From: a virus | IMG/VR virus record: IMGVR_UViG_3300032006_000032 | Coordinates: 1-36,772 of that record | Strand: one strand, 5' to 3' | Length of the DNA: 36,772 nucleotides | Shown: positions 1 to 36,772 of the stretch, piece after piece | Layout: each line of letters starts with the position of its first letter | Numbering within the stretch: position 1 is the stretch's first letter | Made by a program: the position numbers and the translations under genes | Notes under the pieces: generated by a model | Seen by the model: only the letters and a program-made list of their open reading frames with translations | Databases searched by the model: none | Told to the model about the DNA's origin: nothing

Positions 1-331
1 CATCGGTGGCACTGGTGAGATTCAAAGCCTCACCCGCACTCGTCTCACACCACCCCGCAGGGTTGAACGGAAGAACGAACGGGTTGTTGGAGTTGGGCAT
101 CGCACCGGTCAGAGCCGTCGAGCCGCTCTTGAACTGCGCCGTCCCGGGTGACCCACCGCTCTGCACGTTAGCAAGGACTGCAGCGAGGACGCGAAACTTC
201 ACGCCCGTTGATGCTGCTGCGATGGCCACAGTTCCAGCCGAACCTTGTGCGACCGACGTGTACTTTTGGCCACCGCCACTGAACGCGACGTTCCCAAATT
301 GGTCGATGGCACTTGTAACCGAAGAAACCAT
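1..331 (-). CDS. Probable virion protein, C-terminus beyond left edge
   Basis: This frame opens with ATG at 331 after the ribosome site AGGGG and stays open to the window edge, so about 110 residues are visible and the 3' end is missing. The protein begins MVSSVTSAIDQFGNVAFSGG and is rich in Ala, Gly, Ser and Thr, with alternating hydrophobic residues typical of a beta-rich virion component. A segment of the type NPFVLPFNPAGW-ETSAGEALNL resembles small structural proteins often found downstream of phage capsid genes, but I cannot name the family. It follows the 83-aa gene by 12 bases and is the last visible gene of the leftward structural operon. A capsid decoration or tail role is inference from position only. 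Confidence 0.7.
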   Translation of the reverse strand, partial: MVSSVTSAIDQFGNVAFSGGGQKYTSVAQGSAGTVAIAAASTGVKFRVLAAVLANVQSGGSPGTAQFKSGSTALTGAMPNSNNPFVLPFNPAGWCETSAGEALNLTSATD

Positions 332-343
332 TCGTAACCCCTG

Positions 344-595
344 CTATGTTTGAACCTTAAGCCCGTCGATGTTGCTGTCAGTCGCGGAACCCAGGTTGAT
401 GAAAACGTGTGCATCGTCATCATCATCGGCAGCACCGGAATTGATGATAATGCAACCCTTGGCGTAACCGATGCTTCCGTCAGCGGGCGCAGAACCGCCA
501 GCACTGCCAAAATCTTCTACGCAAAACAATTTGTTCCCAGCCTCATCGGCAAGAAGAACACCAGTCGCATCGTGCAGCTTATGCCTGCCACTCAT
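344..595 (-). CDS. Small hypothetical structural-operon protein (83 aa)
   Basis: The 83-residue protein starts at ATG 595 behind a strong AAGGAGAT ribosome site. It begins MSGRHKLHDATGVLLADEAG and has an acidic run (AADDDDDAH) near residue 58. It is Gly/Ala/Asp-rich with predicted beta character and has no signal peptide, membrane segment or recognisable motif. It lies 10 bases after the putative adaptor gene and 12 bases before the next gene, so it belongs to the same transcript. Position between adaptor and another virion gene suggests a minor capsid or decoration function, but nothing in the sequence proves it. Confidence 0.7.
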   Translation of the reverse strand: MSGRHKLHDATGVLLADEAGNKLFCVEDFGSAGGSAPADGSIGYAKGCIIINSGAADDDDDAHVFINLGSATDSNIDGLKVQT

Positions 596-605
596 CGAAA
601 TCTCC

Positions 606-1628
606 TTATGTTCCCTGGCCCTTGTAGGTTACGCCACTACTAAACAGGGTGAGCCTTCGCGGGCCGTACATCTCACGCCTGTCAGACCAGTCTGCATTGT
701 ACCCGTACACTTCCGCCTTGTTGTCCTGACGGTCGCGTGTGACTGATGTTACCAGATATTCCTGGAAAGTCTGATACATGATTCCTCGCTCGCCATCCAT
801 TCGGCGTTCAGCTTCTGCGAGGCAACTGTACAGAATTGTTTCGCTATGCTGCGTAATCCCGTGAACTCGCTCACCAGCGGACGGTGAACCGGTTTCTGGC
901 TTGTCAGGGAGCACCCTGTACCGATACGACAGCGTTGCAGCTGCCGTGACATCCGGCCAAAACATGATCTCGTAGCGAGTTCCCTCTAGCGTGTGCGATC
1001 TCGCTTTCGGACGAATTGCCCCGTAAAACGGGTCTTCCGAGGAGTAGGTGACGTTATAGTCACGCTGCCTCAGTTCACGCATCCGGCCCTCGCCCACCAT
1101 CTCCACGGGCTGGATGGCATTGTCGGCCTGAGCGTAAGTCATAACACCCATTATGTTCCCAAAGTCATCAGGCAGATCGTAGTCGTCCTGGTGCAATGAG
1201 TACGAGGTGCTTGAAGCCGCGTCCGAGGCACTGGATGTGTCGACAAGGGTCAGTTGCGTTGTGGTGTCCCGGGTATCGACCGCGTAGTTAGTGCCACTAA
1301 TGTTGATCTCGCCAGCTGCCGCCCATGCAGGCCATGTTCCACCCGAAAGCGTGACCACCCCGTTGGTGGCCGCGATCGTCCCGGTAGAATAGGCCGCGTT
1401 GAGCGAGAGTGTCGCCACCGGCATCAAGAAGGACCAGTCATGGGTCCTGCCCTCGACAGGTGGCGGATTGTAAAACTGACGCAAGCCAGATTCACAGGTC
1501 CTCTCAACCAGTCGTTTTCGGTCGGTATCCGACTCGTTGGTGTACCCCTCGTCGTTTCCGCCAAAGAGATACTCGTACACCTCGTTCCGAATACCATCCC
1601 ACGTCAGGGATAGAGTAGGCTCAGCCAT
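606..1628 (-). CDS. Putative head-tail adaptor / virion protein (340 aa)
   Basis: The 340-residue protein starts at ATG 1628 after AAGGTG and overlaps the end of the upstream gene by 8 bases. The N-terminus is alpha-helical (TWDGIRNEVYEYLFGG, then an Asp/Arg/Glu-rich helix). The motif QFYNPPPVEGRTHDWSFL at about residues 51-68 is followed by a long beta-rich Ser/Thr/Gly domain and a C-terminal domain containing SYRYRVLPDKPE. A tyrosine/proline segment followed by H-x-WSFL and beta repeats is a pattern I associate with neck or adaptor-type proteins encoded shortly after phage capsid genes. The assignment rests on that resemblance and gene order, so the exact role (adaptor, head completion or tail tube) is uncertain. 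Confidence 0.6.
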   Translation of the reverse strand: MAEPTLSLTWDGIRNEVYEYLFGGNDEGYTNESDTDRKRLVERTCESGLRQFYNPPPVEGRTHDWSFLMPVATLSLNAAYSTGTIAATNGVVTLSGGTWPAWAAAGEINISGTNYAVDTRDTTTQLTLVDTSSASDAASSTSYSLHQDDYDLPDDFGNIMGVMTYAQADNAIQPVEMVGEGRMRELRQRDYNVTYSSEDPFYGAIRPKARSHTLEGTRYEIMFWPDVTAAATLSYRYRVLPDKPETGSPSAGERVHGITQHSETILYSCLAEAERRMDGERGIMYQTFQEYLVTSVTRDRQDNKAEVYGYNADWSDRREMYGPRRLTLFSSGVTYKGQGT

Positions 1629-1989
1629 CCATGTTCACCTTATCGGGAGCAACAACCCGCACTTTATCCTCGCCATCCAGGCGAACGCGGTAATAACCTT
1701 TTGGAGTCATCCCCAGGAACTCGGCTGGATAGGTCGCACCCTTGATAAACACCTGCAGGTTTGCAGCATGCTCAGGCATATCGGCCTTCTCGTCCTCGTT
1801 TTCAAGTTCTGCAATGCGTCCGCTCAGGAACGAGATCTCATTGCACAACGCGAGGATCCATCCGCTCGGATGACTCTCGGCACTCGCAGCATACGCCTGA
1901 CGTTCCAGGCGATTGAAAGCCTTGACCACATGGTCCGATAACGGGCCACCGGTCATGTGCTCCATTCGCTGCTGGTTGACATTATCCAT
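1621..1989 (-). CDS. Hypothetical protein (122 aa) in capsid-adaptor interval
   Basis: The protein starts at ATG 1989, overlapping the stop of the 47-aa basic peptide gene by 8 bases, with a GGGGTG ribosome site inside that gene. Residues 1-80 look helical with a possible coiled coil around NEISFLSGRIAELENEDEK. The C-terminal 40 residues look like a small beta domain (GYYRVRLDGEDKVRVVAPDK) with alternating charged and hydrophobic residues. No family is recognised. Tight overlaps on both sides support a real, translationally coupled gene. A structural or assembly role is inferred from the neighbourhood only. Confidence 0.7.
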   Translation of the reverse strand: MDNVNQQRMEHMTGGPLSDHVVKAFNRLERQAYAASAESHPSGWILALCNEISFLSGRIAELENEDEKADMPEHAANLQVFIKGATYPAEFLGMTPKGYYRVRLDGEDKVRVVAPDKVNMDG

Positions 1990-2125
1990 CGTGCATCACC
2001 CCGCCATACGAAAGTTCACAAACCTCTTCCACGACGGGTGGAGCCTTCTTGGCTGCGGGCTTCTTGGCGGCCTTTTTGGCAACCTTCTTCTCAACAGCCT
2101 TCTTGGCAGCTTTTTTCTTGGCCAT
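1982..2125 (-). CDS. 47-aa Lys/Ala-rich histone-H1-like peptide
   Basis: A short frame from ATG 2125 to TAA 1982 encodes 47 residues. The first 28 are almost only Lys and Ala: MAKKKAAKKAVEKKVAKK followed by further AAKK and PAAKK units. The tail (PPVVEEVCELSYGG) is acidic/neutral. The KKAAKKA pattern is like eukaryotic histone H1 tails and the C-terminal tails of some bacterial HU or AlgP-type proteins, which bind DNA through charge. An AGGGG-type ribosome site lies upstream, and the stop codon overlaps the start of the next gene by 8 bases, supporting translation. Placement among capsid genes suggests a virion internal DNA-binding peptide. That function is inference. Confidence 0.7.
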   Translation of the reverse strand: MAKKKAAKKAVEKKVAKKAAKKPAAKKAPPVVEEVCELSYGGVMHDG

Positions 2126-2144
2126 TTCCATTCCCCTTCACAAG

Positions 2145-2188
2145 GCACCCGAGGGAGTCCAACGCCCCCCCGGGTGCTGCGGCACCGG
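2145..2188 (-). promoter_or_regulatory. Two mutually exclusive hairpins between virion genes
   Basis: In transcript sense the spacer reads GGTGC, a 4-base loop, then GCACC(CG), then about 20 bases later (CG)GGTGC. The middle segment can pair with the first (5 bp) or with the last (7 bp plus a GGG/CCC extension). No U-run follows, so this is not a standard terminator. It could slow transcription or protect mRNA ends between the 271-aa virion gene and the basic peptide gene. The pairing is seen directly; the role is inferred. Confidence 0.4.
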
Positions 2189-2192
2189 TTTA

Positions 2193-3008
2193 CTACTCTT
2201 CAACACCAACAGCCCACCAGTCAAGCTGCGACTTGACCTCTGCACTGCCCGTGCCGACCTTGGTTGCAAGGAACAGGCAGAGTTCCTCGCCATCGGGGAA
2301 CGTGGCAGCGTCCAGTTGAGTCTGGGTGACGTACACCGACTCTTCCTCACCATTATCGACGAAGATCTTGATCTTCTTGTCGTTCGGGTGGTTGCCCGGG
2401 TCGTACAAGAAGCCCATCTTCATGTAGGTGTCAGCGACCATCGAGGCGATGTTCGCGTGAACCTGGACCGTCTGACCCGCTTTCTTCCAAGTGAAATCGA
2501 GTTCTTCACCGTTGTCCTGAAGGACGGAGAACCCGATGAAGTCCTTGTCGGCAATCACGCCAGAGTCATCGGTGAGCGCGTTAGCAGCCTGGGACCCTTC
2601 CTCGGACAGGCCAACGAAGAACGACAACCCGTTGTCGCCAATGCTGGCCTTTTTGAACCGGCACTCAAAGGCCACTCGTCCAGTTCCAGAAGCATCGATG
2701 GCGACCATGCCACCGGCACCGCCACCAGTGATGATGCTACCCTCGTCGTTGTCGGCATCGTTGCCAGCAATCTCAATAGCACCAGTCACCTCACCAGCCG
2801 CCTGCTTCAACGTAACGCCAGTATCGATGTAACTAGCGTAGTTACCGATGGTCTGGGTGCTGATGTGCGCTGGGTGGTTCAGGAAATCATCAAAGAAGAA
2901 CCGCCCGCCGAGACCGACGCTCCAGTTCTTGACGGGGAGGCGACCCCAGATGCGGCTCGAAAGCCCGCGAGGTGAAGTCAGTCCCTTGTGTTGTACGAAA
3001 GCTGTCAT
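2193..3008 (-). CDS. Virion protein with jelly-roll/concanavalin-like character (271 aa)
   Basis: The protein starts at ATG 3008 with GGAG seven bases upstream. The N-terminus (LTSPRGLSSRIWGRLPV) is followed by FFDDFLNHP and then a long beta-rich Gly/Ala/Asp domain. Segments such as GRVAFECRFKKASI, IGFSVLQDNGEELDF, DTYMKMGFLYDPG and KIKIFVDNGEEE resemble strands of concanavalin/LamG-like folds found in phage capsid-associated proteins. No catalytic motif is seen. It is the first gene after the major capsid gene, separated by a strong hairpin, so it may be made at a different level from capsid. A capsid decoration or minor head protein is the likely role, from position and fold impression. Confidence 0.65.
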   Translation of the reverse strand: MTAFVQHKGLTSPRGLSSRIWGRLPVKNWSVGLGGRFFFDDFLNHPAHISTQTIGNYASYIDTGVTLKQAAGEVTGAIEIAGNDADNDEGSIITGGGAGGMVAIDASGTGRVAFECRFKKASIGDNGLSFFVGLSEEGSQAANALTDDSGVIADKDFIGFSVLQDNGEELDFTWKKAGQTVQVHANIASMVADTYMKMGFLYDPGNHPNDKKIKIFVDNGEEESVYVTQTQLDAATFPDGEELCLFLATKVGTGSAEVKSQLDWWAVGVEE

Positions 3009-3042
3009 CCGAATGCTCCAGTGCTGCCAAGCGAGAAAAACC

Positions 3043-3078
3043 GACCGGGGGGGCGTGGCAGCGATTGCCCCCCCGGTC
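3043..3078 (-). terminator. Perfect 12-bp hairpin downstream of capsid gene
   Basis: The sequence gaccgggggggc is followed by a 12-base loop and its exact reverse complement gcccccccggtc. It sits 17 bases after the capsid stop codon and 35 bases before the next start. No U-tract follows on the minus strand, so it may be a partial terminator, a processing site or a barrier to 3' exonucleases that stabilises capsid mRNA. The structure is certain; the effect is inferred. Confidence 0.6.
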
Positions 3079-3094
3079 AGAACGTGAGGTCAGA

Positions 3095-4144
3095 TTACTT
3101 ACTCAGAACGAACCCGCCACGACGACGATCGACGCAGCAGAAATTCATCGTGCAGTCTGTGTACTGCACCATAGTACGGTGCTGGTACGGATGCGGCTGC
3201 ACTTTCGTCTCCTTCATGTACTCGCCCTGCAAGAAGCACGGCTTGAACACGGCCCAGTTGATCCCGTAAATCGGGTTGGTCGTGTCACCAGTACCGGAGT
3301 TGTTGTCGAAGTACGGAACCCACTCCACGGGAATCCTGCGGAAGATCGTCGCGCCATCTTTGCTCGCGACATCATTACCCAGGTTATCGTTTTGCGATTC
3401 CAAAACTTCCTCCAGGGTTCCCAGCACCGTGTAATCGGTGTAGTAGCCCCAGTTGGACTTCATGTTGGAGAACGGGCCGTCGACAGGCGGCTTGAACTCC
3501 GTTTTGGTCGCAGCTTCACGCCACTTGCGAATGAGGTCGGACTTGGAAATGTTCACGTACTGCGCATTCCAGTTCTTCCACCGGGAGTACGTGTTGGGAT
3601 CCAAGCCACCGACATCGGTGAAGCCAGTAGGACGACCACCATTGAAGCCACCCGTGGTCGAGTAGCTGGTGGTGTTGATCCAGTACGGAACCCCGTAAGG
3701 AGCCAAGCTGTCGCTTGAACTCGTGGGTTTCGACCAGAAGTTGCTTTCCATCAACTCAGCCAGATCGGTCATCGCGTCAACGCGACTGGTCTGGAGCAGG
3801 TTGACAAGACGGGCGGGAGAACGGTTCATCGCAATGACCCGCTCCTCAAGCGACCAGTGAGTCTCAGTGTGTCGCCAAGGGATGTTGCCCGTCTTCTGCG
3901 TGTCGGCAGTTGTCGGGTTATCTGTCTCTGCCAGTTTCACGTTGCGAGCTGCATTATTGCTGAACAAGCGAACATTGAACTGATAGCCGTACCCAGACCC
4001 GAACTGGACGGCTTTTTTCTTCAGAATCCTGGGCAACGCGATGTGGCTCTGGTTGTCCACAACGATGTCGGCCCACGTGGTCTTTTCCAGAGCGCGCAAC
4101 GTGGTCGTTACGAGATCTGCATAATCATCAGCCTGATAAGGCAT
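3095..4144 (-). CDS. Major capsid protein
   Basis: The 349-residue protein follows the acidic scaffold gene directly, the classic position of the major capsid protein. It starts MPYQADDYADLVTTTLRALE with ATG 4144 and GGAG seven bases upstream. The N-terminal third (helices, then DIVVDNQSHIALPRILKKKA and FGSGYGYQFNVRLF), the WRHTETHWSLEE helix around residue 90-100, and the Trp/Tyr/Asn-rich middle fit HK97-fold coat proteins of tailed phages of this size. Late sequence such as GINWAVFKPCFLQGEYMKE and HRTMVQYTDCTMNF fits the beta-rich peripheral domain. No protease gene is seen nearby, so maturation by cleavage is not indicated. Family identity is from context and overall character, not from a catalytic motif. 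Confidence 0.85.
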   Translation of the reverse strand: MPYQADDYADLVTTTLRALEKTTWADIVVDNQSHIALPRILKKKAVQFGSGYGYQFNVRLFSNNAARNVKLAETDNPTTADTQKTGNIPWRHTETHWSLEERVIAMNRSPARLVNLLQTSRVDAMTDLAELMESNFWSKPTSSSDSLAPYGVPYWINTTSYSTTGGFNGGRPTGFTDVGGLDPNTYSRWKNWNAQYVNISKSDLIRKWREAATKTEFKPPVDGPFSNMKSNWGYYTDYTVLGTLEEVLESQNDNLGNDVASKDGATIFRRIPVEWVPYFDNNSGTGDTTNPIYGINWAVFKPCFLQGEYMKETKVQPHPYQHRTMVQYTDCTMNFCCVDRRRGGFVLSK

Positions 4145-4157
4145 TGAAACACTCCAT
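4128..4157 (-). other. Possible 9-codon leader peptide overlapping capsid start
   Basis: The strongest ribosome site here, AAGGAGG at 4166-4172, is eight bases from an ATG at 4157 that encodes MECFNALSG and then stops inside the capsid gene in another frame. The capsid ATG lies 13 bases further on with its own GGAG. The short frame could load ribosomes for capsid translation by coupling, or be chance. Confidence 0.35.
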
Positions 4158-4170
4158 TATAAGTGCCTCC

Positions 4171-5046
4171 TTAGTACGAGGACATCCCGTGCTCAGCTTG
4201 CCAATTGGCAGCAGCCTGAACTGCAGCCTCATACCCAGTTTCCGGACCTCCGTCACGGTGCTGGGGTAACGCTGTGGCCTGCCGAGCGACTTGACTGGCC
4301 TTGTCGGAGACACGTTGTAGAGCCGCTTGGCTCATTTCTTTCCCATGAACAGACTGTGCAGCCCGCTCAACCAAAGCATCCATTGGGGGAATACCTTCAC
4401 CCCTAGCCAAATACCCCTTCCCCATACGGGCGACTTCGTCAGCCACAGAAATGCGGTTCAGGGCATTTTCTTCATTCAGATCGTTCAGTCGACCGCGACC
4501 GTAAAGACCTTCATCCATGTTGTTCAGGATGAGATCCATTTCACGGCCAGCAGCCTCCATTTGCATCCGCTGAGTGTGCATCAGCACAGCACTCAGCGTG
4601 TTTTCCATGTTATCGATCTTGTCGTTGTAGAACTTGTTCATTTCAACAAGTTCAGGGTCGTAGTCGCTTGGGTCGGTAAACTCAAACGCTGTCCGGTTCT
4701 GCTGCTGACTGGCAGCAGTCTGGGCCGCTTCCTGCTCCTGCTGCACTTCAGGGGACTCAGACATGGACTTTTGGACGGTTTCAGCCCACTGGTTTGCAAC
4801 CGCATCAAAAGCTGAGGGGTCAGCAAACGCACGGACCTGCTCAGGTTCCAGGCCCATCGCTTTCCCAATTGCGTATTGATCGTTACGCCACTGCTGTTCA
4901 ATCGGTGCCTCTTCCTGGACGGTCTCTTCAGCTTCAGCTTGAGGTTCAGGAACAGCCATCAACTCAGGAGGCTCTTCCTCAACCAGCTGCTCCCCCTCGG
5001 GGATCACGTTCTCTTCAACCTGCTCAAATTGCTCGTCTGGCATCAT
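4171..5046 (-). CDS. Capsid scaffolding protein
   Basis: The 291-residue protein lies immediately upstream of the capsid gene and has typical scaffold composition. The first 55 residues are extremely acidic (EEPPELMAVPEPQAEAEET). A Gln/Ala-rich stretch follows at about residues 100-117. The rest is long amphipathic helix and probable coiled coil (YNDKIDNMENTLSAVLMHTQ). There is no catalytic motif, so it looks like a pure scaffold rather than a protease-scaffold fusion. Two tandem ATG codons (5046 and 5043) follow AAAGGAAC; either could start translation. In tailed phages such proteins guide assembly of the procapsid shell and leave before or during DNA packaging. Identity rests on composition and gene order. 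Confidence 0.8.
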   Translation of the reverse strand: MMPDEQFEQVEENVIPEGEQLVEEEPPELMAVPEPQAEAEETVQEEAPIEQQWRNDQYAIGKAMGLEPEQVRAFADPSAFDAVANQWAETVQKSMSESPEVQQEQEAAQTAASQQQNRTAFEFTDPSDYDPELVEMNKFYNDKIDNMENTLSAVLMHTQRMQMEAAGREMDLILNNMDEGLYGRGRLNDLNEENALNRISVADEVARMGKGYLARGEGIPPMDALVERAAQSVHGKEMSQAALQRVSDKASQVARQATALPQHRDGGPETGYEAAVQAAANWQAEHGMSSY

Positions 5047-5058
5047 CAGTTCCTTTTC

Positions 5059-5169
5059 CTAGTACACACGACGACTGGGCCGCTTTGCCTTCTTCTTGTT
5101 CGACTTGGTCTTTTTCGCACTCACGTTTTTGTTCATCCTGAGCTTTTTTCCGCCTCTTCCCCTTGGCAT
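5059..5169 (-). CDS. 36-aa highly basic peptide
   Basis: A frame from ATG 5169 to TAG 5059 encodes 36 residues, about half Lys or Arg: MPRGRGGKKLRMNK, then KKTKSNKKKAKRPSRR and VY. The ribosome site AGGGG is seven bases upstream. The gene fits exactly between the 95-aa gene and the scaffold gene with short gaps. The composition predicts binding to nucleic acid or to the acidic scaffold N-terminus encoded next door. It has no acidic tail and no hydrophobic segment. It may be a virion DNA-condensing peptide; this is inference from charge and position. Confidence 0.65.
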   Translation of the reverse strand: MPRGRGGKKLRMNKNVSAKKTKSNKKKAKRPSRRVY

Positions 5170-5178
5170 GCCTGACCC

Positions 5179-5466
5179 CTACGAGTTGGAATCCTTGTTG
5201 TACAAGCCCAGCACTTTCAAATACTTTTTCTGCTGAGTGTGTGATGTGAAGTGTGGCCGACCCTCGCGATCAAAGTCAATAGCGAACCCGTGCTTGCGAG
5301 CATGGCTCATGGCCTCGTGCCTGTCATCGGGATGCACTGCAGCCCCTTCAGACACGATCACACTGGACGACTCATAACTGCGGCGTATCTGGCCCATTCC
5401 CTTGGAGTCCTTTACGAACTCCTTCCGGGTGACCTGCTCGCCATTTATCTTGTAAACGACTGCCAT
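5179..5466 (-). CDS. Hypothetical protein (95 aa)
   Basis: The start is ATG 5466, which overlaps the stop of the preceding gene as TGATG and has GAGGGG upstream. The protein begins MAVVYKINGEQVTRKEFVKD. It contains a charged helical centre and the segment SEGAAVHPDDRHEAMSHARKHG, followed by DFDREGRPHFTSHTQQKKYLK. I recognise the general type as a small conserved protein of phage head modules, but no function is known to me. It has no membrane segment. Translational coupling to the Tyr/Pro-rich protein gene is evident. Confidence 0.7.
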   Translation of the reverse strand: MAVVYKINGEQVTRKEFVKDSKGMGQIRRSYESSSVIVSEGAAVHPDDRHEAMSHARKHGFAIDFDREGRPHFTSHTQQKKYLKVLGLYNKDSNS

Positions 5467-6002
5467 CAAAGATACCCCTCAAGACCGTGCAGCTGCTGAG
5501 CGTATGGAACACCCTGGAAAAATCCCGGGGCCTGTTGGAACATCCCGGGAGACTGAACGTATGGCCCAGAATTTATGAAATCGTCTTCTGGAGTCCCCGG
5601 CTGCGCCGGATAGTACCCCGGCCATGATTCATACGGACCCACGTTCCAGGGGGCCTGATAGTCGATTGGATTGAATGGGTATTGCTGCTGACCCCAGTCC
5701 CCCAGCGGGGCTTCATAAAACCCGCCATGCGGGTAGCCTTCATGGTAAGGGTTCAGTGGGCCTGACGGCTGGATGGTGATCGGACTTTCACCTGGACGAA
5801 AAGGCGCGTCCTCAAGGGGGGCCAGATACATGCCCTCCGACCACGGCTCTGTTTCAGGATACGACAGCGGGAAATCGAACGGGTCCACTGGATGGAAATG
5901 GCGAAGACCTTCTGGTGGTACGTAATCTCGCCAGTAATCATCCATCCTCATCTTGAAATGAGGATCAGCGGATTGACCTGGATATGTAGGCGGGTTTGCC
6001 AT
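5466..6002 (-). CDS. Pro/Tyr/Gly-rich hypothetical protein (178 aa)
   Basis: The protein begins MANPPTYPGQSADPHFKMRM, with GAGGC upstream of ATG 6002. It is dominated by Pro, Tyr, Gly, Phe and Trp with many short turns (YPHGGFYEAPLGDWGQQQYP), so it is probably largely disordered. It lacks repeats of fixed length, a signal peptide and catalytic motifs. It is the second in a run of three similar low-complexity genes between portal and scaffold. Such proteins may be minor internal head components or assembly aids, but no family is recognised. Confidence 0.7.
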   Translation of the reverse strand: MANPPTYPGQSADPHFKMRMDDYWRDYVPPEGLRHFHPVDPFDFPLSYPETEPWSEGMYLAPLEDAPFRPGESPITIQPSGPLNPYHEGYPHGGFYEAPLGDWGQQQYPFNPIDYQAPWNVGPYESWPGYYPAQPGTPEDDFINSGPYVQSPGMFQQAPGFFQGVPYAQQLHGLEGYL

Positions 6003-6004
6003 GG

Positions 6005-6736
6005 CTATGCCTCAAACCTTGCTGGGTCAACTCTCATCTCTCGTCTCTCTCTTCTGCGTCTCAACCAGTCCTTGATCTGCTCTTTCATCTCGCGAGACTT
6101 ATTGAAAATCCTATCCTGCTGGGCCTGAGCGGGCGGGTAACTCGGGTTGCCGGGGCCAGGAACAAACGGCCCCCCAAGACCACCTGCAGTAGGATCGGTC
6201 GTTGGATAGCCTGGAACCTTTGGCCGAATCAGGTTGTCAGGATTCACAGTCCCAGGTGGAACCCTTTTGGGTGCATCAGGAAACAACTTGTCAAACTCGA
6301 TGCGCCTCGGCTCAATCTGTCCTGGGGGCAAAGAATACTGTGCCCCTCCACCGCCGAATATATTTGGAATCAATTGGCCAGCGTAATCACCGATACCTGT
6401 CCCCACATTCCTGAGCATGCGATCGATCTCGGAAGCAGTGATCGCACGTCGCGTCTCGTCTTGATTGAACGCGGCCCTGAGGAGCGGAACCCCGTACATT
6501 TTCCTCATCTGGTTTTCGCTCCAGTGAGGCATGGTCGTTCCATGCTCCCATAGATTGCCAAGGTCGTACCCTGTCTGCTCGAACGGAGTGACCCCGGGTG
6601 CCACATCCGGCCCCTGACCTCTCATTCCTGTACCAATGGGACCATAAAAATCATCGCCACGCGGGGCCAAGGGGAGGACCCCCTGCCCTGGACCTAAGAC
6701 CCGTGGTGTTGCTGACGGTGCGTTTCTTCTTGGCAT
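6005..6736 (-). CDS. Pro/Gly-rich hypothetical protein with basic C-terminus (243 aa)
   Basis: Translation likely starts at ATG 6736. Residues 1-60 and 120-200 are rich in Pro and Gly (LPPGQIEPRRIEF; GGLGGPFVPGPGNPSYPP). A short helical region around residues 70-110 contains LLRAAFNQDETRRAITASEI. The C-terminal 35 residues form a strongly basic helix (WLRRRRERREMRVD) that could contact DNA or RNA. The gene ends three bases before the next start, consistent with coupled translation. No function is recognised; a virion-internal or portal-associated role is guessed from position. Confidence 0.7.
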   Translation of the reverse strand: MPRRNAPSATPRVLGPGQGVLPLAPRGDDFYGPIGTGMRGQGPDVAPGVTPFEQTGYDLGNLWEHGTTMPHWSENQMRKMYGVPLLRAAFNQDETRRAITASEIDRMLRNVGTGIGDYAGQLIPNIFGGGGAQYSLPPGQIEPRRIEFDKLFPDAPKRVPPGTVNPDNLIRPKVPGYPTTDPTAGGLGGPFVPGPGNPSYPPAQAQQDRIFNKSREMKEQIKDWLRRRRERREMRVDPARFEA

Positions 6737-6740
6737 GGGT

Positions 6741-7265
6741 CTACTGCATCCCTGTTTGAGTTCTTATTCCCATATACCCGGGCGACCGACCATACGCTTG
6801 GTTCATCATCGGACCCAGCTGGGCGTTGTAGCCCTGATTGGATTGTCCAGCAACCCCTCCCCAGAGGTTGACGTTTTGCGACTTCATGTTGGGCTGGCTA
6901 CGCGAGACACCACCGATCCCGAAATACGCGGGGCCTGATGGGATGGATTGCATCGGATTCACACCCTGCTGCTGCTGCTGCTGACCAAACTGCTGGTACG
7001 CTGGCAGGAACGAAAACGGGTCAAATGGACCTGATTCAGAAGCGGTAGCGTCCGGGACTGGCCTGGAACGAATCTCGATTAGCTTTTGCAACGCCTTGAT
7101 ATCGTGCTGTGACCTCGATGCCATCGGGGTTCCAGCGAATCCAGACAGCCTGTCGAACTCAGACTGCAGGCGAGGAAGCCCCCAGTTCTTGTAGCGGCGC
7201 AGACCATGCTTCACAGCCTTGTAGGACCCGCCGTAAAGCTCTTGGAACTCCTGTTCAAAGTCCAT
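6741..7265 (-). CDS. Gln/Gly/Asn-rich hypothetical protein (174 aa)
   Basis: ATG 7265 overlaps the upstream stop as TGATG and has GGGAG nine bases upstream. The first 75 residues are helical and charged (FEQEFQELYGGSYKAVKHG). The rest is low-complexity and rich in Gln, Gly, Asn, Met and Pro, including a run of five or more Gln near residue 100 encoded by CAG repeats. The tail (YGRSPGYMGIRTQTGMQ) looks disordered. There is no recognisable domain. It shares low-complexity character with the next two genes, suggesting a set of interacting minor head proteins. Confidence 0.65.
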   Translation of the reverse strand: MDFEQEFQELYGGSYKAVKHGLRRYKNWGLPRLQSEFDRLSGFAGTPMASRSQHDIKALQKLIEIRSRPVPDATASESGPFDPFSFLPAYQQFGQQQQQQGVNPMQSIPSGPAYFGIGGVSRSQPNMKSQNVNLWGGVAGQSNQGYNAQLGPMMNQAYGRSPGYMGIRTQTGMQ

Positions 7266-7549
7266 CAATAGGAACTCCCAAGACCGCTGATTTCTGCTGG
7301 GTATTCACGAGTTGCCACCGGCCTCTTGGTCTCCCGGACATCCATCCCGGAGAAGTTAGAAATACCGATTCCAAGAGGCGATGCAATTTCTAGGGAACTG
7401 GGCGACATCCAAGGAGGGAGCAACGGGTTGGACAACGCTTCACTGGGTGATCTCATGTATTGCCCGCGAGCCTTGGCTCGTCGCATCGCCCTCAGGCGTT
7501 GCAACTCTTCCATTCGTTTCTCATTGTCCATTTCTTGCTGGTATGTCAC
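7265..7549 (-). CDS. Small hypothetical protein with basic coiled-coil N-terminus (94 aa)
   Basis: The start is a GTG at 7549 with AAGGGAG upstream, located inside the end of the portal gene (4-base overlap). Residues 1-32 form a charged helix (NEKRMEELQRLRAMRRAKAR). The rest is Ser/Pro/Gly-rich (SNPLLPPWMSPSS). No family is recognised. It begins the series of low-complexity genes after portal and is translationally coupled on both sides. Confidence 0.65.
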   Translation of the reverse strand: MTYQQEMDNEKRMEELQRLRAMRRAKARGQYMRSPSEALSNPLLPPWMSPSSLEIASPLGIGISNFSGMDVRETKRPVATREYPAEISGLGSSY

Positions 7550-9321
7550 ATCATCTCCCTTGCCATCGCACCCTGTTCAGCCTGCTGCGGGTTTCCGCCC
7601 ATCAGCGTGTTTACCAGAGTCTGCTCCGCGCCCTGAGGGGTGGCACCCGGACGCGAAATGCGCTCATTCACGCTATGTCTGGTCTGCGGCCCTGCTGCCT
7701 CGGGTGAACCCATCTGGTCGCTCCCGGGCGGGACATCCTCAAGACCGACAATAATGTCCTTCAACTCAGGAAGATCAGCGTACCTGGAGAAGGTGTTGAG
7801 CAGTTCCTTGTAATCTATACCCAATCCCTGCTGCCCCATCATCGGGAGGCTTGGTATGACCACGCCCTGTATGATCTGGTTGAGCTTGGCCATCCTTTGC
7901 TGGGGTGACACGAACTGCATTGAATGCGGCTCGATATCCACTTCATGCATAAGGAAGTCGTGGGTGCCTCGCTCTTCTGGGGTGAGGAACGTATCGATCG
8001 GGCCAAGTGGCTGAGAGTTCAGCCGGATCGGGTAACTTTCCACGGGATCTGACCACAGGTGGAATCCCCAATCCCTGATCACCTTCTTGGTGAAGAGACG
8101 CACATCGTCCTGCATCCCAGACATTCGCTGGCTGGCACTGGCATGCAGCAGTTGGTCCTGGGTGGCCGTTTCGCTCTGGGCACCCAGCCCGCCCATCAAA
8201 TCCAAGTTCCCGGCCTGCCAGCTAAACAGCTGCTTGATCTGCAGCATGAACGCAAAGTTTCGCTGATCCAGGCCACCGAACATCTTCTCTTGGATTGCCT
8301 CTGGGTTGTCGACCCCAACAATCTCCCCATCAGAAGCCATCCGGATCCGCTCGGCATCCTCCGAGTCCACACCCCTTGTCAGCCCCACAACCTTATACCG
8401 CTGCGCTTCACGAACCAGCTTACGCATCAGCCCGTTGCTCACATCGTGAAGCCCACGCCACAACATGGCCGGGGCAAGAGGCATCGAGTTCCCGTCCACC
8501 TCATTGAAATACAACAGGTGGTAGGGACCCAGCGGATTGGGTGGACCGTTCCACTCCACGATCTTGAGAGGCTTGTCATCCTCGTTCGGACCCAGCGTGA
8601 CGATCAATCTCTCCTTGGGGAGCCAGATCTCCCACAACTCGATCTTGTCTTCCAGCTGACCCTCGTGCTGGCTGGCACCCTGCGTAATAGTGCTGAGCCT
8701 CTCGTCACCACTCTCGTTGTAATTGTAGTCATCCATCGCGGTCAGGTTCTCACGAACCGACTTGTTGAACGACTTCTCACTTCGGGCCTGCTCCAGCGAC
8801 ATGCGGTATCGGTGCCCGCAGTAGTCAGTCTCCTCGTGGACATGGGCAGTCATATCATGCACCCAGTCGTCCAAGGAGACATTGGCCACAAACGGCCTAG
8901 TCTTCTTGAAATCGAAACCCTCCTCCTGATAGCTACCGATCACCTGGGTCCCGATTTTGCAGATTCCCATGGAGAACAGGGCCGATCTCACGCACCGACG
9001 AAGTGCGTTATGCACATCGAAAGTGCGCAGCATCGAGTTCATCGCCTGTTCTAGCTTCAGCCCATAAGGCTTCAACTCATCGCTATGGGTGAAGACCAAG
9101 ACCTTGGGTGGACGAGCCGCCAGCTGACGCTCGTAAATATTGGCCGCGACCTCCATCAGGTTGAGGTACACCGGCTTGTCGCTGCCACCCTCGGAATAAT
9201 CGATCCCAACGTACTGCTCAATCGCCTCCTTGTGGCGACGGCGGAATGGCTCCAGCTTCCTGCGTGAAAACCGCATCGCGTCACGGAGTCGGCTGAGATG
9301 CTCTTTTTTATTGGGATTCAT
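7546..9321 (-). CDS. Portal protein
   Basis: The 591-residue protein is encoded two genes after the large terminase. The length, the N-terminal helices (RFSRRKLEPFRRRHKEAIEQYVG), the segment VYLNLMEVAANIYERQLAARPP, and the alpha/beta body containing DDWVHDMTAHVHEETDYCGHRYRM and LPKERLIVTLGPNEDD are typical of tailed-phage portals of the long, podovirus-like type. A long helical stretch around residues 300-420 (LMRKLVREAQRYK; QIKQLFSWQAGNLDLMGG) would form the stem and crown. The tail is Pro/Gly/Gln-rich. Twelve copies would form the ring through which the terminase pumps DNA. ATG 9321 overlaps the upstream stop as ATGA. Confidence 0.85.
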   Translation of the reverse strand: MNPNKKEHLSRLRDAMRFSRRKLEPFRRRHKEAIEQYVGIDYSEGGSDKPVYLNLMEVAANIYERQLAARPPKVLVFTHSDELKPYGLKLEQAMNSMLRTFDVHNALRRCVRSALFSMGICKIGTQVIGSYQEEGFDFKKTRPFVANVSLDDWVHDMTAHVHEETDYCGHRYRMSLEQARSEKSFNKSVRENLTAMDDYNYNESGDERLSTITQGASQHEGQLEDKIELWEIWLPKERLIVTLGPNEDDKPLKIVEWNGPPNPLGPYHLLYFNEVDGNSMPLAPAMLWRGLHDVSNGLMRKLVREAQRYKVVGLTRGVDSEDAERIRMASDGEIVGVDNPEAIQEKMFGGLDQRNFAFMLQIKQLFSWQAGNLDLMGGLGAQSETATQDQLLHASASQRMSGMQDDVRLFTKKVIRDWGFHLWSDPVESYPIRLNSQPLGPIDTFLTPEERGTHDFLMHEVDIEPHSMQFVSPQQRMAKLNQIIQGVVIPSLPMMGQQGLGIDYKELLNTFSRYADLPELKDIIVGLEDVPPGSDQMGSPEAAGPQTRHSVNERISRPGATPQGAEQTLVNTLMGGNPQQAEQGAMAREMM

Positions 9322-9608
9322 TGATCGATCACCCTGCTGATAAACACTGGTGTCATCTCACCCATGTAAGCCCCGGCCACATTGAAATCGAAGTATTCGT
9401 TTGCCCCGTTCCAATCCATGCCGTCACGCTCCATCAGAACGTCAATACACATGTCCCGGTCATAAGCCATCACCCTCGCCTGACCATTTTTCGTCCAGAC
9501 CTCGGCGTAACCAATAATGGCCTCGTCAAACCCGTCGGCCTGGAGGATGTCCTCGTCTGGAAGGCTCTCAGCTACAGCGTCCCCGTTTGGTGTCTCAATC
9601 CCACTCAT
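9318..9608 (-). CDS. Conserved small protein between terminase and portal (96 aa)
   Basis: The acidic protein contains DEAIIGYAEVWTKNGQARVMAYD followed by CIDVLMERDGMDWNGANEY and ends FDFNVAGAYMGEMTPVFI-SRV. The pattern 'Y-D...C-I-L...M....A.EYFDFNV-GAY-G-TPVF' is one I recognise from many unrelated phages, where the small gene is common but of unknown function. It overlaps the end of terL by 14 bases and portal by 4 bases. A role in packaging or immediate virion assembly is possible but undocumented here. Confidence 0.75.
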   Translation of the reverse strand: MSGIETPNGDAVAESLPDEDILQADGFDEAIIGYAEVWTKNGQARVMAYDRDMCIDVLMERDGMDWNGANEYFDFNVAGAYMGEMTPVFISRVIDQ

Positions 9609-11379
9609 CGCTTATTGTCTCCCTTTTTTGCCTTCTCCATGCAAAGCTACCAGCTGGAGGACCTTGGACCTCCAGCTTCGGCTCGGCCTTTTTCCTTTCC
9701 CTGATAATCTTGGCAGCAAGAGCATCGGCAATAACTACGTCTCCATGGTTGTCACCCCTATCGGTGGGGTCAATCGTGTTGACTGAACCCCCGTGCTCTA
9801 TTCTGCCATTGGGAAGGTACACAAACTCGCTTGCCTGACGCAACGCCTTCTTGCTTGGGTTTATGAAACCCTTGGAAAACAGGACATCCCTGTAGTTGGC
9901 AAGGAGGTCCTTTTTGCCCTCGGATGTACTAAACCACCCCGGTTTATCGCTCTCACGTTTGCTTATCTTCTGGTCATTGGTCGCGTAATAGATGTTTCCA
10001 TATCGGCACTCCTCGATAACAGTCTTGCCGAAAGTTCGACCCGGGCCAGTTGCCTCCCAGATCAGGAATGCTGGCCTGCCACCTGGACCCTTGAACCAGT
10101 GGCACAGTGCCACGCACAGTTCAGCGAAATGGTTTGGGGTGATCGAGTTGTCTGCCAACTCAGCAACCTTCTCTCCCGTGTGGCGGTCAACGACACTGGC
10201 AGCAGACTCACTGGCACCCGTTCCCTGGCTGATATCCACCCCGATTACATAATCGTGGTCGTCACGAGGCTTCAGGAACACGTCAAGAGGCGTCCAAACC
10301 TTCAGGTTGCCCCTAGCCTCAAAACTCTCCATGAACTCGGGACTCCTGATGTCATCACGCATCAAATGTCCCTGATGGTTGGGCACCCGGGCAAACTCCG
10401 AGGAGAGTTGGTTTAGAGTCTTGGGATCGAAAAACGGATAGGCACTCCCCTGATAATCGATATCCAGCTGGGTGGCAATCTCCACAGGATGCGCCCTGCG
10501 TACACATTCGTTGTCATACCACGGGCTGCGAGCCTTCCCGTCTTCCCCCTCATACAGGCCATCAGCCTTCTCAGGGTGCCGGGACCAATGAAACCTCAGT
10601 CTTGGAGTCCCCTTCTGCAGCTGAGCGTAAAACGCATTAGCCGTGCCATTGGGGGTGCTGTTGAAGATCCGGCAGTTTGTGTTGTCTGCCGTGGCACTCA
10701 ACACGTCATACCCGCCACCCTCGAAAGCAGCAAACTCGTCCACCAGCATCGCGGTACGACGGCCACCACGGCCAATGTTATCCGTGGTACTCTCTCCCTC
10801 GATCTTGGACCCGTTCTCCAGGTTGATCATCTTCAGCTTGTTTCGACGCATCTCGGGGAGCATCCAGCTGGGAAGCCCCTTGTTGATGAAATCGATATGA
10901 GAGAACAAGGAGTCCCCAGACCCATCCACCAACCCCTCCTTCCGGGAGACCATCAAGAACGATTGCAAATTCCGAAAGTGCCACCGCCAAGCGAAAAGAG
11001 TTAGGCAAATCCATGAAGCCCCCATGTCTCTCGATTTTTCAATAATGACATCGTGACCCTTGAATTCCCCTCCAGCCCCGGGGAGAGCCTCATCCATCGC
11101 CAAAAACGCCTCGTCCTGGTACTCATACGTTATAAACGGGATTTTCGGGTTCGGCTTGCGAGGATCAAAAGTCCAGACAAACGTGTTAATCCAATACAGG
11201 ATGTCCCTGCTGCATGCTTCCCACAGGCTCTTCTGCATCTCCCGACTCTGCCCCGCGAGTGCCAGAACCTCCTTCCTGTACTCCAGATTCTCCCTGAATC
11301 CCTTGGGGACCTTCCCGTACAACGGTAGTTTCCAAGGATCCGAGCATTTCCTCGATTTCATCAACGGACTTGGTGGCAT
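9595..11379 (-). CDS. terL: Terminase large subunit (ATPase/nuclease)
   Basis: This is the DNA-packaging motor. The N-terminal ATPase has a Walker A-like IEKSRDMGASW (about residues 114-124) and Walker B TAMLVDEFAAF (about 209-219), with the nearby FNSTPNGTAN motif-III-like segment. The C-terminal RNase-H-fold nuclease has YVIGVDISQGTG (first Asp about residue 382), a middle WEATGPG segment, and late DRGDNHGDVVIADAL. The start is uncertain: ATG 11379 has AAGG nearby and implies a 194-base overlap with terS, while ATG 11238 (GGGAG adjacent) would leave 53 bases. Conserved-looking sequence (SRDILYWINTFVWTFDPR) begins just after the latter. It packages DNA into the prohead through the portal encoded two genes downstream. 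Confidence 0.93.
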   Translation of the reverse strand: MPPSPLMKSRKCSDPWKLPLYGKVPKGFRENLEYRKEVLALAGQSREMQKSLWEACSRDILYWINTFVWTFDPRKPNPKIPFITYEYQDEAFLAMDEALPGAGGEFKGHDVIIEKSRDMGASWICLTLFAWRWHFRNLQSFLMVSRKEGLVDGSGDSLFSHIDFINKGLPSWMLPEMRRNKLKMINLENGSKIEGESTTDNIGRGGRRTAMLVDEFAAFEGGGYDVLSATADNTNCRIFNSTPNGTANAFYAQLQKGTPRLRFHWSRHPEKADGLYEGEDGKARSPWYDNECVRRAHPVEIATQLDIDYQGSAYPFFDPKTLNQLSSEFARVPNHQGHLMRDDIRSPEFMESFEARGNLKVWTPLDVFLKPRDDHDYVIGVDISQGTGASESAASVVDRHTGEKVAELADNSITPNHFAELCVALCHWFKGPGGRPAFLIWEATGPGRTFGKTVIEECRYGNIYYATNDQKISKRESDKPGWFSTSEGKKDLLANYRDVLFSKGFINPSKKALRQASEFVYLPNGRIEHGGSVNTIDPTDRGDNHGDVVIADALAAKIIRERKKAEPKLEVQGPPAGSFAWRRQKRETISDEWD

Positions 11380-11824
11380 CAGCCTTGAACCCTTCCAGCT
11401 TGGAATCCGTGTCAACAGTACGGGAAACCATGCTCATCCAACTCTTGTAAAACTCCTTGGGGTCAGTTCTGGCGAACTCAAGCAACCCCCACGCCCCGCT
11501 ACTGGGGGCATTCTCAGGGGTGATGTCCACAACCCCTATATTAGAGTACACCCACTCAAAGTCGCCACGGACGTTGCTCTTCTTCCCCTCGAAAACCTCT
11601 CCCGGGGCACTCTGCACAAGAGCCACAGGATTAGCCTGAGCCTTGGCCTTCTTGCGGGCATCCATTGTGTAGTGGCCATCAAAGCCAAACGCCCTAGCAG
11701 CCTCTATCCATGCGTCACGAGGCTCGCGACCATGCTTCTCCAAGGCCCGTCTGTAAGCGACGAACTCGTCCCACTTACCACTCGCCTGTATGCGAGTCCT
11801 AAACTGATCCTGTGTCTCTGGCAT
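11186..11824 (-). CDS. Putative terminase small subunit
   Basis: This is the first gene of the leftward late operon, directly before terL, where the DNA-recognising small terminase normally lies. ATG 11824 has GGAG seven bases upstream and gives 212 residues starting MPETQDQFRTRIQASGKWDE; an upstream in-frame extension would run through the leader and promoter and is unlikely. Residues 15-65 (FVAYRRALEKHGREPRDAWI, then AARAFGF) could hold a helix-turn-helix. The last 45 residues, overlapping terL, are Gly/Glu/Ser-rich and may simply reflect the overlap. No family signature is decisive, so the call rests on position, size and predicted helices. Confidence 0.6.
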   Translation of the reverse strand: MPETQDQFRTRIQASGKWDEFVAYRRALEKHGREPRDAWIEAARAFGFDGHYTMDARKKAKAQANPVALVQSAPGEVFEGKKSNVRGDFEWVYSNIGVVDITPENAPSSGAWGLLEFARTDPKEFYKSWMSMVSRTVDTDSKLEGFKADATKSVDEIEEMLGSLETTVVREGPQGIQGESGVQEGGSGTRGAESGDAEEPVGSMQQGHPVLD

Positions 11825-11906
11825 TGCAATGCTCCACTCACGCCCCTCCCCCGAGGGGGAGAGACGCCCCGTAGGGGGAAGGACGCAAGCAGGAAAAGGC
11901 AAGCGA

Positions 11907-11936
11907 AGTGTAACTGACAAAACTGACACAAGTCAA
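11907..11936 (-). promoter_or_regulatory. Sigma70-like promoter of the late structural operon
   Basis: On the minus strand TTGACT is followed after 18 bases by TACACT, close to the TTGACA/TATAAT consensus. It would start transcription near 11,900 and give a leader of about 75 bases before terS. The leader can fold a GC-rich hairpin from CTCCCC/GGGGAG at about 11,846-11,861. The palindromic 26-bp element lies 10 bases upstream of the -35 box. Confidence 0.6.
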
Positions 11937-11946
11937 ACAGCAACCT

Positions 11947-11972
11947 GCTTAGCACAAAATGTACTAAGCAGA
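11947..11972. repeat. 26-bp palindromic element, copy 1
   Basis: Arms CTGCTTAG (11,945-11,952) and CTAAGCAG (11,964-11,971) surround the 11-base centre CACAAAATGTA. The 26 bases at 11,947-11,972 occur again, base for base, in the opposite orientation at 27,370-27,395. Both copies sit just upstream of leftward promoters. It looks like an operator or another transcription-boundary signal; a protein partner is not known. Confidence 0.75.
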
Positions 11973-12385
11973 ATAAGCGGTATATCCCCCATATTTGAGG
12001 AGAGGTCCCATAGGGGTCCCAAAGGGGGTAGGGGGGCTTCAGATCTGTGCAGCCGCGAGAAGGGGATAAGTTAAGTAATAAGCAGGCTTGCGGGCGGGGG
12101 GTCGGCTCGCGTGGGCCGCGTGTTGCGGGTCCCATGCGGCGGCTGCGGCGGCTTCCTTTATACGCGTGCTGGGCTGCTGCTGCCCTAGCCACTGGCCAGG
12201 GCTGCGGCTGCTGCTGCCCTGGCTGTTGGTCGCACACGCGAGATGGCTGCCCAGGGCGCTGGCCTGTCATAACCTAGCCTGCCCTCGTGCCTCCTGCCCT
12301 GGCTACCTGCGTGGACTCGTGATGCTCACCAGGGCGCAGGCTTTAGACTATTTTGCCCTTTTTTTATTTTATCCAAGATTAGTGG
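11973..12385. other. Non-coding GC-rich divergent region with repeats
   Basis: This stretch of about 410 bases lies between the leftward late operon and the rightward small-gene module and shows no convincing gene. It holds G-runs at about 12,013-12,037, a 15-base direct repeat ggctgctgctgccct at 12,172 and 12,206, and a hairpin GCCAGGGC/GCCCTGGC (12,195-12,202 with 12,216-12,223). Further CCAGGGC or GCCCTGG words lie at about 12,251, 12,296 and 12,329. It ends in an AT-rich run (12,347-12,376). Location beside terS and the sequence structure suit an origin, packaging site or control region, but nothing proves any of these. Confidence 0.5.
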
Positions 12386-12414
12386 TTGACGTACTACAAC
12401 CAATGTGGGAGAAT
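12386..12414 (+). promoter_or_regulatory. Sigma70-like promoter of rightward module
   Basis: TTGACG at 12,386-12,391 and GAGAAT at 12,409-12,414 are separated by 17 bases. Transcription would start about 12,421, some 30 bases before the first gene of the rightward module. The flanking upstream DNA is AT-rich, which favours promoter function. Confidence 0.5.
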
Positions 12415-12451
12415 GGGACTGTACACACTTTTACAGCATGGGAGACACGCG

Positions 12452-12676
12452 ATGCCAGTACCAGAATGGCAAACTGAGTTCTACCGACTAACTGCACTCA
12501 AGTATGCCTTGAAACTTGAAATCATGGGGATGCGGAAACGAGGCAAGCAGGCCAGTACAATCGTCCGCGAGGAATTCCAGCACTGGCCACACATCGAGAC
12601 ACTGACCAAAGAAACGCTACTCCATCATCTGACGGACTACATCGAACAGGCCACACACAGCATCAAGGTGAGATAA
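12452..12676 (+). CDS. Small hypothetical protein, first rightward gene (74 aa)
   Basis: ATG 12,452 has GGGAGA eight bases upstream, and this start is preferred to the in-frame upstream extension, which overlaps the promoter. The product is a basic helical protein (MPVPEWQTEFYRLTALKYAL; IMGMRKRGKQASTIVREEF) ending in a second helix (LLHHLTDYIEQATHS). It may be a small DNA-binding or host-interacting early protein, but no family is recognised. An intrinsic terminator follows directly after the stop, so it may form its own short transcript. Confidence 0.65.
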   Translation: MPVPEWQTEFYRLTALKYALKLEIMGMRKRGKQASTIVREEFQHWPHIETLTKETLLHHLTDYIEQATHSIKVR

Positions 12677-12680
12677 CCCG

Positions 12681-12754
12681 CTGCCAGGGCAGCCCAACGG
12701 ATTGGGCTGTACCTGGTCTTTTTTTGACAGCATGGAAAAGGAAACGACAGCATG
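12681..12754 (+). repeat. Duplicated terminator-leader cassette, copy A
   Basis: This segment, from just before the terminator stem to the ATG of the following gene, is nearly identical to 13,541-13,609. Shared parts are ctgccagggcagccc, cggattgggctgt, cctgg, the T-run, and tgaca-c-tggaaa before the start codon. Both copies place a terminator and a ribosome site in front of a new gene. Confidence 0.8.
12683..12725 (+). terminator. Intrinsic terminator A
   Basis: CCAGG and CAGCCCAA pair with TTGGGCTG and CCTGG around a CGGA loop, with a small internal loop, and the stem is followed by TCTTTTTTT. This is a strong rho-independent terminator on the plus strand after the 74-aa gene. Readthrough or a promoter within the cassette must feed the next gene, since only 26 bases separate the T-run from its ATG. 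Confidence 0.85.
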
Positions 12755-13054
12755 CCCGCATTCATTACACCAAAAACCGTTCAAGAGTCCAACGACGTCA
12801 GCCTACTAGCACCTAGGGAAGCCGCCGAGCAATCCGGTAAGGTAGTGTGCGTTATCGGGAAACTGCCTGGGACAGACTATCAGCCACTTCTGCACCTTTT
12901 CGCCTACATCCCAAACGACAACGGGTGTCGAGTCATCTCTTGCGAGGATCAGGATGGTGCCTGGGCGAGCCTTTCAGCCCTCGCGGTTGACGTGTTCCCA
13001 GGATGCATCATCCGCCACGCTTGGAAATACCAGGACGCCAAAAATGCGGCCTAG
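12752..13054 (+). CDS. Hypothetical protein (100 aa)
   Basis: ATG 12,752 follows AAGGAAACGACAGC. The protein begins MPAFITPKTVQESNDVSLLA and has alternating hydrophobic strands (KVVCVIGKLPG; PLLHLFAYIPND) and three cysteines without CxxC pairing. It looks like a small alpha/beta domain, with no recognised family. The stop overlaps the start of the following gene by 11 bases. It belongs to the cluster of small rightward genes that in phages often act early on host functions. Confidence 0.65.
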   Translation: MPAFITPKTVQESNDVSLLAPREAAEQSGKVVCVIGKLPGTDYQPLLHLFAYIPNDNGCRVISCEDQDGAWASLSALAVDVFPGCIIRHAWKYQDAKNAA

Positions 13055-13364
13055 TGAATCACAATTGATTCTCCCAGGAATGCCAGTTGCGCCGGTAACC
13101 CCGGCCAGCTGGTTGGGAGTGAAGGGGACCCGCGGCGCTGGCCGATACAGAAACCATCGATGGATTCTGTTTACCGATCAGGGACAGCCTAGCGGATTCC
13201 AGGTTTTCCACTGCGGACACCCAACCGCAACGTATCCCTATTACGCTGAATTCAACGGTGAGCCGCTGCCAGGATTCAAGACGTTTCGACACCTTGAAAC
13301 CGCCCAGGCTCATTGCGAACAACTACAAAAAGAAAGACGAACAAATGCCACAACTCGACCTTGA
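13044..13364 (+). CDS. Hypothetical protein (106 aa)
   Basis: ATG 13,044 lies inside the end of the preceding gene with AGGACG upstream. This start is preferred over an in-frame upstream one that would overlap by 100 bases. The product contains LILPGMPVAPVTPASWLGVKG and a basic GRYRNHRWILFTDQG segment, then HCGHPTATYPYYAEFNGEPL and a C-terminal helix (HLETAQAHCEQLQKERR). The middle resembles small beta domains that display His/Cys side chains (F-HCGHPT), but I recognise no family. It overlaps the zinc-ribbon gene by 20 bases. Confidence 0.65.
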   Translation: MRPSESQLILPGMPVAPVTPASWLGVKGTRGAGRYRNHRWILFTDQGQPSGFQVFHCGHPTATYPYYAEFNGEPLPGFKTFRHLETAQAHCEQLQKERRTNATTRP

Positions 13365-13533
13365 CCAAATCCTTGACGCGGTCCGACGCGACGACCACAC
13401 AGGAATATGCACCAGCTGCGGAGAAGAGCAGTATGGTTGCGAACCGGACGCGCGAAGGTACAAATGCGAGTCCTGCGGACAACGGACAGTGTTCGGTGCC
13501 GAGGAACTGCTAATCACAAATTGGGCATTCTAG
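13345..13533 (+). CDS. Small zinc-ribbon protein (62 aa)
   Basis: The start ATG 13,345 gives MPQLDLDQILDAVRRDDHTG followed by CTSCGEEQYGC and KCESCGQRTVFGAEEL. Two CxxC knuckles spaced 18 residues apart are a classic zinc ribbon of the kind that binds DNA, RNA or a protein partner. The helical N-terminus may dimerise. The ribosome site is weak and the start lies in the preceding gene, so translation is probably coupled. Similar small zinc-ribbon proteins are common in phage early regions; the target here is unknown. Confidence 0.7.
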   Translation: MPQLDLDQILDAVRRDDHTGICTSCGEEQYGCEPDARRYKCESCGQRTVFGAEELLITNWAF

Positions 13534-13540
13534 ACCCATG

Positions 13541-13609
13541 CTGCCAGGGCAGCCCGACGGATTGGGCTGTCCTGGATTTTTTCTGACAACCTGGAAAGGC
13601 GAGACAATG
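13541..13609 (+). repeat. Duplicated terminator-leader cassette, copy B
   Basis: This is the second copy of the segment at 12,681-12,754. Differences are few: one A-to-G in the stem (kept paired as G-T), loss of the bulged A, and small changes around the T-run and ribosome site. The start codon of the following gene is at the same relative place. Confidence 0.8.
13543..13583 (+). terminator. Intrinsic terminator B
   Basis: CCAGG and CAGCCCGA pair with TTGGGCTG and CCTGG around CGGA, followed by ATTTTTTC. The stem is retained despite base changes relative to terminator A, which argues that folding matters. It ends the 12,752-13,533 gene group. Confidence 0.85.
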
Positions 13610-13894
13610 ACCGAAAACAAACCAAACGACGCAAACAACAAACACCGCAAGCTGTGGCGAGTCCAGGTACAAACCCCCTCGGGGAATTGGGATGACTGGT
13701 ATGTCCCAACCTGTGACGGGATCGTGGTTTATGAGTCCCTGGAATCCGCAACGGAGGCAGTTCAGGAAATAGCCAGGGTGTACGAGTGCAAACCCAATTA
13801 CGGGACCCGCCAGGAAGTACAGTGTCGGATTATCGATGCCACGCTTGACCTGGGGACACCAACACGAAAAACCAGAAAGGTGGGACGGGGATGA
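13607..13894 (+). CDS. Hypothetical protein (95 aa)
   Basis: ATG 13,607 follows GGAAAGGCGA. The protein begins MTENKPNDANNKHRKLWRVQ and contains VQTPSGNWDDWYVPTCDGIV, a helix ESLESATEAVQEIARVYE, and a basic tail (TRKTRKVGRG). A beta-strand/helix arrangement like small single-strand-binding or 'phage early' proteins is possible, but no motif is decisive. The stop overlaps the next ATG by four bases. Confidence 0.65.
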   Translation: MTENKPNDANNKHRKLWRVQVQTPSGNWDDWYVPTCDGIVVYESLESATEAVQEIARVYECKPNYGTRQEVQCRIIDATLDLGTPTRKTRKVGRG

Positions 13895-14103
13895 GTTTCA
13901 GTAGCACGAGCAGGGACGCCCTGCACGATCTGATACGTGAAGGCAAGCCGCCGGTCATGAAACCGAACGGGGACGGGCCGCACAACTCATTTTACTATGT
14001 GCCCGTCCACGAGGGTTACCACAGGTGGTATTGGGACAGGCACAAACAAGTGCGCAACGACGACGGTTCCGTAACGATTGTAAAAAGGGAGACGCTGCAA
14101 TGA
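13891..14103 (+). CDS. Hypothetical protein (70 aa)
   Basis: ATG 13,891 overlaps the preceding stop as ATGA with GGGACGGGG adjacent. The protein, beginning MSFSSTSRDALHDLIREGKP, is rich in His, Tyr and Trp in the middle (FYYVPVHEGYHRWYWDRHK) and ends in a short beta strand. No family is recognised. It sits in a chain of four genes joined by four-base overlaps, which supports a real gene. Confidence 0.65.
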   Translation: MSFSSTSRDALHDLIREGKPPVMKPNGDGPHNSFYYVPVHEGYHRWYWDRHKQVRNDDGSVTIVKRETLQ

Positions 14104-14369
14104 TTGCCAGACATGAAATGAAAACCGTATCCGTGGACTTCGGCCTTGTGGTCGACTTCCAGGTGCCCAAGCAAATCAAAACCGAGCGATTTCTACAAGC
14201 TGTCTATGATGCTGTAGGTGGACTTGGGCACCCGGAGTACCTCGCCAGCATGCAAGCAGATTTTGCCTGGAGGGCAGGGAGAACGATCGCCGAGCAGGTC
14301 CAAAAGAATACAGCCTGGGACGTGAAATTTGGCGGAAGTTTCGAGACGGAAGTGAGGGAGGCAGAATGA
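14100..14369 (+). CDS. Hypothetical protein (89 aa)
   Basis: ATG 14,100 overlaps the previous stop as ATGA. The protein begins MIARHEMKTVSVDFGLVVDF. A beta-strand pair is followed by a helix (TERFLQAVYDAVGGLGHPEY) and a further helix (DFAWRAGRTIAEQVQ). This alpha/beta layout is unassigned. Its stop overlaps the GP88-like gene start by four bases, so the two are likely co-translated and may cooperate. Confidence 0.65.
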   Translation: MIARHEMKTVSVDFGLVVDFQVPKQIKTERFLQAVYDAVGGLGHPEYLASMQADFAWRAGRTIAEQVQKNTAWDVKFGGSFETEVREAE

Positions 14370-15049
14370 GGGGACCGAAAAATCTGCAAGTGAGAATGAC
14401 GAAGTCACTTGCCCTGGCTATCACTGGTGGACTAGGGAACCCCTCGAAAATGCCAGGCTGTGCATGGGGAATCCCCGCTAGCACCTGCCAGCTGGGAGGG
14501 CTGCTAAAGAAACAGCACGGGACACAATGTGCAGAGTGTTACGCGGATCGTGGTCGGTACCGTTTCCAAAACGTGCAAGACCGATTGTGGACCTCGCTTG
14601 AACTGTTCCGGCTTTACGATGAGTCAGGGAGAACAGACCTGTGGGTTGAGGCAATGGTTTTTCTGATTGTCGAGTCCGGAGAGGTGTGGTTTCGCTGGTT
14701 TCATTCTGGGGACCTCCAATCTAAGGAAATGGCCCTTGCGATTTTCGAGGTGTGCCGGTTGACTCCCAAAGTCAAGCACTGGATGCCAACACGCGAGCGC
14801 CGCCACATCAACGCAGCAACCAACGAGTGCCAAGACGTCCCCGGTAATCTCACAATCCGCTGGTCCGGTTCAATGGTAGACGGGACCCCTCCAAGCTGGG
14901 CACGGAATTGTAGCGTCCTGAGTAGTGGACCCCGGAGGCATGGGAGACGATGCCCGGCGCATATGCAAGGCAACGCATGCGGTGACTGTCGTATGTGCTG
15001 GGATCAGCGTGTTACCGTTATCGAATACGAAATGAACAACGTAAAATAG
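14366..15049 (+). CDS. GP88-like cysteine-rich phage protein (227 aa)
   Basis: The protein has an N-terminal cysteine cluster C32, C41, C55, C58 in the pattern C-x8-C-x13-CxxC-Y (QCAECYADRGRYRFQ), then FRWFHSGDLQS at about 109-119, and the segment VKHWMPTRERR. A C-terminal cysteine set (CPAHMQGNACGDCRMCWD) could hold a second metal or Fe-S cluster. The order C..C..CxxCY..G.Y, then R-x-x-H-S-GD, then an 'xWxPTR' segment, matches the phage Gene-product-88 family as I know it, whose biochemical role is unknown and which is distantly likened to radical-SAM-type proteins. ATG 14,366 follows GGGAGG and overlaps the upstream stop. Confidence 0.7.
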   Translation: MRGPKNLQVRMTKSLALAITGGLGNPSKMPGCAWGIPASTCQLGGLLKKQHGTQCAECYADRGRYRFQNVQDRLWTSLELFRLYDESGRTDLWVEAMVFLIVESGEVWFRWFHSGDLQSKEMALAIFEVCRLTPKVKHWMPTRERRHINAATNECQDVPGNLTIRWSGSMVDGTPPSWARNCSVLSSGPRRHGRRCPAHMQGNACGDCRMCWDQRVTVIEYEMNNVK

Positions 15050-15065
15050 AAGGGACGGACTCCCA

Positions 15066-15152
15066 ATGAGCGGTACCGCTGTGGCCTTTTGTGTTGTTGC
15101 TGTTTCTGTGCTACTTTGTTTGATAATTGACTTGATATCGGGGGAGAATTAA
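15066..15152 (+). CDS. Possible 28-aa single-span membrane peptide
   Basis: A short frame starting MSGTAVAFCVVAVSVLLCLI and ending IDLISGEN has one strongly hydrophobic segment of about 18 residues flanked by a small polar end. AAGGG lies about a dozen bases upstream, a little far. It overlaps the promoter for the following gene. It could be a small membrane toxin or superinfection-exclusion-type peptide, or chance. Confidence 0.35.
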   Translation: MSGTAVAFCVVAVSVLLCLIIDLISGEN

Positions 15153-15159
15153 CTACAAT
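15132..15159 (+). promoter_or_regulatory. Candidate promoter of the DUF932-like gene
   Basis: TTGATA and TACAAT are separated by 16 bases on the plus strand, inside the 200-base gap before the DUF932-like gene. A start about 15,166 would leave a leader near 87 bases. The downstream sequence is GC-rich and may fold (ctggggagtggggacccctg). Confidence 0.45.
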
Positions 15160-15252
15160 CCTGGGGAGTGGGGACCCCTGTGGTTGTGGCCTGTGACCTT
15201 GCGGTGCTACCCCCAGTAATTTCAACCAGCAGGCCAACGAAAAGGTATCACG

Positions 15253-16089
15253 ATGGAAACGCCAAGATTGAACTTAATGTTGCACTGCGGAGCCTCGGCA
15301 GTCGAGACCCAGGAACTTGACAGGGTGGAACTGCCGCCAATCAAGAGAAACAGCCAGGGACACATCACCTTTCAACCCGTGTCCCATGAAACCGTCCGCG
15401 TCCGAATTAAGGAGGCACTCACCAGTTCTCTTGATGACCAACTTGCGGTCGTTGCCGAGGCGCAGGGCATGACTCACGATGGGCAACGTGCCTTTGGAAT
15501 GATGCAGGTTCACCACCCTAGTATCAACGACACCCAACGCAAGCCGGGGACCTTCACCCAGGAGGTACAGAGGTCGGGGCTGGTGATTGGCTGGAGAAAC
15601 AGCCACGACCAATCATTCGCCAGTGCCGTGGCAATGGGGGCTGGTGTCTTTGTTTGCGACAATCTCTCGTTCTGCGGTGAAGTCAAGGTGTCACGTCGGC
15701 ACACGCGACACATCGTCCGCGATTTGCCAGAGGTGATTGCCAGGGCAGTCGGACGGCTGCTCGCGGTCAATCATCGACAACAGGAATTCTTCAACCAGCT
15801 GGAGCGATTCCCGATTCACCGTCCACTGGTCAACGACACCCTGGTCGAGGCAATGCGAACGAAGGCTATTCCCAACGCATCGATCCCCAAGGTGCTTGCC
15901 GAGTATGAATCGGAAAAGCATAAGGAAATGCACGGGACCAAGAGCGCGTGGTCGCTGTTTAACGCTTTTACTGAGGTTAGCAAGAACGACACCCCGACGC
16001 TGGCAATGAAACGGACGCAGCGGTTGCACGGGGTGTTCGGCAAGTTGCTGTCGCGTGCCAGTGACCTGCACCCCAGTATAGCTGGCTAG
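15253..16089 (+). CDS. DUF932-family protein (278 aa)
   Basis: The protein contains GWRNSHDQSFASAVAMGAG (about 113-131), VFVCDNLSFCGEVKVSRRHT (about 132-151) and a helical C-terminal half (HRQQEFFNQLERFPIH; TKSAWSLFNAFTEVSK). R-N-S-HD followed by VFVCDNL-F and a RKHT-like element is the pattern I associate with the DUF932 family, which occurs in phages, plasmids and mobile elements and has unknown function. ATG 15,253 follows AAAGGTATCACG. It stands alone between a candidate promoter and a strong terminator, implying independent, probably high expression. Confidence 0.75.
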   Translation: METPRLNLMLHCGASAVETQELDRVELPPIKRNSQGHITFQPVSHETVRVRIKEALTSSLDDQLAVVAEAQGMTHDGQRAFGMMQVHHPSINDTQRKPGTFTQEVQRSGLVIGWRNSHDQSFASAVAMGAGVFVCDNLSFCGEVKVSRRHTRHIVRDLPEVIARAVGRLLAVNHRQQEFFNQLERFPIHRPLVNDTLVEAMRTKAIPNASIPKVLAEYESEKHKEMHGTKSAWSLFNAFTEVSKNDTPTLAMKRTQRLHGVFGKLLSRASDLHPSIAG

Positions 16090-16105
16090 AGGTGAGTCCA
16101 ACAGC

Positions 16106-16145
16106 CCCCCTGGATGGTCTTGAAATGCCCATCCAGGGGGTTTTC
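16106..16145 (+). terminator. Intrinsic terminator after the DUF932-like gene
   Basis: CCCCCTGGATGG (16,106-16,117) pairs perfectly with CCATCCAGGGGG (16,129-16,140), followed by TTTTCT. It separates the DUF932-like gene from the next four-gene group. Confidence 0.9.
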
Positions 16146-16166
16146 TAACGCCAAGAGGAGAAGGCA

Positions 16167-16604
16167 ATGAGTGATCCAGGTTGGGAAGGCGCAGAGGAAA
16201 TCTGCGATAGCAACCATCAACCGCCAACCACGCAGGATGATATCGAAACGATACTCATCCCTACAGACTACATATGGATGCTTGCCGAGATTGGCAACAT
16301 AGCACCAGGAAAGTCCGAGTGTTCCGGTGGATCAAATACAATTGGTTTTAGCGCGACATGGTTTGTCGAGAGGGACGGACTTACCCGAGGCCAGTGGGAC
16401 GAGGTATGTTTCCTCACCTACCAGGAGGACAAGATCACCGCAGGTTTCAACAATCGATTCATCGACAAATACCGAACCGAGTATTTTGCGATCCTTGGGA
16501 TAACAAACCAGTATCTGAGCGAGGTGGAGTGGATTGACTACGCGGAACCGAAGGTGTTGAAAAACTCGCACCTACCACTGACAAAAGGCGAGGGGGGATG
16601 CTAA
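16167..16604 (+). CDS. Hypothetical acidic protein (145 aa)
   Basis: ATG 16,167 has a strong AGAGGAGAAGG site. The protein begins MSDPGWEGAEEICDSNHQPP and carries ILIPTDYIWMLAEIGNIAPG, FSATWFVERDGLTRGQWDEV, and FLTYQEDKITAGFNNRF. It is acidic, with a mixed alpha/beta profile and no recognised domain. The stop TAA overlaps the next ATG, so four genes (16,167-17,318) form one translationally coupled group. Confidence 0.65.
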   Translation: MSDPGWEGAEEICDSNHQPPTTQDDIETILIPTDYIWMLAEIGNIAPGKSECSGGSNTIGFSATWFVERDGLTRGQWDEVCFLTYQEDKITAGFNNRFIDKYRTEYFAILGITNQYLSEVEWIDYAEPKVLKNSHLPLTKGEGGC

Positions 16605-16864
16605 TGCAAGTCCATCTGTCACGATTGCCGCTGGGAGCGGAGTTCTCAGTGGCCGACGAGAGATACGTTTTAGTTGACTGGAACGTGTGCAGTGCCACCG
16701 TGAAGGTCCAAAAGAGACCGAAACTAATCAGCATCACAGACCGACAAGGAAACGATCGGGAATTCTTTGCACAACAGGGATCAATTACGAGAATAGCAGC
16801 TGACATTGAGGTCCAGGTCGACAGTGACACGCAGCTGCTCAGGTTTTCAAGGGAGGTGTCTTGA
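16604..16864 (+). CDS. Small beta-rich hypothetical protein (86 aa)
   Basis: ATG 16,604 overlaps the preceding stop as TAATG and has AGGGGGG seven bases upstream; an ATG two codons earlier is less well spaced. The protein alternates short strands (MQVHLSRLPLGAEFSV; YVLVDWNVCSATVKVQKRP) and turns, suggesting a small beta barrel. It has no recognised family. The stop overlaps the following start as TGATG. Confidence 0.6.
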   Translation: MQVHLSRLPLGAEFSVADERYVLVDWNVCSATVKVQKRPKLISITDRQGNDREFFAQQGSITRIAADIEVQVDSDTQLLRFSREVS

Positions 16865-17013
16865 TGAGTTACGAATATTGCGATCATGAATTAATCGACA
16901 GAGTTTCCCCCGCTGGAGACGACTTCGTGTCCTGCAACAAGTGCGGCAGACATATTGTCAGGGCGGGCGATGCGCCTTTCGACTACCCAGGCTGCGAAGA
17001 GGAGGACGAGTGA
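16864..17013 (+). CDS. 49-aa zinc-finger-like peptide
   Basis: ATG 16,864 overlaps the previous stop and runs to TGA 17,011. The peptide MSYEYCDHELIDRVSPAG is followed by FVSCNKCGRHIVRAG and an acidic tail. C6, H8, C24, C27 and H30 can coordinate zinc in a treble-clef-like arrangement. No partner is evident. The tight four-base-type overlaps on both sides support that it is translated. Confidence 0.65.
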   Translation: MSYEYCDHELIDRVSPAGDDFVSCNKCGRHIVRAGDAPFDYPGCEEEDE

Positions 17014-17318
17014 TGATAAACTCTACCATGATCAGATATTGGAACACGCAAATCACCCGCTGCACGGCAATCCGCCAACTCCTGCGAGGCCAGCGGTCCA
17101 GACTCAAGGTGACGGTCAGTTTCAATGGATCAACCAACTACTTCGAACCAACCGCCGCCGCAACTGGCAGATTACAGGTCAGCATCATGAAGGGTGCTGC
17201 TGCCGAGGCTCGCATCATCATCGCTGGACTGGAAAAGGAAGGAATCGAACTGGGCGCAAGCCAGCGTCCATCAGAGGATACCCTACGCCGGGTCGAATCG
17301 ATGGAGTTGCCCGCCTAG
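17013..17318 (+). CDS. Hypothetical protein (101 aa), last rightward gene
   Basis: ATG 17,013 overlaps the upstream stop TGA, with GAGGAGGACGAG as ribosome site. The protein begins MINSTMIRYWNTQITRCTAI and includes a basic segment (LLRGQRSRLKVTVSF), then an Ala-rich helix (GAAAEARIIIAGLEKEGIEL). It is unassigned. Its stop meets the 3' end of the opposite-strand nuclease gene (4-base overlap), and a terminator hairpin follows inside that gene. Confidence 0.65.
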   Translation: MINSTMIRYWNTQITRCTAIRQLLRGQRSRLKVTVSFNGSTNYFEPTAAATGRLQVSIMKGAAAEARIIIAGLEKEGIELGASQRPSEDTLRRVESMELPA

Positions 17319-17692
17319 CCCATGTAGCGGGTAGCGTGACCAGCCCTCAGTAATTCGTCGTTCACACACACGAATTGCTGAGGGCCTTTTTCTAGCCACA
17401 ACTCGCACAACCATCTGCCCCACTTCCCCTTCTTGCGTCCCTTGTGCGTCTTGAGAAGCACCTCGCCATCCTCAGGCAGCATCTCCCTGACAAAGTCCCT
17501 TGCGGCACGACCAGCTGCCCTGGTGGCACCTCTGATCTCAGGAGTATCAACCCCCAACAACCTCAGCTTCTGGCGGTGCAAGTACACGCCAAATCCGAGC
17601 GAGACCGTCGCCGTCGCGCTGTCGCCATCGTATACGTCCTCGGGGAGGATGATCGCACGGTAGCCAAACCTATGGGGTTTTGTCCTGGACAC
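17315..17692 (-). CDS. Staphylococcal-nuclease-like (SNase) protein (125 aa)
   Basis: The protein shows YDGDSATATVSLGFG (residues 21-35), KLRLLGVDTPEIRG (42-55) and WGRWLCELWLE (91-101). These supply the metal-binding Asp pair (D22, D24), R44, E52 and R93 expected for the thermonuclease active site, so it is likely a calcium-dependent nuclease cleaving DNA or RNA. Start is GTG 17,692 after AAAGGA, inside the end of the upstream membrane gene. There is no signal peptide, so it acts inside the cell, perhaps in host DNA degradation or recombination. Its last 25 codons contain a perfect terminator for the opposite strand. It is the end of the long leftward operon. Confidence 0.85.
   Translation of the reverse strand: MSRTKPHRFGYRAIILPEDVYDGDSATATVSLGFGVYLHRQKLRLLGVDTPEIRGATRAAGRAARDFVREMLPEDGEVLLKTHKGRKKGKWGRWLCELWLEKGPQQFVCVNDELLRAGHATRYMG
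17343..17391 (+). terminator. Strong terminator for rightward module, inside opposite gene
   Basis: GCCCTCAGTAATTCG (17,343-17,357) pairs with CGAATTGCTGAGGGC (17,371-17,385) with only one G-T pair, followed by CTTTTTC. It ends plus-strand transcription while also encoding residues of the convergent nuclease gene. Confidence 0.9.
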
Positions 17693-18086
17693 GTCGGATT
17701 CCTTTCACGACTGGCTCCCCGTCAACACTCATGATCTCTAGCTCCCACTCCTGGGACTGACGCACCTGCGACTCAATAGCCGGGGAGTACACTGGTGGAG
17801 TGACTGCTGTTTCTGGTTTCAACTGAAACAGACCGCTGGCAGCACCAAGACCACCAGCAGCCAGCCCTGCCATGGCAATGCCCTTCCAAAAACCGCCGTT
17901 GTCCACGACATTGACCGCTCCATTGCTCGGATACGTCCCGACATCCAGTTCTCCAAGACCAGCGTCCTTAGCCATGATTTTCCTCCTGATCTTGAGCCGC
18001 TGGGCAATGTCATGCGCCCAGATATTAGCCACAAGCCCCTTATTCCTCGCCTTCGAGCGGTACACTTCCCCGGCTGGACTGTCCAT
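17670..18086 (-). CDS. Small membrane protein with two possible starts (138 or 101 aa)
   Basis: Two in-frame ATG codons each have good ribosome sites: 18,086 (GAGGAG, seven bases) and 17,975 (AGGAGG, six bases). The short form starts MAKDAGLGELDVGTYPSNGA and has one membrane segment (WKGIAMAGLAAGGLGAASGL). The long form adds a basic helical N-terminus (LVANIWAHDIAQRLKIRRK). The C-terminal 60 residues are soluble (PPVYSPAIESQVRQSQEWEL). A dual-start membrane protein in a lysis-type neighbourhood recalls holin/antiholin pairs, but a single span and long soluble tail do not match a standard holin. Role is unassigned. Confidence 0.65.
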   Translation of the reverse strand: MDSPAGEVYRSKARNKGLVANIWAHDIAQRLKIRRKIMAKDAGLGELDVGTYPSNGAVNVVDNGGFWKGIAMAGLAAGGLGAASGLFQLKPETAVTPPVYSPAIESQVRQSQEWELEIMSVDGEPVVKGIRRVQDKTP

Positions 18087-18255
18087 CAGTTAACTCCTCG
18101 ATGAACTCTCTGTCGAGAGCCATTAGATCCTGCATTGCCCTTTCCTGCGTTTCACCCAGTCGCAGGGCGAGCGCGACCGCCTCAAGAAGCAAGCCGCGCT
18201 CGTCCAAGTCGACCAGACGAGCCGCCTCCGCACGCTGCTCAGGGGTTGTCAGCAT
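18040..18255 (-). CDS. Small helical hypothetical protein (71 aa)
   Basis: ATG 18,255 overlaps the upstream stop as TGATG. The protein, MLTTPEQRAEAARLVDLDER and onward, is almost all amphipathic helix (LLLEAVALALRLGETQERAM) with an acidic tail. It is short and unassigned. It overlaps the following membrane-protein gene by 46 bases if the long start is used. Confidence 0.6.
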   Translation of the reverse strand: MLTTPEQRAEAARLVDLDERGLLLEAVALALRLGETQERAMQDLMALDREFIEELTDGQSSRGSVPLEGEE

Positions 18256-18458
18256 CAGGAACCTGGCGAGCTGATAGGTGCCTCACGCATCAGAAGCTGA
18301 CGAGCAGCCGCCGACTCCATGACATCCGGTTCCGACAGGTTCTTGGTGAACACCCGGTCGATCAGCACCAGCGTGGTCTGAGAGGCATCACTCGCCCGAC
18401 CGATTCGCTCACCAGCCGCCGCTTCCAACAGGCTCTGAAGATCCACTGCACTTGCCAT
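18255..18458 (-). CDS. Small helical hypothetical protein (67 aa)
   Basis: ATG 18,458 has AAGGAG seven bases upstream. The protein MASAVDLQSLLEAAAGERIG continues with short helices and no motif. It lies four bases after the protease gene and is coupled to the next gene. A structural or assembly accessory to the protease is a guess. No family is recognised. Confidence 0.6.
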   Translation of the reverse strand: MASAVDLQSLLEAAAGERIGRASDASQTTLVLIDRVFTKNLSEPDVMESAAARQLLMREAPISSPGS

Positions 18459-18462
18459 AATT

Positions 18463-19311
18463 CTACTCCTTCACCGGACGCAGTCTGATACGGATTGTTG
18501 CCCGGAAGTTGCTGCGCCAATGCTCCAGGGACTCCAGCCTCGACGAGAAGCCGGATATATCAGCAGCCGTCCCTGGCTCACCATCTCTGCCATCACGACC
18601 AGCCGGGCCAGCAGGCCCAGGTGGACCGGTAACCGGTTTGATCGACTCTAATTCTTTCAACCTGCGTTTCAATTCCAGGATCTCACGGGTCCTGTCCTTG
18701 TCACCCCAGTCTGCCCCCTCCACACGGGGGCCAAACGCCTTGTACTCCTTCAGAAAAGCAACCAGCTGCGTGTGGCTGGCAGCAAACAGTTCTTTGTCAT
18801 CCTTACCGTGACTGGCAACCCCCACCAGTACCCCACCAGCATACACCCCCGCCCCAGAATCTCCATTGCGATATTTACCACCGACCACCTTGTAACCACG
18901 ACGCATAAGCAGACGCTTATTCGACGAGTCGGTGATTTCCTGGGAACCCATGGCTTTCAGATGCTTGTGGCCATGCCTGCCATACGCGGTAATTACACCA
19001 CTAGGTGGCGATTTTTCTGGCACAACGGCCAACGATTGGCCACTGCTGGGGATCTTGAACAGTGCAAGGTCGGCCTCTTTATCGAGAGCCACCCAGGAAC
19101 CCCTGACCCTGCGTCCATCTTGAAGAACGATGTAAACCACATCGCCAATAGCACCGGCACAGTGGGCTGCGCTGACCCCGAACGTGGAACTGAGGTCCCG
19201 GTGGACGAGCGTACCACTGCATCCACCAACATCAACTGCACCCCGGGGGAGGCTTTGGGAGGGTACAGCTGAACACAGGATCAGAGCCAGCGCAGACACC
19301 ATGAGCCGCAT
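18463..19311 (-). CDS. Secreted trypsin-like serine protease with coiled-coil and collagen-like stalk
   Basis: Residues 1-20 (MRLMVSALALILCSAVPSQS) are a signal peptide, so the product is exported. The protease domain has the catalytic triad: His50 in GVSAAHCAG, Asp81 in DKEADLALF, and Ser152 in RNGDSGAGV, with C31 and C51 possibly bridging. After the domain comes a coiled coil (TREILELKRRLKELES, about 208-223), then a collagen-like run of Gly-X-Y triplets (GPPGPAGPAGRDGRDGEPG, residues 229-247), and a short C-terminal domain. ATG 19,311 follows AAGGAG. This looks like a trimeric, surface- or envelope-located protease. Proximity to a holin-like gene suggests lysis or host-surface remodelling; that is inference. 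Confidence 0.85.
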   Translation of the reverse strand: MRLMVSALALILCSAVPSQSLPRGAVDVGGCSGTLVHRDLSSTFGVSAAHCAGAIGDVVYIVLQDGRRVRGSWVALDKEADLALFKIPSSGQSLAVVPEKSPPSGVITAYGRHGHKHLKAMGSQEITDSSNKRLLMRRGYKVVGGKYRNGDSGAGVYAGGVLVGVASHGKDDKELFAASHTQLVAFLKEYKAFGPRVEGADWGDKDRTREILELKRRLKELESIKPVTGPPGPAGPAGRDGRDGEPGTAADISGFSSRLESLEHWRSNFRATIRIRLRPVKE

Positions 19312-19316
19312 GACGA

Positions 19317-19517
19317 CTACTCCTTTTTCTTGGATGCGGACTGAAAGACTTTACGACCAGCCTCAAATCCGCACGCCAGGATCAACAACTCCACGATCGT
19401 CAAAACTTCTCCCTTGTCGAAGTTTGTAGAGTTCAGATACAGGAACGTCGTCAACCCAGCAAACATCACAACCAGCCGAATAATGCCCCAGAAAGGGTGG
19501 TTTCCATTGATATCCAC
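19317..19517 (-). CDS. Two-span small membrane protein, candidate holin (66 aa)
   Basis: The best start is GTG 19,517, six bases after AAGGAGG; the longer ATG start would overlap the RusA gene. The 66-residue product (MDINGNHPFWG then two hydrophobic spans, IIRLVVMFAGLTTFLYL and VLTIVELLILACGF) ends in a basic tail (SASKKKE). Size, two spans and charged C-terminus fit class II holins, which make inner-membrane holes. It lies six bases before the secreted protease gene. The family is not identified by sequence, so holin is a topological inference. Confidence 0.65.
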   Translation of the reverse strand: MDINGNHPFWGIIRLVVMFAGLTTFLYLNSTNFDKGEVLTIVELLILACGFEAGRKVFQSASKKKE

Positions 19518-19555
19518 AAGCAACCTCCTTGTTATAATCGCCCTGGCCCACCTCA

Positions 19556-19960
19556 TCATGGATGACTTTCCGGGGACGGATCCCCGGGTGGGTCACCCAC
19601 CACGACAATCTCCACGCGGGGATCATCCTTGTCAACAGTGACCTCAGGCATCTGCGGGCGGAATCCATAATCATCAACGCCCAGGGCCGCTGCTATTCCA
19701 TCATAGGCATATTTCAGCATCGCGGCCATGTTATCCCGATCGCGACGACGCTTGTCCTTATAGAAGAATGTCGCCTGTAGCCGGGCATTCGACCAGTCAA
19801 TATCCCCTCGCCTCCGACTCACAAGCTCAGTGAAACAAGCCACCCGACACGCTTCGCGGTACTTCTTGGAGTGTTTATGACGGGTGCGCCAGTGGCAGCG
19901 TGAATTAGGACTCAGCTGCCTCGGAGGGAGGGGACAAACTACGGTGATCTGGGCAGTCAC
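19556..19960 (-). CDS. RusA-like Holliday junction resolvase
   Basis: The protein (134 aa) carries the RusA signature RRRDRDNMAAMLKYAYDGIA (residues 71-90) with D74, D76, N77 and D87, followed by LGVDDYGF (D96, D97). These Asp residues bind the metal ions used to cut four-way junctions. Length, the N-terminal strand (ITVVCPLPPRQLSPNSR) and the basic region (HWRTRHKHSKKY) fit the family. Phage RusA enzymes resolve recombination intermediates before packaging. It overlaps the preceding gene by four bases and fits with the Rad52-like annealing protein upstream. Confidence 0.88.
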   Translation of the reverse strand: MTAQITVVCPLPPRQLSPNSRCHWRTRHKHSKKYREACRVACFTELVSRRRGDIDWSNARLQATFFYKDKRRRDRDNMAAMLKYAYDGIAAALGVDDYGFRPQMPEVTVDKDDPRVEIVVVGDPPGDPSPESHP

Positions 19961-20388
19961 TCGGGTGCCCCCTCTGGCTCCGGAGTGTCATCCATGAACG
20001 GCTTGGACCGCTCGACTACTGCCTGCCGTGTCCCTTCTTGGAAACTCGCAAGGATGTCGGTCCTGGTAAATGGATGTGCCCCTGTCGCGTCCATCATGCT
20101 TATAAACGCTTCTGCCACACCTTTCTCCACGGACAGCAGCAGGTCGCCTCGCGGAGAATCGTAGTGTGAATTCACAAGCAGCCCGGCAAATGCATCAAAC
20201 ACGCCCTGCTTGATAGCGTCATGCACCTCGTCGGTACTCAGATCTCCAATGCCAGTGTCGCTCATCTTTTCTCCTCCTGTTGTGGGTGCCTCAGCAAACC
20301 TCAGCTGATCCATGCGGTAATCCTCCTCAAGATAACCGCCATCATGCGGGTAGTCCCTGTCGTCGCTACTTGGTCTCGGTATCGGCAT
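19957..20388 (-). CDS. Hypothetical protein (143 aa), alternative internal start
   Basis: ATG 20,388 follows AAGGAAACCGATCG. A second in-frame ATG at 20,265 has a strong AGGAGGAGAAAAG site and would give a 102-aa protein starting MSDTGIGDLSTDEVHDAIKQ. The N-terminal extension (IPRPSSDDRDYPHDGGYLEE) is acidic and probably disordered. The common part is helical (DAFAGLLVNSHYDS; VEKGVAEAFISMMDATG). No family is recognised. It overlaps RusA by four bases. Two products may be made. Confidence 0.6.
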   Translation of the reverse strand: MPIPRPSSDDRDYPHDGGYLEEDYRMDQLRFAEAPTTGGEKMSDTGIGDLSTDEVHDAIKQGVFDAFAGLLVNSHYDSPRGDLLLSVEKGVAEAFISMMDATGAHPFTRTDILASFQEGTRQAVVERSKPFMDDTPEPEGAPE

Positions 20389-21244
20389 CGATCGGTTTCC
20401 TTGCAATGGTCAGGGTGTATCGCAACTTCTTAGCCGCGAGCAGTGCGGCCATCCCCACACAAGCCAGCCCGTGCAGCTGCTTCCTCAGCGGGATGCAATT
20501 GGTCCCGTCACGGTAGATGGCACGTCCAGCGGAGTCAAAGATCGACTCGGCCACGTTGGGGGTGAAGTCAAGCTCCTGCTCCACCTCGAATCCCGCGACG
20601 ATCAGTTCATCCATCAACGGAACCTCGTACAGGTCCGGGACGTGGAACCCAGCACGCACGTCATCGTACAGGTCCTTGAGCGTCTTCTCCATCACAGGCC
20701 CCGGCCCGTAATCGTCCTCAGGCGGGTCACCATCCAGCATGGCATCCAGCACGAGGAACAATCCGCCAGGCATCAGTGATTTCTTCACGTTTGCCAGGAC
20801 AGCTTGCCGATCCCAAGACTGGCACAGGCTCTCGACCGCGTAGACCGCGTCGAGAGGGAAAAAATTCATCTCGTCATCATGATAGTCAAGCACCCGCACA
20901 GATGGGACGTACCCACGGTGCAACCACTGGGCCACCCTCTGCTCTTTCTCGGAAGAGCAGATGCCAATCAGATCGCAATCGGGGTGATGCTCTCGAAGGA
21001 AAGCCATCGTCCCGGCAACCCCGCACCCCAGATCCAACACTCTCCACGTTTTGTTCGTCGGCGGTCCCATCTCTCGGACCAGGGTGTTACCGATGAGCCG
21101 GTTGGTGTTGAGCTTGGGCTTGGTGCTCATCCCGTCGATGTGCAGCCCGTAGTGGACGCACCCGTCTGACGCCCCGTTCTCCAGCCTCGACAGCCACACG
21201 TCCTCGTAGTAGGTCGCCACCTCCCTCAGATTTTCCTTGTTCAT
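20366..21244 (-). CDS. Class I SAM-dependent methyltransferase (small-molecule type)
   Basis: Motif I is RVLDLGCGVAGTMAF (residues 68-82), followed by a second-strand region (LIGICSSEKEQ) and DAVYAVESLCQSW (132-144), then LMPGGLFLVLDAM (post-motif III). The N-terminal YYEDVWLSRLENG-HYGLH segment and the ESL motif resemble tocopherol/sterol/cyclopropane-type methyltransferases acting on small molecules or lipids, not the D/NPPY type DNA methyltransferases. The substrate is unknown. ATG 21,244 overlaps the preceding stop as ATGA. It sits between small unknown genes in the leftward operon, so it is probably an accessory metabolic or modification gene. Confidence 0.8.
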   Translation of the reverse strand: MNKENLREVATYYEDVWLSRLENGASDGCVHYGLHIDGMSTKPKLNTNRLIGNTLVREMGPPTNKTWRVLDLGCGVAGTMAFLREHHPDCDLIGICSSEKEQRVAQWLHRGYVPSVRVLDYHDDEMNFFPLDAVYAVESLCQSWDRQAVLANVKKSLMPGGLFLVLDAMLDGDPPEDDYGPGPVMEKTLKDLYDDVRAGFHVPDLYEVPLMDELIVAGFEVEQELDFTPNVAESIFDSAGRAIYRDGTNCIPLRKQLHGLACVGMAALLAAKKLRYTLTIARKPIDADTETK

Positions 21245-21654
21245 GCCTTCTCCTTTAGCAGTTTCTCGATTTCCGGGATCGCTTCCTCGTAAGCCCTGCT
21301 CACGCAGGTGAAGAACTTATCCAGGTCCATGTCCAGTCCGAAGTTGCCCATCTCGGACAGCCGCTTCAGCTGGGTTATCACTCGGTACTTGCACGCATTC
21401 CTCTTGAGCTTCTCGATGATGGCCGGGACTGGCTTCTCGGGACTCTTCCACTCGATCGATAGGGCTTTGAGGAGCCACTTCTGGAGGTAGTGGTAGTCCT
21501 TGACCTTTCCACCACCCCCGTGCTGCAACTCCGAGACGATCGACTGTATTTCCGGGTCCGACCAGTCATGCGGGTCAACCTTGTTCCGCCACTGCTTGCT
21601 TCCCAGCATCACCCCCAGGGCTACCAGTTCCAGTGCCACCGATGGTGACATCAT
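21241..21654 (-). CDS. Hypothetical helical protein (about 137 aa)
   Basis: Two adjacent ATG codons at 21,654 and 21,651 follow GAGGAG; an upstream ATG at 21,696 and one at 21,612 are alternatives. The sequence ALELVALGVMLGSKQWRNKV and PEIQSIVSELQHG faintly resembles the N-terminal domain of DnaB-type helicases (ELA-VLG-ML), then KRNACKYRVITQLKRLSEMG. No ATPase motif follows. It could be a helicase loader or partner, but the resemblance is weak. It overlaps the HTH gene and, by four bases, the methyltransferase gene. Confidence 0.6.
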   Translation of the reverse strand: MMSPSVALELVALGVMLGSKQWRNKVDPHDWSDPEIQSIVSELQHGGGGKVKDYHYLQKWLLKALSIEWKSPEKPVPAIIEKLKRNACKYRVITQLKRLSEMGNFGLDMDLDKFFTCVSRAYEEAIPEIEKLLKEKA

Positions 21655-21946
21655 CTGCTCCTCGTGACCTCCTTGCCTCTTCTGAGATGACGACATCGTG
21701 CAACCTTGTTAGCAGCTTGACGGAAACTGGCTCCTGCTTCCTGAAGATCCGAGACATGTGGTACTTGTTCACGCCCACTCGCTCAGCCATGTACGTCTGG
21801 GTCCATCCAAACGCTTCCTTCACCTCAACGAGTATCTGGTGCCCATGCTCCGAGGCATCCGTCCTGGCTCGTTCCATGAGATGGTACGAGTTTGCCAGAC
21901 GCTCCAGGCACCACATTGCCTCGTTCGGCATCTCTTTAGTGCTCAT
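21575..21946 (-). CDS. Helix-turn-helix transcriptional regulator (XRE-like)
   Basis: Residues about 40-85 (LVEVKEAFGWTQTYMAERVG, then VNKYHMSRIFRKQEPVSVKL) form an XRE/Cro-type helix-turn-helix: helix, WTQTYMAERVGVN turn, recognition helix KYHMSRI. The N-terminus (EAMWCLERLANSYHLMERAR) is helical and could dimerise. The C-terminal 35 residues are Gly/Arg/Ala-rich and overlap the next gene by 80 bases. ATG 21,946 has AAAGGAATGCT upstream. It is the best internal candidate for a protein that binds the palindromic 26-bp sites, but this is speculation. Confidence 0.75.
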   Translation of the reverse strand: MSTKEMPNEAMWCLERLANSYHLMERARTDASEHGHQILVEVKEAFGWTQTYMAERVGVNKYHMSRIFRKQEPVSVKLLTRLHDVVISEEARRSRGADDVTIGGTGTGSPGGDAGKQAVAEQG

Positions 21947-22074
21947 AGCATTCCTTTCTCCAACGGTTCCGCCATCCCCGCGACTTGTTTATCGACGCTC
22001 GCAGACTCGGCAATTCCTCGCGTCGTTGTAGAACCAAAGGGAGGGTATTTCCCAGCGAGCCATCGGTAAGGCAT
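21943..22074 (-). CDS. Small hypothetical peptide (43 aa)
   Basis: ATG 22,074 has GAGGG eight bases upstream. The 43-residue product (MPYRWLAGKYPPFGSTTTRG, then IAESASVDKQVAGMAEPLEK) ends with a stop that overlaps the start of the HTH gene as ATGA. The overlap and ribosome site support it. There is no known motif. Confidence 0.5.
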   Translation of the reverse strand: MPYRWLAGKYPPFGSTTTRGIAESASVDKQVAGMAEPLEKGML

Positions 22075-22157
22075 CGCCAGTCCCTCGCTTTGGACAGGGG
22101 TCAGATCGCACTACACAGAACAAGTTGTCCCCCGGGGACCTGATCCCGGGCCGGTCT

Positions 22158-22400
22158 CTATCTCTTTTTGTTTAGGTCATCCAGCGGTTCCCCTGTCCAC
22201 AAATCCAAACCTTGCGTCTCCCGGTCCCGCATGAGTGCAATCCACTCCTCGTGACCTGGAACCTTTTCCTTGCTATGCGAGGTTCCCTCTGGCGGTGTAT
22301 TGAGCAGGCGGCTCACTCCACCAACGGGTGTCCTGTAATTCGCCATCACGTTTTGCATCAGAGGAATCACCTCCTGATGCCCTCTCCAATTCTTGCCCAT
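22158..22400 (-). CDS. Hypothetical protein (80 aa)
   Basis: ATG 22,400 has the excellent site AAGGAGG five bases upstream and gives MGKNWRGHQEVIPLMQNVMA and onward. The product is basic and polar (PVGGVSRLLNTPPEGTSHSK) with a Trp-containing C-terminus (LDLWTGEPLDDLNKK). There is no family match. It overlaps the zinc-ribbon frame by 128 bases. The 83 bases after its stop hold a GC-rich palindromic stretch at about 22,120-22,152 but no other gene. Confidence 0.55.
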   Translation of the reverse strand: MGKNWRGHQEVIPLMQNVMANYRTPVGGVSRLLNTPPEGTSHSKEKVPGHEEWIALMRDRETQGLDLWTGEPLDDLNKKR

Positions 22401-22485
22401 CGTTACCTCCTTGTTGGCACGCCAAACACAGCTTTTCCACGCTGTGCCGTTCAAAGTCAGCATAACACGACTGGCAGATTCCCAT
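22273..22485 (-). CDS. Possible small zinc-ribbon protein (70 aa)
   Basis: ATG 22,485 overlaps the helicase stop as TAATG, suggesting coupled translation. The first 24 residues (MGICQSCYADFERHSVEKLC, then LAC) form two CxxC knuckles 14 residues apart, a typical zinc ribbon. The remaining 45 residues are polar and share DNA with the well-supported 80-aa frame, so the C-terminus may be spurious. It may be a partner of the helicase. Confidence 0.5.
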   Translation of the reverse strand: MGICQSCYADFERHSVEKLCLACQQGGNDGQELERASGGDSSDAKRDGELQDTRWWSEPPAQYTARGNLA

Positions 22486-24173
22486 TAGATGTGCGTCCAG
22501 TTGTTTTTCGCTAGCCGATCAATCATCCCGCTCGCCTGCTGCCTGGACAACTCCTTGGTATCGACACCGTACTTCTTCAAGAGGCGGCACTGCTTGTAGC
22601 TGGCCCCACCCTCCTTGGAGCGTCCAATCAGGGAGTCCATCAGGGTACTTGCCCCGTGGAAGGTGAGGTCCTCGATCTTGTGCCACTCGACCCCGAACTT
22701 TGCGAGTGCTTCTTTTTGCTTATGGGTCGGCAAGCGACCCTTGTGCCATCCTGGTTCACGAGATGGAACAACGTCGAGGATTCCGAAGGGGTCGGCTCGC
22801 CTCGCGTCATATCTGACAGACGTTGCCACAATTTTCCTACGCTCTTCCAGAAGTGTCGCATGCTTGACCTCCGCTTCTTCAAGTGCCCTCATCACATCGC
22901 CACCAGACTTCTCCAACTCCTCCTTCGCCAGATCGACCACCTCGTCCGGGTACTTACCACCCAGGATGTCTGTGCTCGTGATCAGACGATGCCTGCTGTT
23001 CCCGACGAAGTCCAGGATCTTGATGTTAGGCTTAGGGCTAGCCGCTATTGCGGCCTTTCTCTCATCAGGTGTCTCAAGCCTCCAGCCCTCCCCCTCGATC
23101 ACCCCTGGCAGGACCCTCGTCCCCCTCCCGCACATCTGGGCCACCAGACTACGGCTCTTGGATGGTCTACCCATGCTCAACGTCCTGACCTGGGGGCAAT
23201 CATACCCCTCGGTCAGACAACCCACGTTGACCGCGTATTGGTAGAACCCGTCCGCAAAACGCTGCAGTGCCCTCCTCCGCGACTGCTTATCCCTTGAGTT
23301 CACAACGTGCTGGTAGTTCTCACTGGCTGGGACCTTGGACACTAGGCAGAACGCACGACCGTCCATCTTGCGGTTGAAGATCTCAGCCAACCGGGAAGCC
23401 TGCTGGATTCCAGAAGCAAACACCATGCACTGGTCGTCTCCAGCCAGATCCATCGTTGGAGCAGCCACCTTGTGCAACACAACCTCTCGTGTCATCTCAG
23501 ACTGCAGGGCCTTCCCCTGAAAGTCACCACCCGTCACCTTGATGTCATTGAACTGGATGTCATCGACGGTGATGATCTCCTGCTGAATCGGAACCAGCCA
23601 TCCGTCACCAATAGCAGAGGGTCCACCAGCTGGGTCCATCAGCGGGTAATCAAACGCCACGGTCTCGAATGTCTGGCCCAGTGCCTGCTCGTCCGTTCGG
23701 TCTGGAGTGGCCGTGGCACCAAGCACCCGCAGATCCGGGTTCACACTGAAGTAGTCCAGGATGCGTTGGTACGTCTTGTTGTTCCTGACCGCGTGATGAG
23801 CCTCATCGATGATGATCAGCCCCACCTCCATTGGGTCGGGGAACGCGCGTTTGATCCGCTTCTCCCGGTACAGGCTATCCTTTGAAGCAAAAGTCATCTT
23901 GCTTCTTGCGTGGCTCGACCGGCGGAACTCGCCCATCTCGATCTCGCCGTGCTCGCCAGTCTTCTGGTGCCACCTCTCCCAAGGTTGCCAGACCAACTCC
24001 TCTCGATGAGCCAGGACAAGCACCTTGCCCTGTGGCCACTGGTCAGCGATCTCCAGAAACGTCTGGGTCTTCCCTGTCCCGGTAGGCATTACCATCAATG
24101 CCGACATGAAATTATTCAATGCCGAGATCGCATCAACAGAACACTTTATCTGGAAATCACGCAGGTAATTCAC
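22485..24173 (-). CDS. SF2 DEAH-box helicase with tandem C-terminal motif
   Basis: Helicase motifs are clear: MPTGTGKTQTF (Walker A, 29-39), VLVLAHREEL (Ia), IIIDEAHHA (II, 120-128), LGATATPDRT (III, 151-160), CLTEGYDCPQ (V) and VAQMCGRGTRVL (VI). This matches ResIII/UvrB-like DNA translocases used in phage replication or recombination. The last 80 residues hold two related units: HKQKEALAKFGVEWHKIEDL and YKQCRLLKKYGVDTKELSRQ, each followed by an AS-x(2)-D-x-L helix, perhaps a DNA-binding or docking module. ATG 24,173 overlaps the ParB-like stop as ATGA, so production is coupled. Confidence 0.9.
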   Translation of the reverse strand: MNYLRDFQIKCSVDAISALNNFMSALMVMPTGTGKTQTFLEIADQWPQGKVLVLAHREELVWQPWERWHQKTGEHGEIEMGEFRRSSHARSKMTFASKDSLYREKRIKRAFPDPMEVGLIIIDEAHHAVRNNKTYQRILDYFSVNPDLRVLGATATPDRTDEQALGQTFETVAFDYPLMDPAGGPSAIGDGWLVPIQQEIITVDDIQFNDIKVTGGDFQGKALQSEMTREVVLHKVAAPTMDLAGDDQCMVFASGIQQASRLAEIFNRKMDGRAFCLVSKVPASENYQHVVNSRDKQSRRRALQRFADGFYQYAVNVGCLTEGYDCPQVRTLSMGRPSKSRSLVAQMCGRGTRVLPGVIEGEGWRLETPDERKAAIAASPKPNIKILDFVGNSRHRLITSTDILGGKYPDEVVDLAKEELEKSGGDVMRALEEAEVKHATLLEERRKIVATSVRYDARRADPFGILDVVPSREPGWHKGRLPTHKQKEALAKFGVEWHKIEDLTFHGASTLMDSLIGRSKEGGASYKQCRLLKKYGVDTKELSRQQASGMIDRLAKNNWTHI

Positions 24174-25096
24174 TTGTCACTCCTCAGTCCCTCGGGAAGT
24201 GCGTTGTACTGATCGCGATGCATCCACCCCAGGTGGTCGCACCCATCGCAACCTTTACCCTTACAGATGGGACAGACTGCATGCGGCTTGGCGGCAATCA
24301 GTGCATTTGACACGTTGGTGCAGTCTGCCTCGACTGCCCGTAGGGGGATGAGTTCGCCCCCCTCGGACTCTGAAATCACCCTTATAGAAGCCTTGATCTC
24401 GCCAGCCTTGTAGATCAGACCCCTCATGGCCCGTGCCACGTCAAAGGTAGCCTTCAGTTCATCGGGGACGGGGTTGTCCAGTCCATCAACAGTACCTCGC
24501 CTGTCCCTTTGGACAGCCTTGTGCCCCTTGGAGACACTGCGGTTCAGCTTGGACCTCAAGTCTTCCGCCTTGGCGTCGTCGCCACTGACTTCCGCCTCAT
24601 CGATAGCCTCGATAACAGCCTGGGCCTTTTCAGCAGTGCGGTAGTCCATCCCAACCGCCTGTGCGGCAATCGTCTTAGCCTTGCCCTTCTTGTCTGTTTC
24701 TTTCAGTTTTTCATGGTGCAGCTTTTTCCGTTCCAAGGAAAGGCGTTGCTCAACCTCAAGAAGCATCGAGTACTCACGAGCACGCTGCTCGTTCGTTTTG
24801 TCCCGCTGGCGGTTGGACAGGATGAGCATGCGGACTGCAGAATTGTCGTCCTTCACCTCATCCTGCATGATGACAGGAACTTCCTTCATCTTCAGCATCC
24901 TCGCCGCGTTCATACGGCGGTGGCCCGAGATGACCACGGACTTACCGTTGTCGTCCCATGCCAGCACAGGCTCAAGGACACCAAGGGACTTGATTGACTC
25001 CAGGAACTCGTCATCAGGAGCGTCCCGGTAAATCTTTTGATTGAACTCGTGAGCCTGAAGCTCAAACGGGTCCATGAAAATCACATCATGCGTCAT
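24170..25096 (-). CDS. ParB/sulfiredoxin-like protein with C-terminal zinc knuckle
   Basis: The N-terminal domain (DEFLESIKSLGVLEPVLAWD, then VVISGHRRMNAARML) has the ParB/Srx signature GHRRxxAA at about residues 58-65. A long helical, basic centre (RLSLERKKLHHEKLKETDKK) and an HTH-like segment (AKTIAAQAVGMDYRTAEKAQ) may bind DNA. The C-terminus has two CxxC pairs in CPICKGKGCDGCDHLGW (275-291), like a DnaJ-type zinc knuckle. It probably binds DNA to mark or load the helicase encoded next. ATG 25,096 overlaps the previous stop as ATGA, preferred to GTG 25,105. Confidence 0.8.
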   Translation of the reverse strand: MTHDVIFMDPFELQAHEFNQKIYRDAPDDEFLESIKSLGVLEPVLAWDDNGKSVVISGHRRMNAARMLKMKEVPVIMQDEVKDDNSAVRMLILSNRQRDKTNEQRAREYSMLLEVEQRLSLERKKLHHEKLKETDKKGKAKTIAAQAVGMDYRTAEKAQAVIEAIDEAEVSGDDAKAEDLRSKLNRSVSKGHKAVQRDRRGTVDGLDNPVPDELKATFDVARAMRGLIYKAGEIKASIRVISESEGGELIPLRAVEADCTNVSNALIAAKPHAVCPICKGKGCDGCDHLGWMHRDQYNALPEGLRSDK

Positions 25097-25725
25097 GCTA
25101 TCCACTCTCTTTCAATTGCTGATACCAGATCGATAATCTTTTTGGCCATCAAGGGGGTGCAGCAGTCCAAAAGACTTCTTGCCTCAGAAATCGCCCCGGC
25201 TCCGATGGCCATTTCCATAGCCTCTACAAAGTTATCCCCAGCCTCCTCCATCGCAACCTGCTCGCTGTGCTCCCTCCTCTCCTTGTTCATCTGGATCGCA
25301 CGCCTGGACTGAGCCTTGCGTCGTTCTTCCGTCCAGCCTGCAGCCCCCCGCTCCTTTGCGGGTGTTGGCTTTTTCTTGGAGTTGTACGATGGGTCATGCG
25401 CCAACTCCAAGGCATGGTCAGCCAAAGCCCTGACTATCTGCCTCACCGTGTAACGCCCTACTCCATCCACCCTCTGCAGCTGACTCGGAGTCGTGTTGCA
25501 CAGCTGGGCAACAGTATGAACCCCAAGCGACCAGCAGGCTTTCTTTGACCTCTTGTCCAGGCGAAGATCATCCAGTGTCAGGACGTGCATCGCCCTGTTC
25601 TCCTCCTTTTCTGGAGGCTCTTCCTTTTTCTCAGGCTCCTCAATCCCCTGGGCGTTGTAATTCTTTAACACTTGTCGCCTGTGCCGAAGCTCGTCCTCAC
25701 GTTTCTGCAGTTCTGTACCACTCAT
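25093..25725 (-). CDS. Protein with RNA polymerase alpha C-terminal-domain-like fold
   Basis: Residues 48-108 (LTLDDLRLDKRSKKACWSLG, then VHTVAQLCNTTPSQLQRVDG, then VGRYTVRQIVRALADHALEL) align without gaps to the RNA polymerase alpha C-terminal domain. Arg59 corresponds to the DNA-contacting Arg265 of the E. coli subunit and the NxG turn keeps its Gly. The rest is a charged helical N-terminus (ELQKREDELRHRRQVLKN), a Lys-rich linker, and a helical C-terminus with a single CC (SLLDCCTPLMAKKIIDL). There is no polymerase-assembly domain. It may bind UP-element DNA or compete with the host subunit. The stop overlaps the ParB-like start and its own start overlaps the Rad52-like stop. Confidence 0.75.
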   Translation of the reverse strand: MSGTELQKREDELRHRRQVLKNYNAQGIEEPEKKEEPPEKEENRAMHVLTLDDLRLDKRSKKACWSLGVHTVAQLCNTTPSQLQRVDGVGRYTVRQIVRALADHALELAHDPSYNSKKKPTPAKERGAAGWTEERRKAQSRRAIQMNKERREHSEQVAMEEAGDNFVEAMEMAIGAGAISEARSLLDCCTPLMAKKIIDLVSAIEREWIA

Positions 25726-26558
25726 ATCTCTTCACCCTCCTCCAATGCTGCCACGAGCATCTCGCCAATCGGGATGCCCTTTTTCACGTTAACCTGTACG
25801 AGTTCAAGAGTTGCGTCAACCAGTGCATCCGACTCTCGGATCTCGCCAATGGACGACTTTGTCCCGTCCCACAGCCACTCAACCACCTTGTTCGCCTCGT
25901 CTGGACCCTTGCACCCAGCCTCCATAAGCACTGAGTTGAGCTTGTCCACTGGTCGAGGCTCCTCCTCCACTGCCGACTGCTTTGCCACTTCCCGGGCAGG
26001 GGAGCCACTAGGGCTAGTGTTATTAGGCAAAGCCCAATGCGGCAGCTTCGGAGGAAGCCAAAAGAACCACTTGTCTCCACCGGGACCCTGGCACTTTGCC
26101 CGCTTGGCCCCGGGCATCTTGTTGTCGCTCACCTCAGCCCACCCCTCTTCAAGATCGTAAAGGTATCGACCGATCCCCCACTGACAGGCTGCTCGCTTCA
26201 TGGAGTCGGACAATGCAGACTTTACAGCCTCGATATCACGGGCTTCTGCACCGTCCCACTTGGTGACCCACTCCTCCTTGTAACCCTCGCCATCAGTGTT
26301 CAAGCATCGAATGGACAGGCCGCAGATCACGCCACCGCTGGGACCCGCCTTGTACCTGTTCTTCCACATGCTGGGACCCAGGACATCATCCAGCCTCTGT
26401 TGAATCGCTCGGTTCGTCACATACGCCAGACACAGTGCCCAGACGTTCCCGTCCTTCTTACACCCGCTCCGACCGATACGCCACTCGACCTCTTTCGGCT
26501 GAAACGGCTCCTGAAGCAACCTCAGATGCTCCTGCTGGCTCTTCAAATTCTCCCTCAT
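25722..26558 (-). CDS. Rad52/Rad22-like single-strand annealing protein
   Basis: The N-terminal 150 residues carry the Rad52 pattern: FQPKEVEWRIGRSGCKKDGN, ALCLAYVTNRAIQQRLDDVL, GPSMWKNRY, ICGLSIRC, then EAVKSALSDSMKRAACQWGI and GRYLYDLEEGWAE. Such proteins form rings that anneal complementary single strands in recombination-dependent replication and repair. The C-terminal half is acidic and variable (EEEPRPVDKLNSVLME) with a second small helical domain. ATG 26,558 has AGGAAAGG upstream. It acts with the Gp157-like upstream gene and the RusA resolvase later in the operon. Confidence 0.88.
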   Translation of the reverse strand: MRENLKSQQEHLRLLQEPFQPKEVEWRIGRSGCKKDGNVWALCLAYVTNRAIQQRLDDVLGPSMWKNRYKAGPSGGVICGLSIRCLNTDGEGYKEEWVTKWDGAEARDIEAVKSALSDSMKRAACQWGIGRYLYDLEEGWAEVSDNKMPGAKRAKCQGPGGDKWFFWLPPKLPHWALPNNTSPSGSPAREVAKQSAVEEEPRPVDKLNSVLMEAGCKGPDEANKVVEWLWDGTKSSIGEIRESDALVDATLELVQVNVKKGIPIGEMLVAALEEGEEI

Positions 26559-26600
26559 GATCTTGCCTTTCCTGTTCCATAGTGACGAGCAGCAACTCGT

Positions 26601-27083
26601 CTACCTGATCCGAAGCGATGTGCTCTTCACTAGTTCGCATCCCGGGATCAACTCCCCTTCCTTCAAGGAATTAAGAATCTCGGACTTGAGAACCTTGACG
26701 TCCATCTCCAGGTATCTCGTGGGGATCTGCTCCTGATCAACGATTTCCACCCTGCCTGGGGTCTCCTGAACACGCACCGTGAACAGGTCGTCCTTCACCA
26801 AGTCCATCTCCATCCCGACCATTTGGTCGTGGACATAGCCCTTCAGCCAATCCCGCTTGTTCTTGAATGACTTCTGCTTCCCTTTCAGCCGATCGATCTC
26901 AGCACCCACTGCATCCACCGAGGAGTCCAACTCCTTGATGATCTTCACACAGTTGACCACCTTTTCCTTGAAGCTGCCGCCAAGGTGCTTGAGTTCCTCC
27001 AGCAACTCATGGCTGAGACCCCCCTCCTCAGTAGCCAACCGAACCAGATTGTCTAGCTTTTCCGGGTATTCATACAACTTCAT
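26601..27083 (-). CDS. Siphovirus Gp157-like protein
   Basis: Start ATG 27,083 follows GAGGAGG inside the csrA 3' end. The protein (160 aa) begins MKLYEYPEKLDNLVRLATEE, has a central coiled coil (DSSVDAVGAEIDRLKGKQKS), the segment KRDWLKGYVHDQMVGM, and a C-terminal VRVQETPGRVEIVDQEQIPT-Y. This is the arrangement of the Gp157 family, found in phage recombination modules beside annealing proteins; the specific activity is unclear. It overlaps csrA by 14 bases and precedes the Rad52-like gene by 42 bases. Confidence 0.85.
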   Translation of the reverse strand: MKLYEYPEKLDNLVRLATEEGGLSHELLEELKHLGGSFKEKVVNCVKIIKELDSSVDAVGAEIDRLKGKQKSFKNKRDWLKGYVHDQMVGMEMDLVKDDLFTVRVQETPGRVEIVDQEQIPTRYLEMDVKVLKSEILNSLKEGELIPGCELVKSTSLRIR

Positions 27084-27246
27084 CGAGTTCTGCCTCCTCA
27101 CGGGTCAACTCGTAACGCAAAATCTTCACGTTGTCAGGGGCGTCGACTCCCAGTCGGACGAAGTTGCTTCGCAACTCCAAGATCGTTACCGTGATGTCGC
27201 CATCGATATCGATCTTCTCTCCCTCTTTCCTGCTTAGCACCAGCAT
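27070..27246 (-). CDS. csrA: Phage-encoded CsrA (RNA-binding translational regulator)
   Basis: The 58-residue product begins MLVLSRKEGEKIDIDGDITV and continues TILELRSNFVRLGVDAPDNV and KILRYELTREEAELDE. This matches bacterial CsrA/RsmA along its full length: the N-terminal MLxLxRKxGE strand, the GxDAPxxVxIxRxEL segment with the RNA-contacting Arg (R44), and five-strand dimer pattern. CsrA dimers bind GGA in leaders and control translation and mRNA stability. AAGGAGA lies eight bases before ATG 27,246. It is the first gene of the long leftward early operon with its own promoter. The in-frame reading upstream is chance, not an extension. Confidence 0.93.
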   Translation of the reverse strand: MLVLSRKEGEKIDIDGDITVTILELRSNFVRLGVDAPDNVKILRYELTREEAELDEVV

Positions 27247-27280
27247 TGCCTTCTCCTTAATTGCTGTGTGTTGCACGACT

Positions 27281-27308
27281 ACTATAGCAGCTGCCAACAG
27301 CATGGCAA
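27281..27308 (-). promoter_or_regulatory. Sigma70-like promoter of csrA/early operon
   Basis: On the minus strand TTGCCA (27,303-27,308) and TATAGT (27,281-27,286) are separated by 16 bases, five of six matching each consensus. Transcription would begin near 27,274, giving a leader of about 28 bases. It is the only good promoter found upstream of the early operon. Confidence 0.65.
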
Positions 27309-27369
27309 CCGCAAAATGTAGTAGGTCACACAGTGGAGGCATACCACTGGTAGCAGTTGTGGGCCTAAA

Positions 27370-27395
27370 TCTGCTTAGTACATTTTGTGCTAAGC
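27370..27395. repeat. 26-bp palindromic element, copy 2
   Basis: This is the reverse complement of the copy at 11,947-11,972, with no mismatch over 26 bases. It starts on the last base of the stop codon of the polyvalent gene and lies about 62 bases upstream of the csrA -35 box. GCTTAG and CTAAGC arms flank CACAAAATGTA. Confidence 0.8.
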
Positions 27396-30300
27396 TACTG
27401 GCTGTAGATGCCCTTGGCTCGCCGGTATCTGCGGAGTCCTTCTCGCATCTTTTCGCTGGAGGCGTTTTCGATCCCTGGGATACCGCGTATGAGCAGGTTG
27501 CGTGCTGCTTCTTTTTGCTTGAAGAGTTGCTTCCTGATCTCTTCAGCCTCTTCAATGTCTCCCTCCAGATAGGCCCGGTTCATCAGCATTGTGTCCCGCT
27601 CTCTCTCCCTGAGGGCACGCTCCATCTGGAATGGCTCGCGGTTCATCATCATCGTCTCGACATTACTGACCGCGAGGTCGGCCAGTTCGGAAATCTTCTT
27701 GGTGATGGCCCTTCTTTTCTTTTCGTCTTTTGTCATTGCGCGGATGTGAAACATCAGGCTCATTGCCTTGGTTGCGTCTGTCAGCAGCAGCCTCTCGTGC
27801 CTTTGTGCTGATGTCTCGGGGTTTTCATCTGAACCTGATCGCATAAACGCCTGTGCGTGAAGAGCGTAAAGTTTGTCCACGGGCTGAGGTCGAGTACCCA
27901 GTTTCCCGCCAGTCCTGAACACTCTCCCTAGCAGTGGCCAGTCGCTTGCCGATTGGTACTTCCTCTTGGTAAACAACTCGTCCAGTGACTGTGCAGACAG
28001 CAGTAGGTCTCGCAGTCCCGGGCCAGCAACAGATGTTGCGATGTGGTCGATCTGCTGTGGTGACTGCTCGAATATGCGTCCCAGCCACTTTGCTGCTGTT
28101 GTTGTGTACTCGTTGAATTGCTCGTGCCTGGGCCTTGCGTCTGCTCGGCCCGTTGCCTGGAACCGTGGAGACACGATAGGCGTGTTCCAATAGCTCTTGG
28201 TGTTGAGTCCGATCTCCTGGGCTGTCTTTGCGAGGACTCCAGCTGCATTGGTTGGTGCCCATGTCATTCCAGTCGGACCCTCTCGCAGCGGGAGGTCGAC
28301 TGGACTGTGGTTCTCGGCCATGGATAGTGCGAATTCACCAAGCTGCTCCCAGTTGATGATTTCATCCGGCTCAGTCCTGTAGGCTGCATCGGCAAGGGCG
28401 ATGGCCACCCCGGCGAACAGTTGCCCAGAGTCGTGAGACAGTGGGATCTGAACCACTTCCTCCACCCCGTTGACATCGACTGGGACGAAGAGGTAGAGGA
28501 ACTTCCTCTGTATGTCCATCTTCTTCCACCAGTCCTCGTCCCGGTAGGTCGACCACATTCCCAGGGCAATGGTTGCCATGTGGGCACCTCTCCAAGCGTA
28601 AACCAGCGGCCTTCGCCTTGCTGCTCTTGCAGCTGAGCGTGGTCCCTGAATAGTTGCGTTGAAGAATGGTGTTATCTGGTTCCAGAAACGTGCAAAAGAT
28701 CCAGCTGCTGTGAAGTCCACAGTCACCTGCTTGCCAGCCACCATAAGTTTCTGGGCAATCTCGGGTGTTAGCTCTTTGCTTGGGTCCCAGTTCAGGTCCC
28801 TCGCGACGTTCTTGATTTCAGTTATTCTTGCTGCCGATTCCGGGAACTGGATCAGGCGTCCAAGAAAATCAACAAACGTGTTCCAGTCCCTCCAAAGGTG
28901 CTGGGGTGTTTTCAGTGGCTCCTCTATGTACCGGACAAGCCGCCTGCCGATCCTCTTGGACTCCAGGGCGTCTCTCGCGGCTTGCTTCACAAGGTTGCTG
29001 CCCTGGCTCAAGGGGCGTGCCATTTCCCCACCAAGCCTCAACCAAAGGTCGCTGTAGCCTGACTTGTATCGACCCCCGGTTACTGCGGACAGCAACTCCT
29101 CGCCGTAAGTCCACATGTAGTCAATGAACAGAGGGAATGCGTACCGGCTTGAGATGGTGTTCAAGTACAGGGTCTGGAAGTCGCGAAGCGGGTTGGTGAT
29201 AAGTCCAAAGCTGGCGCGGAACCCGACTGTCCCGGCCCGAAACGCCCGTGCGGGGGTTCTGAACGTGAGGTTGAACATTCCGTACAGCAGGGCGTTCTGT
29301 CGGAAGAAGCTCAGCCCGTCAGCACTCATGCTGGAAAGTGCGTTGTAGATACCGGCGTTCATCCTGTACCACTTGATCTGCTTCCCGACGCGAATAGGAA
29401 TGATGGGCTTCCCATTCTTAGGGGTGATCGCGGCACCGAAAAATTGAATCATCTGGTTTTCAAAATCAATATCGTTGATTTCCAGCTTGTCCCCGCTACC
29501 TGACACCAGGAACACTTCTTCCCCTACTGACTTCAGGTTTCTGAGGTGTTTCATCACGCTCTTGGTCAGGCTCTCCAGCGACCGGACAGCCTTGAGTTCG
29601 TTTGTTCGGACCTCCTCAAAGATCAGGTTGCCGAAGCCAAATACGCCCTTACCTTCCTCGTCCAGGGAATGCTTGTTTCGCTGGACTTGCATGCTCATCG
29701 CGACCATGGTGTCGATCACCTTGCGATTGTGTGCGGCAAGGACCAGTCGCTCGGCGTTTGCAATCGATGTCTGTATCGGGTCGATGAACTGGCCACTTTG
29801 CGAGCCTCGCAATGCGTGAAGGACATCGGTGTAGTTTTCCGGTTGTACGCCAGTCATCTGCATGACGACTGAGTTCATCCTCCTTTGGTATCGCTGGAGC
29901 GGAACGTAGTCGCCCCGTGTTTCTTCACGCTTCCTGATGCTTCTCACCAGATCCGCCATGAACTTGTCCGCGCCCGCGACGTAACTCAGGACCCCGTCGT
30001 TCCAGTCGTAAACAATCTCGGCGGCAGCACCAAAATTGCTATGCTCCTCTTCCAGCTTATCGATGATGAACCCAGCAAGCTCGGGGGTCAGGGGTGTCTC
30101 CAGCGGTTTTTCTTTGTCCATCATCACTCTAAGGCTTCTGCGAGCCAGGAGGTAGATGGCAAAGTCCCAGTATTCCTTGGGGTTCAGGAGTTCTTGGACC
30201 TTGCGTAGTGCGGGAATCTGCTTTTTGTTCTGATCAAGCAGCGGGTTGCGATCGAAATTGATCATCCCCTCGTTGACCATGTATCGAACCACTGCTGAGT

Positions 30301-33300
30301 GCTGCAGCCTGAGTGCTGTTGCCCAGTAGTAGGGGGATTTACTTTGGTCTAGCTTTTCACCGGTCGTGTTTTCGTACTGCTTTTCAAACATCGCGAGCGG
30401 GTGAAGGGTGTCTACCAGACCCCTCATTATCGCATTTGGTGACATTGAAATAGCGTCTCGGAACCTGTCAAACCTTGCTTCAAATGATGCAGGGTCTACA
30501 GCCATGGCTCCCCTGGCCCACTTCAACGCACCCTGTTCCTGGAATCTTGTGACCATCGCGGACAGGACATCCAGTTCCCTGGCCGCTGCTTTGTGCTTGG
30601 ACAGGACGTTGTTCTGCCACCACTCCAGCATGTTGGGGGCGACTTTATCCAGAAGTGCCCTGTTGGATATATAAATCCTGATGAACTCGGCAAACCCCTC
30701 GCCACGGTATCCGCCTGCCGGTTTTTTGTCGCCGTAAAGATTTTCTCCCAGGTTCTCTAGTTCTCGTATCGCTGAGGCACCGACCCGTGCTTCCGTCCAA
30801 AGCTGCTTTCTCACTTCACGGCCAAGCGAGTCCCGTGTGATTCCTGTTCCAAGCAGGAGTGTTTCGATCGCATGCCCGATTTCATGGAACGCAGTCATCG
30901 CGTTGTCTGCTTCCCTGACTTTGATCAACTGGTCAACGAACCAGTGAACACCCCGCACGTTTGGCCCTTTTTGTGCGATAGGGTCGCCCATGATCATGGG
31001 GTATTCGCGTGTGGCCCCCTTGTATCCGAACAGTCTCGGTAGCAATGCCAGTCGCCTGATGATCTTCCATGCCGCGAGTGGTCTCCCAGTGTTGGACTGA
31101 GGGTCTCGCAGATGCCACATCCTGTGTTGTGCCGGGACCGCCCCTGCCGGAACGTCCGTTTCTCCTCCAGGAAGCAACTGCCCCGGGTCGTCGCGGGTGT
31201 ATCCAGCAGAATCCTCAGACTCATTCAGGTGGTGCTCGATCGCCTCTTTGATCGGCAGTTCCACCTCCGCGAAATGTGCAGTGCGGTCGATCGCAGCTTT
31301 TTCTTCGCTCCAACCGAGCGTTTGCTGTATGCCTTCCCAGTCCATCCGGGACATGAACACCTCCACCCTCTCCCCTTCCTCGTTGGTGAAGTCCGTGACC
31401 CATTTGAAAAACTTCTGAAGATTTTCAACCCCGCCTCTGTCTGCGTGTGCAGCTAGTGCAGCCTTGGAAAACTTCACGAGCCATATCGCAACATTCCCTT
31501 CGTTATGAAATTCCGCATGCTCGACATGGCCTGCCTCCTGCCCCTCAAACACAGACAGTCCGGATAGCTCCACGAGAGCCTCGGAGTCCGCTGTGCGAGT
31601 GAAGTGGCTTGCCAGTGACGCTGTGATGGGTGGCAACTCTTGCTCAAATTGCGTCACTTCCTCCCCGGAGTATTCATTAGCGTCCAGCAGTTCCATGGCC
31701 CTTTGCCGAACATCATCGCGACTGTGCTGGCTGGACGATTCGGCACCTTGCTGGAATGTGTACTCGATCCAAATCTGCAACCGAGCGATCGCCCTCTCTT
31801 CGACTGTGGTCGCCTCACCAAACGCATCGGGCATGCCCGCTGCGTCCAGGTAGTCTATTCGGGCCAATTGCTGGGCTATGTTTCGAGCGAGGCTCTCAAG
31901 TTCCCCTTCCTCGGATTGCTCAACGTGGCTTTGGCTCTCGACATCGGAAGCCTTCTCGCCCTTCTGCAGCTGGTCGGTCTCCTCCAGCACCTCGTTCATG
32001 TTGGATTCGTTGTCAAGTTCAGCAATCATCTGGGCGATTTCGATCATCGTCGCAACGTCGCTATCCCCGATCATGTCGTACCAGGAAGCGTCTTTGTCCT
32101 CCCGGAAATGCTCCATAACCTTCTCGGCAACCGGAGTGTGTCGTTCTACTTGGTCGGGGTGGTGTTCCGAGGCGAGCATCAAATATTGACCAATATATTG
32201 ACGCAGTCTTTCGCGGTATATCTCGTCAAGCTCTTCAGCCTCGACCATCGGTCGTGTTTTTCTTTCCGCTTTCGCGACATTGTCCATCCCGATGACGAAA
32301 ACTTGCGATTGTCCAAACAGCCTTCGGAGTTGCTTTACGTTCCCCTCGTAGTCCGGGTGCCCTTTTTTTGGCCAATAATCGGCTGCGGACGGGAAGTTGA
32401 TAATGATTGCGTCGTGGCCGTTTGCGGTTGCGTATTCCCGCAGACCCAACCCCAGAGCTTCACTTTCTGCGTGTGTCCCAGGATCGACGAGATAGAGGTC
32501 CGAAGAAGCGACTTGTGCAGCAAGTCCCCTGAGTTGGTTGCCGGTTGTCACTACCAGCGGGTTCTCCAGCACGACTGTCGTCTCAGTGACATCCGGGCCA
32601 AACATTGCGGCATGGTTCGCATTTTGGGCGTAGTACCTTCCGTCGGAACCCAGTAGCGGCGAGGCTTCCCGGAATCCGTATGGCTGGTTTGGATTGACAC
32701 GCCCTTTCCCGTGGTACACAAGGATCGAGACCTTTTCTCCCGTGTCCTCGCTTGTTATGTCCCACGCAACTCCATATCCGTCGTCAACAAAGACATTCTC
32801 TACCTTTACCTCGCGGGCATCCTCTTCCTTTGCCTCCTGCGTCGGGACCTGGGTCGCCTTCTCGGGTGCAGGCTTATCGATCTCCGGGGATTGCTGGTTT
32901 CCTGCCTCGCGTGGCCCGCCAAATACGGCACCAACTCGCTCCTTGATGTCGTATTTCCTAAGTGCTTCAGCAATGACTTTGGAGTGCGGATCTGTCGCGC
33001 TCGCAAACATTCCTTCAGCCTCCGATATCAGTGCCGATTTCACGCCTTTCATCTGCCCCCTGAAGACCCTCGGCTTGCCGCCTATTTGCAGAAGCAGGTC
33101 CAGCATCATCCTGCCAGCCGGGGAGATCTGATCCTTCGGGTCCACCTCCATCCCGGGGAGAACCGGTGACGCAAGGAACTCGTCAGCCAGCCCTACGGTA
33201 TCTCGGTCTGGGTGAAGCCCAATCCAGACAGCAGCCTCGGCTAACGCTGGCCCTATGTCGGCTGAAGGTACGGCACGCTGTATAGCCAGCACTTCTGTCA

Positions 33301-36300
33301 CAGCACCCTGCAGAGCCTTTTTCAGGTACTTTGCATTGTCACCGATGCTTTCAATAGAATCGACATCGAAAGCCTGCAGGACAAACATATTCTCAATAAG
33401 TTCCTGACCGGCGATGGTCAGGTGTCCATTCTCGAAGTAGCTTTCAACAGATGCGGGGTTCAAGGCGTTCTTTACTCTTTGTAAAAACTCTTTCCCAGCC
33501 TTGTTTGAAAGCATTTTGACGAGCGTGTCGCCAGAGTCCCACGGGAGCGCGTTGACCAGACCTTCTTCACCAACAAGGTAAGACAGACTTGCGGCAGTCC
33601 TTACTGGGGTCTCGGAGTACGTCGCAGATTGATTGCCCGCTCTTGCAAAATCGTGCGCTTTCTCTTTTGTCGGGTCCATTTCCACGACACGAACCAGCAC
33701 CGGCTGTTTCATCGCGTCGATGTCAGACTCCTTGAGTCCAAACGTACTCGCATTCTGTCGCAGGGAATTGGTGTACCAGTCCCCGTAGGCCAGCTGGAGA
33801 GCCATCACGCGACCGTTCCCGTTGATGACAACCCCTCCCGGGGAAACCGAGGAGGGGCCACTGGTTGCGTCCGGGTGCAGGCTTATGAAGTATGCAGCGA
33901 TTTTCTCGTTGGCTTGATCCTCGACCTTGTTTACGTCGTAACCTGCTTCATGTGCACGAGGCTGGAGGTTCGCTGGGTAGTTGCCTTCCGGTGTTGCCAC
34001 AATGCCTGGGCCGACCCTCTTGACCTTGTGGCTGGCCGTGATGTCACTCAACTCCATAAGGGCGTATGTGGCATCGACGTTGTCGGAGCCTGGAACGACG
34101 ATCGTCGTCGCACTGCCCTTGATCATCTCCCGGGCTGGCTCTTCCGCCTCGGGGGCTTGACCCAGTGCCTCATCGTAAAGAGTATCTTGGCCAGCATCCC
34201 TGGGATTCAGAACTGGTGGAGCCTCTCTCTGCCCTGGGGCCAGATCCTTGACTCGCGAGCCGAAACTAAATAGCAGGTCGACGGGAACCTCGATATCACC
34301 ATATTCCCTAAACATCGCCAGTGCACGACCCCTGCCCTCATGCCCGCTGACTTGCATTGGCACCAGTGGTTTGCCGTCCTCGTCCTCAACATCAACAGTT
34401 AGCCAGGGAGGGGCAACCGCTTCCCCGGAAGCAATCCGCTTGCGGATAGCCTCGACATTTTCTAGGTTGATCCGCGCTGGCAACAGTTTCATGAGGTCCG
34501 AGAGCATCATCGTTGTGCTGATGCCTTTGCCGGTTTCCCCACGGTGCATCTCTAGTTGGTTGGCTTGGTCTGGCACATAACCAAATCCCCCGCGATCAAA
34601 AACCGGACCTTCCGCCGCCTCGGGGGCTGGGGTGGGCTTTCTGACCATCCAGTCGGCCACGTCTTTCTCGAAGCCAAACCGCTCGTAAAGCTGGCGAAGT
34701 TTCTTTTTCGGAATCTTTCCCCAATTGGTGTCCAATGGCACGGCATGCAGGCCCAGCGTCACCTGAAACTCGTCGGCCAGTGTTGCCAACGATGCCACGA
34801 TGTCGCTGCCCATCCCCGTTTTGAACTTGCCTTCAAGTGCCAAAATTTGATCGACGGTGACGCTGTTCTCGTCAGCACCCTTAAGCAACCTCACGACGAA
34901 TGTTACTTTTTCGCCATCACGTTCTGTCGTAATCAATCTTGCGTTGGGATCGTCTGGATGATCCATTCCCGCCTTATTGAATTGCTTAAGGAACTTGTCG
35001 CTCGGACCTTCCGCCGCCTCGGGGGCTGGGGCTGCTTCAGTCTCGCCCGTTATCCCAAGCTCCCCTGCGACTGAAGTAGACGACTGCTGGGCCTTGTGTA
35101 TCTGTTTGGCCATGTCGAGGCCGGGGATCTGGTTTTCCTCCCGTTCGTAAGCCCCCATCACCTTTTCAGTAAGGCTTCTCGCCTCGGGTCCCGCCTCGGC
35201 AACGTCAAGGAAGTCTGCAATTGCCCTGGGGTTGAAGGACAATGGAAGCTGCAGTTTCCCGTCGCTTAGGGACGGAAGATCATTAGGGGAGTATCCTCGG
35301 TTTGCGTACCACTGAGGGTGCTGCTGGTAAAGTGCGGAATTGACGACTGCTTGCGCTGCCGTTAGGGCTTGGCCTTCTAGGGGAACCTCTTCCAGCCACT
35401 GCTTTTCCGATACCACTTCGTCACGAGGCCCAGCAGTTTGAAGAAAATCCCTTGCATCATTTAGCAGAGAAGCAGCGTCTGTGTACTCTTTACCGCGAGC
35501 AAACAGCCTGATGTAGTCCTCAAGTCCAGGGTCCCCTTCCGCTTGCCCTAACGCCTCGTTGATAATTGCTTCAGCGGTTTTCGCCCCGGGTGCGGCAGCA
35601 GGAGCCGCCGGTGCAGGTGCAGGAGTGGCGGCAGGGGCTGGTGCCGGGGTGGCTGCAGGGGCCGCTGGTGCTGGAGCAGGGGCCGCTGGTGCTGGGGCTG
35701 GCTTGCGACCTATTTTGGTTCGTCCTTCTATAGCAGACCGCTGGTTCTGCAGCTTTTTTAGACGGTCCTTCCAGGCGTTTAGCTGCCGGGAGCGTTTTTT
35801 ACCGAGGCCCTTCCCGGGCTTCCTTTTGGCTTCCAGGCCGTCGATCTTCTTTTGCAGATCGTCTATTTTCGATGACAACTCGTCGATCTGTTCCTGTGGT
35901 GTAGCTGCAGGTGCTGCCGCTGGTGCTGGTGCTGGTGCAGGTGCGGCAGGTGTCGCCGTGGGTGCTGGTCTCCATGCCACAACAGAACCAATCGGCAGTG
36001 TCGCCCCCTCCTCCGTCTCCCAGTCGCCTCGTTTATTTTTCTGTTTCAGCGTGAAAACTTGCGGGGTTATCTGGGGTGTAATCTCCCCAGTTCCTTGCAA
36101 TGGGTAGCCTAATACCTGTGTCCCGGGAGTCGCGACCGACTTCAGCCAAGTTCCCAAGCCACCCCTTCCGCCTATCCACTCGTTTTCGCTGCTGCCTACA
36201 AACTCAGCGATTGAGGGCTGCACCCCCAGGTTGGACAAAATGTTTGTGGAAGAGACTATGAAAGTTTGATTCGTCTTTGGGTCGATGGCTCTCCAGAAAA

Positions 36301-36772
36301 CTGGCCTGTTATCGTCGTCACGCTCTCCTGCCAACGGGTTGATGAGAACCAGTTCTCTTTCGCCCTCGAACTGCATCCCGCCCGTGGCAACAACCCTAAG
36401 TCCCCCGTGCGCAAATACGGGTTTCGGTGGTGCGCCTTCCTCCCCCGGGCCACTCGGTGGCTTGGGTTCAGCAAACATTTTCTCAATCTGCTCAGGCAGA
36501 CCTTCGAGTATAGACTCGACTTCCGGTCGCAGGAGGTCTGCAAACCATTGTCGGTGCACCCTGTCGTCAGGATCAAACGGTTCTGGTTTTGTGGTTCGCT
36601 CCTTGGTCTCCGGGTCGACCCGGGTGATGAGCACTTCCTCCCCGGTCTCCGGGGCAAACGACTCGGGACCCATTTTCGCGGCTATTTTTGCGACCCTGTT
36701 GTATTTTGTACGCGACGGGTCCTCCAGGAACGCCTCAAGGCGATCAAGGTTGTTTTTGCCAAACCACGCCTG
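27395..36772 (-). CDS. Giant polyvalent protein, N-terminus beyond right edge (over 3,100 aa)
   Basis: The frame is open from the right edge to TAG 27,395, at least 3,125 codons; an ATG at 36,673 is internal, since upstream codons (FGKNNLDRLEAFLEDPSRTK) read on in frame. Numbering from that ATG: Ala/Pro-rich linkers near 240 and 325-365 around a coiled coil; a GNAT-acetyltransferase-like domain (560-680, YERFGF); a ParB-like HEGRGR domain (700-800); a DdrB-type ParB domain (850-1000, INGNGRVMAL); an ADP-ribosyltransferase-like domain (1310-1465, ILVYHGKGR); a zinc metalloprotease (HEIGH at 1930-1934, EGFAEF near 1992-1997); and a large helical C-terminal region like the LPD38-type polyvalent tails. 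Such proteins are packed in virions and injected. Functions are inferred from motifs. Confidence 0.85.
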   Translation of the reverse strand, partial: QAWFGKNNLDRLEAFLEDPSRTKYNRVAKIAAKMGPESFAPETGEEVLITRVDPETKERTTKPEPFDPDDRVHRQWFADLLRPEVESILEGLPEQIEKMFAEPKPPSGPGEEGAPPKPVFAHGGLRVVATGGMQFEGERELVLINPLAGERDDDNRPVFWRAIDPKTNQTFIVSSTNILSNLGVQPSIAEFVGSSENEWIGGRGGLGTWLKSVATPGTQVLGYPLQGTGEITPQITPQVFTLKQKNKRGDWETEEGATLPIGSVVAWRPAPTATPAAPAPAPAPAAAPAATPQEQIDELSSKIDDLQKKIDGLEAKRKPGKGLGKKRSRQLNAWKDRLKKLQNQRSAIEGRTKIGRKPAPAPAAPAPAPAAPAATPAPAPAATPAPAPAAPAAAPGAKTAEAIINEALGQAEGDPGLEDYIRLFARGKEYTDAASLLNDARDFLQTAGPRDEVVSEKQWLEEVPLEGQALTAAQAVVNSALYQQHPQWYANRGYSPNDLPSLSDGKLQLPLSFNPRAIADFLDVAEAGPEARSLTEKVMGAYEREENQIPGLDMAKQIHKAQQSSTSVAGELGITGETEAAPAPEAAEGPSDKFLKQFNKAGMDHPDDPNARLITTERDGEKVTFVVRLLKGADENSVTVDQILALEGKFKTGMGSDIVASLATLADEFQVTLGLHAVPLDTNWGKIPKKKLRQLYERFGFEKDVADWMVRKPTPAPEAAEGPVFDRGGFGYVPDQANQLEMHRGETGKGISTTMMLSDLMKLLPARINLENVEAIRKRIASGEAVAPPWLTVDVEDEDGKPLVPMQVSGHEGRGRALAMFREYGDIEVPVDLLFSFGSRVKDLAPGQREAPPVLNPRDAGQDTLYDEALGQAPEAEEPAREMIKGSATTIVVPGSDNVDATYALMELSDITASHKVKRVGPGIVATPEGNYPANLQPRAHEAGYDVNKVEDQANEKIAAYFISLHPDATSGPSSVSPGGVVINGNGRVMALQLAYGDWYTNSLRQNASTFGLKESDIDAMKQPVLVRVVEMDPTKEKAHDFARAGNQSATYSETPVRTAASLSYLVGEEGLVNALPWDSGDTLVKMLSNKAGKEFLQRVKNALNPASVESYFENGHLTIAGQELIENMFVLQAFDVDSIESIGDNAKYLKKALQGAVTEVLAIQRAVPSADIGPALAEAAVWIGLHPDRDTVGLADEFLASPVLPGMEVDPKDQISPAGRMMLDLLLQIGGKPRVFRGQMKGVKSALISEAEGMFASATDPHSKVIAEALRKYDIKERVGAVFGGPREAGNQQSPEIDKPAPEKATQVPTQEAKEEDAREVKVENVFVDDGYGVAWDITSEDTGEKVSILVYHGKGRVNPNQPYGFREASPLLGSDGRYYAQNANHAAMFGPDVTETTVVLENPLVVTTGNQLRGLAAQVASSDLYLVDPGTHAESEALGLGLREYATANGHDAIIINFPSAADYWPKKGHPDYEGNVKQLRRLFGQSQVFVIGMDNVAKAERKTRPMVEAEELDEIYRERLRQYIGQYLMLASEHHPDQVERHTPVAEKVMEHFREDKDASWYDMIGDSDVATMIEIAQMIAELDNESNMNEVLEETDQLQKGEKASDVESQSHVEQSEEGELESLARNIAQQLARIDYLDAAGMPDAFGEATTVEERAIARLQIWIEYTFQQGAESSSQHSRDDVRQRAMELLDANEYSGEEVTQFEQELPPITASLASHFTRTADSEALVELSGLSVFEGQEAGHVEHAEFHNEGNVAIWLVKFSKAALAAHADRGGVENLQKFFKWVTDFTNEEGERVEVFMSRMDWEGIQQTLGWSEEKAAIDRTAHFAEVELPIKEAIEHHLNESEDSAGYTRDDPGQLLPGGETDVPAGAVPAQHRMWHLRDPQSNTGRPLAAWKIIRRLALLPRLFGYKGATREYPMIMGDPIAQKGPNVRGVHWFVDQLIKVREADNAMTAFHEIGHAIETLLLGTGITRDSLGREVRKQLWTEARVGASAIRELENLGENLYGDKKPAGGYRGEGFAEFIRIYISNRALLDKVAPNMLEWWQNNVLSKHKAAARELDVLSAMVTRFQEQGALKWARGAMAVDPASFEARFDRFRDAISMSPNAIMRGLVDTLHPLAMFEKQYENTTGEKLDQSKSPYYWATALRLQHSAVVRYMVNEGMINFDRNPLLDQNKKQIPALRKVQELLNPKEYWDFAIYLLARRSLRVMMDKEKPLETPLTPELAGFIIDKLEEEHSNFGAAAEIVYDWNDGVLSYVAGADKFMADLVRSIRKREETRGDYVPLQRYQRRMNSVVMQMTGVQPENYTDVLHALRGSQSGQFIDPIQTSIANAERLVLAAHNRKVIDTMVAMSMQVQRNKHSLDEEGKGVFGFGNLIFEEVRTNELKAVRSLESLTKSVMKHLRNLKSVGEEVFLVSGSGDKLEINDIDFENQMIQFFGAAITPKNGKPIIPIRVGKQIKWYRMNAGIYNALSSMSADGLSFFRQNALLYGMFNLTFRTPARAFRAGTVGFRASFGLITNPLRDFQTLYLNTISSRYAFPLFIDYMWTYGEELLSAVTGGRYKSGYSDLWLRLGGEMARPLSQGSNLVKQAARDALESKRIGRRLVRYIEEPLKTPQHLWRDWNTFVDFLGRLIQFPESAARITEIKNVARDLNWDPSKELTPEIAQKLMVAGKQVTVDFTAAGSFARFWNQITPFFNATIQGPRSAARAARRRPLVYAWRGAHMATIALGMWSTYRDEDWWKKMDIQRKFLYLFVPVDVNGVEEVVQIPLSHDSGQLFAGVAIALADAAYRTEPDEIINWEQLGEFALSMAENHSPVDLPLREGPTGMTWAPTNAAGVLAKTAQEIGLNTKSYWNTPIVSPRFQATGRADARPRHEQFNEYTTTAAKWLGRIFEQSPQQIDHIATSVAGPGLRDLLLSAQSLDELFTKRKYQSASDWPLLGRVFRTGGKLGTRPQPVDKLYALHAQAFMRSGSDENPETSAQRHERLLLTDATKAMSLMFHIRAMTKDEKKRRAITKKISELADLAVSNVETMMMNREPFQMERALRERERDTMLMNRAYLEGDIEEAEEIRKQLFKQKEAARNLLIRGIPGIENASSEKMREGLRRYRRAKGIYSQ
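34604..34632 (-). repeat. 29-bp direct repeat in linker of polyvalent gene, copy 1
   Basis: The 29 bases (cggaccttccgccgcctcgg and nine more) encode an Ala/Pro/Glu linker (APEAAEGP). The identical run appears at 35,003-35,031. A third, shorter relative is at about 34,141-34,165. It joins the GNAT-like and ParB-like domains. Confidence 0.7.
35003..35031 (-). repeat. 29-bp direct repeat in linker of polyvalent gene, copy 2
   Basis: This is the second identical copy of the 29 bases at 34,604-34,632, encoding the APEAAEGP linker just before the GNAT-like domain. The two copies flank that domain and would allow its loss or exchange by recombination. Confidence 0.7.

Follow-up and report, generated by a model that had tools for sequence, protein, structure and literature searches.

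A family of predicted exported phage proteases with a conserved coiled-coil and collagen-like stalk, encoded beside a holin-like gene

Why would a tailed phage keep an apparently exported serine protease on a collagen-like stalk, encoded directly after a small holin-like gene? The question is raised by the window, that is, the whole stretch of 36,772 nucleotides analysed here (IMG/VR record IMGVR_UViG_3300032006_000032), a 36.8-kb fragment of an uncultured tailed phage whose head genes are SU10-like (the adaptor passes the PF24175 cut-off, the portal matches weakly, and there are a PHROG major head protein and a terminase). The protease gene starts 5 nt past the stop of the upstream membrane gene, with the ribosome-binding site AAGGAG 8 nt ahead of its ATG; scans for sigma-70 promoters and terminators gave results at or near chance level. 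The 282-aa product begins with a signal peptide and a trypsin-type peptidase; the segment WGDKDRTREILELKRRLKELE comes next, then a run of seven Gly-X-Y triplets, another coil (RLESLEHW) and a strand-like basic end (FRATIRIRLRPVKE). Its parts are as follows:

18463-19311, minus strand: whole gene, predicted exported trypsin-fold protease with a coil-collagen-coil stalk, 282 aa
19252-19311, minus strand: Sec-type signal peptide, about residues 1-20, MRLMVSALALILCSAVPSQS (hydrophobic N-terminus, kept in relatives)
18733-19251, minus strand: trypsin/HtrA-fold peptidase domain, residues 21-193 (Pfam Trypsin_2, AlphaFold, VIA-align)
19162-19164, minus strand: predicted catalytic His50, present in 24 of 24 readable alignment rows
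19069-19071, minus strand: predicted catalytic Asp81, present in 25 of 25 rows
18856-18858, minus strand: predicted catalytic Ser152 in G-[DSN]-S-G, present in 25 of 25 rows
18643-18708, minus strand: signature WGDKDRTREI and short coiled coil with the trimer motif RLKELE, residues 202-223 (invariant columns, top family conservation)
18565-18627, minus strand: collagen-like segment of seven Gly-X-Y triplets, residues 229-249 (read from the sequence)
18466-18564, minus strand: residues 250-282, comprising the second coiled coil, with RLESLE at 258, and the basic, strand-like cap FRATIRIRLRPVKE (alignment, AlphaFold)

An earlier note on this DNA, made from the letters, had proposed an exported trypsin-like protease with the triad His50/Asp81/Ser152, and database and structure comparisons agreed with it. 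Pfam Trypsin_2 (PF13365) matched residues 31-165 with 31.2 bits, above its cut-off of 27.6, and relatives reached 36-51 bits; PHROG 9683 ('protease') matched with E 2.5e-8, covering residues 25-169 only. The AlphaFold monomer model had a pLDDT of about 90-95 across most of residues 21-190, and the nearest folds (Foldseek, VIA-align) were DegS, DegP, Deg1 and HtrA (Z 18.5-20.8, rmsd 2.4-5.1, 152-173 residues aligned). The NCBIfam models for DegS, HhoA and Do gave 14-18 bits, below cut-offs of more than 400 (416-450 for DegS/Do). Pfam detected no PDZ domain, the C-terminus being modelled by AlphaFold as helix-collagen-helix, and no peptidoglycan-hydrolase domain in the protease, giving only Trypsin_2 and, weakly, Collagen. 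Every relative that could be read has the complete triad, down to 33% identity, and the loss of the triad in relatives, which the note had named as a refutation, did not occur. The Cys pair 31/51 was retained except in the L062/L063/L066 clade, C31 also being missing in L050. We make no claim of trypsin-type Arg/Lys specificity, since Lys146 occupies the place of trypsin Asp189, six residues ahead of the active serine, and the relatives mostly have a basic residue there.

Hydrophobic, signal-peptide-like N-termini are retained among the relatives although their sequences diverge; in the window protein, the cleavage site was placed by eye. By inspection its signal peptide has no lipobox, with Leu rather than G/A/S preceding the Cys (LILC). 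Lipoprotein anchoring and a spanin identity were rejected, the Cys context being wrong for a lipobox o-spanin.

To gather the family, close relatives were collected by single-sequence search, more were added via the neighbour gene, and a profile search followed, which gave 35 loci down to 31% identity; conservation was read from a 25-row alignment. Searched as DNA, WGD[KR]DRTREI was found in 40 viral contigs, and wherever the sequence suffices it lies in a trypsin-type protein, the sole exception being a stalk-only protein in L082/L091. Over the mature protein, dN/dS was 0.08-0.18 (seven pairs), indicating purifying selection. One protease clade (L062:3390-4388, L063, L066, L070, L071) has another cap (VTVQVLDPKTKSVVAEQKYPFGTPIKLILP) and no Cys pair, with the same triad and WGD motif. 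The viral protein UniProt A0A516LES5, present without a name in BFVD, has 302 aa and aligns almost end to end with 42% identity (E 1.4e-25); judging by this similarity, it is very likely a family member already deposited. No relatives were found in GenBank phages by tblastn with two family members, or in one genome per GTDB species by profile search; a lone DNA match to the WGD signature in the one-genome-per-species set was set aside as chance, being a 69-aa ORF without family context. The protease family is real and, as far as the libraries searched show, undescribed.

What sets this family apart is its stalk. The layout given in the note, with a coiled coil and a C-terminal cap, was confirmed, and the AlphaFold model has helices at 205-223 and 249-268. 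The collagen-like segment was also rightly recognised, with a miscount: the run comprises seven strict Gly-X-Y triplets (GPPGPAGPAGRDGRDGEPGTA), of which the first six had been counted. Its Pfam Collagen score of 16.1 bits is under the cut-off, as a short run would lead one to expect, and triplets, 3-12 in number, occur in every relative long enough to show them. When the protease C-terminus alone was used as query, it returned only family members and three short collagen-type matches. Mean pairwise identity was 0.41 in the peptidase, 0.72 in the WGD-helix, 0.57 in the collagen segment and 0.53 in the second coil and cap. The protein is thus most strongly constrained at the start of the stalk, at 72% against 41% for the peptidase, and all 25 rows share an unchanged core of the WGD motif. 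This constraint suggests specific docking or register setting.

The stalk also bears on how the enzyme may be assembled. The pattern R-h-x-x-h-E is a trimerisation motif known from coiled-coil work. Tails of the 25 proteins hold 34 such motifs against 0.64 expected from shuffles, a count drawn from related rows and hence not one of 34 independent events, and often there is one motif per side of the collagen run. A coiled coil adjoining a collagen helix is experimentally trimeric in E. coli prophage proteins (PMC3368898). Because of the motif excess flanking the collagen run and this experimentally trimeric counterpart, the stalk likely holds three protease copies together as a trimer. Export, trimer formation and catalytic activity are all features that we strongly infer from sequence. 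Two near-identical fragments (L082:4710-5048 and L091:1488-1826) encode an exported protein of 112 aa that has WGDRDRTREI, the coil and the cap but lacks the peptidase, placed between a span-plus-coil gene and a gene for a C92 permuted-papain enzyme, at the position that the protease has in its block. Since this protein has the stalk without the peptidase, stalk and enzyme are separable modules.

We then considered the genes around the protease. Local profiles gave the block order (RusA) - small membrane gene - protease - p67 - p76 - one-span protein - (SNase), which in the window corresponds to these neighbours:

19556-19960, minus strand: RusA-like Holliday-junction resolvase, with which the conserved block begins upstream (PHROG 34, E 2e-13)
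19317-19517, minus strand: holin-like small membrane protein, basic at its C-terminus and with two hydrophobic spans (AAGGAGG precedes its GTG start; longer ORF to 19559)
18255-18458, minus strand: p67, small conserved protein encoded next after the protease (local profiles)
18040-18255, minus strand: p76, conserved small protein (local profiles)
17670-18086, minus strand: conserved protein in which a proline-rich tail follows a single glycine-rich hydrophobic span (local profiles)
17315-17692, minus strand: SNase-like nuclease closing the block (Pfam PF00565, E 1.5e-6; PHROG 452, E 1.8e-21)

The description of this region as lysis-like stands in part: a small membrane gene nearly always precedes the protease, and a C92 enzyme is present in one clade, but the block lies in the window amid DNA-metabolism genes (RusA before, SNase after) and not with head or tail genes. 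The holin-like two-span gene noticed upstream is conserved, and its product has the small size, membrane spans (read by eye) and charged C-terminus by which holins are recognised. It matched nothing in Pfam, PHROGs or NCBIfam, and no known holin family; the only contact with one was made by its positional counterpart in L059 (PHROG 1350 'holin', E 0.007). The holin label rests on hydrophobicity, and a holin function is only presumed. In all contigs compared but those of the L062/L063 clade, where the order differs, the protease gene comes after a small membrane gene, which is of three kinds: two-span (window clade), coil-then-span and span-then-coil.

Where a coil-type membrane gene lies beside the protease, a C92 enzyme is present, and where the two-span gene does, all contigs are without C92. 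Independence of this switch was rejected: the protease tree needs one change only, so the association represents a single historical swap and not evidence of repeated coupling. C92 (PF05708) was above cut-off in seven contigs, with diverged copies detected by local profile, and the enzymes resemble the NCBIfam YaeF/YiiX-like model, below its cut-off. Those at L054:7703-8311, L059:2563-3189, L061:2846-3460 and L102:3582-4151 lie beside holin-like genes, in one clade. The permuted-papain enzymes are candidate lysis or envelope enzymes themselves; C92 does not count among the established endolysins. A tail-fibre-like gene lies directly downstream of the block in L059 and L061. The one-span protein (17670-18086) and its homologues (THDVxERxxIRRK...DVGTYP) follow the protease in most blocks and have no database match; this protein could be the stalk's membrane partner. 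On the opposite strand, the window carries genes for GP88 (PF17338) and DUF932 (PF06067) at 14366-16089 (plus strand), and similar ones lie beyond the block in L025, L027 and others.

Does the phage have another enzyme for lysis? The earlier note had seen no peptidoglycan endolysin, and none came to light in the window or in the tail region supplied by G003, a 44.3-kb contig which has the tail genes absent from the window and whose protease is 97% identical: the ORFs examined in both gave no Pfam or PHROGs match to a peptidoglycan hydrolase. Amidase_2, phage lysozyme, SLT, NlpC/P60 and M15_3 had no match in 24 contigs, and CHAP and M23 none in 16, in searches that recovered control genes in reference genomes; by Pfam, the 38 ORFs of a 58.7-kb relative (G024) also contained no lysin. 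These negatives cover known families in contigs many of which are fragments, and a lysin of a new family would escape them.

No host emerged from the searches: no tRNA genes were found, and terminase, polyvalent protein, SNase, methyltransferase, C92 and one-span queries returned only distant phage records or none. Among the other genes of the window, a CsrA homologue (PF02599, E 1.8e-19) lies near the C-terminus of the ORF at 27070-27555 (minus strand), with a diverged copy in G003; CsrA is a global RNA-binding regulator of hosts. At 27395-36673 (minus strand), the window encodes a polyvalent protein of 3092 aa, probably injected, in which ddrB-ParB and LPD38 domains and an HEIGH zincin-like motif were recognised. 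The polyvalent protein of G003 has 3301 aa, with ddrB-ParB, LPD38 and additionally a RuvA_C-like stretch.

Taken with its block, the protease is best explained, tentatively and with a good deal of room for the alternatives, as a Sec-exported trimeric envelope protease on a stalk that aids lysis or release together with the holin-like protein. Three things incline us to an envelope or lysis role: a small membrane gene is a constant partner, a sister clade has the C92 enzyme, and no other lysis enzyme was found. The serine protease, with its HtrA/DegS-like domain and a C-terminal coil-collagen-coil-basic strand in place of PDZ, would be exported by Sec. Its C-terminal module would most likely bind three peptidases together, and the invariant WGD[KR]DRTREI segment and basic cap would dock them at a fixed envelope site. 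Made beside the small holin-like membrane protein, the trimer would most likely attack host envelope proteins, the envisaged targets being outer-membrane, periplasmic or surface-layer protein, and the cell would be opened or progeny released. The surface-layer and competitor targets suggested earlier are guesses. What the sequences show directly is the open frame, its homology and predicted fold, the conserved triad and block, purifying selection and the lack of known endolysin families in the contigs tested; timing, target, lysis role and holin function are matters that we only infer. The main weakness of a lysis role is the place of the window-clade block among early-looking genes between RusA and SNase, with some relatives (L059, L061) having it beside a fibre-like gene instead; in addition, a Sec-exported enzyme needs no holin, and the stalk-only protein shows that the protease is not always in the module. 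A bolder version, which we regard as a long shot, has the exported trimeric protease replacing the endolysin, or acting with the permuted-papain enzyme in the sister clade, to break a proteinaceous load-bearing layer, with WGD[KR]DRTREI as a dedicated envelope-docking module that can be exported enzyme-free.

The most serious rival, which we consider unlikely though not remote, is early surface remodelling or superinfection exclusion, in which the protease would cut a receptor or surface protein and block adsorption, unrelated to lysis. A block after DNA-metabolism genes could be early, which fits this explanation, and the window-clade gene keeps company with RusA, methyltransferase, helicase and SNase, away from head and tail genes. 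The protease has its own export signal, so a holin is unneeded, and its stalk can be exported without it (L082/L091). However, a holin-like gene precedes the protease in both main clades, with a permuted-papain enzyme in one block, and no other lysis enzyme is visible in the contigs tested. Also improbable is a secreted auxiliary protease that digests extracellular or periplasmic protein, for nutrients or HtrA-like stress relief, with the membrane gene unrelated. The closest folds are indeed periplasmic quality-control proteases (DegS, DegP, HtrA), but the phage enzyme lacks their PDZ domain, its stalk signature is more conserved than the enzyme, which suggests fixed positioning over free secretion, and it is tightly linked to the same small genes. 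Least probable is a virion fibre or spike, a protease-bearing appendage cutting an outer protein layer at infection: collagen with coiled coil is tail-fibre architecture, the coil-collagen-coil tail weakly resembles PHROG tail-fibre families, phage collagen proteins with adjoining trimeric coiled coils are experimentally trimeric (PMC3368898), and a fibre-like gene lies downstream in L059 and L061, but signal-peptide-like N-termini would take the protein out of the cytoplasm, where tailed phages assemble, and the window gene lies outside the tail module, between RusA and SNase.

The preferred reading, an envelope protease aiding lysis or release, matters for how lysis is understood. The prevailing view is that lysis by tailed phages of didermic hosts requires a peptidoglycan hydrolase, and here phages without a recognisable hydrolase keep, under purifying selection, an exported, probably trimeric protease beside a holin-like gene. 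If the protease acts in lysis, digestion of the envelope by a protease would join the known lysis routes and would point to hosts whose wall depends on protein; should it act on the surface, it would be a new tool for superinfection or entry. In both cases, the WGD[KR]DRTREI stalk provides a specific gene marker and a modular trimer display of enzymes outside the cell. The papers searched contained nothing about phage lysis cassettes with such a protease.

HtrA-type phage proteases are already known, and HtrA enzymes are trimers. The phage protease shares with HtrA/DegS/DegP (Do) the trypsin-type fold, export and the triad order His-Asp-Ser, but it has no PDZ domain, and its trimerisation apparently comes from the C-terminal coil-collagen-coil. 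PHROG 9683 and viral Trypsin_2 proteins have the same peptidase domain, in a match that excludes the WGD-DRTREI/collagen module, while A0A516LES5 is a near full-length homologue that carries no name or function in the tables used. The combination of peptidase and WGD-DRTREI/collagen stalk, the conservation of the stalk and the gene block appear undescribed in the libraries searched. The collagen-coil arrangement is shared with EPclA, the collagen-like prophage proteins of E. coli O157:H7, in which a collagen triple helix beside a trimeric coiled coil was shown to be trimeric; these are of fibre type, with PfN/PfC domains and no peptidase (PMC3368898). Classical endolysin-holin cassettes likewise have a small hydrophobic gene directly before the gene of an envelope-degrading enzyme, whereas here that place is taken by a protease which carries a signal peptide of its own and is not a peptidoglycan hydrolase.

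Follow-up and report, generated by a model that had tools for sequence, protein, structure and literature searches.

The window, the 36,772-base virus record analysed here at its full length, carries a giant gene whose product is very probably one of the internal virion proteins that a short-tailed phage ejects, composed of a conserved tail and interchangeable cargo. Its domains place it, as a further member, among the polyvalent proteins described by Iyer et al. in 2017 (PMC5512222), and the added interest lies in a cysteine signature that extends across cargo types and in a conserved phage with replaced cargo. The open reading frame, its domains, the exclusion of cysteine, the gene order in relatives and, from one genome pair, the replacement of cargo were all read from sequence.

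Open frame and domain content

On the minus strand, 3,125 stop-free codons run from position 36772 to 27395 (27395..36772), with the plus-strand reading of the same interval holding many stops. An earlier note had described a single 9.4-kb open frame of more than 3,100 residues here, which is borne out, leaving strand and truncation unstated and overlooking both the LPD38 domain and the complete absence of cysteine. The right edge of the window cuts the gene, and the contig therefore lacks both the upstream gene and the 5′ end of the giant gene itself. In a sister phage the protein counts 3,301 aa from its first possible start, and its residue 427 pairs with residue 2 here, indicating that about 425 N-terminal residues are probably missing, for a probable full length of around 3,550 aa. 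A chance frame is excluded by two Pfam matches above cut-off, ddrB-ParB at residues 897-1030 (33683..34084; PF18763, 4.8e-15) and LPD38 at residues 2746-2937 (27962..28537; PF18857, 1.1e-12), both phage-only marker domains according to PMC5512222; these and all further features of the giant lie on the minus strand. The six motifs quoted in the note were all found (YERFGF at residue 696, HEGRGR at 811, INGNGRVMAL at 983, ILVYHGKGR at 1350, HEIGH at 1963 and EGFAEF at 2025), and the chain does contain Ala/Pro linkers and, towards the C-terminus, a long tail. By sequence and composition the linkers flank a charged coiled-coil-like segment (residues about 273-400; 35573..35956), and a stretch at residues 3-111 (36440..36766) aligns weakly with sister residues 428-548. 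A DNA search of named phages with 16.8 kb of the window gave no match and PADLOC returned no result.

The polyvalent-type GNAT acetyltransferase domain (residues 633-714; 34631..34876) was detected with a GNAT family profile run against 2,606 sequences (i-E 1.9e-8), the match including the acetyl-CoA loop as well as the terminal YxRFGF and so agreeing with the earlier reading of YERFGF as GNAT-like. Direct searches with this slice were weak, giving Pfam Acetyltransf_7 (E 0.24) and PDB 6iuf (AcrVA5; E 0.06), both of them GNAT. A weak tblastn match leads from the region to a Vibrio phage giant, whose segment passes the Pfam Acetyltransf_1 cut-off; relatives of that segment occur in DarB-like giants and one N4-type RNA polymerase. 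Since the match to AcrVA5, the top PDB match of the slice, is not significant, no anti-CRISPR role is claimed.

The DdrB-ParB-like reading of INGNGRVMAL is upheld by the Pfam match, with the ParB motif RDRSR of relatives aligning to RAHEAG in the window giant. A second ParB domain, claimed around HEGRGR (residues 735-866; 34175..34570), proved unsupported, as this region was matched by no Pfam ParB family, by no PHROG and, in tblastn, by no phage sequence, and a ParB profile scored on it no better than on shuffled sequence. Profile matches extend to GNAT, DdrB-ParB, LPD38 and, by profile-profile comparison, the ART-like segment, and not to the second ParB. Close relatives of the GNAT/HEGRGR region were not found in viral contigs, and the AlphaFold2 models of this region (mean pLDDT 43) and of the ART region (49) fell short of the quality that a fold search needs.

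The segment at residues 1349-1515 (32228..32728), read earlier from ILVYHGKGR as ART-like, is probably an ART-PolyVal-like domain. It matched one other giant, L123 (30%, 6e-6), where it stands before the ParB domain rather than after it as in the window giant. Compared by hhalign, this pair matched a set of ten polyvalent segments chosen for having a YHG motif (91.7%, E 8e-7), and both of the two tested among those ten match Pfam ART-PolyVal; the window segment itself has no PF18760 match over the Pfam cut-off, its similarity being profile-profile only. YHG and GRYYA are retained, with H and Y present, while Gln seems to occupy the third catalytic position in a family whose catalytic residues we take to be of the H-Y-E type, and the enzymatic activity of the segment is doubtful. 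A joint ART-MPTase alignment put the L123 ART segment wrongly and was discarded, and the 'Cake' PDB matches obtained with the ART slice seem to be artefacts of the kind that designed repeat proteins give.

With GNAT, DdrB-ParB, a zincin metalloprotease and probably ART in one chain, the description of a phage-type polyvalent protein stands, and the giant resembles those of Iyer et al. (PMC5512222) in repertoire (GNAT, ART, DdrB-ParB, zincin MPTase, LPD38), size, phage origin and proposed role. The DarB-like podophage giants of Skulduggery, KpnP_ZX1 and Ruegeria 45A6 share with it the GNAT family, giant size and the cysteine-free state. The methylase and helicase modules of the related Vibrio 1.232.O giant were not found in it. 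The virion RNA polymerase (vRNAP) of N4 (Schitoviridae), a 3,500-aa ejected protein with one HExxH at residue 2228, is likewise cysteine-free, and the Xanthomonas PB119 vRNAP carries the GNAT family of the window giant, in which no RNA polymerase was matched by Pfam or PHROGs and no BLAST match to N4 vRNAP was obtained.

Conserved tail, variable cargo and the protease between them

Residues about 2100-2950 (27923..30475) form a conserved tail module that is present without this cargo in Pelagibacter phages, where it aligns at ~22% identity with proteins of 1,229-1,253 aa. HTVC204P gp40 (1,253 aa) and HTVC034P gp44 (1,229 aa) are like the window giant in this ~800-residue tail, in genome position and in having no cysteine, but they are without HExxH and have no alignment to its GNAT, ParB and ART regions. 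Among 37 non-redundant complete relatives, the segment before the tail ranges from 286 to 3,065 aa, which together with the short tail-only forms identifies the tail as the constant part and cargo as optional. As read from these alignments, cargo is added at the N-terminus of the tail, and the tail alone occurs at the position of T7 gp16.

The sister phage (G001; 44,283 bases) is co-linear with the window and holds the whole giant gene, so allowing a comparison within a single genome pair. Major capsid proteins (MCP) are 98.9% identical and the other left-going proteins mostly 87-100%, with a few at 60-82%. By contrast, only patches of the giants can be aligned, with identities of 47% across the metalloprotease and tail, 41% across the ParB region and 30% across 120 residues at the start, with no alignment to the sister giant for residues about 112-818 and part of 1560-1670 matched by phmmer (E 3.5e-6). 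The csrA-like gene of 58 aa directly downstream of the giant (27070..27246, minus strand), placed likewise in the sister, is also diverged, while the gene that follows is 96% identical. In this one pair it looks like a segment with the giant and csrA has been exchanged between phages, its upstream edge lying beyond the contig. Fast change of cargo is expected if cargo answers host defences. The solo ParB_N gene at 24170-25105 (minus strand; 5 Cys) is also fast-diverging, being 67% identical in the sister as against 88-98% for its neighbours.

The zincin-type metalloprotease domain (residues about 1900-2030; 30683..31075) lies at the seam of cargo and tail. The zinc protease seen earlier in HEIGH and EGFAEF is corroborated by an HExxH...E[GA]xAEF pair in 11 divergent giants including that of the window, spaced by 43-63 residues and always directly before the tail; at motif level, HExxH and the downstream Glu keep all zinc ligands. 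Near the seam, HExxH occurs in 8 of 25 relatives with more than 500 aa before the tail and in none of the 12 with less (Fisher one-sided p ~0.03, computed by hand, for relatives sampled by homology and not independently). With the motif in 8 of the 25 cargo-bearing relatives, the metalloprotease is not a general requirement; in this sample of sequences it accompanies some cargo.

Release of domains by the metalloprotease was proposed in 2017 (PMC5512222). Cutting of the chain, after entry or during assembly, would let GNAT, ParB and ART act as free proteins while the tail stays with the ejection machinery, and we consider it possible though not the favoured course. The intact motif directly before the tail in all 11 giants, its absence from all 12 short, cargo-poor forms and the processing of P1 DdrB prior to packaging (PMC5512222) are in keeping with cutting, but the motif is missing from 17 of 25 cargo-bearing giants, the homology-drawn sample weakens the association, and N4 vRNAP with its MPTase is packaged uncut, that region being needed for encapsidation (PMC5512222). 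The state of the same domains bears on whether the giant might be a purely structural ejection protein, its enzyme-like domains degenerate and serving only as bulk or DNA-channel parts. Conservation of the tail rather than of the cargo, the seeming lack of the catalytic Glu in the ART-like domain and the departure of the ParB motif from RDRSR would suit a structural role; however, GNAT keeps its GxG acetyl-CoA loop, the metalloprotease keeps its zinc ligands, and bulk leaves unexplained why unrelated giants repeatedly contain the same enzyme families, making this reading quite improbable.

Exclusion of cysteine

The window giant has no cysteine in 3,125 residues, for which the chance is ~1e-16 at the 1.17% of the other window genes. 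Across 63 non-redundant giants of at least 1,000 aa from viral contigs, cysteine makes up 0.023% of residues against 0.68% in other ORFs, an approximate baseline as the background ORFs came from a mechanical caller, and 46 of the 63 have none (0.003 expected). In the gene directly upstream of the giants (-1) the figure is 0.043%. The ejected proteins T7 gp15 and gp16 and N4 vRNAP, gp51 and gp52 are without cysteine, as are the giants of Y3 (3,421 aa), BA3 (2,631), ctype202 (2,480), Ruegeria 45A6 (3,912), KpnP_ZX1 (3,867), Skulduggery (3,695), PB119 (3,547), Vibrio 1.185.O (2,514) and Vibrio 1.232.O (3,292). The giant of the sister (L091) has two cysteines only, residues 914 and 919 in the motif VVCTGYACMV, which lie inside the replaced cargo and are possibly catalytic.

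Composition, or a general avoidance of cysteine by virion proteins, might produce the same pattern irrespective of passage through the periplasm. Several window head genes also have no cysteine, and other ORFs of at least 600 aa run at a lower rate, 0.48%; even at that rate, zero in 3,125 has a chance of ~3e-7, and most MCP, tail and fibre proteins encoded by these genomes contain cysteine. The same folds, moreover, carry it as solo genes: in six of these phages the acetyltransferases annotated as solo genes total 884 aa with 12 Cys, as against none in the fused GNAT domains, and the solo ParB of the window has 5 Cys in 311 aa and the fused DdrB-ParB domain none. P1 DarB (L272, 10469-17236), virion-borne in a contractile-tail myophage, keeps 9 Cys despite its delivery with the virion, whereas Sit, the 1,140-aa tape measure of the same phage, is free of cysteine. 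Explanation by composition or general avoidance is therefore unlikely. The 9 Cys of P1 DarB also mean that the cysteine-free signature is not universal for injected proteins. Similarly, ddrB-ParB proteins in three Chloroflexota contigs (L247, L249 and L231) have 7-16 Cys and no tail-profile match; the domain is thus also present outside giants of this kind and is not by itself a sign of ejection. Taken together, neither being virion-borne nor the domain alone explains the lack of cysteine. Among 301 Chloroflexota genomes (phylum by record title) ddrB-ParB was found in 4, and the host-envelope comparison is too small to carry weight.

Cysteine-free N4-like vRNAPs have been published with the same cell-entry argument (PMC3715699; PMC2784036; PMC3915230), as has the cysteine-free status of Zobellviridae giants (PMC10747016). 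The word 'cysteine' is absent from the main text of PMC5512222, where exclusion of cysteine from polyvalent proteins is not described, and no class-wide statement of it for these proteins was found in the open-access literature searched. From the counts given here, cysteine exclusion as known for N4-type vRNAP and Zobellviridae is extended across cargo types. On balance we lean towards cysteine exclusion being a class-wide mark of podophage proteins that cross the oxidising periplasm, for all polyvalent cargo types and not only for RNA polymerases, which would be usable to read the ejected proteomes of uncultured phages and would mark the giant as a cargo locus exchanged wholesale between phages that are otherwise near-identical.

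Gene position and probable delivery with the virion

The upstream context of the window giant is borrowed from the co-linear sister, where terL is followed in turn by portal, MCP, tail-region genes, a cysteine-free 861-aa gene, the giant, csrA, an annealing-protein gene and a helicase gene. In HTVC204P, HTVC034P, ctype202 and Y3 the homologue comes after tail, acetyltransferase and internal-virion-type genes, the gene position corresponding to that of T7 gp16. In the Bcep22-like phage JC1 the DarB-like gp69 (4,515 aa) yielded 51 unique peptides from CsCl-purified virions, and CsrA is encoded in the virion module with one CsrA peptide recovered from virions (PMC9144972). JC1 gp69 is likened to the window giant by its DarB-like class and gene place. 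From gene position, the cysteine signature and the packaged JC1 gp69 we infer that the window giant is packaged and delivered by the virion.

Several other features of the window were noted. A sequence of 26 bases with the core GCTTAGCACAAAATGTACTAAGC, itself imperfectly palindromic, occurs in opposite orientation at 27370-27395, just after the giant gene, and at 11947-11972, near the terminase region, and is operator- or hairpin-like. A 59-base direct repeat, 88% identical, lies in the rightward small-gene region (12680-12738 and 13540-13597), and rightward genes at 14366-16089 (plus strand) match GP88 and DUF932. On the minus strand are a Staphylococcal-nuclease-like gene (SNase; 17315-17692) and, at 18463-19311, a trypsin-like peptidase domain with a short GPP/GPAG stretch of collagen-like type after it.

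In the mechanism that we propose, the C-terminal LPD38-type tail would be a conserved packaging and translocation module encoded at the T7 gp16 gene position, with interchangeable cargo, here GNAT, DdrB-ParB and the ART-like domain, fused before it and the metalloprotease at the junction. The chain would be packed in the head and pass in unfolded form through the tail and then the oxidising periplasm, the exclusion of cysteine preventing disulfides en route; its targets in the early phase of infection would be host proteins or the incoming DNA. The contrast of conserved tail and replaced cargo points to the likely site of counter-defence functions. As the proteins that enter the cell with the DNA are known for few phages, cysteine count and gene position together offer a testable sequence signature by which such proteins may be recognised.
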